From the NCBI GenBank assembly GCA_013285805.1, contig JABDGY010000011.1:1-53080 (forward strand): a stretch of 53,080 nucleotides of DNA, written 5' to 3'. The first letter of the stretch is position 1. Each line of letters opens with the position of its first letter. Positions 1 to 53,080 of this stretch are shown here, in pieces. The stretch comes from Bacteroidota bacterium (GTDB lineage: Bacteria; Bacteroidota; Bacteroidia; JABEUT01). Under the pieces are notes generated by a model. It worked only from the letters and a program-made list of their open reading frames with translations. It did no database searches and had not been told where the DNA came from. The position numbers were made by a program, and so were the translations under genes.

Positions 1-1
1 T

Positions 2-397
2 GTTATGTTCGGTAACCCTGAAACAACCACCGGTGGTAACGCGCTTAAATTTTATGCTTCAGTACGTCTCGATATCCGCCGCATAGGTCAGATAAAAGAT
101 GGCGAAACCGTAATAGGTAACCGCACCCGTGTAAAAGTGGTGAAGAACAAAGTATGCCCTCCATTCGGGTTGGCAGAGTTTGATATTCTTTACGGAGAGG
201 GCATTTCAAAAGTGGGCGAGATAGTTGACCTTGGCGCTGAAAAGAACGTGATTAAGAAAAGCGGCGCATGGTTCAGCTATGGCGAAACACGCCTTGGCCA
301 GGGTAGGGATGCTGTGAAACAAATATTCATGGACAACCCTGAGTTATCGGATGAGATAGAATTTAAAATAAAAGAAGCCCTCGCACAAAAGGCATGA
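2..397 (+). CDS. recA: RecA recombinase, C-terminal part (5' end outside window)
   Basis: Frame is open to the window edge; protein ...[69 protein letters not shown]... is canonical RecA C-terminal half. Confidence 0.97.
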
Positions 398-1446
398 GTA
401 CAGCCTCACGTATTTTTTCTATCGGCCTTGCAGGAATATTACTTTTTGCAGGATGCCATAACAAAGCAACAAAACAGGTACAACAGCAGCATGGTAAAGA
501 CACTACCAAGGCTGCTGTTGATACTATTTCCCCCAGGATAGCCGCACTCACCTCGCGCATAGCAGGGAATATAAGAGATGCGGATGCATATTGGCAAAGG
601 GGTAAGCTTGAAGTATTACAGAGAAATGCTAACGCGGCGTTAGGCGATTTTACACAGGCAATAAATATAGATAGTACCAAAGATACCTATTACTATAACC
701 GTGCCGATGTGTACTTTACCGCCGGCCGCACCCGCGATTCTAAAAATGATTTTGAAAAATGCATAAGCCTTAACCCACGTAATACGGATGCCTTATTAAA
801 ACTGGGTGAGATATATTTTTATGTAAGGAAGTATAAGGAATCAATTGATTTGATAGACAGGGCACTGAAGGTGAACCGCTACCTTGCCAAGGGTTATTTT
901 ATGAAGGGGATGATTTTCCTGGAAGAGAAAGATACTACTAAGGCATTGTCGAGTATGCAGACTGCGGTGGAGCAGAATACAAGTTATTTTGACGCTTACA
1001 TAGAACTTGGCCTTATATACGCGCATAGGTTCAACCCGCACGCCATTGATTATTATAATGCGGCCCTTAATATTAACCCGCATAGCATTGAACCTTATTA
1101 CGACAAAGGCATATTTTACCAATCGGTAAAAGATTTCGATAAGGCAATAGAATGTTATAACCAGCTTTTACAGATTGATTCTACCTACAAGTTCGCGCTA
1201 TATAATATAGGGTTTATTCATTTCTATAAAGGCGATGATTATAAGGTTGCTCTCAATTATTTTAATAAAGCCATTATAAGCGATTCTTCTTATACAATGG
1301 CCTACTATGCCCGTGGTAATTGCTACGAGCAGTTAAAGGATTATAAGAATGCCCTGGCAGATTATGACCACGCCATTGCCCAGGATGCAGGGTTTGAAGA
1401 GGCAAAAGAAGCCCGCAACGATTTGAAGGCCAAAATGGGCAAATAG
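394..1446 (+). CDS. TPR-repeat lipoprotein
   Basis: Signal/lipobox-like N-terminus ([13 protein letters not shown]) followed by multiple TPR-like repeats; ATG overlaps the recA stop (ATGA). Confidence 0.85.
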
Positions 1447-1492
1447 CCGTAGTGCGAATCTCCTTATATTTACCACCTATAAAATTGTAGCT

Positions 1493-2104
1493 ATGAAAAT
1501 AATCTGCATTGGCCGCAACTATGCCGAACATGCTAAGGAGATGAAGGCCGAAACTCCGACTGAGCCAGTTTTCTTTATGAAACCTGATACAGCGCTTATC
1601 AGCGATAATGACCCGTTCTTCTTTCCGAAGTTCTCGAATGAGGTGCATTATGAAACCGAGATTGTGTTGCGCATAAATAAAAATGGCAAGAATATCCAGA
1701 AGCAATTCGCTTCGCGTTACTTTGAACAAATATCGGTAGGTATAGATTTTACAGCCCGTGATTTGCAGGCGCAGTGCAAGGCTAAAGGCTTACCCTGGGA
1801 AAAAGCAAAATCGTTTGATGGTTCGGGTGTTATTGGTACAATGGTATCGAAGGAGAAATACAAAGACATTAATAACCTGAATTTCCATTTGGATATAAAT
1901 GGTAAAACCGTACAAAAGGGCAATACTAAAGAATTGATATTCTCGTATGAAACCATTATAGAATATGTTTCGGGTTTTGTTACGCTGCGCACCGGCGATT
2001 TAATTTATACGGGTACGCCTGTAGGTGTTGGTCCCGTTAAAGTAGGTGATAGGCTGCAAGCTTATATAGAAGATGAAAAACTATTGGATTTTGAAGTAAA
2101 ATGA
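1493..2104 (+). CDS. Fumarylacetoacetate hydrolase (FAH) family protein
   Basis: MKIICIGRNYAEHAKEM...EPVFFMKPDTAL...EIVLRI...GDLIYTGTPVGVGPVKVGD are FAH-family motifs. Confidence 0.93.
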   Translation: MKIICIGRNYAEHAKEMKAETPTEPVFFMKPDTALISDNDPFFFPKFSNEVHYETEIVLRINKNGKNIQKQFASRYFEQISVGIDFTARDLQAQCKAKGLPWEKAKSFDGSGVIGTMVSKEKYKDINNLNFHLDINGKTVQKGNTKELIFSYETIIEYVSGFVTLRTGDLIYTGTPVGVGPVKVGDRLQAYIEDEKLLDFEVK

Positions 2105-3429
2105 AAAAAGTGCTCATCCTAGGGGCGGGGCGTTCATCCTCCTCCCTTATTCTATATTTACTTAAAGCCGCTGCAGAGTACGACTACGAAATTACCGTTG
2201 CCGATGCATCTGTTGAGCTTGTAAAGCAGAAGATTCAGAACTACGGCCGTTCACGGGCCGAATCGTTTGATATAAGTGATATAACCCGAACGATTGATGA
2301 AATTAAAAGAGCCGACCTCGTAATATCTATGCTTCCGGCCACATTGCATCCGCAGATAGCAAAGCTTTGTGTAGAGAATGGTAAATCTATGGTTACCGCA
2401 TCGTATGTGTCGCCCGATATGAAAGTGCTTGAGGCAGATGCGAAGAAAGCGGGCATTATATTAATGAATGAATGTGGCCTTGACCCGGGTATTGACCATG
2501 CATCGGCTATGAAAATAATAGATGAGATTAAGGAGAAGGGCGGGAAACTGCTCAGCTTTAAATCATATACAGGCGGACTTGTAGCGCCGGAATCGAACGA
2601 TAACCCTTGGGGATATAAGTTTACATGGAACCCAAGGAATGTGGTGCTGGCAGGGCAAGGGACAGCCAAGTATATTGAGAATGGAAAGGATGCCTATATA
2701 CCTTACCACAAGCTTTTCAGCCGCATTGAGAAAATGAACATTGAAGGCTATGGCGATTTTGAAGGTTATGCCAACCGCGATTCCTTAAGTTACCGTTCGG
2801 GTTATGGCATTGATAATATACCAACACTTGTACGCGGCACCTTACGTATGCCGGGCTATTGCGCTGCATGGAATGTGTTTGTGCAACTCGGTATGACAGA
2901 CGATACATACTATGTAACCGGTTCTGATAAAATGACCTGGGCCGATTTTACAGAATCGTTTATACCGGCAGGAAAGGGCGATGCAAAACAACGTCTTGCA
3001 GAATATACAGGCATTTCAGCAAAAGGCGAAGAGATGGCAAAACTGGAATGGCTCGGTATTTTCGATAAGAAACCAATTATCATGAAAGATGGTACCCCTG
3101 CGCAAATATTACAAGCATTATTGGAAGAAAAATGGAAGCTGAAGGACGGAGATATTGATATGATAGTAATGCAGCACCAGTTTGAATATGAGGTTAAGGG
3201 CAAGAAGCAAAGGCTTTATTCTTCACTTGTCGTGAAGGGCGACGATGCTATACATACTGCCATGGCAAAGACCGTCGGGCTGCCATTGGGTATAGTGACC
3301 AAATTAATTCTGAATGGCAAGATTAATTTGAAAGGGGTTTGCATACCAACGGTAAAAGAGATTTACAAACCCCTTTTGAATGAACTTGAAACACTAGCTG
3401 TCAGGTTTGAGGAAAAAATTATAGGTTGA
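2101..3429 (+). CDS. Saccharopine dehydrogenase-like (NAD(P)-dependent, C-terminal catalytic domain)
   Basis: MKKVLILGAGRSSSSLILYLL Rossmann start; NECGLDPGIDHASAM and SYTGGLVAPESNDNPWGYKFTWNPRNVVLAGQGTAKY typical of saccharopine dehydrogenases; ATGA overlap with preceding gene. Confidence 0.9.
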   Translation: MKKVLILGAGRSSSSLILYLLKAAAEYDYEITVADASVELVKQKIQNYGRSRAESFDISDITRTIDEIKRADLVISMLPATLHPQIAKLCVENGKSMVTASYVSPDMKVLEADAKKAGIILMNECGLDPGIDHASAMKIIDEIKEKGGKLLSFKSYTGGLVAPESNDNPWGYKFTWNPRNVVLAGQGTAKYIENGKDAYIPYHKLFSRIEKMNIEGYGDFEGYANRDSLSYRSGYGIDNIPTLVRGTLRMPGYCAAWNVFVQLGMTDDTYYVTGSDKMTWADFTESFIPAGKGDAKQRLAEYTGISAKGEEMAKLEWLGIFDKKPIIMKDGTPAQILQALLEEKWKLKDGDIDMIVMQHQFEYEVKGKKQRLYSSLVVKGDDAIHTAMAKTVGLPLGIVTKLILNGKINLKGVCIPTVKEIYKPLLNELETLAVRFEEKIIG

Positions 3430-3455
3430 TTTACAATAAGCTTCCTCCAGTAGTT

Positions 3456-3890
3456 CTATTCAGGTTGGCCCTTACCCGTGTTTATTAAATTAACAAGGCT
3501 TTTGGTAATATGTCCGGTCCAGCCAACCTCGCAATCGTTATAACATTCTACGCCGGGAACTAAACCAATGTGGGTAAAATCAATTTCAGAAGTATTGCCT
3601 TTGCCTGAGATTTCAAATACCACCTCAGTTCCGTTCCACTCCTTTTTTGCTTTAATCCAATCGAGGTTGCAATCGGTTACATTCCATACAACTTTTTTAC
3701 CCGGTACCAGTTCACTTATCTGAAAGTCGACAAAGGTTTTGCCAAAGTCAACTGTGAATTTATCGTTGAGTTTTTCCGATTTGCCTTTAACTTTCTTTGC
3801 CCACCATTTATCTACCTGGTTTATTTTCTCCAGGGCTTCTTCCGCCGAAGCATTTACCTTTATTGCAAGGTGAAAATCTTTTGTTTTCAT
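3456..3890 (-). CDS. SRPBCC (AHSA1/START-like) domain protein
   Basis: MKTKDFHLAIKVNASAEEALEKINQVDKWWAKKVKG... SRPBCC-like; overlaps the upstream ArsR-type gene by 4 nt. Confidence 0.8.
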   Translation of the reverse strand: MKTKDFHLAIKVNASAEEALEKINQVDKWWAKKVKGKSEKLNDKFTVDFGKTFVDFQISELVPGKKVVWNVTDCNLDWIKAKKEWNGTEVVFEISGKGNTSEIDFTHIGLVPGVECYNDCEVGWTGHITKSLVNLINTGKGQPE

Positions 3891-4207
3891 TTTGATTTAT
3901 TATTTAAAAGAGTTTCCAGTTTTTTCAATTTACTATCCCAGAACTTATCAAAGAAGTTAATGAAATCTTCTACTTCATTAAATCCATCTTGTTTTAGGGT
4001 ACAGTAGCGTTCCCTGCCGATATCTTTAATAGAAATGAAGCCCGCGTTATACATAATTTTTATGTGTTTTGAAACTGCGGGCCTGCTCATATCAAAATTT
4101 TCGGCAAGCGAATTTATGGTCATGCTGTCTTTTGAAAGCATAAGCAACATTTGCCTGCGGCTGGGGTCTGCTATTACCTGGAATGCGTCAAGGGTTCTGG
4201 CTGTCAT
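3887..4207 (-). CDS. ArsR-family winged-helix transcriptional regulator
   Basis: DAFQVIADPSRRQMLLMLSKDSMTINSLAENFDMSRPAVSKHIKIMYNAGFI is a typical ArsR HTH. Confidence 0.93.
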   Translation of the reverse strand: MTARTLDAFQVIADPSRRQMLLMLSKDSMTINSLAENFDMSRPAVSKHIKIMYNAGFISIKDIGRERYCTLKQDGFNEVEDFINFFDKFWDSKLKKLETLLNNKSK

Positions 4208-5052
4208 TGTTTGTGTGCATTTATATGTTCCTGGAAGCGCTTGAGGCAGGTGCTCCAGCCGCTGCTGTGCGTAAATACATCATCCAGAACTGTAAATCCG
4301 GTATGCTGTACTTGCAGGTCGGTGCCGTTATCTTTCGGAGTAAGTGTCCACACAACAGTAGAATTAAAAGACCTGCTCTTGTCTTTCATGTCGCCACCCC
4401 ACGAATAGGCGAGACGGGTGTAAGGCGTTACTTCCAATACTTCACAACGGGTGGTGCCATCGTAAGGACTTTTGTTTTGGACTGCATGTGTGAAACAGAA
4501 CTTGTGGCCTACTACCGGTTTGAAATCGTTTTTCATTATCCATTGTTCAATGAGCTCGGGCTTTGTAAGATATTCCCACACTTCTTGCGGCGATTGCTTA
4601 AAGTGTACGGTACGTTTGACTTCTTTTTTCGTAAGGAACTCCTCAATTTTCGCAATGTTATCGCCCCAGCCTTTATTCATCATAGTAAATGCTGTTTCCT
4701 GTTCCTCTTTAAAGCCGCTATGTTCAAGATGCAGTTCGGTGCCATTGGCTGTGGGGTTCAGTATCCACGTAACAACAGAGTCTAATGTAAACGTAACTCC
4801 ATCGCCGGGGCCTCCTTTCCACGAGTAGACAAGTTTTTTGTTGGGTACTATTTCAAGTACCTTACAATAAATAACCCCATTGAACCCGAATTGGGGCATT
4901 GGCCTTGTCGTAAAATTGAATTCGTACCCGACCTCAGGCTTGAAATCGGTGGGCATAAGCCATTGGGCCATAAGACTGGGAACGGTTAAATAAGCCCAGA
5001 CTGCCTCGGGGGCGTGGGAATAACGGTAGGTGTGTTTAATGCTTTTTGTCAT
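4204..5052 (-). CDS. Tandem SRPBCC (AHSA1-like) domain protein
   Basis: Two consecutive SRPBCC-like repeats (HTYRYSHAPEAVWAYLTVPSLMAQWLMPTDFKPEVG... and HFKQSPQEVWEYLTKPELIEQWIMKNDFKPVVG...); first gene of the overlapping 3-gene operon. Confidence 0.88.
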   Translation of the reverse strand: MTKSIKHTYRYSHAPEAVWAYLTVPSLMAQWLMPTDFKPEVGYEFNFTTRPMPQFGFNGVIYCKVLEIVPNKKLVYSWKGGPGDGVTFTLDSVVTWILNPTANGTELHLEHSGFKEEQETAFTMMNKGWGDNIAKIEEFLTKKEVKRTVHFKQSPQEVWEYLTKPELIEQWIMKNDFKPVVGHKFCFTHAVQNKSPYDGTTRCEVLEVTPYTRLAYSWGGDMKDKSRSFNSTVVWTLTPKDNGTDLQVQHTGFTVLDDVFTHSSGWSTCLKRFQEHINAHKQ

Positions 5053-5057
5053 GATAT

Positions 5058-5101
5058 GTAACTTTTAAGTTACGCAAATATATATGTAACTTTTGAGTTA
5101 C
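5058..5101 (-). promoter_or_regulatory. Two near-identical palindromic operators (GTAACTTTTAAGTTAC at 5058-5073 and GTAACTTTTGAGTTAC at 5086-5101) flanking a TATATTTG -7-like box (5082-5075, minus strand)
   Basis: Palindromes read directly; 28-bp spacing; 5 nt upstream of the start of the SRPBCC-ArsR operon. Confidence 0.75.
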
Positions 5102-5193
5102 GTATCGTTTTTCTAAACTTTTTTCAAAAATTTAGCATTAGGTGCTCCTAAAAATCATCAAATTTGGGCTGCAAAACCAATACAGACGGGCAA

Positions 5194-5643
5194 ATGATAA
5201 CATGCAGGCGTACCAATTCAGAGGATAAAGATTTCCAGGCACTGGTTAAGGAACTTGATAAGGAATTAGGTGTTATTGATGGAAAGGACCATTCCTTTTA
5301 CGACCAGTACAATAAAATTGATGGTATTAAATATGCAGTTGTTGCTTACGATAATGGTATACCTGTTGGCTGCGGAGCTATTAAAGAATTTTCCCCGCAG
5401 GAGATGGAAGTGAAGCGAATGTATGTACCTACAGAAAGGCGTGGACGGGGGATTGCCACAATAGTATTAATGGAACTTGAAAACTGGGCGAAGGAATTGG
5501 GTTATCGTAAGTGCGTTATGGAAACAGGTAAACGCCAGCCCGATGCGGTTCAGCTTTATACTAAAAATGGCTACGAAGTAATTCCCAATTATGGCCCTTA
5601 TATAGGAGTTGAGAACAGCGTTTGTTTTGAAAAGGCTCTTTAG
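5194..5643 (+). CDS. GNAT family N-acetyltransferase
   Basis: VKRMYVPTERRGRGIATIVLMELENWAKELGYRKCVMETGKRQPDAVQLYTKNGYE is a GNAT signature; ATG at 5194 preferred over TTG at 5164. Confidence 0.93.
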   Translation: MITCRRTNSEDKDFQALVKELDKELGVIDGKDHSFYDQYNKIDGIKYAVVAYDNGIPVGCGAIKEFSPQEMEVKRMYVPTERRGRGIATIVLMELENWAKELGYRKCVMETGKRQPDAVQLYTKNGYEVIPNYGPYIGVENSVCFEKAL

Positions 5644-6098
5644 TTGCCTTCTTCTGCAATTTTCTTAATCAGTACCAGAATAGGGTTCCAACCTTCGCCT
5701 TTGTTATACGTATCTTTATACCTCTTTTCTCCTTCGGCAGCACCTTCAAAGCCATCCTGAATTACTGTAAGCTTGGTTTGTTTTCCCTCTTCACGTAATT
5801 CATAAGTAACCTTCAGGTGATTTTCGGGTGTATGCGGGTAAGTTGCAAAGGCATCTATTACTGAATATTTCAACAGGGTAGGGGTCTTTATCTCTATTAC
5901 ATTCCCTGCCACAAAAACAACATCTTTGCCTTCGTGGTGGCCTCTCCATAATAGTGGGCTACCCACTTTCCAGTCGCTAATGGTTTCGCAACCAAACATG
6001 TATTTTTTTGTCTGTGCAGGGTTAACCAACGCATCCCATACCTTATTGGCGGGGGCATCTATTATTATTTCGTTTGTTACTTTCAGTTTGTCAGCCAT
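5640..6098 (-). CDS. SRPBCC domain protein (AHSA1-like)
   Basis: KVTNEIIIDAPANKVWDALVNPAQTKKYMFGCETISDWKVGSPLLWRG typical SRPBCC; convergent 4-nt stop overlap with the GNAT gene. Confidence 0.9.
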   Translation of the reverse strand: MADKLKVTNEIIIDAPANKVWDALVNPAQTKKYMFGCETISDWKVGSPLLWRGHHEGKDVVFVAGNVIEIKTPTLLKYSVIDAFATYPHTPENHLKVTYELREEGKQTKLTVIQDGFEGAAEGEKRYKDTYNKGEGWNPILVLIKKIAEEGN

Positions 6099-6180
6099 AG
6101 GGTGTGTAATTAGAAGCGCAAGTTAAACAGAAATGGAATGTGTTAGTGCAACAGAATTTAGGATTCAAAATCCGTAACAA

Positions 6181-6681
6181 TTAATTCACAATTTCAGCTT
6201 CGAAAATTCTTTGCCAGTCAGCTTTTGCAATCTTCTTTTCCCGGTTAAAGCCCAAAATGGTCATAAGATAGGCAGCCAGTAACATGCCCCAGGGGATAAA
6301 TGCAACAGGATCGAAGCTGTGCTTGGCGAAACCAACAATAGAAACACCTAATGCAGCTATAGCTACTACACTGCACCAGAATGTCATAAATATCATTACA
6401 TAAATGCTTAGCCTCATTTTAACACGGATAACCGTTTCTACAAAATCTGATTCAATGACTCCGTGAATCCTGGGTACAAATGAATTACGGTACTGTATTC
6501 TTCTTCTTATGGTAAAGGAATTGCCTTCAATAGTTCCCTTGTAAGGTTTGGCATAATCGGCATCAGAAATACGAAACCCCAGGAAATTAACTAATGCAAT
6601 ATTATCGGCAAGCCGTTTTTTTACCTCTTCTTCTTTGAGTTTAGTTCTGTATGTAATGCTGTCGAATGGGAGGTATTTCAT
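6181..6681 (-). CDS. Hypothetical membrane protein (two predicted TM segments)
   Basis: Complete ORF with hydrophobic stretches LSIYVMIFMTFWCSVVAIAALGVSIVG and FIPWGMLLAAYLMTILGF. Confidence 0.7.
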   Translation of the reverse strand: MKYLPFDSITYRTKLKEEEVKKRLADNIALVNFLGFRISDADYAKPYKGTIEGNSFTIRRRIQYRNSFVPRIHGVIESDFVETVIRVKMRLSIYVMIFMTFWCSVVAIAALGVSIVGFAKHSFDPVAFIPWGMLLAAYLMTILGFNREKKIAKADWQRIFEAEIVN

Positions 6682-6763
6682 GGTAAATGAATGAATTTAC
6701 GGCTGAAAGTTACTGAAAAATGGCCTTATTAAGCCCATATAGGCTTAGTCTGAAAAACTTTTT

Positions 6764-6771
6764 TACTTTTG
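6764..6771 (+). promoter_or_regulatory. Candidate Bacteroidota -7 element (TACTTTTG) upstream of tRNA-Ser
   Basis: Matches TAnnTTTG; followed by GCGTCCCC, similar to the tRNA-Pro upstream site TATCTTTGCGCCCC. Confidence 0.4.
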
Positions 6772-6866
6772 CGTCCCCAAAACAGTAAAAAGTTCTTAAA
6801 GTCCATAAAGTTATAAAGCCGGTACTTTTCATACCCTTTATAAACTTTTAACTTTATAAACTAATT

Positions 6867-6956
<90 letters not shown>

Positions 6957-7165
6957 GGGAATAGCGTGAATGAGAGAGAAGAGTATGAAATTACTGAAAG
7001 AGGAGTAACATTGTGATAATGCCCCTCTTGCTCACTCTGAAACTGACACTTTATCTTTATTTAAGTCTCCCCAAACGAGATAAACGAAGTTAATCCCACT
7101 CCGTAACTAACATGTGAGAGTAGGGGAGAGTACGATGAAAGTGTTAATTTTATAAATCCGATAAA

Positions 7166-7513
7166 ATGAGTGATACAGTAATCTGCCCTAAATGCCATTC
7201 CGATTTAACTTATCCTGATGGCAGCTTGATAATATGTTCTCAATGTTTTCACGAATGGCAACCGGGAGAAGAAAAAGTGGAGCAAGAGGGTGATACAGTT
7301 ACCAAGATAATGGATTCGAACGGCAATGAACTTAAGGATGGTGATTCAGTGGTCATAATTAAAGACCTTCCGGTGAAAGGTGCCCCAAAACCTTTAAAGG
7401 CGGGAACCAAAGTTAAAAACATACGCCTTACAGATGGCGATCACAACATTGATTGTCGGATTGAAGGCTTTGGGTCCGTGGGACTGAAATCGGAGTTCGT
7501 TAAAAAAGCGTAG
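7166..7513 (+). CDS. phnA: PhnA/YjdM zinc-ribbon family protein
   Basis: [25 protein letters not shown] ... [23 protein letters not shown]...[24 protein letters not shown]...LKSEFVKK matches the PhnA family end to end. Confidence 0.95.
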
Positions 7514-7722
7514 TCAAGCTGCTCTATAATAGCCCATTTAGTAAATTGTTCGAACTTTATCGCTCTTGGGCCTCCAGAAATGGTATGGCGCAAGCAATCT
7601 CCCTCTCCGCCTTCGCCTCGGCAAAGCTTAGGTATGGAGGACATAGTCTGCAAAAAACCTTTAAAAGTAAAGAACCCTTATATTTGTACTGTTTTTAACC
7701 CCATTTTTAAACGATAGATGCT

Positions 7723-8265
7723 ATGAACCGACTTATACCTGTAAGAAGTAAAGAAGAAATACCGGCGCAATACCGCGATACCCCAATAGGATTGCTACTG
7801 GAGTATCATAATTTAGACAGGCCATTTGAAACATACCAGAACGCTAAATTGCTGGTAGGCATGTGTATGGATAACCGCAAACACCTGCATATGCCCGATA
7901 ACTTTTCGTTTATTATACGTACAGGAGGGGCAAACCTGAGGTACAGCGAGTTTAATGTGTCTTTTGCCATATCAATAGGCAATGTGGGCCATATTGCCCT
8001 TATAGGCCATAACCATTGCGGAATGGTAAACCTTGTATCAAAGAAGAAAGAATTTATAAGCGGCCTTATTGATAAAGCAGGCTGGGAAAATGAACTTGCC
8101 GTTGACCAGTTTATGAACTTTGCACCTATGTTCGAAATAAGCAATGCAATTGATTTTACGCTTAGCGAGGTTAAGCGCCTGAGGTTGCGTTATCCCAAGA
8201 TACAGATAGCCCCGATGCACTATTTGGTGGAAGACAATAAGCTTTACCTCATTAAAGAGGATTAA
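7723..8265 (+). CDS. Beta-carbonic anhydrase-like protein
   Basis: CMDNR (CxDxR) and HNHC (HxxC) zinc-ligand motifs plus FIIRTGGANLR. Confidence 0.82.
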   Translation: MNRLIPVRSKEEIPAQYRDTPIGLLLEYHNLDRPFETYQNAKLLVGMCMDNRKHLHMPDNFSFIIRTGGANLRYSEFNVSFAISIGNVGHIALIGHNHCGMVNLVSKKKEFISGLIDKAGWENELAVDQFMNFAPMFEISNAIDFTLSEVKRLRLRYPKIQIAPMHYLVEDNKLYLIKED

Positions 8266-8378
8266 TAGCGGGAAATCATCCTGAAATAAGATGCAAGCTC
8301 TTGCATTGAAGATTTTTAGTGAAAATTATGTTGGGGATTGAATTTTATCTACATTAGCCCCAACCAACTCATCTTAGT

Positions 8379-9680
8379 ATGTTATCAAGACGCGAATTTC
8401 TGGGCAAATCGGCACTTACTGCCGGCTTTCTTTCGTTGGCCCCGTTAAGTAAATTGCTGGCCAGCGAAAAATATAAGAATAATCAAAAACTTTCACCTTC
8501 CGAGGCCGCTTCCGATGAAGATTTCTGGTCGTGGGTAAGGGAATGTTACGATGTATCGGGTAACTGGATATACCTGAATAATGCGGGTATAAACCCTCAA
8601 CCAAGAAGTGTGCAGGAAGCTACTATTGAGAATTACAAGTTTAGTAATGAGGCGCCTTCATATACCATGTGGCGGGTAATTGATGAAGGAAGAGAGCCTT
8701 TACGTACTAAGCTGGCTGAATTGTCGGGTTGCAGTGCTGAAGAAATTGCCATTAACCGTAATTCGACTGAGGGGCTTAATACTATAATATTCGGCCTTAA
8801 CCTTAAGGCAGGCGACGAAGTTGTGCTTAGCAAGTTCGACTACCCTAATATGATGCATGCCTGGCAGCAGCGTGAAAAGAGAGATGGCATTAAACTGGTG
8901 TGGATTGATGAATTTGATTTCCCGGTAGAAGACGACCAAAAGATAGTTGACACCTATGCCAAAGCAATAACAGCAAAAACCAAGATTGTACACATTACCC
9001 ACCTTATTAACTGGGTAGGGCAGGTGGTGCCGGCGCGTAAAATAGCCGATATGGCCCATAGCAAAGGCTGCGAAGTAATTATTGACGGAGCACAATCGTT
9101 TGCCCACCTCGATTTTAAAATACCCGACCTTGGGTGCGATTATTTTGCCACATCGCTGCATAAGTGGCTGGGCGCGCCGTTTGGCTGTGGAATGCTGTAT
9201 ATAAAGAAGGATAAGATTAAGAATGTATGGGCCTTGTTGTCGGCCCCGGAACCCGATGGAGACGATATCCGCAAGTTTGAAAGCCTGGGTACACGTTCAT
9301 TTGCACCCGAAATGGCCATAAGCAACGCTATAGATTTCCATAATGCCATTGGCGGAGCACGTAAGGAAGCAAGGTTGCGTTACCTGAAAGATTACTGGTG
9401 TAATAAATTGAAGGATAACCCCAAAATAAAATTGTATACCTCAATGAATCCGCAATTTGCAGGTACCATAGCCACTTTTGGGGTTGCAGGCTGGACGTCA
9501 GTGGAAATGTATAGAGAGATGTTTGAAAAAAAGAAATTGGTGGTTACCACTATTGAATATGAGAAAGTAAACGGAGTGAGAGTATCACCTAATATATTCA
9601 CTACTACCCGCGAGCTTGATAAGTTGGTAGAAGCAATAAATGAAATTGCTACTACAAATCCGCCAGCCGGTAAAAATTAG
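8379..9680 (+). CDS. Class V aminotransferase (isopenicillin-N epimerase-like) with twin-arginine signal
   Basis: N-terminal SRREFLGKSALTAGFLSLAPLSKLLA (Tat motif); PLP-fold motifs NRNSTEGLNTIIFGL, VIIDGAQSFAHL, DYFATSLHKWLGAPFGCGMLYIKK. Confidence 0.92.
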   Translation: MLSRREFLGKSALTAGFLSLAPLSKLLASEKYKNNQKLSPSEAASDEDFWSWVRECYDVSGNWIYLNNAGINPQPRSVQEATIENYKFSNEAPSYTMWRVIDEGREPLRTKLAELSGCSAEEIAINRNSTEGLNTIIFGLNLKAGDEVVLSKFDYPNMMHAWQQREKRDGIKLVWIDEFDFPVEDDQKIVDTYAKAITAKTKIVHITHLINWVGQVVPARKIADMAHSKGCEVIIDGAQSFAHLDFKIPDLGCDYFATSLHKWLGAPFGCGMLYIKKDKIKNVWALLSAPEPDGDDIRKFESLGTRSFAPEMAISNAIDFHNAIGGARKEARLRYLKDYWCNKLKDNPKIKLYTSMNPQFAGTIATFGVAGWTSVEMYREMFEKKKLVVTTIEYEKVNGVRVSPNIFTTTRELDKLVEAINEIATTNPPAGKN

Positions 9681-9753
9681 GTTTTTGCTTGTTTTTAAGG
9701 AATTTTAACACACCGCACCTTCAGGTCTTCACTATTCCTTCATCCGGCTGCTG

Positions 9754-9761
9754 TAGTTTTG
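9754..9761 (+). promoter_or_regulatory. Candidate Bacteroidota -7 element (TAGTTTTG)
   Basis: TAnnTTTG match 32 nt before the ATG of the Lys-rich peptide gene. Confidence 0.4.
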
Positions 9762-9793
9762 CTTTCATAATAAACAAATAAAATTTAAACGTC

Positions 9794-9979
9794 ATGAAAA
9801 ACTTAAGTTTAATCCTCGCTTCACTGGTTCTGTTTACCGGTGCTTCTTTTGCAAACCCAGTTGTAAAAGCTTCTAAACAAGAAAAGCAAAAAACTGAGAA
9901 GAAAGAAACAAAGAAGACTGAAAAGAAAGAGACCAAGAAGACTGATAAAAAAGCCGGAACTAAAACCGACAAGAAGTAA
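9794..9979 (+). CDS. Small secreted Lys/Thr/Glu-rich repetitive protein (61 aa)
   Basis: Clear signal peptide MKNLSLILASLVLFTGASFA followed by KTEKKETKKTEKKETKKTDKK repeats; own promoter candidate and a terminator just downstream. Confidence 0.75.
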   Translation: MKNLSLILASLVLFTGASFANPVVKASKQEKQKTEKKETKKTEKKETKKTDKKAGTKTDKK

Positions 9980-10011
9980 TCAGCTTCCTTTCAATGCAAC
10001 GTAATAAAAAG

Positions 10012-10037
10012 GCTCTCCCAAACGGGAGGGCTTTTTT
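10012..10037 (+). terminator. Rho-independent terminator
   Basis: GCTCTCCC-AAAC-GGGAGGGC followed by TTTTTT. Confidence 0.9.
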
Positions 10038-10080
10038 ATTGGCCGGCAATTATATCTTTGTCATTCCAATTTTATCCCTG

Positions 10081-12450
10081 GTGAGAAAGTATACCCTGGC
10101 CTTAGTTACATTTTTGTTTACAATAGCGACCGTTTTTGGCGAAGACTTTAATGCCGATTCGTTGAAAAAAGTACTTGTTGGTAATATTCAGGATACTGAC
10201 AGGGTAAATACATTAGTTCATTTATCTACCTGTTACGAGAATTTTAATCCCGATACTTCTTTAACTATTGGCATGCAGGCACTTGCCCTTGCCCGGAAAA
10301 TATCTTGGCAAAAGGGTATGATGGACGCATGGTACGATATAGGCATATTTCATGATATAAAAGGAAAATTTAAGGCAGCTCTTTCTTACGAAGATTCAGC
10401 AAAAGAGGTGGCCCTAAACAATAATTTCAAGGTGAAACTTGCCATGGTATATAATGTTATTGGCAATATACTTTCCGAGGAGAGTGATTATGGTAAATCT
10501 CTGGATTACTATTATAAGGCATTAGCTATAGATAGTAATATAAGTAATAATATGCATAAAGTGGCCGATATATCTAATAACATAGGCCTTGTATATGCCG
10601 AACAGGGAGATTACGTAAAAGCCGAGAAATTTTATTTTAAAGCATTAAAGATATACGATACTGAAAGCAACAAGGACGGAAAGGCTGCTACTGAAGGTAA
10701 TCTGGGTATTATTTACCAGATGCAGGGTAATACCGAAAAGGCAATGAAAAGCTATTTTAATGCCATTGAACTTGATAGCGCTGTTAAGAAAATGGATGCT
10801 GTTGCACTTGACTACGCTAATGTAGGAAACTGTTATGCTATATTGCATAAATATGCCGAAGCGCTTGAATATACATTCAAGGGAATAAAAATGACTATCC
10901 AGGTAGGCGCGTTGGGGAATTTACCCAATGATATTGGTAATGTGGGGTACATACTTGTTGATGTATATGAATATGATTCTGCCCGGGAATTTACATTTAA
11001 GAAAAATGATAAAAATGTAACCATAAAACATGAAGCATTGCTTGATTCAGCACAGCTGTATTTCCGGAAGTCTGCTGAAATGTCTGAAAACGAAAATGAC
11101 AAGCTCAGTCTTGTGTATGCATTGAAAGGACTTGCGGGGTTATATTCCGTTCAGAAAAAATACAATCAATCTATCGCTGCATACAGTCGCGCATTGGAAA
11201 TGGCCGATAGTATGAATCTACTGCAGGAAAGGATGGAGATTTCGCAAGCCCTTGCGCATAATTTAATGAAGGCAGGCCACCATGAGCAGGCTACGAAGTA
11301 TCTTGATGATGTGATAGCACTGAAAGATTCGCTTTTCGGAGAAGAAAAGCAGAAACAAACCGGAAGACTTGAAGCAGGATTTGAATATGATAAAATGCTG
11401 CTTGAGCAAAAGAAGGAAAATGAAAAGGTGCAGGCAGTTGACGCCGAAAGGGAAAAACGTCAGCAATTTGTTATTGCGGGCATAACCATCGGGTTACTTA
11501 CTGTACTTGCATTCCTGTTATTGCTATTCAGGCGGTTTAGAATCACCAATGAACAAAAGAAAGTTATTGAGGAACAGAAGAAAGAAGTAGATGGCGCTTA
11601 CGGGAAATTAAATAACGCGCATCTTGAATTACAGGAAAAGGATAAAGACATTACCGACAGTATAGCCTATGCACGTAAAATACAAAGTGCTATTCTGCCA
11701 TCGGAAGAAGATTTGAAACAATCGCTGGGTGAATATTTTGTGTTATACAAGCCACGCGATGTAGTAAGCGGCGATTTTTACTGGTGTTACAATGAAGGTA
11801 ACAAAGTAATTTTTGCCGTTGTAGATTGTACGGGCCATGGTGTTCCCGGCGCATTTATGAGTATGATTGGCAATAGTTTGCTTAACCAGGTGGTTATTGA
11901 AAACCATATTGATAATGCAGCAGAAATACTTAATAGCGTAAGAGGTAATTTAATAAAGCAGTTGCAACAAAGAGGTGAAGCTGTGTCGCGCGATGGTATG
12001 GATATGGCAGTTTGCATTTGGGATAAAGGGAATAATATGCTCGAATACGCGGGGGCGAATAACGCATTATATTTAGTAAGGAGTGGAATTAATACTAACA
12101 TTACCGGCACTAATAAACTCAGGCCGCATGGTGGTAGTTTATTGGAGGTATTGCCTGATAAGCAACCTATAGGGTACCAGGAAGGCAAAATGGAATCGTT
12201 ATTTACTGCTTATAGCATACAACTTCAGAAAGGCGACTGCATATTTATTGCTTCCGACGGGTATCATGACCAGTTCGGTGGTGAAAGGAACAAGAAATTT
12301 ACTTCACGCGCTTTTCGCGACCTGCTGGCATCTTTAACCAATAAATCGGTTACAGAGCAGAAAGAAATTCTGAATACTACTATTGAGAAGTGGAAAAGAG
12401 ACTATGCCCAGACCGATGATATATGCGTGCTAGGGGTCAGGATTTCTTAG
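10081..12450 (+). CDS. TPR-repeat sensor with TM segment and C-terminal SpoIIE/PP2C-type phosphatase
   Basis: GTG start at 10081 gives a signal peptide (VRKYTLALVTFLFTIATVFG); TPR repeats; TM FVIAGITIGLLTVLAFLLLLF; SpoIIE motifs GDFYWCYNEGNKVIFAVVDCTGHGVPGAFMSMIG and ASDGYHDQFGG. Confidence 0.92.
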   Translation: MRKYTLALVTFLFTIATVFGEDFNADSLKKVLVGNIQDTDRVNTLVHLSTCYENFNPDTSLTIGMQALALARKISWQKGMMDAWYDIGIFHDIKGKFKAALSYEDSAKEVALNNNFKVKLAMVYNVIGNILSEESDYGKSLDYYYKALAIDSNISNNMHKVADISNNIGLVYAEQGDYVKAEKFYFKALKIYDTESNKDGKAATEGNLGIIYQMQGNTEKAMKSYFNAIELDSAVKKMDAVALDYANVGNCYAILHKYAEALEYTFKGIKMTIQVGALGNLPNDIGNVGYILVDVYEYDSAREFTFKKNDKNVTIKHEALLDSAQLYFRKSAEMSENENDKLSLVYALKGLAGLYSVQKKYNQSIAAYSRALEMADSMNLLQERMEISQALAHNLMKAGHHEQATKYLDDVIALKDSLFGEEKQKQTGRLEAGFEYDKMLLEQKKENEKVQAVDAEREKRQQFVIAGITIGLLTVLAFLLLLFRRFRITNEQKKVIEEQKKEVDGAYGKLNNAHLELQEKDKDITDSIAYARKIQSAILPSEEDLKQSLGEYFVLYKPRDVVSGDFYWCYNEGNKVIFAVVDCTGHGVPGAFMSMIGNSLLNQVVIENHIDNAAEILNSVRGNLIKQLQQRGEAVSRDGMDMAVCIWDKGNNMLEYAGANNALYLVRSGINTNITGTNKLRPHGGSLLEVLPDKQPIGYQEGKMESLFTAYSIQLQKGDCIFIASDGYHDQFGGERNKKFTSRAFRDLLASLTNKSVTEQKEILNTTIEKWKRDYAQTDDICVLGVRIS

Positions 12451-13654
12451 GCAATTTAAAATAACCTTTATCGTAGGCTTCGCAATATTGTTTGTGATAT
12501 TTAATTGTGGCGTCAAGAGTCTGCTTCGAATATTCCATTAGTGTTTTTTCAAACTGGTTTCTTCTTTTTGCAAAGCGAATTAAATCGTCGGCTATAGCAG
12601 AACCATCGCGTCCCGCACTTCTTAAATTGCTCCAGGCGCAAATGGTGGCCATATCTTCCAGTATGTTTTTCAGCTTTTTAGTATTGCCTTTAAACATAAT
12701 GTAATCAATCCTATCAGCCGAAGGTTGCAGTTCTTTCAAAATAAAATTCTTTTTGCCTATATCAATGCTTGCCAATAATGCGGGCGGTGCCGATAGTGTT
12801 CGTTTCTGAACTTCAACTATTCGTTCAGCTTCGCTTTTCCAGGCAGGCTGCTTTACTTTAACATGCTTGCCCAAACATGATGCCAGGGTTTGCTTTAAAT
12901 CGAGAAGGAAATACCCATCGGGCCCACCGCGGCCCTTAACTAAAACGGCATACCTACTAAGCCCAAGGCTCGATGTTCCTGCAATGCGGAAGAGAACATC
13001 TTTCACTTTATAGAAATCGGGGTTACCTGTTCCCTTTGCCCATTTAAAAATATGTTGTGCTACTTTATCTTTTTCCTTTTGCGGAATAGGCAAAGTATGT
13101 TTGTAATCTGTAATCAACTTTAACTCACCTTTCTTCTCAACGGTTCTCTTTTTCAAAAAATCTATTCTTTTTCTCGATTGCACTTTTTCTAAAAAGCGTT
13201 TCATTACCCCGCGAGAAGTTTCACTTTCCAGTACACGTATATAGCCATCGGCCATGGTTGTGAAGTATCTGTCGGTAAAGGCTTTGCATAAATTATCGGC
13301 ATCGGCTTTACTAAGCTTCAGGTTATCCGATGAAACATATATACTTGTCAGTAATCTTGTTACATCAATAAGCACAGGGCCTAAAAGGCATTCATCAAAA
13401 TCGTTTACGCCGAAATAAGTTATACGATTATCGCCTTTGTAGCTGCCCAGGTTTTCAAGGTGCAAATCGCCGCAGAGCCATACGTTAGGTGAGTTATATA
13501 GAAATGAATTGGCAGGAATATCGTCATACAGCATATGAGGAATGGCACGATAAAAGCGGTACCTGTCTTCATACATGGCCTTGTACTTCATGGCCAGCAA
13601 TTCAGGAAGGCGGCCACTGTTGTAATTCTTTATTTTCTCCGCTACTGTATTCAT
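12437..13654 (-). CDS. DUF2252 family protein
   Basis: MLYDDIPANSFLYNSPNVWLCGDLHLENLGSYKGDNRITYFGVNDFDECLLGPVLIDVTRLLTS is the DUF2252 core. Confidence 0.88.
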   Translation of the reverse strand: MNTVAEKIKNYNSGRLPELLAMKYKAMYEDRYRFYRAIPHMLYDDIPANSFLYNSPNVWLCGDLHLENLGSYKGDNRITYFGVNDFDECLLGPVLIDVTRLLTSIYVSSDNLKLSKADADNLCKAFTDRYFTTMADGYIRVLESETSRGVMKRFLEKVQSRKRIDFLKKRTVEKKGELKLITDYKHTLPIPQKEKDKVAQHIFKWAKGTGNPDFYKVKDVLFRIAGTSSLGLSRYAVLVKGRGGPDGYFLLDLKQTLASCLGKHVKVKQPAWKSEAERIVEVQKRTLSAPPALLASIDIGKKNFILKELQPSADRIDYIMFKGNTKKLKNILEDMATICAWSNLRSAGRDGSAIADDLIRFAKRRNQFEKTLMEYSKQTLDATIKYHKQYCEAYDKGYFKLPKKS

Positions 13655-13658
13655 GGGG

Positions 13659-15158
13659 TTAATTATTATCGGTGAATAACTGGCTGCCTGGTACTACCTG
13701 TTTATATTGGTGTGCGCTCGACCAAAGTAAAACAATTGTGGCTTTATTTTGCAATTTATTGTGATATTCTACTTTCAGCTTATATTTCTTACCTGCCACC
13801 AAATTTACCTGCACAGATTTTTCTTTGTACTTCCCTTTGGCTGTTTTCGGGCCAATTAATAGAGTATCATTTAACCATACGGTCATGTTTTTATCTGCAT
13901 GGGTATAGAAAGTATAGGTTTCTGAATATATTGGTTCAACATAACCACTCCAGCGCACCGAATAGCTTTTACCCGTTACTAATGTATCGTGCCAGGGTGG
14001 GCCGAAACGGTAATTAACTGCCGGATCGGTGCGGGTTTTTGGGGTGCCTTTAAAATCTTCAGTATCGTAATATTCACCTTTAATGCCATTTCCATCACCT
14101 GAAGGAAGAAAATCTGCTTTATACAGGGTGCCTTCCTGCTTAAGTAAGCTGTTTTGCACCCCACCCACAAAATGTTTGTAATCGGGGCTGAAATTTACCA
14201 ACCCGGCCCAACGTTTGTGTCCATTATATTCCGGGTTGCCCGGCTCATTGAAATAAGTTAGCCGCTGTTTAAAGCTGCCATCAGGGCGCATCATCCACCA
14301 GTCGGTTCCTTGTTTGGTTACCATAGTATTGGTCATCCATATTATCCATTTACCGTCAGGGCTGCACAAGGCATGCTCGTTGTAATCGTTGGTGGTTAGC
14401 TTCTTTAAATAGGCTCCGGTAGTGGCATCAATGGTATAAATGCCGCACGACCACCAGAAACGCACACCCATATTGCTGCAGAAAATAATTCGTTTATCAT
14501 CGGCCGTAAAGCCATAGGTTTCATAAAAGGCATCGCCTCCCGGTTCAAAGCTTTTTTCATTTACCAGTTTAGGAATTCCAGATTCAATAACAAAATCAGC
14601 CGTTTTAATAACCCACAAACCAAAAAAACGCCCTTTCTTAGCTACATTGGGTGCAAGTTTCCTTTCTACCCAAACAACATGCTTGCCATCGTGCGAAAAG
14701 TGCGGGCCAATAATGCCGTGGTTATTGTCGCTGGGTATGTTGGTTAATTTATAAGCATGCTTATAGTCGCGTGTCATTGCCCATATATCGGTGTAAGCCC
14801 CAAAACCCGGTATAGCAGGTACTGAACCACCGGGATGCACAGCCTGTTCGGCGACAAAAATTATATACTTGCCTGATGGGTGCCAGTCGGGGCTACCGGT
14901 ATGCCTGTGCGGTATATCAGGATTCAAGGCGCTTATACAGGTATCATTCGTTCCATTTGTGTCGGCAATATGCATTTCATAATATTCGTTGGGTTTTACG
15001 CCCTTCATATCATACACCAGTTTTTTTCCGTCGGGTGAAAAAGATATACCCTCGCCCTGCCGTCGAAATACAGAGACTTTTACTTCCTGGGCAGATAGCG
15101 CAGAGCAAATGAACACTAAAAGTAAAGAGAGATATGACCTGTGGCTCATTAAGGGCAA
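13659..15158 (-). CDS. Secreted TolB/PD40-type beta-propeller protein with C-terminal PA14 domain
   Basis: Signal peptide SLLLVFICSALSAQ; repeated SPDGKKLVYD/SHDGKHVVWV/SPDGKWIIWM blades; PA14-like YRFGPPWHDTLVTGKSYSVRWSGYVEPIYSETYTFYTHADKNMTVWLNDTLLIG. Confidence 0.88.
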   Translation of the reverse strand: MPLMSHRSYLSLLLVFICSALSAQEVKVSVFRRQGEGISFSPDGKKLVYDMKGVKPNEYYEMHIADTNGTNDTCISALNPDIPHRHTGSPDWHPSGKYIIFVAEQAVHPGGSVPAIPGFGAYTDIWAMTRDYKHAYKLTNIPSDNNHGIIGPHFSHDGKHVVWVERKLAPNVAKKGRFFGLWVIKTADFVIESGIPKLVNEKSFEPGGDAFYETYGFTADDKRIIFCSNMGVRFWWSCGIYTIDATTGAYLKKLTTNDYNEHALCSPDGKWIIWMTNTMVTKQGTDWWMMRPDGSFKQRLTYFNEPGNPEYNGHKRWAGLVNFSPDYKHFVGGVQNSLLKQEGTLYKADFLPSGDGNGIKGEYYDTEDFKGTPKTRTDPAVNYRFGPPWHDTLVTGKSYSVRWSGYVEPIYSETYTFYTHADKNMTVWLNDTLLIGPKTAKGKYKEKSVQVNLVAGKKYKLKVEYHNKLQNKATIVLLWSSAHQYKQVVPGSQLFTDNN

Positions 15159-15267
15159 TTAAGACTGTTTTGCGAATTTAACAAAAAGACGTTGGCAAGT
15201 GCCTTGTCCGCACGGGCAAAAGACGATAAATTTCAGTAACTTTGACAATTAAATTTACCTGTAATAA

Positions 15268-16098
15268 GTGAGTAATCGCATTGTAATTGAGGCCGGGGCA
15301 AAAAGTAAGCATTACTGGAGGGATATATGGAATTACCGAGGGCTTTTTTATTTTCTTGCCTGGCGCGACGTTCTTGTGCGCTATAAGCAGGCAGCTATAG
15401 GAATAGGTTGGAGCGTTATAAAACCCCTGCTTACTATAGTGGCTATGTCGTTTTTAGGTTCGCTTTTTGGCTCGGTTATACCGGGAGAAATTCCCAGGGT
15501 GCTTTTTGTGGCTACTGCAACACTTCCGTGGACCTTTTTCGCAACGGCTTTCAGTGAGTCGAGTAATTCGCTTATCAGTAACTCCAATCTTCTTTCCAAG
15601 GTTTATTTCCCAAGGATTATTGTACCTGCCAGCACTATAATTGTCAGCCTGATAGATTTCTTTATCTCGTTTGGTATACTCATTGTAATAATGGTCTTTT
15701 ACAGGTTTGTTCCCGGCTGGAGGATATGCCTGATGCCACTGTTCCTGGTATTAGCACTTATTACCGCTATGGGCACAGGTATTCTTATTTCAGCGCTTAA
15801 TGTGAAGTACCGCGACTTCCGTTACATAGTTGGCTTTATAGTGCAATTCGGGTTATATGCTTCGCCGGTGGCTTTCAGCAGCCAGCAGGTATATGAACAT
15901 TACCCTAACCTGAAATTCATTTATTCGCTTAATCCTATGGTTGGTGTAATTGACGGGTTTAACTGGTGTATGCTGGGCAGAGATGTAACTATATATTTGC
16001 CGGGCTTTATATGCTCATTTGCCATAAGCGTATTGCTACTTGTAGTTGGTATTTGGTACTTCCGAAAAAGTGAACATACATTTGCAGACGTAATTTAA
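15268..16098 (+). CDS. ABC-2 type polysaccharide export permease (Wzm-like)
   Basis: YRGLFYFLAWRDVLVRYKQAAIGIGWSVIKPLLTIVAMSFLGSLFG and KYRDFRYIVGFIVQFGLYASPVAFSSQ are typical of the family. Confidence 0.95.
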   Translation: MSNRIVIEAGAKSKHYWRDIWNYRGLFYFLAWRDVLVRYKQAAIGIGWSVIKPLLTIVAMSFLGSLFGSVIPGEIPRVLFVATATLPWTFFATAFSESSNSLISNSNLLSKVYFPRIIVPASTIIVSLIDFFISFGILIVIMVFYRFVPGWRICLMPLFLVLALITAMGTGILISALNVKYRDFRYIVGFIVQFGLYASPVAFSSQQVYEHYPNLKFIYSLNPMVGVIDGFNWCMLGRDVTIYLPGFICSFAISVLLLVVGIWYFRKSEHTFADVI

Positions 16099-17348
16099 TG
16101 GAACCGATAATTAAAGTTGAGAATTTAGGTAAGAAATATATCCTGCAACACCAGGCCAGGGAAAAGTATGTGGCATTGCGCGATGTGATTACGGATAAGG
16201 CAAAATCGTTGGTGGCGGCTAAAGCTGAGCAGCCCGCACGCGAGGAGTTCTGGGCATTGAAGGATGTTTCATTCGATATTAAACAAGGTGAGCGCATTGG
16301 AATAATAGGGCGTAACGGCGCAGGCAAATCTACCATGCTGAAAATATTCAGCCGTATTACCGAACCTACTGAAGGACGTGTAACGATAGATGGCCGTGTA
16401 AGCAGCTTACTTGAGGTAGGTACTGGGTTCCACCCCGAACTTACCGGGCGGGAAAATGTTTTTTTAAACGGAGCTATACTTGGAATGGGCAAGCGGGAAA
16501 TAGAGGCTAAGTTTGATGAAATAGTGGCATTTGCGGAAGTGGAGAAATTCCTTGATACGCCTGTGAAGAGGTATAGCAGTGGCATGTATGTACGCCTGGC
16601 TTTTGCTGTAGCCGCCCACCTTGAACCCGATATTCTTATTGTTGATGAAGTGCTCGCGGTTGGTGATGCAGCCTTCCAGAAGAAATGCCTGGGGAAAATG
16701 GAGGACGTATCGAAGCATGGGCGTACAGTTATTTTTGTTAGCCATAATATGGCAGCTGTAAGCGCCCTTTGCGATAAAGCTATTGTACTTGAAAAAGGCA
16801 GGCTTAAGGATATAGGCAATACAGAGAAAGTCATCAATGAATATTTGCATGCAGGTAAAAAAAGCACCGGCGGAAACAGGGATGACTCAACTCCTTCGGC
16901 AGGCAGCAAGTTGAAAATAAGAAGCACAAGGGTGATGAATTACGACATGTCTCCGGTTTCAGAATTGAATAATGACCGTAAAGGGTTTATAGAAATAGAA
17001 TTTGAAATTCTGCAGGCAGGGCGGGGATATGATGTGTCGGTACTACTCAACCATTTCCAGTATGGCCCCATTTTCACAAGCTGTGTTAAAGATGTTGATA
17101 CCGGAGCAAGCGATGAAAGGGTTTGGGAGAAAGGGACATACAAGTATTTAATAGAACTGCCTATGAATATTCTGCGCGGGGGAGATTACTCCATTATCGC
17201 CGGCAGCGCTATTCCCAAGGTAGAAGTGTTAGACGAGTTTAAATTCGAGACAACATTTTTTATTTTCGATTCAATAAGCCCGGTTGCAAGAACAACTGAA
17301 GGAAGAAGCGGTGCTATTTTACCTGTAATAGAATGGAAGAGAATATAA
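16098..17348 (+). CDS. ABC transporter ATPase, Wzt-like with C-terminal carbohydrate-binding-type domain
   Basis: Walker A GRNGAGKSTMLK, signature YSSGMYVRLAFAVAAHLEPDILIVDEVLAVGD, plus about 170-aa C-terminal extension. Confidence 0.95.
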   Translation: MEPIIKVENLGKKYILQHQAREKYVALRDVITDKAKSLVAAKAEQPAREEFWALKDVSFDIKQGERIGIIGRNGAGKSTMLKIFSRITEPTEGRVTIDGRVSSLLEVGTGFHPELTGRENVFLNGAILGMGKREIEAKFDEIVAFAEVEKFLDTPVKRYSSGMYVRLAFAVAAHLEPDILIVDEVLAVGDAAFQKKCLGKMEDVSKHGRTVIFVSHNMAAVSALCDKAIVLEKGRLKDIGNTEKVINEYLHAGKKSTGGNRDDSTPSAGSKLKIRSTRVMNYDMSPVSELNNDRKGFIEIEFEILQAGRGYDVSVLLNHFQYGPIFTSCVKDVDTGASDERVWEKGTYKYLIELPMNILRGGDYSIIAGSAIPKVEVLDEFKFETTFFIFDSISPVARTTEGRSGAILPVIEWKRI

Positions 17349-17379
17349 TGGCTCAATAAAACCTGACTGAATTAACCGA

Positions 17380-18561
17380 ATGAAATACCCCAACCTGCTT
17401 ATTAAGAAAGTTTTATCGGGTTTGGGTTATTCTGTAACCAGGAAACAGGTAAGCGGAAAAATACTGGTAAACGTATTCAACACTTCGCATAACAAAAATG
17501 CCCTGCTCTCATATATCAGAAGTGTGTTTGAAGGCAATTCAAAGGATAACAGGCATACGAATAGATTAAAGACCCACACTATTGCTGAAATACTTAATGA
17601 ACTGGGATATAATATAGATGTGGTTGATTGCTCAGATGATTTCAATGGCGATTTCGGCAAGTACGACATGGTTATAGGCCTTGGTAAATCATTGGACCAC
17701 GTATTAAAATTACGCGATAATTCTTCAAAAACAAAAGTAGTATGGTTTGGAACAGGATGTAATCCGTTATTTTCAAACCCTGCCACCATTAAGCGTGTTG
17801 CCGATTTTTATAAAAGGCATGGCAAACTAATGCTTTCCTCATCGCGCTATATAAAAGACGATACTGTTTTACAACACGAATTTGCCGATTGGATAATTCT
17901 GCATGGAAGTAAATTTGCCAAAGCAACCTTTAGAACAGAAAATATTAGCACCATACATGCACCGGTATTTATTAAGCATACGGTAACCAGGAGTGATGCA
18001 GAGTGGGCCGCAGCGAAGCAAAACTACATTTGGTTTGGAAGCGATGGTGCAATACATAAGGGATTAGACCTGGTAATTGATACATTTAAAGAATTAAAAA
18101 ACTGTACGCTGCATATTTGCGGGCAACTTGAAAACGAAAAAGAGTTTTTTAATTACTACGGCCCGGTAATTAACTCTGCAGGTAATATTAAATATCACGG
18201 TTTTGTAAATGTGGAGTCTGACAAGTTTAAAGAGATATTGAAGAGTTGCGCATTTGTAATCTACCCCAGCGCATCAGAGGGGAATTCGCCTGCGGTAATA
18301 ACGTGTATGGCAAATGGGGGGCTTATACCTATAGTTTCTGAGAGTGCAGATGTGGACATAGATACTTATGGTATTTTAATTAAGGATTTAACTATTCAGG
18401 CTGTAAATGATGCTGTAAAACAATCGCAGCAATTATCAGTGGGAGAGTTGGAGTTATGTAGCCGCAAGATAGTTGCTGAAACAAACAGGGTTAATACATT
18501 CGAATATTTTAAAACCGACTTTAAAGCTAAACTGCAGGAAGCTCTTAACAATATTAAATGA
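17380..18561 (+). CDS. Glycosyltransferase (GT4/GT-B-like)
   Basis: WFGSDGAIHKGLDLVIDTFKELKNCTLHICGQLE...VIYPSASEGNSPAVITCMANGGLIPIV GT-B C-terminal motif. Confidence 0.85.
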   Translation: MKYPNLLIKKVLSGLGYSVTRKQVSGKILVNVFNTSHNKNALLSYIRSVFEGNSKDNRHTNRLKTHTIAEILNELGYNIDVVDCSDDFNGDFGKYDMVIGLGKSLDHVLKLRDNSSKTKVVWFGTGCNPLFSNPATIKRVADFYKRHGKLMLSSSRYIKDDTVLQHEFADWIILHGSKFAKATFRTENISTIHAPVFIKHTVTRSDAEWAAAKQNYIWFGSDGAIHKGLDLVIDTFKELKNCTLHICGQLENEKEFFNYYGPVINSAGNIKYHGFVNVESDKFKEILKSCAFVIYPSASEGNSPAVITCMANGGLIPIVSESADVDIDTYGILIKDLTIQAVNDAVKQSQQLSVGELELCSRKIVAETNRVNTFEYFKTDFKAKLQEALNNIK

Positions 18562-19376
18562 AGTGTAATATCTGTAATAGTGAAGCCTCGTTTTTTTATA
18601 AGGGAGAAATCCTTAATAAATACACTATAGAGTATTTTAAATGTGCTAATTGCGGCTTTATTCAAACGGAGAAACCGTACTGGTTGAATGAGGCATATAG
18701 CGACGCAATTGCCACACTCGATATTGGATTAATAGGAAGAAACCTGGAATTATCGGCAATTACACAGAAGATAATTTCAACCTTCTATGGTAATGCAAAA
18801 CAATTTCTTGACTATGGCGGAGGCTATGGAATATTTGTCCGCTTAATGCGCGATAAAGGTTTTCCATTTTACCGTTTCGATACCCATTGTGAAAATACTT
18901 TCGCAAAATATTTCGATATAGCTGATGTTCAACAGAAGAAATTTGATTTGGTTACCGCATTCGAAGTTTTTGAGCATCTTGAAAACCCGGTAGAGGAAGT
19001 GAAGAAAATGTTCGGTTTCGCTCCTTCCATTTTATTTTCAACCCTGTTAGCTCCGACAAGCGCTGAAGAGTTTGATAAATGGTGGTATAGGGCGCCGCTA
19101 TCGGGCCAGCATATTTCATTCTTTTCCCTTGAATCATTGAAGTTTATTGCAAAGCAGAATAATAAAAAACTCTATTCCAATAACCTGAACCTGCATTTGA
19201 TAACCGACCTTGAGATAGATAATAGTGCATTTATTAAAGCAATTTCCCCGAAAAGGAAAACACTACTGGAACGTGTGTCGGGAAAATTCTTTTCTGATAA
19301 AGAACTGCCGAGACGAAAATCTTTACTTGAGGAAGATTATAAGTCTATTGAAGAAAGATTAAAAAAACTGGGCTGA
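18558..19376 (+). CDS. Class I SAM-dependent methyltransferase with N-terminal zinc-ribbon-like Cys pairs
   Basis: CNICNSEASF...FKCANCGF; FLDYGGGYGIFVRLMRDKG; FDLVTAFEVFEHLENP. Confidence 0.88.
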   Translation: MKCNICNSEASFFYKGEILNKYTIEYFKCANCGFIQTEKPYWLNEAYSDAIATLDIGLIGRNLELSAITQKIISTFYGNAKQFLDYGGGYGIFVRLMRDKGFPFYRFDTHCENTFAKYFDIADVQQKKFDLVTAFEVFEHLENPVEEVKKMFGFAPSILFSTLLAPTSAEEFDKWWYRAPLSGQHISFFSLESLKFIAKQNNKKLYSNNLNLHLITDLEIDNSAFIKAISPKRKTLLERVSGKFFSDKELPRRKSLLEEDYKSIEERLKKLG

Positions 19377-19377
19377 T

Positions 19378-20526
19378 ATGTACACAATGAAAGAAATTGT
19401 GAATAAAGGCTCGCGGAAACTGGAAAGCACGCTTACTGAAAGTGTCGAAAAGACATTGTACTCGAAAAAAGTAAAGGGCGATAATAATGATATACTAATC
19501 GTGAGGCTCGATGGAATAGGCGATTACATACTATTCCGTAACTTTATTGAAGAGCTTTTCAAGGACAACAAGGAGAAGGGCAAACTTGTTTTATGCGGTA
19601 ATATACTATGGAAGGACCTGGCTGAGAAGCTTGACGCCCCATTTATCAGGGAATTTATTTGGGTTGATGTACCAAAGCTGCACCAGGCATCGTATCGCTT
19701 TGCAGTTTACAGGAAATTGCAAAAGGCCAAATGCGGTACGTTGCTTAATCCCGTCTATTCCAGGACGGCTGATGGCGACAAGTTGGCTTTACACAGTGGA
19801 GTAAGAAGAGTTATTGGATACAATGGTGATGAAGTAAATATTAGCCATGAAAGGAAAATAGAGAATGATAAGAGATATAGCGAACTGGTGCCTTCTTCGC
19901 AAAAGAATATGTTTGAATTTTACCGGAACAAATATTTTTTTGAAAAAGTACTGGGTAAGGAATTAAAAATTCAAAAACCGTCTATTAATAGTGATTCGGC
20001 CAGTAGTGAAGAAAAGAAGCATATACTTATTTTTCCCGGTGCAGGGCAGGAATACAGGAAATGGCCGTCAGTTCATTTCGCCCAGCTATGCAAAAGCATT
20101 TCTGAAAAATATAAACTGTCAATAATTATCGGGGGCTCAAAAAGTGATAGTGTTAGTGCAAAAGAAATAATTTCAAAAGCAGGAGTTAGCGTAACGGATA
20201 ATACAGGCAAGTCTGACCTGGTTGATACGATAGAACTGATAAAGAAAGCGGCCTTAGTTATAGCCAATGATACGGGCTTAATGCATCTATCAGTGGCTTT
20301 GAATAGCCCTACTATATGCATAACAAATGGAAATAATTACAAACGGTTTTGCCCATACCCCGATGAATTGAATGCTACGTTAAAGGTTGTTTTGCCCGAT
20401 GAGTTTGAAAACAAAATAAATGATAAACAAGGTGAGGAGAAGTTATTGGGGAAAGAATCGCATTTGGATATGGGATTAATAAAACCGGAGAAAGTATTTA
20501 AAGTTGTAAAAGAAATACTGGGGTAA
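19378..20526 (+). CDS. Glycosyltransferase family 9-like (heptosyltransferase-like)
   Basis: ILIVRLDGIGDYILFRNFIEEL; HILIFPGAGQEYRKWPSVHFAQL; LVIANDTGLMHLSVALNSPTICI. Confidence 0.9.
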   Translation: MYTMKEIVNKGSRKLESTLTESVEKTLYSKKVKGDNNDILIVRLDGIGDYILFRNFIEELFKDNKEKGKLVLCGNILWKDLAEKLDAPFIREFIWVDVPKLHQASYRFAVYRKLQKAKCGTLLNPVYSRTADGDKLALHSGVRRVIGYNGDEVNISHERKIENDKRYSELVPSSQKNMFEFYRNKYFFEKVLGKELKIQKPSINSDSASSEEKKHILIFPGAGQEYRKWPSVHFAQLCKSISEKYKLSIIIGGSKSDSVSAKEIISKAGVSVTDNTGKSDLVDTIELIKKAALVIANDTGLMHLSVALNSPTICITNGNNYKRFCPYPDELNATLKVVLPDEFENKINDKQGEEKLLGKESHLDMGLIKPEKVFKVVKEILG

Positions 20527-21278
20527 TGCCAAAGCTGTCAATCATAACAATTAACTACAACAACAAGGCAGGTCTTGAAAAGACTATTCAAAGTGTTGTG
20601 GGGCAGACATACCGGGACTTTGAATACATTATTATTGATGGTGGCTCAAATGACGGAAGCGTTGAAGTGATAAAGCAATATAGCGAAAAAATAACCAAAT
20701 GGATTTCAGAGAAAGACTCGGGCATTTATAATGCGATGAATAAGGGAATTAGCCTGGCAAGGGGGGAATATTGCCTGTTTTTAAATAGCGGCGATTATTT
20801 ATATAAGGCTAATGTATTAGAGAGTGTTTTTAAGAAATCTTACCAGGAAGATATTATTTACGGCGACATGATTATAGAGCAGGTAAATGGTAAAAGAACC
20901 TTAGGGAAAATGCCTGAAAAGCTATCATTTGAACACATGATACAGGATACTTTGTGGCACCCGGTTTCATTTATAAAACGCGATTTATTTGCTGTTTACG
21001 GGTTGTACCGGGAAGACCTTAAAATCGTGTCGGATTATGATTTTTTGCTCAAGGCGATAGTGGTGAATAAAGTTTCTACCCGGCATATTGCAATGCCTTT
21101 TTCCGTATTTTTGATAGACGGAATGAGTTCAAAGCCTGAGAACAGCGAGATGATAAAACGGGAGAGGAAGATGGTTCAATTGCAATATTTTAAACAGGCG
21201 GAGATAGACGGTGTGCCACCAAAGCAGGAACCCAGTAAGAGTTTTTTATATAAAGTATTGCACCGGCTGAAAGGTTAG
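20526..21278 (+). CDS. Glycosyltransferase family 2
   Basis: MPKLSIITINYNNKAGLEKTIQSVVGQTYRDFEYIIIDGGSNDGSVEVI. Confidence 0.95.
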   Translation: MPKLSIITINYNNKAGLEKTIQSVVGQTYRDFEYIIIDGGSNDGSVEVIKQYSEKITKWISEKDSGIYNAMNKGISLARGEYCLFLNSGDYLYKANVLESVFKKSYQEDIIYGDMIIEQVNGKRTLGKMPEKLSFEHMIQDTLWHPVSFIKRDLFAVYGLYREDLKIVSDYDFLLKAIVVNKVSTRHIAMPFSVFLIDGMSSKPENSEMIKRERKMVQLQYFKQAEIDGVPPKQEPSKSFLYKVLHRLKG

Positions 21279-21279
21279 T

Positions 21280-22125
21280 ATGGAACAAAAAGGAAATGAA
21301 GCTTTAGTTTCTGTTATAGTGCCTTGCTACAACCAGGGCTTATTCCTTAGTGAAGCTTTAGATAGTGTAGCTGCGCAGAATTATTCTGCCTGGGAGTGTA
21401 TAATAGTTGATGATGGTTCTACTGATAATACAAAGACTATTGGAAGTGAATACGAGAGGAAGGACAAACGATTCAAATATATAAGCCAGCCTAACCAGGG
21501 TGTATCCAGGGCCAGAAATAACGGAATAGCTAATAGCCGTGGTAAATATATTCTACCCCTTGATGGCGATGATAAAATAGGGCCACGTTATATTGGAGAG
21601 GCAGTTAAGAGGCTTGAAGACGATGCATTGGTAAAGCTTGTTTACTGCATGGCCGAGACTTTTGGCAATAAGAATGAGAAATTTAATATACATACCTATT
21701 CGTATAAGAGATTGTTAATGGCAAATATGATTTTCTGTACTGCTCTTTTCAGAAAAGATGATTTCCTGAAAACTAAGGGGTATAGTGAAGATATGAGCGA
21801 AGGTTACGAGGATTGGGAGTTCTGGATAGCATTTCTAAATGAGTCTGATAAGGTAGTGCAGCTGCCTGAAGTTTATTTTTACTATAGAATAAGAGATAAT
21901 TCGAGGAACCCGAAAGTAAATGAAGAAGAAAAGCAAAAAAGAATCCGTAAGAGTATCTATACTAAACATAAGGAAATTTATGACCGCTACTTCCCGTTAC
22001 CCGAATTGCTTTTTGAGTATAATAAAGTGAATAACCAGCTGGAAAGCATGGCCGGTTCTTCTGCACTGCGTATTGGCCGCTCTATATTAAAGCCATATTG
22101 GGCAATAAAGCGGTTATTTAAATGA
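21280..22125 (+). CDS. Glycosyltransferase family 2
   Basis: VSVIVPCYNQGLFLSEALDSVAAQNYSAWECIIVDDGSTDNT...GVSRARNNGIANSRGKYILPLDGDD. Confidence 0.95.
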   Translation: MEQKGNEALVSVIVPCYNQGLFLSEALDSVAAQNYSAWECIIVDDGSTDNTKTIGSEYERKDKRFKYISQPNQGVSRARNNGIANSRGKYILPLDGDDKIGPRYIGEAVKRLEDDALVKLVYCMAETFGNKNEKFNIHTYSYKRLLMANMIFCTALFRKDDFLKTKGYSEDMSEGYEDWEFWIAFLNESDKVVQLPEVYFYYRIRDNSRNPKVNEEEKQKRIRKSIYTKHKEIYDRYFPLPELLFEYNKVNNQLESMAGSSALRIGRSILKPYWAIKRLFK

Positions 22126-23003
22126 AATCGATTTGTTTTTTCAGCAGCTATTTTAACGGGGCGAAAATACCGGACTATATTAGGGTATATCTGTTGGAAT
22201 TGTCAAAATATTTTTCCAGGATAATATTTATTACAAATGACAAGGAGATCAATGAAGAAAGTTTAACGTTTTTAACTCAGAATAAAATAGAATTGTTTTT
22301 AGTTGTCAATGAAGGATACGATTTCGGCATGTGGCATAAAGCATTGGCAAAATACGATGTAAGCGGCTATGACAGGCTTGGACTAATTAATGACTCATGC
22401 ATACTTTTCGGAAAGCTGGATACCTTTTTTAAATGGCTCGACAAGGAAAAACCTGATTATAGCGGCTTAACAGACAGTTACCAGATAGAATACCATATAC
22501 AGTCATATTTTCTTATTATAAACAAGGAGACTATCCCTTTTGTAATAGATTATTTCAGGCAAAACGGGATAATTGCAGAACTGAGTGAAGTTATAAGGGT
22601 TTATGAAGTCGGATTAAGCCAGTATCTTGTAAAAATGGGTAAGAACCTAAAAGCAATGTATCATTTTACAAAAGAAACAGACTCAAATAATAATGCCATT
22701 GTGTGGGCCATGCCATTAATTAAAGAGGGGTTCCCGATGGTTAAGAAAAAAATAATTTCAAGAGAATATAAATACAAATACTGGAGGAGCCTGGTTGCAC
22801 GCGGCCATGACCCTTTCCCTGAGCATTATATTAAATTAATAGCTAAAAAAATCAATAACCCCGAAATTGGTAAAATGTTCACCGAAGTGAGGAGCAAGAA
22901 AGGCTTTTTAGGGGAAGTGAGCTTTACAACTATTAGCCTGTTAGCTATTTTGAGCCGTATCAGAAGGAAGCAATTTTATGGTATAAATAATTATCCCCGG
23001 TAA
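22122..23003 (+). CDS. RgpF-like (rhamnan synthesis F) glycan biosynthesis protein
   Basis: KSICFFSSYFNGAKIPDYIRVYLLELSKYFSRIIFITND...NEGYDFGMWHKALAKYDVSGYDRLGLINDSCILFG. Confidence 0.85.
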   Translation: MKSICFFSSYFNGAKIPDYIRVYLLELSKYFSRIIFITNDKEINEESLTFLTQNKIELFLVVNEGYDFGMWHKALAKYDVSGYDRLGLINDSCILFGKLDTFFKWLDKEKPDYSGLTDSYQIEYHIQSYFLIINKETIPFVIDYFRQNGIIAELSEVIRVYEVGLSQYLVKMGKNLKAMYHFTKETDSNNNAIVWAMPLIKEGFPMVKKKIISREYKYKYWRSLVARGHDPFPEHYIKLIAKKINNPEIGKMFTEVRSKKGFLGEVSFTTISLLAILSRIRRKQFYGINNYPR

Positions 23004-23004
23004 T

Positions 23005-24024
23005 ATGCAAGCCCTTGTAAGCGTTTGCATACCTACATACAATGGCCTTCAATACCTGAAGGAGTGCATAGACTCTGCCATAGGGCAAACATATAGTGAC
23101 ATAGAGATTGTAATATGCGATGATTGCTCCACTGATGGAACATGGGATTTGGTCAACACGTATGCAGCCAAGGATAATAGGATTAAGGCATTTCGCAACG
23201 ATAAAAACCTTGGGCTGGTCGGGAACTGGAACAAGTGTATTGGTTTAGTAAAGGGCGAATGGATAAAATTTCTTTTCCAGGACGATTACTTAGACACTGA
23301 TTGCATTGCAGAAATGGTGCAGGGTATTTTGGAAGGCGATAAACTGGTAACATCGGGCAGAAGATTAATTTTTGACCCGGGACTGGATGAAAAGGTGAAG
23401 CAATATTCGTTAAGTCAAACCCTGACGTTCGAAAGGCTGGGTATAAATTCATCGGTTCCTGTGAATATTACTGCTGAGAGGATTTCTGAATTCGCAGTAG
23501 ATAATATATGTATGAATTTTATTGGAGAACCAACAGTAATAATGTTCAGGAAGGATTGCGTGGCTGATGTAGGCTACTTTAATGCCGATATTTCACAATT
23601 ATGCGATTTAGAATACTTTTTAAGAATTGCATCGAAGTACGGGTTGAAATATATTCCACGCCAGCTTACATGGTTCAGGGTGCACAGGCAATCTACGTCG
23701 TCGTCGCATATGAAGAACAAGCTTTTTATGTTGAATTACCTTGATCCTATTATAATTACGCATCAATTATTGTTCGCCCCACAATATGATGATTTAAGGA
23801 AAGCAATTGCGCCACGTCGGAAGGTTAAACTAACTCAGTATTTTCGGGTAAGAACATACGAAGCAAAAAAAGTTGCAATGCTTTCCAATAATGAAGATAT
23901 ACTGAAGTTCAAGGCAATTTCAGGTAAATATCATCAAATTGAAAGCTATGCAAATGGCAGCATCATTACCAAGATTGCCTACTCCCTCATAAAACTGAAA
24001 CGAGCCATAACGAAGAAAGCATAA
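23005..24024 (+). CDS. Glycosyltransferase family 2
   Basis: ALVSVCIPTYNGLQYLKECIDSAIGQTYSDIEIVICDDCSTDGTWDLV. Confidence 0.95.
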   Translation: MQALVSVCIPTYNGLQYLKECIDSAIGQTYSDIEIVICDDCSTDGTWDLVNTYAAKDNRIKAFRNDKNLGLVGNWNKCIGLVKGEWIKFLFQDDYLDTDCIAEMVQGILEGDKLVTSGRRLIFDPGLDEKVKQYSLSQTLTFERLGINSSVPVNITAERISEFAVDNICMNFIGEPTVIMFRKDCVADVGYFNADISQLCDLEYFLRIASKYGLKYIPRQLTWFRVHRQSTSSSHMKNKLFMLNYLDPIIITHQLLFAPQYDDLRKAIAPRRKVKLTQYFRVRTYEAKKVAMLSNNEDILKFKAISGKYHQIESYANGSIITKIAYSLIKLKRAITKKA

Positions 24025-24035
24025 TTTTACAGAAT

Positions 24036-24911
24036 ATGGTTTTCGATTGCTTTACATTCTTCAACGAACTTGATTTACTTGAAATCAGGTTAAATGTTTT
24101 GAACGACGTTGTAGATAAGTTCGTGCTGGTTGAAGCTACCAAAACCCACCAGGGTAAGGATAAGCCGCTTTTCTTTTCTGAAAATAAAGCGCGCTTTTCA
24201 AAATTTAGTGATAAGATAATCCATGTTATAATTAATAAATATCCCCCTAATGATGGAACTTCTGCATGGACACTTGAGCGATACCAGCGCGATATGATTA
24301 TGGAAGGGCTTAAAGACGCAAAAACGGGTGATGTTGTAATGATATCGGACCTTGATGAAATACCCAAGCCCGAATTGGTAAAGGCATATAAAGGAAAGCG
24401 TGGTATAAAGGTTTTCAGGCAGCAGGCGTACTACTACTTTATTAATTGTAAAAACATAAGCGATGGCGACGGTTATGGATGGTGCGGTACGGTTATGGCC
24501 CCATTCAACCCCAAACTGACACCCCAAACGCTACGGTTCGTTAGCATACAATTTGCAGCGCTATATTCGCCCAGGTTTAAAGTAAGGGTATATTACCGGC
24601 TGAAAATAATAAAATGGAAATTCGAACTTCGAAGCAATATATATGCAGTTAAAAATGGCGGCTGGCATTTCAGTTTCCTGGGCGGTGTTGAAATGATTAT
24701 AAAAAAGCTTGAAGCGTTTGCCCATTCAGAATATAATAAAGGTGAATATAAAGACCCGAAGAAGATAGAAGAGGCACTGAATGAGGGTAAAGATATTTTT
24801 GGCAGAAATTTCAGGTATAAGTTTGTGCCCCTTGATAATTCGTTCCCTGAATATATATTGAAGAATAAGGATAAATATAGCCACCTGGTAAAGGAAATTA
24901 CCAACAGGTAA
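24036..24911 (+). CDS. Glycosyltransferase family 17-like (beta-1,4-GlcNAc-transferase type)
   Basis: MVFDCFTFFNELDLLEIRLNVLNDVVDKFVLVEATKTHQGKDKPLFFSENK...DVVMISDLDEIPKPE...WHFSFLGG. Confidence 0.9.
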   Translation: MVFDCFTFFNELDLLEIRLNVLNDVVDKFVLVEATKTHQGKDKPLFFSENKARFSKFSDKIIHVIINKYPPNDGTSAWTLERYQRDMIMEGLKDAKTGDVVMISDLDEIPKPELVKAYKGKRGIKVFRQQAYYYFINCKNISDGDGYGWCGTVMAPFNPKLTPQTLRFVSIQFAALYSPRFKVRVYYRLKIIKWKFELRSNIYAVKNGGWHFSFLGGVEMIIKKLEAFAHSEYNKGEYKDPKKIEEALNEGKDIFGRNFRYKFVPLDNSFPEYILKNKDKYSHLVKEITNR

Positions 24912-24912
24912 A

Positions 24913-25839
24913 ATGCCGATGGATAGCAAGCCTGACATAAGTATAATAATAGTGAGCTATAATGTTTGGGAATACCTTGAAAAATGTATTTCTTCCATTT
25001 TGCTTCAGAAGGAAATTTCATTTGAGATTATTGTGGCAGATAATAATTCCATTGACGGTACAATTCAAAATATCAAACAAAAGTTCCCGCAGGTAAGAAT
25101 AATACACAATACGAAGAATATTGGTTTTTCTGCGGCGAATAATGCCGGGATTAAAGAGGCTAAAGGGGATCTTATTCTTTTACTGAACCCCGATACCGAG
25201 TTAAAGGATACTAACACATTGGCGGAAATGGAGAAGTTTATGGAGTTAAACCCTGAAACAGGAATACTGGCACCCATGTTATTGAATACCGATGGTACAC
25301 TTCAGCCTTCATACTGGAATTTCCCAAAAGTCACCAATTTATTCCTGGAGCTATTCTACCTGCACAGGATAAAGAAAATGGAGCCTAAAACATCTCCTGT
25401 TGAAATAGAGACTGCTTCAGGGGCCGCATTATGTTTCAGTAAGGCCATTTCCGATGGAATAGGGGGGCTAGATGAAAATATGTTCTGGATGGATGATATT
25501 GATTATTGCTTCAGGGTACACAAAACAGGGAGGAAAATAACTTATAACCCTGGTATCAGGGTTATTCACCATGGCGGTAAAAGCACCACAGGAAACTATT
25601 TTATAAGTATACCAAACCAGGTAATAAGTAAGATAAAATACTTCAAAAAACATGGTACATGGCTGCAATATGCCATACAAAACATGCTAAGTTTCATTTT
25701 TATTATTAGCCGATTGATAGTGTTTACAATACTTTCGCCCATGGGCAGCACCTACCGGCAAAAGAGTACTGCTTATTCTGTGGCCTTGAAAGCCTATATA
25801 AAGTATAATTTCAACGGAAACAATGAAATTGTAAGCTAA
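24913..25839 (+). CDS. Glycosyltransferase family 2 (rhamnosyltransferase/WbbL-like)
   Basis: PDISIIIVSYNVWEYLEKCISSILLQKEISFEIIVADNNSIDGT...NIGFSAANNAGIKEAKGDLILLLNPDTEL...MFWMDDIDYCFRVHKTGRKI. Confidence 0.95.
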   Translation: MPMDSKPDISIIIVSYNVWEYLEKCISSILLQKEISFEIIVADNNSIDGTIQNIKQKFPQVRIIHNTKNIGFSAANNAGIKEAKGDLILLLNPDTELKDTNTLAEMEKFMELNPETGILAPMLLNTDGTLQPSYWNFPKVTNLFLELFYLHRIKKMEPKTSPVEIETASGAALCFSKAISDGIGGLDENMFWMDDIDYCFRVHKTGRKITYNPGIRVIHHGGKSTTGNYFISIPNQVISKIKYFKKHGTWLQYAIQNMLSFIFIISRLIVFTILSPMGSTYRQKSTAYSVALKAYIKYNFNGNNEIVS

Positions 25840-25894
25840 AACAGGCCTTTTGCATATAATTTATATTTAAGTGGGGCTATTATAGCTAAATAGT

Positions 25895-25902
25895 TATCTT
25901 TG
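25895..25902 (+). promoter_or_regulatory. Candidate Bacteroidota -7 element (TATCTTTG) upstream of the tRNA pair
   Basis: TAnnTTTG match 31 nt upstream of tRNA-Pro. Confidence 0.45.
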
Positions 25903-25932
25903 CGCCCCTGTAAAAAGTTCTATCATTAGTTT

Positions 25933-26007
25933 CGGGGCGTAGCGTAGTCCGGTTATCGCGCCTGCTTTGGGAGCAGGAGGTCGTCAGTTCGAATCTGGCC
26001 GCCCCGA
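25933..26007 (+). tRNA. tRNA-Pro (anticodon UGG)
   Basis: CGGGGCG/CGCCCCG acceptor; anticodon loop TTTGGGA in CCTGC/GCAGG stem; T-loop TTCGAAT. Confidence 0.95.
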
Positions 26008-26032
26008 CAGAAATAGGGATATCTCCAACCAA

Positions 26033-26106
26033 GATCCCGTAGCTCAGTTGGATAGAGCAACAGATTTCTAATCTGTCGGTCGTGGGTTCGACTCCCGCCG
26101 GGATCA
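26033..26106 (+). tRNA. tRNA-Arg (anticodon UCU)
   Basis: GATCCCG/CGGGATC acceptor; anticodon stem-loop ACAGA-TTTCTAA-TCTGT; T-loop TTCGACT. Confidence 0.95.
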
Positions 26107-26135
26107 CGAAACAGATTGATAATCATCTGTATATT
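26096..26135 (+). repeat. Direct repeat copy 1: 3' end plus flank of tRNA-Arg
   Basis: CGCCGGGATCACGAAACAGATTGATAATCATCTGTATATT; 36/40 identical to 46801-46840. Confidence 0.85.
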
Positions 26136-26161
26136 ACGAAACACATATAGCATAAAATAAG

Positions 26162-26233
26162 AAAACCCCTTCCCGGTGCTTTGCCGCCAAGATTAAGAGG
26201 AGGATAGGGATTCTGGCGCGGGAAGAGGTTTTT
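26162..26233. terminator. Long imperfect inverted repeat, candidate bidirectional terminator
   Basis: AAAACCcCTTCCCG (26162-26175) pairs with CGGGAAGaGGTTTT (26219-26232); T-run on + strand, TTTTC on - strand. Confidence 0.6.
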
Positions 26234-26355
26234 ATAACACTACTCAGAGTTATGGATGCAATTTAGACCATGTTGCTTTCTTTATCCGGTTTTTTTCTTT
26301 AAGTGCATGATTAATATCGGTTAACACATTAAAACTATCGGCAAGCATTATTGCC

Positions 26356-27000
26356 CTATAGTAATCTATACTGTAAACCCACACTTGCTCCATAGCCTGT
26401 CGATTTCCAATAGTTAACTATATATTCACCTACATCAGGATTATTTGTCTGCAGGTTATTATATGTCACGGTAGGAGCAAACAAGGTGAAATTGAAGCCA
26501 AACTTATTGAAGTAAAACCTTGCTGTTGCATGAATATCTGACCAGTTACCACTGCCGTATGAAGTTGTATTTGTACCATTATTCACATTATACGTGAGTT
26601 GTGAAACACCCCAGTTCACTCCACCAAGTATATCGGTATGGTTCATACGTAAAACGTGAATGTTAATAATGCCTCCAAAATCAAAAGCGCCTACTGAGGG
26701 GCTGCTATGTATAAGTTGATTGTTTTCGGGGGTATAGTCGTCTACCCTTGCTATAAGGCCAACCCCTAACCAGTTCAATAAGCCAACTTCACCGCCCATG
26801 CTAATATCCGATGCAGGCGTCATGCCATTAATCGTTTGCGCGTTGCTTCCTTCCTGACAGGCGTAGTGCTGTTCTGTAATGTTACCGTCTATACCATAGT
26901 TTGCACTAAATACCAAAGCGCCGGTATAAAATGATTTCTGTGCATATGTCCCGGCAGCCATTGCAAAGGTTAAAACTAAGATTATACTTAACTTTTTCAT
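26356..27000 (-). CDS. Outer-membrane beta-barrel-like protein
   Basis: Signal peptide MKKLSIILVLTFAMAAGTYAQ and beta-strand-rich sequence ending in VGLQYRLL. Confidence 0.7.
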   Translation of the reverse strand: MKKLSIILVLTFAMAAGTYAQKSFYTGALVFSANYGIDGNITEQHYACQEGSNAQTINGMTPASDISMGGEVGLLNWLGVGLIARVDDYTPENNQLIHSSPSVGAFDFGGIINIHVLRMNHTDILGGVNWGVSQLTYNVNNGTNTTSYGSGNWSDIHATARFYFNKFGFNFTLFAPTVTYNNLQTNNPDVGEYIVNYWKSTGYGASVGLQYRLL

Positions 27001-27167
27001 GGCTTTTGGTGTATTGGTTAAGTAGAATTCTATTCATTAGTATTCAAGAATAGATGTTTATGATAGCTAAATTTAGGCATGAGTTGCAGGCTTGTCCTAT
27101 ACTTTTCGATAACCCGCTGTTTTAAATCGGTGAACTCTGGTTCAGTTAACCTGGTATAACTGTATAA

Positions 27168-28883
27168 TCAGCCTTTTATAGTAAAGTAAAAGGTAGCCCC
27201 ATTACCTTCAGTCGATTCAACCCATATTTGTCCTCCATGCCTCTCAATAATGCGTTTGCAAATTGCAAGCCCAATACCGGTGCCTTCATATTGGTCCCAG
27301 CCGTGTAGCCGCTGGAAAATGATAAATACGCGGTCAAAATGCTCCTTTGATATGCCTATGCCATTATCAGAGATAGAAATAAGCCATTCATCAGCTTGCT
27401 TTTTAGCAGATATACGTATTACAGGTGTTCTTTCACCTCTGTATTTAATAGCATTTTCAACCAGGTTCTGAAACAATTGTACCATTTGGTAGTGCTCTGC
27501 TGTTATAGCAGGTAAAACCGTATCTATAATTATTTCGGCGTTATTTTGCTGAATGGTTGTTTGCAGGTTATTCTTTACAAGTACTATTATATCATTAAGG
27601 TCAACATCTACCTGGCTGTCGTTACTGTGCTCAATACGGGAATATATAAGCATATCGTCAATAAGGGTGTTCATGCGCTTGGCTCCTTCAACAGCAAAGT
27701 CAATAAAAATATCCGCGTCATTGTCCAGCTTGTCCTTGTAGCGATCTTCTATCAGTTGAAGGTAACTTGTAATAGTGCGGAGCGGTTCACGCAAATCGTG
27801 CGAAACTGCATGGGCAAATGAACGCGATTCCTTGTTTATTCTTTCAAGTTCCCTGGTCTTTTCAAGTAAACGGCTATTCATCTCTGTCAATTCTTCTTTT
27901 TGCCTTTCTATAGATTGTGTCCGCTCAGTTACCTTAACCTCGAGTTTTGCATTTACTTCTTTTAGCTGCTCTTCCGTTTTTCGTCTTTCATTTAAAGTAG
28001 TACTTAAAAACATAGCTGTTACAGATACTACACATAAAAATGCCTGCAGGGCAATATATGATCCATTAACACTATCTTCAATAAATGGTCCAATGCCTAA
28101 ATATGTAGCATAAATGGCGCTTAGGGAAATACCCAGTATAACCAATGAAATTTGCCTTTGGCTCATACAGAATACACATAGCGAAATAATAAGGAAAATG
28201 AAGAATATCCTGGTTTTATTAATGCCTAATGGGGACCAGTTACCGAATAAAGCAAGCAAGTATAATGTAAGTAAAATAAAAAGCCCTGCCACCTGAATTA
28301 TGGCTGTAGTGTTCCATTCTCTTTTCCTTGGGTTCCACCATGACAGTATAATGGGTGTAAGTATTATTATTCCCGACACATCACCTGTCCACCATGTAAA
28401 CCATACACTGCTATATTCAGGCATGGTAATAATATTATTGAGCAAAAGTGTAGTGGCCCCGACAATGCTGCTGGCAAGGCACATAATAAGTACAGCAATA
28501 AAAAACATGGCAAAATCGCGCGCCACCCCTAACACTTCAAAACTTTTCAGGCGTTTCAAGAGGTAATATCCAATTATTGCTTCAAGGCTATTGCCAATAG
28601 AAATACATAATGACATGAATAGGATTGTAGGTGTACCGGCAACTTTATTTACTTCGAACACAACTACATTGGCAATAAATGCTCCAAGCATAATGCCAGG
28701 CCATATTTCAAACCCGAGTAAAATTAAGGCTGCAAATGCAATGCCCGATGGGGGCCATACAGGTGTTGAATTAGTATGGCCAAGTTGTAAAAGTAAACCT
28801 GTGCGGGCTGCAAAATAATAAACGATTGCCACTGCAGCTATTTTTAACAACCTGCGTGGCAAAGAGTAGTTAGCCGATAACAT
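27168..28883 (-). CDS. MASE1-domain sensor histidine kinase
   Basis: MASE1-like N-terminus (YYFAARTGLLLQLGHTNSTPVWPPSGIAFAALIL), HisKA SHDLREPLRTITSYLQLIEDRYK, HATPase ENAIKY...DNGIGI...GTGIGLAICKRI. Confidence 0.93.
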   Translation of the reverse strand: MLSANYSLPRRLLKIAAVAIVYYFAARTGLLLQLGHTNSTPVWPPSGIAFAALILLGFEIWPGIMLGAFIANVVVFEVNKVAGTPTILFMSLCISIGNSLEAIIGYYLLKRLKSFEVLGVARDFAMFFIAVLIMCLASSIVGATTLLLNNIITMPEYSSVWFTWWTGDVSGIIILTPIILSWWNPRKREWNTTAIIQVAGLFILLTLYLLALFGNWSPLGINKTRIFFIFLIISLCVFCMSQRQISLVILGISLSAIYATYLGIGPFIEDSVNGSYIALQAFLCVVSVTAMFLSTTLNERRKTEEQLKEVNAKLEVKVTERTQSIERQKEELTEMNSRLLEKTRELERINKESRSFAHAVSHDLREPLRTITSYLQLIEDRYKDKLDNDADIFIDFAVEGAKRMNTLIDDMLIYSRIEHSNDSQVDVDLNDIIVLVKNNLQTTIQQNNAEIIIDTVLPAITAEHYQMVQLFQNLVENAIKYRGERTPVIRISAKKQADEWLISISDNGIGISKEHFDRVFIIFQRLHGWDQYEGTGIGLAICKRIIERHGGQIWVESTEGNGATFYFTIKG

Positions 28884-28939
28884 AATTTTCTGTAGTTATA
28901 TTAATTTTAGCTGTTAAAATAATTATTTTCAATATTTCC

Positions 28940-29305
28940 TTATGCAGTATCGCTTGTAAATTCTTTAATTTTCAGTACCAATTGCTCATAATCAATCGGT
29001 TTTGAAATGAAATAACTTGCCCCCAGGTTATATGCATTCTGAAGTATACTTTGCTGGTTGTACGATGAAATTAATATAAGTGGCACCTTGCTGTAATAGA
29101 AGTTGCGTAACATGGTAAGAAATGTGAAGCCTGATATACAAGGCATAATAATATCGCTTATTATCAGGTCAATTTTTTCATCAGATAATATTTTCAGAGC
29201 CTCAACAGCATCTGTAGTAGAAGAAACCTCGAATTTCTTGTCTTCCAGTTTTTTTGAAATTGCCATTAGCATCATATTATCATCGTCAACAACAAGGATT
29301 CTCAT
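28940..29305 (-). CDS. Single-domain response regulator (REC only)
   Basis: MRILVVDDDNMMLMAISKKLEDKKF...DLIISDIIMPCISGFTFLTMLR...PLILISS...SYFISKPIDYEQLV. Confidence 0.93.
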   Translation of the reverse strand: MRILVVDDDNMMLMAISKKLEDKKFEVSSTTDAVEALKILSDEKIDLIISDIIMPCISGFTFLTMLRNFYYSKVPLILISSYNQQSILQNAYNLGASYFISKPIDYEQLVLKIKEFTSDTA

Positions 29306-29317
29306 TATATCCTCCTT

Positions 29318-29800
29318 TTAAAGCAACCTGTTAAGTATGTAAAACAGAATAACAATAAGTAGAATAGCTGAATTAATCCATACCAGTTTCCTGTTATTCC
29401 TTTCCATTTCTTTTACTGATTCTATTTCATCGCATATCTGGTCTATCTCTTCCTTTATTTTAAACAATGCAGTTTCACCCTTTGTTATATAGTCGTATGC
29501 TCCATATTTCATCGTGTCATTTATAATATTTGTACTATCCTGGCCTGATAACATTATTATTCGCGTATCAGGATGCGACGCCCTGATTTTATTGAGTACT
29601 TGTACCCCGTTCAGGGAATTACTCAATGCATAATCCAGTACAACAATTTCAGGGTCTTCGTCCATGCTTTTAAGGCATTCCTCACCACTTGAAAACGACT
29701 TTATTGCTGCATTGTCATGTTTCAGGCAATGTTTTAGCGATTCGACAAATATTACATCGTCATCAACAAGAAATATCTTTATTTTATCTGCGGTTTTCAT
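29318..29800 (-). CDS. Tail-anchored response regulator: REC domain plus C-terminal TM helix
   Basis: IFLVDDDVIFVES...SGEECLKSMDEDPEIVVLDYALS...IIMLSGQDS...AYDYITKGE; C-terminus LVWINSAILLIVILFYILNRLL. Confidence 0.9.
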   Translation of the reverse strand: MKTADKIKIFLVDDDVIFVESLKHCLKHDNAAIKSFSSGEECLKSMDEDPEIVVLDYALSNSLNGVQVLNKIRASHPDTRIIMLSGQDSTNIINDTMKYGAYDYITKGETALFKIKEEIDQICDEIESVKEMERNNRKLVWINSAILLIVILFYILNRLL

Positions 29801-29819
29801 CTAGCCCTTATTTTATAAG

Positions 29820-30254
29820 TCACTTCTCTTCCCTCAGCTTATCCAATATCTTTTTTATAGAAGCCAGCGCCTCAATATCTTTTATTACATATGTATATGC
29901 TCCCAGCTTCAATGAATCTACCACACCCTGAAATGTATCTCTGCCCGATAGCATAATGACTACTGTTTGTGGACGGCGTGCTTTAATATCTTTTAAAACA
30001 TCGAGCCCGTTTAGTGTGTTGGGTTTTTCAGGGTTCAGGTTAAAGTCCAATATAATTACATCGGGTGACTGGTGCAGGTTCTCCAGGCATTCTTCCCCCG
30101 AACGGTAGCAAAAAATTTTATGCTCAGAGTTCCTTTGTAAATAAAACCCCAGCGGATAAAGGTAAGAGAGGTCATCATCTACAAGGAATACCGACATCGG
30201 CAGGTTGTCCTTAACCTTTAAAAGTTTCTTTTTATTTTTTACTAATGGTTCCAT
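29820..30254 (-). CDS. Single-domain response regulator (REC only)
   Basis: VFLVDDDLSYLYPLGFYLQ...SGEECLENLHQSPDVIILDFNLNPEKPNTLNGLDVLKDIK...IMLSGRD...YVIKD; ATG at 30254 preferred over the 30284 start. Confidence 0.88.
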   Translation of the reverse strand: MEPLVKNKKKLLKVKDNLPMSVFLVDDDLSYLYPLGFYLQRNSEHKIFCYRSGEECLENLHQSPDVIILDFNLNPEKPNTLNGLDVLKDIKARRPQTVVIMLSGRDTFQGVVDSLKLGAYTYVIKDIEALASIKKILDKLREEK

Positions 30255-30268
30255 GATATAGTTATTTA

Positions 30269-31168
30269 TTAAACAGGCATCCACTGTCCTCCAAGGCCCT
30301 CGTCTTCGTATGGCCCTTCGGAAGGTTTAATGCTTAATACCGGTACCTTTGAATGATTTACCACCTGTTTGGCCAGGCTACCAAGGAAAACCCCGCTAAG
30401 CGTAGATTCATGGTCAGTCATTATTACCAGTAGGTCAGCGCCAACGTATTCTGAATATTTCATGGCCTCTACCGCAATATTGCTGCCCATAATAACCTTG
30501 CGCATATAGGGTAATTCGGCCTTCTTAAAAGCCTGTTCAACCGCATCGAGCTTAATGTTGAATTTCCTGCTATCAATATCTTCATTACTGTCGAGCAGGC
30601 CAAGTATATGCACCTTAGCGCCATAGAATGAAGCCAGCTTAATTACATAGTCAACCTTTTGGCGCGAATGCTGTGAGTTATCAATAGGCATTACAATGTT
30701 TGTAAAGCCAATATTCTTAGCATGCGATTGTACTGTTATTACCGGGCATGTTGCAGCATTTACTGTTTTTTGCGCGTTGCTGCCAATAAAGTATTCTTCA
30801 AAGCCCTTAGCGCCATGGGTACCCATTATAACAATGTCTATTTTGTTCTCGTTAACGGCTTGCTCAATTCCCAGGGCGGGCCTTCCATTGCCCAATAATC
30901 TTGTAACTTCTATGTCATGTTCTTTGTTGATTCTGTCGGAAAGCTTTTCAAGTCTTTTTGTTGCCACTTCCTGTACATCGCCAAGATCTCTTACCATTAT
31001 TTCAGGCTCGTATTCGCTTAGAACATACTCAAATGCTTCAACCACGTGCAGCAGGTAAAGACGCGCTTTACATATGCGTGCCATAAGAATTGCATGCTCT
31101 ATGGCAAGTAGCCCTGTTTCCGAAAAATCGGTAGGTACTAATATTCGTTTTATCTCAAATGTTTTCAT
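30269..31168 (-). CDS. Tandem UspA universal stress protein
   Basis: MKTFEIKRILVPTDFSETGLLAIEHAILMARICKARLYLLHVVEA...IDIVIMGTHGAKGFEEYFIGSNAQKTVNAATCPVITV, then a second Usp-like half; start at 31168 preferred over 31528. Confidence 0.9.
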   Translation of the reverse strand: MKTFEIKRILVPTDFSETGLLAIEHAILMARICKARLYLLHVVEAFEYVLSEYEPEIMVRDLGDVQEVATKRLEKLSDRINKEHDIEVTRLLGNGRPALGIEQAVNENKIDIVIMGTHGAKGFEEYFIGSNAQKTVNAATCPVITVQSHAKNIGFTNIVMPIDNSQHSRQKVDYVIKLASFYGAKVHILGLLDSNEDIDSRKFNIKLDAVEQAFKKAELPYMRKVIMGSNIAVEAMKYSEYVGADLLVIMTDHESTLSGVFLGSLAKQVVNHSKVPVLSIKPSEGPYEDEGLGGQWMPV

Positions 31169-31638
31169 CTTGGTATTGTATTTTAGGGTTCTGTTGCCTT
31201 TAATATCATCCTGATGCTTATAGGACTTGCCTAATTTTAAGGCCGTTATTACTGCGTTAGATGGGTGTTTAGTGTTCTCTGAATTTATAAGGCTGGGCTC
31301 CTGGCGGTTTTTATATTGTCTTGTAATGCCCGGTACAACCTTTTCTCCCTTTTTGTCCGTTGCAGTTACCGCCAGGGGCGTGCCTTCTTTTTCTTCCGCA
31401 ATAACCCTGAACAATTTAACCTTATAAAAAGTAGCATACTCTGATGCACCGCAGCTTTCATATTCATGTGCATTATGTACTCCCGGGTTATGGGAAGGTT
31501 GGGGTCTGTATTTCAGAGAACTTTTCATTGCTTTCCTTACGTATACAAAGTTATGGCTGAATTATGGGTCTTTAGTTGAATTATAGGCAGGGTATATATT
31601 AAAATCGATATAGTTGGCTTTTTAACAGGTTAATATGG

Positions 31639-32145
31639 CTAATGCTTAAGCAAAAAATATGTTGCTATGCAGGCCACCACTACGAAAAGGCTTATCAATA
31701 AGGCAAACGTTACATTGGCCTTATGCCCTTCCTTGTCTTTTTTACGTGCTATAATATTTAAAATAGAATCGGTAACTCTGCTCACCTGGTCAAAGGCATC
31801 GTCTTCTTTTTCTATGTAATCATATACTCCGGCATCAAGAAATTTCTGGGCAATATGCCTATCCTTATTGCCTGTAATTACTATCACAGGCAAGTCAGGG
31901 TTAAGCTTTTTAATTTCAAGTAACGTTTGCACACCATTTATGCCCGGCAGCCCGTAATCAAGTATTACAACATCGGGCTGCATTTCCATATGCTTCAAAC
32001 ACTCTTCGCCCGAGCTGAATTTTGAAATATGTGCAATGGTTTCCTGTGAAAGAAGGTAATCCATCATTAATGAATCCATTTCATTGTCTTCCACAATAAA
32101 AACCCGGTTATCGGCTGTTTCTTTTATATCTTCCTTGTTGTTCAT
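31639..32145 (-). CDS. Tail-anchored response regulator: REC domain plus C-terminal TM helix
   Basis: VFIVEDNEMDSLMMDYLLSQ...SSGEECLKHMEMQPDVVILDYGLPGINGVQTLLEIK...VIVITGN...YIEKED; C-terminus VTFALLISLFVVVACIATYFLLKH. Confidence 0.9.
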   Translation of the reverse strand: MNNKEDIKETADNRVFIVEDNEMDSLMMDYLLSQETIAHISKFSSGEECLKHMEMQPDVVILDYGLPGINGVQTLLEIKKLNPDLPVIVITGNKDRHIAQKFLDAGVYDYIEKEDDAFDQVSRVTDSILNIIARKKDKEGHKANVTFALLISLFVVVACIATYFLLKH

Positions 32146-32186
32146 GATAAACTTTATAAGGAGTAATGGTACTATGAAGGACTCCA

Positions 32187-32702
32187 TCAGGAATGGCCTA
32201 AGTAGAAGTAAATAACATCAATCAGGATTATTGCCAATATGGAAAATCCCAATATATAATTCCACTTCTCGTAGGTTTTGTTTTCCCTGTTCGACCGCAT
32301 TGTATCTATGGCATTCCTTATAATATTTTGCAGCCTTACAAAAGTGCTTTCACTTTTAGCTACATATTCATAGGCACCATTTTTAATTGAGTCTATTGCT
32401 ACCTGTAATTTATCTTGCCCCGATAGCATTATTACCATAATGTCGCGGCCAGCATTTTTCTTTATCTGTTTAAGCACTTTCATTCCATCCATAGCATCAG
32501 GATGCGAATCGTCGCTCAGGTAATAATCAAGTATTACTATATCTGGCTTACCATTAATGCTTCGCAGGCATTCTTCGCCATTGTTAAACATTGCTATATC
32601 TATGCTCGATTTAAATTCCGAGCTAAGTGTGTTTTTCAGTGAAGAGAGGAACATGTTGTCATCGTCAACTAGAAAAACTGAGAAAGAATCTTGTGTTTTC
32701 AT
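32187..32702 (-). CDS. Tail-anchored response regulator: REC domain plus C-terminal TM helix
   Basis: VFLVDDDNMFLSSLKNTL...NGEECLRSINGKPDIVILDYYLSDDSHPDAMDGMKVLKQIK...VIMLSGQD...YVAKSE; C-terminus YILGFSILAIILIDVIYFYLGHS. Confidence 0.9.
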   Translation of the reverse strand: MKTQDSFSVFLVDDDNMFLSSLKNTLSSEFKSSIDIAMFNNGEECLRSINGKPDIVILDYYLSDDSHPDAMDGMKVLKQIKKNAGRDIMVIMLSGQDKLQVAIDSIKNGAYEYVAKSESTFVRLQNIIRNAIDTMRSNRENKTYEKWNYILGFSILAIILIDVIYFYLGHS

Positions 32703-32812
32703 GGCTTAGGATGTTTTTACTTAAAGATACGCAGGGGGTACGGGAAGGTTACCCAATTTCGTTGAACAGGCGCAGGGTATAGGTAAACGGAGTAAAAGTA
32801 GTTGCGAAAAAA

Positions 32813-35629
32813 CTAGTGTAAATGCTCGATTTCGGCCTTCAATTCACTGATTGCCTCATTGCACACGGTTTTAACATGTGCAATCATCCCGGGAAGTTCT
32901 TCAGTATGAGTTTCGCTGGTTGCATAATCTTCTATCAGCTTAACTTCTTTTTCAATTTCTTTAATTCCCACAAACATTACTGAGGGTTTCATTTTATGGG
33001 CCACTTTGCCCAGGGAGCCCCAATCATGCTCCGCCAGGTGCTTTTCCAGCTTTCCAACGGCTTCGGGGGTTTGTTCTATAAATAGGGTTATCATTTGCTG
33101 TATGAACTCATTGCTGCCATTGGCCAGCTTCTGCAGGTAGCTCAGGTCAATGTGCCTTCCATGCTCATTGCCATTAGTCGCGGGTGTTTCCATAGTAATA
33201 GATATGTCTTGGTTCTGTACATTAAGAACTGAAGCTATTTTCATATAAAGCTTGCGGGTATTGAAAGGCTTTGATATATAATCATTCATTCCTGCCTCTA
33301 TGCACTTTTCTTCTTCACCGGAAATAGCGTGTGCCGTCATGGCTATTATAGGTACACGCGACTTTGGAGGCTGGAGTTTAGTTCTGATGTATCTCGTAGC
33401 CTCATATCCATCCATTTCTGGCAGTTGAATGTCCATTAATACAATATCGTAATTATGTTTCCCTGCTTTTTCAACCGCAATAAGGCCGTTTTCGGCTATA
33501 TCCACGGTCCAGCCCCAATCAGTAAGCACTTTTTTTGCCAGCAGTTGGTTCAAGGCATTATCTTCAACTAACAACACACTCAGTTCTTTTATCGTATTCA
33601 ACTCACTATTCTCAATCTTGCTATCGGGCACTTTGGCTTCAGTGGTGCTCTTCCTGTAAACAAGAGTAAATGAAAATACCGAGCCTTCTTTTTCACGGCT
33701 TTCAACGTTTATCTCTCCTCCCTGTATTTCAATAAGCTGTTTAACTATAGCTAATCCAAGGCCCGTTCCGCCGTATTTTCTTGTAGTGTCGTTTGTGGCC
33801 TGTGTAAAAGCATCGAAAATGGTTGATAATTTATCCTGTGGAATGCCAATACCTGTATCGCTGACAGTAAAGCGAACGCTGACAAAATCGTTTTCTTCAT
33901 TAAGCAGTTCAACACTTACTTTTACTTCGCCTTTTTGTGTAAATTTAATAGCATTACCTACAAGGTTAAGTAATACCTGGTTTAGCCGGGTGGGGTCGCC
34001 AATAAGCCTCTGGGGAATTCTATTGTCAATGGATTTTGAGAGTTTAATTTTTTTCTCAACAGACTTCGGTAACATTAACTCAGTTAATGTTGAGATAATC
34101 TGGGAGACGCTGAATTCAATCCGTTCCAATGGAATTTTACCTGATTGTATTTTAGAGAAATCTAATATATCATTTATTATAACAATAAGGTTCTCACCCG
34201 ATGTATGAATGGCATCAATGTATTGCTGCTGGTCGTTAGATAGAGATGTTTTTAAAAGCAATTCGGTAAACCCTACAATGGCATTCATGGGTGTGCGTAT
34301 TTCATGGCTCATATTGGCCAGGAACTGCTCTTTTACTCTTACTGATTCTTCAAGCTGCTTTTTTGCTTTTGTAAGTTCATTCAACGCCTTGTTGCCCTTC
34401 ATAAGAGAGTATTCGGCTATTTTATTGGCCTGAACAAGATCTTCTTCCATCCTCTTCCTGAGTGTAATATCTGAATCTATGGCAATAATGCGTTTTACCT
34501 TTCCGTTTTCATCCAATACCGGGGTAAGTGTGGTGATAGTCCAATATTCTTTATTGTTTTTTGAATAATTCTTGCTTTCATACGTCACCGGCTCTTTCGT
34601 TTTAATAACTTTCCTAAAGTATTCCATTGATTCTGAAATACCCGTTTCATATCCATGTCTTAGCGCTTCGCCATGGGTATTTTTCAATTCATCTAACGTA
34701 TAACCTGTAAGAATGGTAAAGCCTTCATTTACCCATTCTATTTTGCCATGTGAATCGGTAATAATAACAGAATTGAAGGATTTTGTTGCTGCAGTCGCCA
34801 GGTTCTCCATTTCCTGCTCCTGCATACGTTCCGTTACGTCCTGCCCTGTTCCTACTAATTTAACGGCCTCTCCTTTTTCATTAACTACAGCTTCGCCCTG
34901 GGCATGCAATATTCTTACTGCCCCGTCGGGGCGCATAACCCGGTACGAAAACGTAGTGGGTTTACCTGTTTTAGTTATAAAATCAATAATACTTCTTACA
35001 TTTTCCCTGTCGGCAGTTAAAATATATTCAAGTATTGTTTCCTGCTCAAGCTCCTGGCCTGAGGGAGGCAGGCCATGAATACGGAACAGTTCATCGGACC
35101 AACTTACTTTGGAAGTAGTTAAATCCATTTCCCAGCTACCAATGTGCGCCAGTTTTTGGGCCTCGGCCAGTTTCTGCTTTTCGTTTAACAGGGCAATGGT
35201 CTTTTCTTCCAGCTCGCGCGCTTTCTCCGATATATCCTGAATCAGTTTATGCCGTTCAATACTGTAATTAATTGCCCGTCTTAATTCATTCCCCTTAATT
35301 TTTCCTTTTATCAGGAAATCCTGCGCCCCTAACTTAACTGCATCTATACCCATTGTCTCATCTTCAACCCCTGTAAGCACTATTATAGGGGTATTAGGAT
35401 GTTTCTGATGCAGCTTATTAAATGTATCAAGCCCCCAGCTATCGGGCAGTGAAAGGTCAAGAATAATTACATCAAATATTTTTTTCTCAAGCAATTCTAC
35501 CCCCTTCAATAAACTATCCGTAGTAGAAAGTGCGGCTTTACCGGCATAAACGCCTTTCAGAAAAATCCTTACTAATTCACTATCGGCAGGATTATCTTCA
35601 ATAAGCAATATGTTTACTTTATTATCCAC
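32813..35629 (-). CDS. Hybrid histidine kinase, REC-PAS-PAS-HisKA-HATPase-REC-HPt
   Basis: NILLIEDNPADSELVRIFL (REC), two PAS-like blocks, [40 protein letters not shown], second REC LLVEDNALNQLLAKKVL...VLMDIQLPEMDGYEATRYIR, HPt-like C-terminus LGKVAHKMKPSVMFVGIKEIEKEVKLIE. Confidence 0.93.
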   Translation of the reverse strand: MDNKVNILLIEDNPADSELVRIFLKGVYAGKAALSTTDSLLKGVELLEKKIFDVIILDLSLPDSWGLDTFNKLHQKHPNTPIIVLTGVEDETMGIDAVKLGAQDFLIKGKIKGNELRRAINYSIERHKLIQDISEKARELEEKTIALLNEKQKLAEAQKLAHIGSWEMDLTTSKVSWSDELFRIHGLPPSGQELEQETILEYILTADRENVRSIIDFITKTGKPTTFSYRVMRPDGAVRILHAQGEAVVNEKGEAVKLVGTGQDVTERMQEQEMENLATAATKSFNSVIITDSHGKIEWVNEGFTILTGYTLDELKNTHGEALRHGYETGISESMEYFRKVIKTKEPVTYESKNYSKNNKEYWTITTLTPVLDENGKVKRIIAIDSDITLRKRMEEDLVQANKIAEYSLMKGNKALNELTKAKKQLEESVRVKEQFLANMSHEIRTPMNAIVGFTELLLKTSLSNDQQQYIDAIHTSGENLIVIINDILDFSKIQSGKIPLERIEFSVSQIISTLTELMLPKSVEKKIKLSKSIDNRIPQRLIGDPTRLNQVLLNLVGNAIKFTQKGEVKVSVELLNEENDFVSVRFTVSDTGIGIPQDKLSTIFDAFTQATNDTTRKYGGTGLGLAIVKQLIEIQGGEINVESREKEGSVFSFTLVYRKSTTEAKVPDSKIENSELNTIKELSVLLVEDNALNQLLAKKVLTDWGWTVDIAENGLIAVEKAGKHNYDIVLMDIQLPEMDGYEATRYIRTKLQPPKSRVPIIAMTAHAISGEEEKCIEAGMNDYISKPFNTRKLYMKIASVLNVQNQDISITMETPATNGNEHGRHIDLSYLQKLANGSNEFIQQMITLFIEQTPEAVGKLEKHLAEHDWGSLGKVAHKMKPSVMFVGIKEIEKEVKLIEDYATSETHTEELPGMIAHVKTVCNEAISELKAEIEHLH

Positions 35630-35632
35630 GAC

Positions 35633-37570
35633 TTAAGTTACTTTAATAGTGAAATAGAATGCCGAGCCTTTTTCCGGCTCCGATTCTACCCATATTTTGC
35701 CGCCATGCCGTTCTACTATTTTTTTACAAATGCTAAGGCCAATACCTGTTCCGGGGTACTTCTCCCTGCCATTTAACCTCTGAAATATTACAAAAATCTT
35801 ATCTGAATACTCTTTGGGTATTCCAATTCCATTATCCTTTACAGAAAAAATAAATTCTCCGTTTTTTCTTTCACTTCCAATACGTATTTCCGGTTTTTTA
35901 CTACCCCGGAACTTCATGGCATTACCAATAAGATTTTGAAACAGCTGGCCAATAAGCACAGTATCCCCATATATTTCCGGCATCTTCTTATATGAAATAA
36001 TAGCGCCCGATTCTTCAATCTGCTCTTTCATATCGTGCTTTATTTCATCCAATACATCGGTAAGGTTAATCCATTCAAAAGGCTTTATCCTGTTTACCCT
36101 TGAATATTCAAGCAAACTGTTAATCAGTTGCCGCATTCGTTTGCTACCATCAACAGCAAAATCAATAAATTCATTAGCGTCTTCATCCAACTTATCTTTA
36201 TAACGCGATGCCAGCAATTGCACATAACTACTCACTGTTCTTAACGGTTCCTGCAAGTCGTGTGAGGCCACATAGGCAAACTGCTCCAGCTCGGTATTAG
36301 AGCGCATAAGCTCGTGGGTTTTTCTTTCAAGTTCAAGTTTTGCATTACGCATCTCGGTTACATCTTCAGAAATGCCAAGTAAATACACTGGATGCCCCGA
36401 TGAATTAAGTATAGGTATTTTGCGTGTATGCAACCAGCGTCTTCCATTCTTTGTGTCAATAGGCTCTTCGGGGATATCCACTATATCCAGCTGGCTTAAA
36501 ACAGCCCTGTCTTTTCCGGTAAAGAAATCTGCCTGTTCTTTAGGAAAGAAGTCATGGTCGTTTTTACCAAGGAGTTCTGCCTTCGGAGTTCCCAGTAACC
36601 GTTCCCCTGCTTTATTGAAGCGGACAAAATTGAGGGATTCAGCATCTTTAACAAAAACCATGTTTGGAATATTTTCCAGTACGGAATCCAGGAAATTGTT
36701 AATAGCTTTCAGGTCATCTGCTGATTGCTTCTGTTTTGTAATATCACGTGTAAGTTTCGAAAAGCCTTTTAGCTTCTTTTTTTCATCGTACAAGGCAGTG
36801 TATATTATGTTTGCCCAAAACTTCTCTCCGTTTTTTCTTACTCTCCACCCTTCCGTTTCAAGGTGCCCATTTTCACCCGCTATTTTCAAATTGCTTTCGG
36901 GTATACCTTTTTTTATGTCATCATTGGTATAGAATACTGATATATATTTCCCCAATATTTCATCGGCTTTATACCCCTTAATATTTTCCGCTCCTTCATT
37001 CCAGCTTTGCACATGGCCATCAGGCGTAATCATAAAAATGGCATAATCCTTAATATTCTGAACCATCAGCCTGAATTTCTCTTCGCTTTCTTTCAATTTC
37101 TCCTCAGTTTCTTTCTGCACCTTAAAAAGCATCTGGATGGCGGTATCCTGCGCCAGGGTATAAAGGCCTTCCAGTTCCTCGGTTATAGTAATAGCTTCTC
37201 CCGAGCTCTTTACAAAATCGGGCAGAAGGTGAAATATTGCGGTTTTTTGTGCGGCATAAATAAGCACAAGGTCGGAAGGATGAATTTCATCGCGCCCTAT
37301 TCCCGGCACCTTATTTTCCGCCCATAGTTTAAGGCTTGCCCTGGTATTACTTATCATGGTTCCGTCCTGTACTGATGAAAGAAATTTCGCCAGGCTATCC
37401 ATAGTCATTTTAAACGTGGTCTCATCGTAAAGGTTTTTTATCATTCCTTTTTCAATAACCCGCTTAACAATAGGGATATCCATTGATCCTATCTTATCAA
37501 TATAGAACTTCGTCAGGTCTTTCAGCCGCTCATCGCGCAGGTATCTTACAAAATCCTCAAGGGTTTTCAT
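35633..37570 (-). CDS. Cytoplasmic PAS-PAS histidine kinase with RsbRD-like helical N-terminal domain
   Basis: N-terminal about 170-aa helical region, PAS blocks (MVQNIKDYAIFMITPDGHVQSWNEGAENIKGYKADEILGK), HisKA ASHDLQEPLRTVSSYVQLLASRYKDK, HATPase GTGIGLSICKKIVERHGGKIWVESEPEKGSAFYFTI. Confidence 0.92.
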   Translation of the reverse strand: MKTLEDFVRYLRDERLKDLTKFYIDKIGSMDIPIVKRVIEKGMIKNLYDETTFKMTMDSLAKFLSSVQDGTMISNTRASLKLWAENKVPGIGRDEIHPSDLVLIYAAQKTAIFHLLPDFVKSSGEAITITEELEGLYTLAQDTAIQMLFKVQKETEEKLKESEEKFRLMVQNIKDYAIFMITPDGHVQSWNEGAENIKGYKADEILGKYISVFYTNDDIKKGIPESNLKIAGENGHLETEGWRVRKNGEKFWANIIYTALYDEKKKLKGFSKLTRDITKQKQSADDLKAINNFLDSVLENIPNMVFVKDAESLNFVRFNKAGERLLGTPKAELLGKNDHDFFPKEQADFFTGKDRAVLSQLDIVDIPEEPIDTKNGRRWLHTRKIPILNSSGHPVYLLGISEDVTEMRNAKLELERKTHELMRSNTELEQFAYVASHDLQEPLRTVSSYVQLLASRYKDKLDEDANEFIDFAVDGSKRMRQLINSLLEYSRVNRIKPFEWINLTDVLDEIKHDMKEQIEESGAIISYKKMPEIYGDTVLIGQLFQNLIGNAMKFRGSKKPEIRIGSERKNGEFIFSVKDNGIGIPKEYSDKIFVIFQRLNGREKYPGTGIGLSICKKIVERHGGKIWVESEPEKGSAFYFTIKVT

Positions 37571-37576
37571 GGTGCC

Positions 37577-38011
37577 TTATTCTTCCTTTCTGGGTAATTT
37601 TACAATGGTAAGCCAGAACTCTTCTATTGACCTTACAACATTAATAAACTGGCTAAGGTCAACCGGCTTCATTATATAACAATTGGCATGATTGGCGTAA
37701 GTATTAAGAATATCCTGTTCAGCCGCTGATGTTGTAAGTATAATTACCGGAATAAATTTGAGGACAGGGTCGCTTTTAATTTCTGCCAGCACTTCACGTC
37801 CGTCCTTTTTAGGAAGGTTCAGGTCCAATAAAACAAGATCGGGCGTTTCCACTTCGGCATATTTACCAAGTTTTCTTAAATAGATAAGTGCATCTTCGCC
37901 ATCTGTCGCAATATTCAGTGTATTACGAATACGTCCTTCCTTAAACACTTCTTTAGTAAGCCGTATATCAGCAGGGTTATCTTCAACCAGTAGAATATTA
38001 ATTGAATTCAT
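37577..38011 (-). CDS. Single-domain response regulator (Rcp1/CheY-like)
   Basis: [44 protein letters not shown]...[41 protein letters not shown] at 38011 preferred. Confidence 0.92.
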
Positions 38012-38214
38012 GGGGTTATAATTATTCGTAATTCTTTCGTATACAGTGAGTTCATTCTTAGTAGTGTTCTTTTCTGCCATCAGTTTGCTTGTATTAATGA
38101 AGAATATGGGCACATCACTAAGTTAGCCTTAGGAAGCCTATTTGCAGGGGCCAATTCGGTGAACAGGTTAAATAAAGCAGTGAACTGAAGGAAAATGTAG
38201 ACTAAAAAATAGGC

Positions 38215-38901
38215 CTATTGTAATGGGTTCAGGCGCTTAATAAAATTCTCTTTATACAGGGCCCCAACAGGAATTGATACATCGTTTATATATATGGTAG
38301 TATCTTCAACCACCTTCACATTATCAAGTTGCACTATATAGGAACGGTGAACACGTACAAATTTATCATCGGGTAATTTGCTTTCCACAGCCTTAAGAGT
38401 AGAGTGAAGTATAAAACGCTGATCCCTGGTATGTATAGTAATATAATCGCCAAGGGCTTCAATCCATAATATTTCTTTAACCGGTACCTTAGTTAATACC
38501 GAATCCTTTTTTATAAAAAAATATTCTGTTGAGGTAGTAAGCTCTTTTATGTCGGTGCTTTCTTTTACTTTACCCACCGCTTTAAGGAACCTTGGCAATG
38601 CAACAGGTTTTACAATGTAGTCAACCACGTTTAGCTCAAATGCGTCAATGGCGTATTCCTTGTGGGTTGTAGTAAGTATTACTGCCGGCCTGTTGTCGAG
38701 GCTTCTCAGCATGTCTATACCGCTCATCTGCGGCATTTCTATGTCAAGAAATATAAGATCTACGTTTTCATTTTTTAAAACAGCTATAGCTTCCAAAGGA
38801 TTTTTGCACTCTTTTACAATGTTAAGGTGCGCTACCTGTTTTGCTAATTGTGCAATTATCTTCCTGGAAGCATCGTCATCATCAACAATTATGCAGTTCA
38901 T
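38215..38901 (-). CDS. LytTR-family DNA-binding response regulator
   Basis: REC (IVDDDDASRKIIAQL...LIFLDIEMPQMSGIDML) plus LytTR (ILWIEALGDYITIHTRDQRFILHSTLKAVESKLPDDKFVRVHRSYIVQLDNV). Confidence 0.95.
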   Translation of the reverse strand: MNCIIVDDDDASRKIIAQLAKQVAHLNIVKECKNPLEAIAVLKNENVDLIFLDIEMPQMSGIDMLRSLDNRPAVILTTTHKEYAIDAFELNVVDYIVKPVALPRFLKAVGKVKESTDIKELTTSTEYFFIKKDSVLTKVPVKEILWIEALGDYITIHTRDQRFILHSTLKAVESKLPDDKFVRVHRSYIVQLDNVKVVEDTTIYINDVSIPVGALYKENFIKRLNPLQ

Positions 38902-39286
38902 AGTTATGGGGTTTATGAAGTTCTACCGCCAATTATACAAAAATGTTACATAAACAATGTTTTTTTTATTGCCGTGAAATAAGGGCAAACATCAATGGTA
39001 TAATATAATATGCTGTTTGTCAAATTATTAAATAGTTACATCAATTTTCAAAGGCATATGACAACTTTATACCATTTAATACACTATTTACATTGTACCT
39101 GGCGTAACACAACATTGTAAGCCCTGAAGGAAAATATCAACCTCTTAGTTGCGTGACTTTATATGCCTATTTACCCTAATAATAATTCTGTTTATCGAAA
39201 ATCCTCAAGTCTCGCATTCTTATGGATATAGTTTTACATCAACATATTGATAAGCGGGAAATAGTAATAACTAAATTTTATGAGCG

Positions 39287-39958
39287 ATGAATACAAAAAG
39301 AAATCAACCACAATTTTTAACGGGCGCCTTATTATTAGTTTGCATGTCGGTGTTTGGGCAAGATAATTCAGGCGTTATGCAACCTCAGGAAACTACACAA
39401 CCAAATGTTCAAGTTCAAAGCAATGGTTATTATTTTGATAAAGGGAGTAATATAATTAACCTGGGTGTGGGGCTAGGGGGATACTATAGTTATTGGGGTG
39501 GGGGATACTACCAGACCCCTGATTTTGTTATAGCGTACGAAAATGGAACCTTTGGCGATGTTGGGCCGGGAGTAATAAGCCTTGGCGGTTTATTTGCATA
39601 TAAAGGCATATCGTATAATTGGGCTACCCAGGATGGATACAGTTACACGGAAAGATGGAATTACTGGATACTCGGCTTTAGAAGTGCCTATCACCTTCAG
39701 GTTTCAAGTGCACCAAAATTTGATCCCTATGCAGGATTGATGTTGGGTTATTACTTTTTAGGTTATTCGTTTTCGACTGATAACCCCGGCTACATGCACC
39801 CCGGTAATTCGGGCTATGTATATTATACGGCCACATACCCGGATTATTATGCCCTTAGTGTTTTCCTGGGAGCGCGCTATGCTTTAAGTAATAAAGTGGG
39901 TATTTGGGGAGAATTGGGTTATGGATACTCAACACTTGCCCTGGGCGTCAGTTTTTAA
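39287..39958 (+). CDS. Secreted, Gly/Tyr-rich outer-membrane beta-barrel-like protein
   Basis: Signal peptide GALLLVCMSVFGQ; repeated GY/YY beta-barrel-like segments. Confidence 0.65.
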   Translation: MNTKRNQPQFLTGALLLVCMSVFGQDNSGVMQPQETTQPNVQVQSNGYYFDKGSNIINLGVGLGGYYSYWGGGYYQTPDFVIAYENGTFGDVGPGVISLGGLFAYKGISYNWATQDGYSYTERWNYWILGFRSAYHLQVSSAPKFDPYAGLMLGYYFLGYSFSTDNPGYMHPGNSGYVYYTATYPDYYALSVFLGARYALSNKVGIWGELGYGYSTLALGVSF

Positions 39959-40152
39959 AATGTGATTCCATTGACTATTGTCTAATACGACAAAAAGAGA
40001 ATACCTATCCTGCAAGTAAGGGGGTGGGTTTTCTTTTTTTGTTAACATGAATTTGCAATGTTTATACCATTAATCTGTAACTTTTCGTTATATAGATAAG
40101 TATAAGAATAGCAGAATTGAAGTTAATGGAGAAAATTACTAACAGTTATATT

Positions 40153-40160
40153 TAAATTTG
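40153..40160 (+). promoter_or_regulatory. Candidate -7 element (TAAATTTG) upstream of the HAMP hybrid kinase
   Basis: TAnnTTTG match 40 nt before the ATG. Confidence 0.35.
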
Positions 40161-40200
40161 CCTTATAATTTTCTTGTAGTGAACCCCAATACTATACAAG

Positions 40201-42642
40201 ATGAAAGGTTTTGTTTTTTTTAAGTGGTTAAAGAATATTTCCCTTACACGGAAACTCTACTTTGTTGTAGGCATTATGGCTGTGCTTATAGCCATAGAGC
40301 TTTTCATGCTTTCATTTATGATACATACGCTTTCATCTACCCGTGCACTTGTAGGTGCAGAAGGGTTATGGTCGAAGGCTGAAAAGGACGCGGTTTATAA
40401 CCTGACAAAGTATGGCTATACACATAATGAGAAAGATTTTAACCAATATGAAAGCCTGCTGAAAGTTCCTTTGGGCGACCATAAGGCGAGGCTTGAGCTA
40501 TCAAAAACTGCCCCGGATTATTCAATTGTCCGCGAAGGATTCATAGAGGGCCGCTTAAGCCCTGATGATATTGATGGAGCTGTTAAACTTTTACGGAGAT
40601 TTCATGGCATTTCCTACATAAGCAAGGCAATTAGTATATGGACCGATGGCGATAAGGACCTTGCCCAGTTGCAATATTTAGGAAACAGATTGCATACACA
40701 AGTAACTTCGGGAAATATAAACCCCGAAATAGCGCAAACGCTTGACGAAATATATAGCCTGAACGAAAACCTTACAGTGCTTGAAGATAATTTTTCATTT
40801 ACACTGGGTGAAGGTTCACGATGGATAGAGCATCTTATTTTAGTAATACTCTTTTTTATTGCTATGACTGTGGAGTTTTCAGGATTGTTCCTTACAATCT
40901 CTGTCAGCAGGGCCATTTCAAAAGGTATTAATGAAATTGTGCGTGTTGCATCCAACGTAGCTTCTGCCGATTTCAGTAGCAGGGCAACAGTATATTCAGG
41001 AGATGAAATTGGCCAATTGGCAGGTTCTTTTAACCATATGATAAATGATTTGGAGAAAAAGAAAAATGAAGAAAGTGAAGCCAGGGAAGCATTGCGCCGC
41101 CAGAAAGATGTATATGAAACACTTATAACAGCACAAAGTGAAATGGGTGAAGGCGTATGCATTACAGAGGGTGAAAAAATACTATATGTTAATGATGCTA
41201 TATGCAGAATGTATGGTTATACCCGGGAAGAAATTTTGAGAATGCCCTCTTTCTTGCACGTTGTTCCGGAAGCAGAACGGACATTATTAATAGAGCGATT
41301 GCGCCAACGTGTAAACGGAGAACGGGATATGAGCGCGGGCGAAACCAGGATATTGCGAAAAGATGGTAAAATAATAGATGTTGAATACACAGTAAGAAAT
41401 TTCTATACAGAAGGACGGCAGCAAATGATATCGATTATACGCGATGTAACAGAAAGAAGAAAAGCAGAAGTACAATTGCGGAATGAAAAGGAGCGTGCCG
41501 AAAGCGCCGAAGTAGCAAAAAAAATTGGTGAACAGTTCCTTGCCAATATGAGCCATGAAATACGTACGCCAATGAACGCCATTATCGGTTTCACGGAAAT
41601 ACTGGAAAAATCACCGTTAACCCGGGAGCAACGACAATACCTTGATGCTATTAAAATATCAGGGGATAATTTATTGGTGATTATTAACGATATTCTTGAT
41701 TTTTCAAGGATGCGATCAGGCAAAATGCCAATAGAGCATAAGGATTTTAAATTGTCGCAGATAATTTCAACTTGCAGGGACCTAATGCTGCCTAAAGCTC
41801 AGGAAAAGAAGATTGAGATACTTGTGAATATTGAAAATGATATACCTGATAATTTAATTGGCGACCCCACAAGGTTGTTGCAAGTATTACTTAACCTTAC
41901 TGCGAATGCCATAAAGTTTACTGAAAAGGGTAAGGTAGATATAACCGTAAAAAAATTATTGACAAAAAGCAATAAGGCATCACTTCAATTCTCTGTAAGA
42001 GATACAGGTATTGGTATACCTCCTGAACAACTCGATAGTATATTCGATGCATTTATACAAGCTAACCATCAAGCCGCCCGCAAATATGGAGGTACCGGTT
42101 TGGGGCTAGCTATAGTAAAACAATTGGCGGAATTACAAGGCGGAAGCGTATCGGTAACCAGTAAAGTAGGAGAAGGTTCTTGCTTTGACTTTAAAATAGA
42201 ATATGAAATAAACGCTCTTGGCACTACCCACGGAAACGATAAGAAACCAGTTACGGTAAAGAATGGAATTAAAGATATTAATGTGTTGCTTGCAGAAGAC
42301 AATGCCATGAATCAGTTATTAGCAAAGAAGGTGCTTACAGACTGGGGCTGGAAAGTTGAACTGGCAGAGAATGGTGAAGATGCAATAGAGTTATTGAAAC
42401 TAAAAGATTTTGACGTGGTATTAATGGACATTCAGTTGCCTGAAATGGACGGATATGAGGCAACAAGGGTTATAAGAACAAGTTTACCGTCTCCTAAACG
42501 CAAGGTTCCTATTATTGCTATGACGGCGTGCGTTATGGAGGGTGAAGAAGAAAAATGTATGGAAGCTGGAATGAACGGCTATGTCTCTAAACCATTCAAT
42601 TCGAATACACTTTATGATAAGATAGTGGCGGTAGTAAAATAA
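40201..42642 (+). CDS. Membrane hybrid histidine kinase, TM-sensor-TM-HAMP-PAS-HisKA-HATPase-REC
   Basis: Two TM segments; HAMP region; [64 protein letters not shown]...VLMDIQLPEMDGYEATRVIR. Confidence 0.94.
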   Translation: MKGFVFFKWLKNISLTRKLYFVVGIMAVLIAIELFMLSFMIHTLSSTRALVGAEGLWSKAEKDAVYNLTKYGYTHNEKDFNQYESLLKVPLGDHKARLELSKTAPDYSIVREGFIEGRLSPDDIDGAVKLLRRFHGISYISKAISIWTDGDKDLAQLQYLGNRLHTQVTSGNINPEIAQTLDEIYSLNENLTVLEDNFSFTLGEGSRWIEHLILVILFFIAMTVEFSGLFLTISVSRAISKGINEIVRVASNVASADFSSRATVYSGDEIGQLAGSFNHMINDLEKKKNEESEAREALRRQKDVYETLITAQSEMGEGVCITEGEKILYVNDAICRMYGYTREEILRMPSFLHVVPEAERTLLIERLRQRVNGERDMSAGETRILRKDGKIIDVEYTVRNFYTEGRQQMISIIRDVTERRKAEVQLRNEKERAESAEVAKKIGEQFLANMSHEIRTPMNAIIGFTEILEKSPLTREQRQYLDAIKISGDNLLVIINDILDFSRMRSGKMPIEHKDFKLSQIISTCRDLMLPKAQEKKIEILVNIENDIPDNLIGDPTRLLQVLLNLTANAIKFTEKGKVDITVKKLLTKSNKASLQFSVRDTGIGIPPEQLDSIFDAFIQANHQAARKYGGTGLGLAIVKQLAELQGGSVSVTSKVGEGSCFDFKIEYEINALGTTHGNDKKPVTVKNGIKDINVLLAEDNAMNQLLAKKVLTDWGWKVELAENGEDAIELLKLKDFDVVLMDIQLPEMDGYEATRVIRTSLPSPKRKVPIIAMTACVMEGEEEKCMEAGMNGYVSKPFNSNTLYDKIVAVVK

Positions 42643-42644
42643 AC

Positions 42645-42678
42645 TCTGAAGGCGTGACTATACGGCCACGCCCTCAGA
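42645..42678. terminator. Hairpin between convergent genes
   Basis: TCTGAaGGCGTG (42645-42656) / CACGCCcTCAGA (42667-42678); no strong T-tract. Confidence 0.55.
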
Positions 42679-42695
42679 ATATAAATTGACAGCGG

Positions 42696-43541
42696 TTACT
42701 TAACAACAACAACTAAATATTTGCTTTCACTCCAGAAAGCATTAGGGTCAGTTATTTCAATAGAATCGGTCTTACCGTTATCGCTAACTTTAAAGGTATT
42801 GCCGGGTTGGTCGGTAATTACCTTAGAATATTTAGCGTACAATGGGATATTTACCAATGCAGTCATATCGGCCTTAGTAAAATACTTACTGTTAAAATGG
42901 TCTTTAAGCTTGGCTACTCTTCCCAGCCCTATTACACCACCTTTCTTGTCAATAACACCTTTCTGCTTTAACTCCTTCATGGTACCAACAGCGTAATACA
43001 CAGTATTGATTTCAGTGTGCAATGAACTGTTTTCAGCTTTCACAACATTCATGGTCGCCATACTGTCATTGAATTGTTCTACCATAGCCTTCATTGATTC
43101 ATTGGTTTGTGAAAGGTCTTTCTGCAAACTTGCAATACCGCTATCACGGTCGGCCACTTCACTATTAAGGTGTGCTACTATTTTATCCAACTCGGCGTTT
43201 TTTGCGTCCATCTTTTTCATTCTCGTCTGCAATTGGGCAATCTCCCTGTTATCCTTCAGTATAAGCTCATCTATGGCCTTTATATCGGCAATAGCATTAT
43301 TATTGCCTATTTCTGATGAACGTACTGTAATCAGTTTTTCTCTTTGCTTAAGGCTGTCAAGATTATCCTGTATTGCATTCATGGTATGCATGTACGACAT
43401 TATAGATGAATCTTTTTTTCTTGCCTGATCAAGTAGTGTTGAGTCCTGCACGCTAAGGTCTTTAAGTTTTTGTTCCCTTTCAGAATTATTACATGCTGTT
43501 AAGAAAAGGAACCCGAGGAAAATAACCGCTTTTGTTTTCAT
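42696..43541 (-). CDS. Coiled-coil lipoprotein (hypothetical)
   Basis: MKTKAVIFLGFLFLTACNNSEREQKL lipobox from ATG at 43541; long heptad-rich central region. Confidence 0.75.
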   Translation of the reverse strand: MKTKAVIFLGFLFLTACNNSEREQKLKDLSVQDSTLLDQARKKDSSIMSYMHTMNAIQDNLDSLKQREKLITVRSSEIGNNNAIADIKAIDELILKDNREIAQLQTRMKKMDAKNAELDKIVAHLNSEVADRDSGIASLQKDLSQTNESMKAMVEQFNDSMATMNVVKAENSSLHTEINTVYYAVGTMKELKQKGVIDKKGGVIGLGRVAKLKDHFNSKYFTKADMTALVNIPLYAKYSKVITDQPGNTFKVSDNGKTDSIEITDPNAFWSESKYLVVVVK

Positions 43542-43911
43542 GGCTTTTGTTTTTAATGTTACTGAATCAGAATTAATAATCAGTAGAACTATGCCATGCT
43601 TCAATTATTTTTAATTTAAATTCTGTTGCAAGGTATAAATGAAATAATACCGGTGATTATTATTTTCTGTAAACAGGCTTAAAGGTTGCCTGAATGTACG
43701 AATACAACAGGTGGAAATAAAGTATCTGGTAACAGGAATTTTGCAATTCATATATCCGGATTAAATCTGTAATGAGATTTTATATCTATATTTTTTGTGT
43801 ATTAAAATAAACTTTTGTTGTGTTTACAGAAAAATTGTAACAAAAAATAACAAGTATATCTACCTTGCACGTGGAAATTAAAAAGTAATAACCTTTATTA
43901 ACCCAAGTATT

Positions 43912-44544
43912 ATGAGCACACAGAAAATTGCGCTTTTTACGCCCGCAGGAGAAGTGGGCAGGCGCCTAGCAGAAGAAGCCCTGAAGAGAGGGCATACCGT
44001 TACAGCTATTGTAACAGATGAAAATGAATTTAAACTGAAGCATCCCAACCTGAAAGTGGTGCGTGGAGATGTGAGAAAAAAGGAAGAAGTAACCAAATAT
44101 GCCAAAGGGCACGATGTGGTTATAAATGCGTATTCCCCAAGTATAAAGAACCCGCGCGAGCATGTTGATATTACACGTAGTGTAATAGAGGGTACAAAAG
44201 AAGCCGGTGTGCAGCATATTGTTTCGGCATCGCATCCTTTTGAACAACGTATGGAAGCTACTGAAGAGTTTTATAATTCCTTTAAGCCGGTTATACAGGC
44301 TCAGCAGGAAGCATTAAAGCTGCTTCAGAAGGAAAAAAACCTTTCATGGAGCTACTTGCATAGTGTTGCTCCTGAGGCGGGGAAAAAACCGGGAGAATAT
44401 CAGGTAAGCGATGAGATTTATTTCTCCCATCCCGAGGGCCAGGCAAGGATTCCATTAAAGGAGTATACATCAACCTTGCTTAATGAAGCAGAAAAGGGCC
44501 AGATGGAAACGCACGAGTTTAATTATGAAGACAGGCTGGAATAA
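43912..44544 (+). CDS. NAD(P)-binding Rossmann-fold (NmrA/YwnB-like) protein
   Basis: IALFTPAGEVGRRLAEEALKRGHTVTAIVTDENEFKLKHPNLKVVRGDVRKKEEVTKYAKGHDVVINAY. Confidence 0.9.
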   Translation: MSTQKIALFTPAGEVGRRLAEEALKRGHTVTAIVTDENEFKLKHPNLKVVRGDVRKKEEVTKYAKGHDVVINAYSPSIKNPREHVDITRSVIEGTKEAGVQHIVSASHPFEQRMEATEEFYNSFKPVIQAQQEALKLLQKEKNLSWSYLHSVAPEAGKKPGEYQVSDEIYFSHPEGQARIPLKEYTSTLLNEAEKGQMETHEFNYEDRLE

Positions 44545-44566
44545 ACCAGTGTAAATTTATTCAAAC

Positions 44567-44608
44567 AGAATCTTCCTTTTATTGCAAATGCAGTAAAAGG
44601 AAGATTCT
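44567..44608 (+). terminator. Strong stem-loop downstream of NAD(P)-binding protein gene
   Basis: Perfect 15-bp stem AGAATCTTCCTTTTA (44567-44581) / TAAAAGGAAGATTCT (44594-44608). Confidence 0.75.
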
Positions 44609-44686
44609 TATTTATGGCGCATACCACTACACTCCGGTAAGTAAGATAATAAATGGAACTATTACGTGCATTTATATATTGCTTCT

Positions 44687-44714
44687 CTAATACCTAATAC
44701 CTAATACCTAATAC
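44687..44714. repeat. Perfect heptanucleotide tandem repeat (CTAATAC)x4
   Basis: Read directly: CTAATACCTAATACCTAATACCTAATAC. Confidence 0.95.
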
Positions 44715-44817
44715 CCAGGTATAGCATCATTACAATACATAAAATACTTATTATCCATATTACTACTACGGCAAGGCCGCCACTTCTTTCAAACCAATGT
44801 TCAGGGTGCAGTCTCAT
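44701..44817 (-). CDS. Candidate 38-aa single-TM small protein
   Basis: Minus-strand ORF MRLHPEHWFERSGGLAVVVIWIISILCIVMMLYLGIRY*; stop codon lies inside the CTAATAC repeat; too short for the supplied ORF track. Confidence 0.4.
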   Translation of the reverse strand: MRLHPEHWFERSGGLAVVVIWIISILCIVMMLYLGIRY

Positions 44818-44975
44818 GACTATTCAGTTTTTGATTCATTTATAAATTTAGCCAGAATAAAAGGTAAACAGAAGCCTTTTTTCGATAAGCCTTACAAAGA
44901 ATACTGTCAAATTTTTCAAGAACATTTCTGTTACTCCTGCTTCTTTCTCCCCGTGCTACAGATTCCCTTACCAAT

Positions 44976-45019
44976 AAAAAAGAGACCGGGGAAGTAGATG
45001 GCTCTACATGCCCCCGGTC
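44976..45019 (-). terminator. Rho-independent terminator (minus strand)
   Basis: GACCGGGG/CCCCGGTC outer stem with nested GTAGA/TCTAC stem and a T6 tract (44981-44976, minus strand). Confidence 0.85.
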
Positions 45020-45088
45020 CTATATGTTCTTACCACCACTCAAAGTAAGAACAGTACGCTTTAAGGTTTTTTCTTAAAATCAATTTCT
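44976..45088 (-). ncRNA. Candidate small RNA (about 113 nt) with promoter, three stem-loops and intrinsic terminator
   Basis: Minus strand: TATTTTTG -7 box (45100-45093), stems TTTAAG/CTTAAA, GTTCTTAC/GTAAGAAC, then GACCGGGG...GTAGA/TCTAC...CCCCGGTC followed by TCTTTTTT. Confidence 0.6.
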
Positions 45089-45416
45089 GATGCAAAAATA
45101 AATATACATACAGTCACTACCATTAGTATTCGTTAAAAGCAGGTTTTAAAGGGTTTAACAAGTCATTTGCATAGGTAAACATTATAAAATAGGTTTTGGT
45201 TCAGAATCATATAAACTATTATATAGCCAGATACGTGCCAATAAAAAAATTACCCGTCCAGGGAGCGTTTCTAAAATGTATCTTTTTATTTACCGACATT
45301 TTCATCACTCTTGCTTCTTTTTTTTAGTGGTTCGCAGAAAAGTAAATACCGGGGCCTAAAAGTGATTCTATCTTGCAATAAAAATTCATTCCTGCTAAAC
45401 TTAATTCTCTATTTCT

Positions 45417-46046
45417 ATGAGTAGGCAAAAGACAATTATCTTCGGCGCCTCGGTTAAAAAACTGGGGCCTTTGCTGAAGGAGGCAATAAAGTGGAAACAT
45501 ACAGCCAGGGCCGTGATGTATGATATTACGCAAACTGATAACACACTCCGTGACCTTGATATTCAGTATGGCCACATGAATAATAAGGATAAGATAGCCG
45601 AACTGGCAAAAGGGTTTGATGCTGTGATTGCTTTACATGAGCCGGTTTATCTTCAACCCGATGACCATTTAAGGGCGGTGAAGGCGCTTATTGAAGGTAC
45701 TAAAATAGCGGGTGCGGAGAAACTGATTGTAATAGGCCACCCGGTTAATTATCCTGTAGAAAATACGCTTGAGTTTTATGGTAAATGGAAGGTAATTCTG
45801 CGCAGCCAGGCAGAGGCATTGAAGGTTTTACAGAATAAAGTATCCCTCGATTGGTATTATATTCATTCACCAAGGTTGGAACCAAGCCCTGTTACGGGCA
45901 GGCTTATGTTGGGCGAAACCATTCTATGTACATCACCATTGGGGGTGAATAACATAGAAAAGAAAAATTATGCAAATGAAGTATTTAAACTGGCTGACAG
46001 AAAAATGAGTGCCAGGAATCTTGACTCAATGCTTCTGAACATTTAA
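45417..46046 (+). CDS. Degenerate paralogue of the 43912-44544 NAD(P)-binding protein
   Basis: Shares RQKTIIFG.., LAKGFDAVIALHEPV.., ALIEGTKIAGAEKLIVIGHP, YGKWKVILRSQAEALKVLQNKVSLDWYYIHSPRLEP with the upstream gene; glycine-rich loop altered. Confidence 0.8.
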   Translation: MSRQKTIIFGASVKKLGPLLKEAIKWKHTARAVMYDITQTDNTLRDLDIQYGHMNNKDKIAELAKGFDAVIALHEPVYLQPDDHLRAVKALIEGTKIAGAEKLIVIGHPVNYPVENTLEFYGKWKVILRSQAEALKVLQNKVSLDWYYIHSPRLEPSPVTGRLMLGETILCTSPLGVNNIEKKNYANEVFKLADRKMSARNLDSMLLNI

Positions 46047-46051
46047 CCGCT

Positions 46052-46279
46052 CTAAAGAACCAGCAACTCCATAAGGAACAGGAAAAACATTAAGCCAAAG
46101 AAAATAAGGGCATAGAGGAGAATATATTCACCGAGTGTATGGCTTTCCTTATTGAACATCAGAACTATTTTCTTGCCTAAAACTCGGAAAAGATTATTAT
46201 CGTTTTGTGCTTCTGCTTCTAAAGACTTATGCGTTATATGGTGCACTACAGTATTCATTTTGCTGTTAGATTGGTTCAA
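46052..46279 (-). CDS. Small protein with C-terminal TM helix (hypothetical)
   Basis: ORF of 75 aa ending LGEYILLYALIFFGLMFFLFLMELLVL; convergent with the preceding gene. Confidence 0.5.
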   Translation of the reverse strand: MNQSNSKMNTVVHHITHKSLEAEAQNDNNLFRVLGKKIVLMFNKESHTLGEYILLYALIFFGLMFFLFLMELLVL

Positions 46280-46497
46280 CTTAAAGTTACTGCTCTATTA
46301 TAAGAAAACAGGGAGATATTCGGTGAGATGGCTTAAAATGAAGGCTAATATTTCAAAGGGTCCAAGCAAAGATCGTAACTTTTTTTAATGCTTCTTCTTT
46401 AGTTCTCTTAAATCAAAGATTTAAATAAGGAAGTTTAAACTCTACCGGAAATTAAGGTATACCCCCTATAGCAGCTATAGCTTTGATTAAAATTTAA

Positions 46498-46749
46498 CTA
46501 ATTCTCAACTCTATAAAAATTGGCGCATCCCTTATAACCGCAATACTAATAATAAATGGCAGTTTTGCATCATGGGCGTCTTATACAGCTGTTGCATCAG
46601 GTAACTGGAGTAATACAACTACATTGGGTGGTTCTGCTCGCCCTTTCACTTTAAGGCCGACGGACCAGGTTACTATTGGTGCTGGCTTAACTGTTACTAT
46701 GGATAGCATTATCACAGTTACCCTGTCCTTATTGGTGAAGTGTCTATAA
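46498..46749 (+). pseudogene. Truncated N-terminal remnant of a secreted adhesin-like (T9SS-type cargo) protein
   Basis: Open frame without a usual start codon translates SIKIGASLITAILIINGSFASWASYTAVASGNWSNTTTLGGSARPFTLRPTDQVTIGAGLTVTMDSIITVTLSLLVKCL*, a signal peptide plus the 'SGNWSNTTT...DQVTIGAGLTVTMD' motif. Confidence 0.6.
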
Positions 46750-46800
46750 ATAAAGAAAATAATGGAAATTAAAGGAAATCAAAAGAAAATTAAGTAGTTT

Positions 46801-46840
46801 CGCGGGGATTACGAAACAGATTGATGATCATCTGTATATC
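46801..46840 (+). repeat. Direct repeat copy 2: resembles tRNA-Arg 3' end plus flank
   Basis: CGCGGGGATTACGAAACAGATTGATGATCATCTGTATATC; 36/40 to 26096-26135, core 28/29. Confidence 0.85.
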
Positions 46841-48547
46841 AAGTGGTAAGATCAAAACTGAACTTGCTCCCCTTATTCGGTTCACTTTCTACCCATATAT
46901 TGCCACCCTGAGCCATAATAAACTCTTTGCTTATAGCAAGTCCTAACCCGGTTCCCCGATTTCCCTTGTTCCCCACTAGGTACTTTATAGAACCGTTCAA
47001 ATAATCTATCCTTGTATTTAGGGTCAATACCCATGCCGAAATCCTGTACAGAAAATACTAAACTGCTTCCCTGTTGCTTTACTTGCATAAGTATGTTCGC
47101 ATCTTCATGGCTGTATCGGATGGCATTTGATAGGAAGTTAACCAGCACCCAGGCGGTTTTTTCAGAATCGCAATTAACTTTGGGCAGGGCCGAATCGCAG
47201 TTTATTTCAATTTTTATCTTCTTTTGCTCAGCTTGCACCTTTAGGGCATTATATGCATAGTCAACCATTACACGGGGTTCTACTAACTGCTTTTGCATCT
47301 GTATATTGCCTGTTTCAACCTGTGCCAGGTCGAGTAATTCACCTGTTATACCCAGCAACCTTTGTGTATCATCTTTAATATGCCCTATAAGCTTCTTTTG
47401 TTCTTCATTCACTAGCCCCACCCTAGTGTCTTCTAATAATTTAAGGCTCATTTTAATTGATGAAATTGGGGTCTTTAATTCATGCGATATGGTAGCGATG
47501 AAGTTGGTTTTGGCAAGATCAAGTTCTTTATATTGCGTAATATTTCTTAATACAATAACCATACCTATAGGCTGTTCATCTGCCATTATCTTAATATCAT
47601 CTTTGGTGAAGTAGCTTTCTTTATTGTCGGCATAAATTTTTAATGGCGCCGTTATACCATCTGTACTTATTAGTGTACGCAGTAAATCATTTCTCAATGC
47701 AATGTCAGGTGCATATTTACCTAAAAGGTCATTTTCAGTAACGCCCAGTATTTTTATAGCAGAAGCATTGACAAATAGCACGCTCATCTTCTCATCAAAC
47801 CCTATTATCGGGTCTTTCATATTATTGATAATAGTATCAATACGTTTCTTCTCAAAAATAATTTTGGCCAGGTTACTGTTGTTATAATCATTTAGTTCCT
47901 GTGCCCATGGTATTAAATGCTTCAGCTAATTCACCAAATTCATCACCCTTCTCAATGTAAATTCGCTGGGTATAATTTTTATCAGCGATTTGTTTAATAC
48001 CTTCGGTTAGTTTTCTTACGGGGTTAGCAATATAACCCGGGAAGTTAACAAGGAATGTAAAGGAGATAAGCAGCGAAATAGTAACCAGTATGGCCAGGTA
48101 AATTCTCATCTTTTCAGCCGTTTGCTGGGTTTCATTATTCTTTCTCAATAATGCGGCTGTGTTCAGGTCATTAATTACATATATGCACGTACGCAATTCC
48201 TTTAATTGCGTTTGCGATGGTTGCACAGTGGTCTTTAATTGTTCAAATAACTGGCGTACTTTATTCGTAGCCTCCTGCTCGCCCACTTCAGTAATATTAT
48301 TTTCCTGTGCTTTCAGGTTTTTTTCAAACAGATTTATAGCATTTTGCTTGTTAATATCATATAGGTCTAAAGCCTGCTCCATATTTTCAGCATATTCAAT
48401 GCTTTCATAATTAGCCTTAAGAATATTCTTGGCTTCACCGGCAAGTCGGTTAATGGTATATAGCCCACCACCGCCTATCATTACAATCATTATAAAAAAG
48501 AAGCCGAGCCCCAGTGCAAGTTTTGTCTTTATGCGGAGTTTTATCAT
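46839..48547 (-). pseudogene. HAMP-PAS sensor histidine kinase (kdp-associated) interrupted by two +1 frameshifts
   Basis: Three ORF segments (48547-47888, 47820-46882, 47027-46839) join into one 568-aa kinase if one G is removed at 47904-47906 and one at 46954-46957 (minus-strand G runs). Authentic pseudogene versus sequencing error not decidable here. Confidence 0.8.
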
Positions 48548-49668
48548 GACAATATTACGATATCAATATCCGAATCGGTTAGTTTTATAAGCAACTGATC
48601 GAACAGGTTTGTACTTACAATAGATTTTATGAGGCTGAAGTGAGGTTTACCGATGCATATGGTAGTTATATTCTTCTCCTTTGCTGTTTCAACTATGGCA
48701 TTTGTAACGTTCCGATTCTGCGCCTGTATTACCTCTGCCCCGAGCTCTGTGGCTGTTTTAAAATTATTAATAAGGTGGCGTTGGTCAGCAAGGTTTATAT
48801 TTTGAGGGTTTTCCTTAGGCGTTTGGACATATAGCACAAACCATTTCGAATTATAATATGAAGCCAGACGTGCTGTTTTACGTATAATCATTTTAGCTGT
48901 CTCGTTCTCACTATTAACGCAAGCCAAAAATCGTTCAGGGCGCAAAGCCGTATTTCTGGGAATTTCATTCTCTATCTTTCTCTCTACCTGCGATGTAACC
49001 TCGCGTAAAGCAAGTTCTCTCAGTTGCAATATTTTTTCTGAACGGAAGAAATTCCCTAAAGCGGTTTCAATCTTTGCTTTGTCGTATATCTTGCCCTCTT
49101 TAAGCCGGGTTATAAGTTCATCGGCCGTAAGGTCAATATTCACAACTTCATCAGCCATCTGCAAAACCTTATCGGGGATACGTTCGCTTACCTCAATGCC
49201 TGTTATTTCCTGTATTTCACCGTTAAGGCTTTCCAGGTGCTGTATGTTTACCGCGCTTATTACATTAATACCTGCATTCAGTATTTCCACTACATCCTGC
49301 CAGCGCTTTTCATTTTTACTGCCCTGTATATTTGAATGCGCCAGTTCATCTACTATTACCACTTCCGGGTGAATGTTAAGAATGGCTTGCACATCCATTT
49401 CATCTAACTCCTTGCCTTTATAAAAAAGCTTCCGCCTTTGTATCAGCGGAAGCCCTTCGAGTAAATCATGTGTTTCTTTCCTGTTATGGGTCTCAATGTA
49501 GCCCAATTTAACATCTATACCATTTTTTAAAAGCGTATGTGCCTCCTGCAACATGCGGTAGGTTTTACCCACTCCCGCACTCATACCTATATAAACCTTG
49601 AACTTACCACGCTTTGATTCACGGATAAGTTCAAGGAATTTGTAGGCTCTTTGCTCGTTTTCGGTCAT
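48544..49668 (-). CDS. kdpD: KdpD N-terminal sensor plus Usp domain, stand-alone protein
   Basis: GKFKVYIGMSAGVGKTYRMLQEAHTLLKNGIDVKLGYIETHNRKET...VVIVDELAHSNIQGSKNEKRWQDV is the KdpD signature; lacks the kinase core. Confidence 0.95.
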   Translation of the reverse strand: MTENEQRAYKFLELIRESKRGKFKVYIGMSAGVGKTYRMLQEAHTLLKNGIDVKLGYIETHNRKETHDLLEGLPLIQRRKLFYKGKELDEMDVQAILNIHPEVVIVDELAHSNIQGSKNEKRWQDVVEILNAGINVISAVNIQHLESLNGEIQEITGIEVSERIPDKVLQMADEVVNIDLTADELITRLKEGKIYDKAKIETALGNFFRSEKILQLRELALREVTSQVERKIENEIPRNTALRPERFLACVNSENETAKMIIRKTARLASYYNSKWFVLYVQTPKENPQNINLADQRHLINNFKTATELGAEVIQAQNRNVTNAIVETAKEKNITTICIGKPHFSLIKSIVSTNLFDQLLIKLTDSDIDIVILS

Positions 49669-49697
49669 ACGGCAAAGTTACACTGTTTAGGCTCTAT

Positions 49698-51164
49698 TTA
49701 GAACCTAACCAGGAATGCTATTATGATACGGTCCTCTGTCTGTCTCAGGTCAGGTGCCCAGCCTGGAATGCTTGCATAACTTCCGTTAGCCTGCTGAATT
49801 AGAACCGGTGTTGTAGTATACCCTGTTGGAGAGGTAACTCCGCCAGGACCTGCGAAATAAGGCACACTGGCCCAGCGGTGAACATATTCTAGTTTAAATT
49901 CAAAACTCTGGCTTGGCATCCAGGCAATATTGGTCGAACAGTCCCAGGCATTAAATTGGTTACCTGGATTCTGCGTGAAAGGATCTATGCCTGACTGCAA
50001 TGTAGTTTGTAATACGCTTCCGTTTGATAATTGCACAGCAGCCGGAGTTGGCAAATCGCTTGCCTGTCCCGTAGGTTCAAGTACCAGGTAACGGCCTGGG
50101 TTAGTCATAACACCGCCCCCAACTAACCATGCCAGTTTACCATGAGCGAACCAGATACGGTTATAGAACATGGCGCTGGCAAAATATTGTGCATAAACGC
50201 CATTTGAAGAGTCCTTAAATCCATTAAAACCATTTACACCGTCACCGGTTTCTTCGCCAAGGTCGCCGGTGAAAGAGAATGCCATTTGCGTAACTCCTTT
50301 ACTTGATTTTGGCCTGTGGAAGTAACGCAATAAGAAACTGTTATCGGTATGGAACCTATGCCTGCCCACTGCTCCTGCATCATCAGAACCAACAATATAG
50401 TTGTTACTTATTACTTTAACATTCTCAGTAGGGTGCCACTCAATAACACCTCCAAAACCAGGCATATCGTTAAAAGTAGCATAGCTCTGCCATCCGTTAA
50501 TAATCCATAATTCAACTTTTAATTTATTAGATGGAAATATTTGGGTACGTATTCCATTAAAAAACCATGGAGTATTATCAGATGTATATGAAGCCTGGTA
50601 ATCCCAGTTTTCAACCTGGTAATATGAATTGAGGCCGATATATGACATGAACAACCCACCGTCAACGTTAATACCATGCATACAGTTAAAGTGATATCCT
50701 CCGTAAGCTTCACTTATATAACGATACGCATCCTGCAAATCATATTGGCCACGGTAACCACTGTAATCATTACGCGGAACAACCTCATCACGGGTTCCTA
50801 ATTGTGTTATGAATCTTGCACGTGCGCCTCCGTAATTAAAATCTCCACCAAAGCCTAATTGTGAAATTTCCATTTCATTGTCACGTGCCAAGGCCGTAGA
50901 GCCTACAACGGTATGGTCAATAGGATTGGCAAATGAATAAGTAGCATTTGCATCTACGAAAATTTCAGGTGAAAAATAAGGAATTTTGAAAATAGATGAG
51001 TCCCTCCTGTCATTCCCATTTATCCATGTCAGGTCCATGTTATCAAATGGAGTCTGGTCAGCTATCTTTTTTGCCGTATCCTTAGCAGGTGCTGTCTGCG
51101 CATTAGCGTATTGGTTAAGCGCTAATGCCGCTAAAGTCAAAAACGCTATTGTTGTTGTTTTCAT
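49698..51164 (-). CDS. Outer-membrane porin-like beta-barrel protein within the kdp operon
   Basis: Signal peptide MKTTTIAFLTLAALALNQYANAQ, strand-rich body, C-terminal aromatic IIAFLVRF; between kdpC and kdpD. Confidence 0.85.
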   Translation of the reverse strand: MKTTTIAFLTLAALALNQYANAQTAPAKDTAKKIADQTPFDNMDLTWINGNDRRDSSIFKIPYFSPEIFVDANATYSFANPIDHTVVGSTALARDNEMEISQLGFGGDFNYGGARARFITQLGTRDEVVPRNDYSGYRGQYDLQDAYRYISEAYGGYHFNCMHGINVDGGLFMSYIGLNSYYQVENWDYQASYTSDNTPWFFNGIRTQIFPSNKLKVELWIINGWQSYATFNDMPGFGGVIEWHPTENVKVISNNYIVGSDDAGAVGRHRFHTDNSFLLRYFHRPKSSKGVTQMAFSFTGDLGEETGDGVNGFNGFKDSSNGVYAQYFASAMFYNRIWFAHGKLAWLVGGGVMTNPGRYLVLEPTGQASDLPTPAAVQLSNGSVLQTTLQSGIDPFTQNPGNQFNAWDCSTNIAWMPSQSFEFKLEYVHRWASVPYFAGPGGVTSPTGYTTTPVLIQQANGSYASIPGWAPDLRQTEDRIIIAFLVRF

Positions 51165-51192
51165 ATTGTGTTATTTATAATTGTTGTGTTTG

Positions 51193-51810
51193 CTAGTTAA
51201 GATTTGATTGATTAAAAAGAACATTGATTTTATACATTTTGTCTGTAACAGAATAAGCTACAAGAGATTCTCCGCCTCCAAATTCCATTTCAAGCATGTC
51301 GTGAAACTTAGAATTGTCGGGGAATGCCCTTTTTAGATTAAGTATAGTTAAAGGCCTAATTTCAGAGTTAATAGTTTTACTGAAAAAATATTTCATTTCA
51401 ACTTTATTTTCTTTCATATTAGAAGAAGGTACCCTTACATAGGATGAGTAAATTACAATGCCCTTATTTTCCCGTATAAGGAACTCCTCATCGTATGTTT
51501 TATAGAACCTGTAATCCTCATTTTTGCAATTATGATAACCGAAAATGCTGTCTTTGTTAAGCTTTGTTTTCTTACCATCAGCTATAATATCAACATACCT
51601 TCCTGCAAAAAAATGGTGTAGTTTTATTTTTCCCGATGATTTGCAATCAAATGATAGTGAAAGAGTGCCTTTATTATAGTCCCCCGAGGTCATATAAACT
51701 CCGCCTATAGTACTGCATACTCTCATACCCGCATTCTGGGAAGAGAGGGGTAATGCACCAAGGGTACAAAAGCCGACAACTAGAGATACTATTTTACTGT
51801 TTAAGTTCAT
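51193..51810 (-). CDS. Hypothetical secreted protein
   Basis: Signal peptide IVSLVVGFCTLGALPLSSQ; 5' end overlaps the kdpC 3' end by 17 nt. Confidence 0.6.
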   Translation of the reverse strand: MNLNSKIVSLVVGFCTLGALPLSSQNAGMRVCSTIGGVYMTSGDYNKGTLSLSFDCKSSGKIKLHHFFAGRYVDIIADGKKTKLNKDSIFGYHNCKNEDYRFYKTYDEEFLIRENKGIVIYSSYVRVPSSNMKENKVEMKYFFSKTINSEIRPLTILNLKRAFPDNSKFHDMLEMEFGGGESLVAYSVTDKMYKINVLFNQSNLN

Positions 51811-52360
51811 CTAGAGCAATGTTAAGTTTTAATACATTTACTTTAGGCGGGCCAAATAAGCCGAGTAAAGGCCCTTCTGTATGTGTATCTACAAGTTTCA
51901 TTAAATCCTGTTCCGGTATTCCGCGTAAAGCGGCAATACGTTTAACCTGAATTTTTGCGCCTTCAGGACTAAGGTCGGGATCTAATCCGCTACCCGATGC
52001 TGTTACCAGTTCGGCAGGTATATCGGCTTTATTAATACCAGGGTTATGCCTCATAAAGGTATCGATAGTTGACTGTACCGATTTTAAATAATCGGGGTTT
52101 GTAGGGCCCTTGTTACTTGCACCTGAACCGGCTGCATTATATCCGGCAGCGGAAGGTCGTGGTTGAAAATATCTATCGCTTTTAAAAGCCTGGCCTATAT
52201 TTTCATAACCTACAATCTTTCCTTTATAGGTAACAGTTATACCATCACCTCCTCCGGGAGCCGCTTTAGCCACCAAAGCAATAAAGAGGGGGTATATTAC
52301 ACAAAGCAACACCAGTAGAACAAGTGTGAGCCTAAACGATGGAATGAGATATTTTTTCAT
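51794..52360 (-). CDS. kdpC: Potassium-transporting ATPase subunit KdpC
   Basis: VLLCVIYPLFIALVAKAAPGG...SDRYFQPRPSAAGYNAAGSGASNKGPTNPDYL...ELVTASGSGLDPDLSPEGAKIQVKRIAALRGI. Confidence 0.97.
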   Translation of the reverse strand: MKKYLIPSFRLTLVLLVLLCVIYPLFIALVAKAAPGGGDGITVTYKGKIVGYENIGQAFKSDRYFQPRPSAAGYNAAGSGASNKGPTNPDYLKSVQSTIDTFMRHNPGINKADIPAELVTASGSGLDPDLSPEGAKIQVKRIAALRGIPEQDLMKLVDTHTEGPLLGLFGPPKVNVLKLNIALDELKQ

Positions 52361-52377
52361 GACAATTCTATTTTTAA

Positions 52378-53080
52378 TTACATTACTAATCCAATGAGCA
52401 TATCAATAAGCTTTATTCCGATGAATGGCACTATAATGCCGCCAATACCATAAATCAACAAATTCCTACGTAATAATGCGCTTGCACCAATAGGCTTATA
52501 CTGCACACCTCTTAATGCCAATGGAATAAGCAATGGAATAATTATAGCATTGAAAATGACAGCAGAGAGTATGGCGCTTTCAGGGCTTTTTAATCCCATA
52601 ATATTAAGGGCCTGCAACGATGGAATAGTAACAATGAAAAGAGCTGGGACAATTGCAAAGTATTTTGCCACGTCATTTGCAATACTGAATGTAGCGAGTG
52701 TACCGCGTGTCATAAGCAACTGCTTTCCTATTTCCACTATTTCAATAAGCTTGGTAGGATCGTTATCCAGGTCTACCATATTGCCTGCTTCTTTGGCAGC
52801 CTGTGTACCGCTGTTCATGGCAACACCCACATCGGCCTGTGCAAGTGCAGGAGCATCGTTGGTACCGTCGCCCATCATAGCCACAAGTTTACCCTGACCT
52901 TGTTCCAGGCGTATGTAGTTCATTTTATCTTCCGGCTTAGCCTCTGCAATAAAATCATCTACACCGGCTTTTTCAGCAATAAATTTTGCTGTAAGCGGGT
53001 TGTCGCCGGTTACCATAACCGTTTTCACTCCCATCTTACGCAAGCGTTCAAAGCGTTCTTTAATACCGGGCTTAATAATA
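52378..53080 (-). CDS. kdpB: Potassium-transporting ATPase subunit KdpB, C-terminal part (5' end outside window)
   Basis: [57 protein letters not shown]...[48 protein letters not shown]; frame is open to the window edge. Confidence 0.97.

Follow-up and report, generated by a model that had tools for sequence, protein, structure and literature searches.

Tail-anchored receiver-only proteins of Bacteroidota: a candidate membrane-tethered output of HPt phosphorelays

INTRODUCTION

Stand-alone receivers of the Spo0F, CheY and DivK type are soluble, and the output of single-domain response regulators is frequently not known. The proteins described here (REC-TM) share with them a stand-alone receiver (REC) with a full active site, but carry in addition a C-terminal anchor that, in AlphaFold2 (AF2) models, is continuous with helix α5. 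Among the nearest receivers by sequence and fold are those of the NtrC and NtrX type, although REC-TM proteins have neither an AAA+ nor a DNA-binding domain. A further comparison is offered by soluble Bacteroidota receivers of ~125–145 residues, encoded directly downstream of HPt-ending hybrid kinases (loci L120, L122 and L165): these have a related receiver and the same gene neighbour as REC-TM, but lack the anchor, ending either in a polar C-terminal stretch or soon after the receiver. For output at the membrane, the closest described case is in Myxococcus xanthus, where the soluble EpsW, once phosphorylated, switches on EpsZ, a phosphoglycosyl transferase, at the post-translational level (PMC12802240). 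EpsW is also REC-only; it depends on its phospho-Asp, targets polysaccharide biosynthesis at the membrane by a non-transcriptional route, and is encoded in the EPS locus (PMC12802240).

RESULTS AND DISCUSSION

The receiver array

Within the window (the whole stretch of 53,080 nucleotides that was analysed), a minus-strand run of 11 genes holds five receiver-only proteins. The genes are given below, where KD19 is the best 19-residue Kyte–Doolittle window.

38215..38901, minus strand: REC-LytTR DNA-binding response regulator (Pfam)
37577..38113, minus strand: REC-only response regulator, 178 aa, separate clade in the tree (Pfam E 4.1e-18)
35633..37570, minus strand: PAS-PAS histidine kinase (Pfam; SHDL motif)
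32813..35629, minus strand: hybrid kinase REC-PAS-PAS-HisKA-HATPase-REC-HPt, proposed phosphodonor via its C-terminal HPt (Pfam)
32187..32702, minus strand: REC-TM protein, 171 aa, first of a tandem pair (Pfam E 8.4e-17; KD19 2.45; AF2 pLDDT 93.6)
31639..32187, minus strand: REC-TM protein, second of the tandem pair (Pfam E 2.1e-22; KD19 2.70; AF2 pLDDT 92.7, helix 117–167)
30269..31528, minus strand: double universal stress protein (Usp), conserved start Met at 31168 (Pfam Usp, 2 stretches; alignment with L033, L040 and L112)
29820..30284, minus strand: soluble REC-only protein with GEECL, without anchor, 144 aa from 30254 or 154 aa from 30284 (Pfam E 1.6e-15; KD19 maximum 0.80)
29318..29800, minus strand: REC-TM protein, 160 aa (Pfam E 2.4e-20; KD19 2.34; anchored ortholog in L112)
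28940..29305, minus strand: soluble CheY-like REC, 121 aa, without GEECL or anchor, separate clade in the tree (Pfam E 2.7e-27)
27168..28883, minus strand: MASE1 histidine kinase closing the run (Pfam)

The initial annotation had picked out four REC ORFs that share a GEECL segment, three of them ending in a hydrophobic helix. The coordinates and strand of all four were confirmed, GEECL is present in each (29318–29800, 29820–30254/30284, 31639–32145/32187 and 32187–32702), and each matches Pfam Response_reg, the E-values of the three REC-TM proteins lying between 8e-17 and 2e-22. A C-terminal hydrophobic helix together with an intact phospho-acceptor site is found in 29318–29800, 31639–32145/32187 and 32187–32702; Pfam, hydropathy and the relatives described below all bear this out. 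Start sites in the array are uncertain: the 31639 ORF encodes 182 aa if it begins at 32187, where it would overlap the preceding stop codon by 1 base, or 168 aa if it begins at 32145, and its N-terminal extension is conserved in two congeners (L112 and L113). The hybrid kinase 32813–35629 has the motifs SHEIRT and MDIQLP, and the HPt motif AHKMKPS (from residue 877), which carries the HPt His.

The array is an old, conserved operon

Congeners carry an ortholog of each array gene at the equivalent position; genome G004 (L112) has all 11 genes in the same order, including the LytTR regulator. Tree and synteny rule out a recent duplication; the array members are old, and the 32187/31639 pair is much older than a local expansion. 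The suggestion of a local paralogous expansion is therefore only half right, and GEECL does not mark the local set. REC domains often contain GEEAL-like strings, and, in the fetched loci, GEEC occurs in 19/57 REC-TM and 24/109 soluble RECs; GEECL is a subfamily trait common to soluble RECs and is weak evidence for local paralogy.

REC-TM proteins across Bacteroidota

Counting the three from the window, 53 distinct REC-TM relatives were collected across Bacteroidota. They keep the acidic pair, and the alignment bears out the active site reported for the window: the phospho-Asp is kept in 52/53, and the Lys and the Ser/Thr in 53/53 each. In the REC-TM proteins of the window, PF00072 is the sole Pfam family above cut-off, and the remainder consists of linker and anchor. 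Fold searches with REC-TM returned generic receivers (VicR, NtrC1, NtrX, WspR and RssB), none of them anchored; likewise, the best NCBIfam matches of the REC-TM proteins tested included no named family scoring over its cut-off, and searches of the open-access literature for response regulators termed membrane-anchored or membrane-bound gave no description of any. REC-TM proteins are a real variant of single-domain response regulators, and one that is undescribed as far as searched.

The tail anchor

Each of the three best hydropathy windows ends 2–3 residues before the C-terminus. Composition-preserving shuffles matched the observed hydropathy in 57, 4 and 12 of 2000 trials (29318–29800, 31639 and 32187–32702, respectively), so that for 29318–29800 the single-protein evidence is modest. 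This doubt is removed by retention of the anchor in relatives: orthologs from G004, G006 and G010 still have it, as do all 53 distinct proteins. Across this varied set, the called anchor cores span 19–28 residues that include no K, R, E, N or Q and at most an Asp or His; the 12 preceding residues total 205 K/R versus 66 D/E, and 0–21 residues follow the core. The strong K/R enrichment just before the helix fits an N-in tail anchor. The assignment to the tail-anchored class (a single C-terminal helix, a short periplasmic tail and a cytoplasmic N-terminus) was made from hydropathy, tail length and charge, and the hydrophobic C-terminal helix with its positive-inside pattern sets the 53 proteins apart from soluble Spo0F/CheY-like regulators.

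In the AF2 models of two paralogs (32187–32702 and the 31639 ORF), α5, linker and anchor are predicted to form one continuous 51-residue helix, which in 32187–32702 spans residues 120–170. The anchor of the latter includes an acidic residue (LIDVIYFYL), and ILID/LLID is kept at this position in 4/4 congeneric sequences.

Linkage to HPt proteins

An HPt protein or HPt-ending hybrid kinase lies directly upstream of 11 of the 45 REC-TM genes or runs, as against 12 of 1045 unlabelled genes. In draws of random genes from these loci, the mean was 0.85 and the maximum 6, with 0 of 20000 reaching 11. The HPt proteins match Pfam Hpt with E-values of 1e-5 to 3e-11; in L033, L040, L046, L049, L075, L085 and L115 the HPt is a free protein, and in the window (the intact hybrid kinase 32813–35629), L112, L113 and L119 it belongs to a larger one. 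Soluble RECs directly follow HPt in 42/106 cases in the fetched loci, a higher share than for REC-TM. Because HPt precedes REC-TM genes and, more often still, soluble RECs, REC-TM is probably the membrane-tethered form of a Bacteroidota HPt-to-REC output. The position of the gene after HPt would make REC-TM a terminal acceptor, and the linkage points to what may feed it.

The co-occurrence with kinases that had been expected is conserved elsewhere, more exactly as co-occurrence with HPt, but it is not universal: HPt lies within four genes in 22/38 REC-TM loci and in 16/38 there is none. A REC-TM pair in L034, L038 and L111, and single genes in L052, L118 and L159, have no nearby kinase.

Association with EPS clusters

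In five related EPS clusters (L059, L074, L078, L083 and L092), the REC-TM gene overlaps the end of a Glycos_transf_4/WecA-like gene by 13–52 bases, and the same clusters contain Wza-like and Wzc-like genes; in L043, REC-TM directly precedes genes of this cluster type. This overlap with the gene of a membrane phosphoglycosyl transferase suggests that REC-TM acts as an effector on a membrane protein, and the initiating phosphoglycosyl transferase of the EPS cluster is the best candidate target in one Bacteroidales lineage. Beyond what is essentially a single clade, the association extends to L043 and, through a glycosyltransferase neighbour, to L163. No phosphoglycosyl transferase adjoins REC-TM in the window, where the polysaccharide genes (15268–25839) lie on the opposite strand; nor were polysaccharide genes identified next to the L112 array.

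By analogy, the REC-TM/WecA-like arrangement in the five clusters resembles EpsW/EpsZ. The differences are that REC-TM has its own anchor, that its proposed donor is HPt rather than the Dif chemosensory kinase, that the enzyme encoded beside it is of the polytopic WecA type (PF00953) and not a large monotopic transferase, and that the window array has no EPS neighbour. The gene overlap points to one candidate enzyme, and would extend a mode of regulation published for Myxococcus in 2025 to another enzyme class and phylum.

Proposed mechanism and alternatives

The explanation that we favour, with somewhat better than even confidence, is that REC-TM proteins are tail-anchored single-domain response regulators forming the membrane-tethered output end of an HK-REC-HPt phosphorelay, with post-translational control of a membrane machine. 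In 32813–35629, we infer that phosphate would pass from the HisKA His to the kinase's own REC Asp, then to the HPt His and finally to the receiver Asp of REC-TM. Phosphorylation would change the α4-β5-α5 face; since α5 is predicted to continue directly into linker and anchor, this could alter how REC-TM proteins pair, either with themselves or within the tandem, or how they touch an inner-membrane protein next to them. The output would be control of that machine rather than transcription; the signal is probably passed straight to membrane machinery, such as sugar-polymer synthesis, and not to genes. An inner-membrane anchor also narrows the search for targets to membrane proteins. More tentatively, and with the balance somewhat against it, there may be a Bacteroidota class of tail-anchored receivers giving direct phosphorelay-to-membrane output: HPt would phosphorylate the receiver, the α5/anchor helix would transmit the signal or dimerize, and the outcome would be to turn on or off a membrane enzyme, which in EPS loci would be the WecA-like initiating phosphoglycosyl transferase; tandem paralogs would spread the output of a single relay over several targets in the membrane.

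The initial annotation had envisaged a sink, relay or scaffold. Gene context favours a terminal acceptor or effector on a membrane protein, with a sink possible for some copies. As a general account, it is unlikely that REC-TM and the other RECs beside one HPt merely compete for phosphate at the membrane, shaping a true output such as the LytTR regulator 38215–38901 without an effector of their own. One HPt-ending kinase does share a single run with several RECs that lack any output domain, and the LytTR regulator keeps its place there in L112; yet the paralogs are old and separately conserved, conserved details within the anchor, such as the Asp of 32187–32702, look like specific contacts, the orphan pairs persist without a kinase nearby, and a sink does not need an anchor.

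Still less probable is a scaffold, in which tethered RECs would bring HPt or kinase, soluble RECs and Usp to the membrane in a phosphorylation-dependent manner, localization itself being the output. REC-TM, soluble REC and Usp do occur together in the window and L112, and the hybrid kinase adjoining the array has no membrane domain family, and so would need recruiting; however, Usp lies beside REC-TM only in this genus and, with other REC-TM proteins, in L033 and L040, and hence is no general partner. It is very improbable that these are conventional soluble RECs of the CheY/Spo0F kind, with a hydrophobic C-terminal helix that lies against a partner protein and not in the membrane, given the composition of the 53 anchors and the strong positive charge N-terminal to them, even if the hydropathy of a single protein such as 29318–29800 is not extreme.

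Other observations

A coiled-coil lipoprotein (42696–43604) was considered as a periplasmic partner, and homologs adjoin REC-TM in L114 and L040; it proved unspecific, since each of the 11 genomes in the genus has 1–5 copies, including G001 and G008, in which the REC-TM profile has no match. A scan for the Bacteroidota-type promoter pattern gave fewer matches than chance, and is hence uninformative. The weaker whole-genome matches to REC-TM are mostly long ORFs of about 450–540 codons, and one of that type (L043:8465) is a sigma-54 regulator.

Architecture of the receiver array

The REC-only proteins with a C-terminal hydrophobic tail anchor (REC-TM) are real, conserved and functional-looking; their parts are ordinary and their combination unusual. 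We lean slightly towards regarding them as HPt-fed effectors acting at the membrane, with an EPS enzyme as a candidate target, in one lineage only so far. The window corresponds to contig 11 in a 2.05 Mb genome (60% complete), whose nearest relatives in a genome contig search are Bacteroidota, and it carries 11 ORFs running from 38901 to 27168 with, as listed, gaps of at most 110 bases:

38215-38901 (-), LytTR regulator
37577-38113 (-), REC, soluble
(-), PAS kinase
32813-35629 (-), hybrid kinase (REC-PAS-PAS-HK-REC-HPt)
32702-32187 (-), REC-TM
32187-31639 (-), REC-TM
30269-31528 (-), Usp
(-), REC
29800-29318 (-), REC-TM
28940-29305 (-), REC, soluble
(-), MASE1 kinase

The conserved start of Usp lies at 31168, so the true gap before it would be ~470 bases. 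The ~120 codons upstream of this Met, partly similar in L112 (a congeneric locus from G004) and absent in L033 and L040, could be a leader region or else extend the protein at its N-terminus.

Tail anchor and active site

ORF and hydropathy checks recovered the four RECs sharing a GEECL segment, and the three hydrophobic C-termini, of the initial annotation. The anchor hydropathy of 29318-29800 is matched by 57 of 2000 shuffles, so a single protein without relatives would not decide the matter; its relatives do. They comprise 53 distinct REC-only proteins, from congeners and 80 genome loci, with a C-terminal helix (hydropathy ≥1.9, beyond the REC, core without paired polar residues). The acidic pair (53/53), phospho-Asp (52/53), Ser/Thr (53/53) and Lys (53/53) are conserved, bearing out the claim of an intact active site. 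Lys and Arg outnumber Asp and Glu by 205 to 66 in the 12-residue stretch preceding the helix. This bias is the positive-inside signature expected of a tail anchor with N-in, C-out topology, even though the tails that follow, short as they are (0-21 residues), are likewise richer in Lys/Arg than acid (52 versus 13). In AlphaFold2 models, for which proteins from the window and the loci were aligned as input, α5 is a single helix running to the end of 32187-32702 (residues 120-170, mean pLDDT 93.6), and is similarly continuous in the 31639 protein (residues 117-167, mean pLDDT 92.7). The membrane helix of 32187-32702 also has a central Asp (ILID/LLID), conserved in four congeneric sequences; this is unusual for a single anchor and hints at a specific contact.

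HPt gene neighbours

The short ORFs adjoining REC-TM genes, initially clustered with kinases, encode HPt proteins, with Pfam E-values of 1e-5 to 3e-11. The gene preceding REC-TM is a hybrid kinase with an HPt end in the window, L112 and L113, a free HPt in seven loci (L033, L040, L046, L049, L075, L085 and L115), and a 600-aa protein with a terminal HPt in L119. All loci were fetched through REC similarity, HPt not being among the search criteria; an HPt lies directly upstream on the same strand for 11 of 45 REC-TM genes or runs, against a mean of 0.85 and a maximum of 6 for random genes of the same loci (20000 draws, which ignore phylogeny, several loci being congeneric). The corresponding counts are 12/1045 for unlabelled genes and 42/106 for soluble RECs. 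Because HPt precedes both REC-TM and soluble RECs, REC-TM is an anchored variant of a kind of single-domain regulator that is linked to HPt and common in Bacteroidota. CheR and CheB genes accompany the soluble form in L165; in G174 and G218 hybrid kinases follow REC-TM on the same strand. The proposed co-occurrence with kinases holds mainly as a link to HPt domains, and does not extend to the kinase-free pairs of L034, L038 and L111.

Age of the array

In a tree of 84 REC cores (few columns), the window's three REC-TM occupy three positions, each next to the ortholog that holds the corresponding position in G004, G006 or G010 (SH-aLRT 98-99); support for the deeper joins described next is moderate (85-94). 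The 32187 and 29318 types fall in one group of 14, with genes from L032, L033, L037, L040, L034, L038 and L111, and the 31639 type joins L053, L033, L040, L034, L111, L038 and L079 in another, of 10. As both types sit in tandem in L034, L038 and L111, next to TPR and GH15 genes and with no kinase, the pair predates the genus and is able to exist apart from kinases. The local expansion suggested initially is therefore only partly upheld, since each of the three genes has a positional ortholog in congeners and the pair is older still. The TM label requires nine changes on the tree, two of them being forced by starred branches, and the anchor may therefore have been repeatedly gained or lost. Across L034, L038, L079 and L111, REC-TM adjoins glucodextranase/GH15, TPR and GH26 genes and no kinase, the tandem pair being present in three of the four.

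Among 297 Bacteroidota genomes (E ≤ 1e-22), at least a handful of matches extend through the anchor, a lower bound since 12 candidates per genome were scored; REC-TM was confirmed after fetching in G027, G174, G218 and G268. Within the genus, it occurs in 7 of 11 mostly incomplete genomes (G000, G002, G004, G006, G007, G009 and G010).

A candidate target

In a single clade, most of it labelled Bacteroidales (L059, L074, L078, L083 and L092), the 5' end of the REC-TM gene overlaps the 3' end of a PF00953-type gene by 13-52 bases (assigned by Pfam for L074 and L059 members, through clustering for the others). The L074 gene best matches WecA among NCBIfam models (E 1.5e-46, below the model cut-off), and the PF00953-type gene is surrounded by glycosyltransferases together with one Wza-like (export) and one Wzc-like gene. 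In L043, from another clade, REC-TM lies 13 bases ahead of Wza-like and Wzc-like genes, and in L163 a glycosyltransferase precedes it. In Myxococcus, the phosphorylated soluble REC EpsW activates the initiating transferase EpsZ post-translationally, and receiver domains fused to small transferases are also mentioned (PMC12802240); we take the likeness to REC-TM as an analogy and claim no membership.

Other features of the window

The REC array and two tRNA genes neighbour an ABC-transporter type polysaccharide cluster (15268-25839, +; ABC2 membrane protein, ABC ATPase and glycosyltransferases, by Pfam or by eye), which runs on the strand opposite to the array. A coiled-coil lipoprotein (42696-43604, -), without a Pfam match, occurs throughout the genus at 1-5 copies per genome, and its type at times adjoins HPt-kinase/REC loci (L114, L040, L120, L122 and L123). 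Finally, 9994-12450 (+) encodes a TPR protein carrying a SpoIIE phosphatase domain at its C-terminus.
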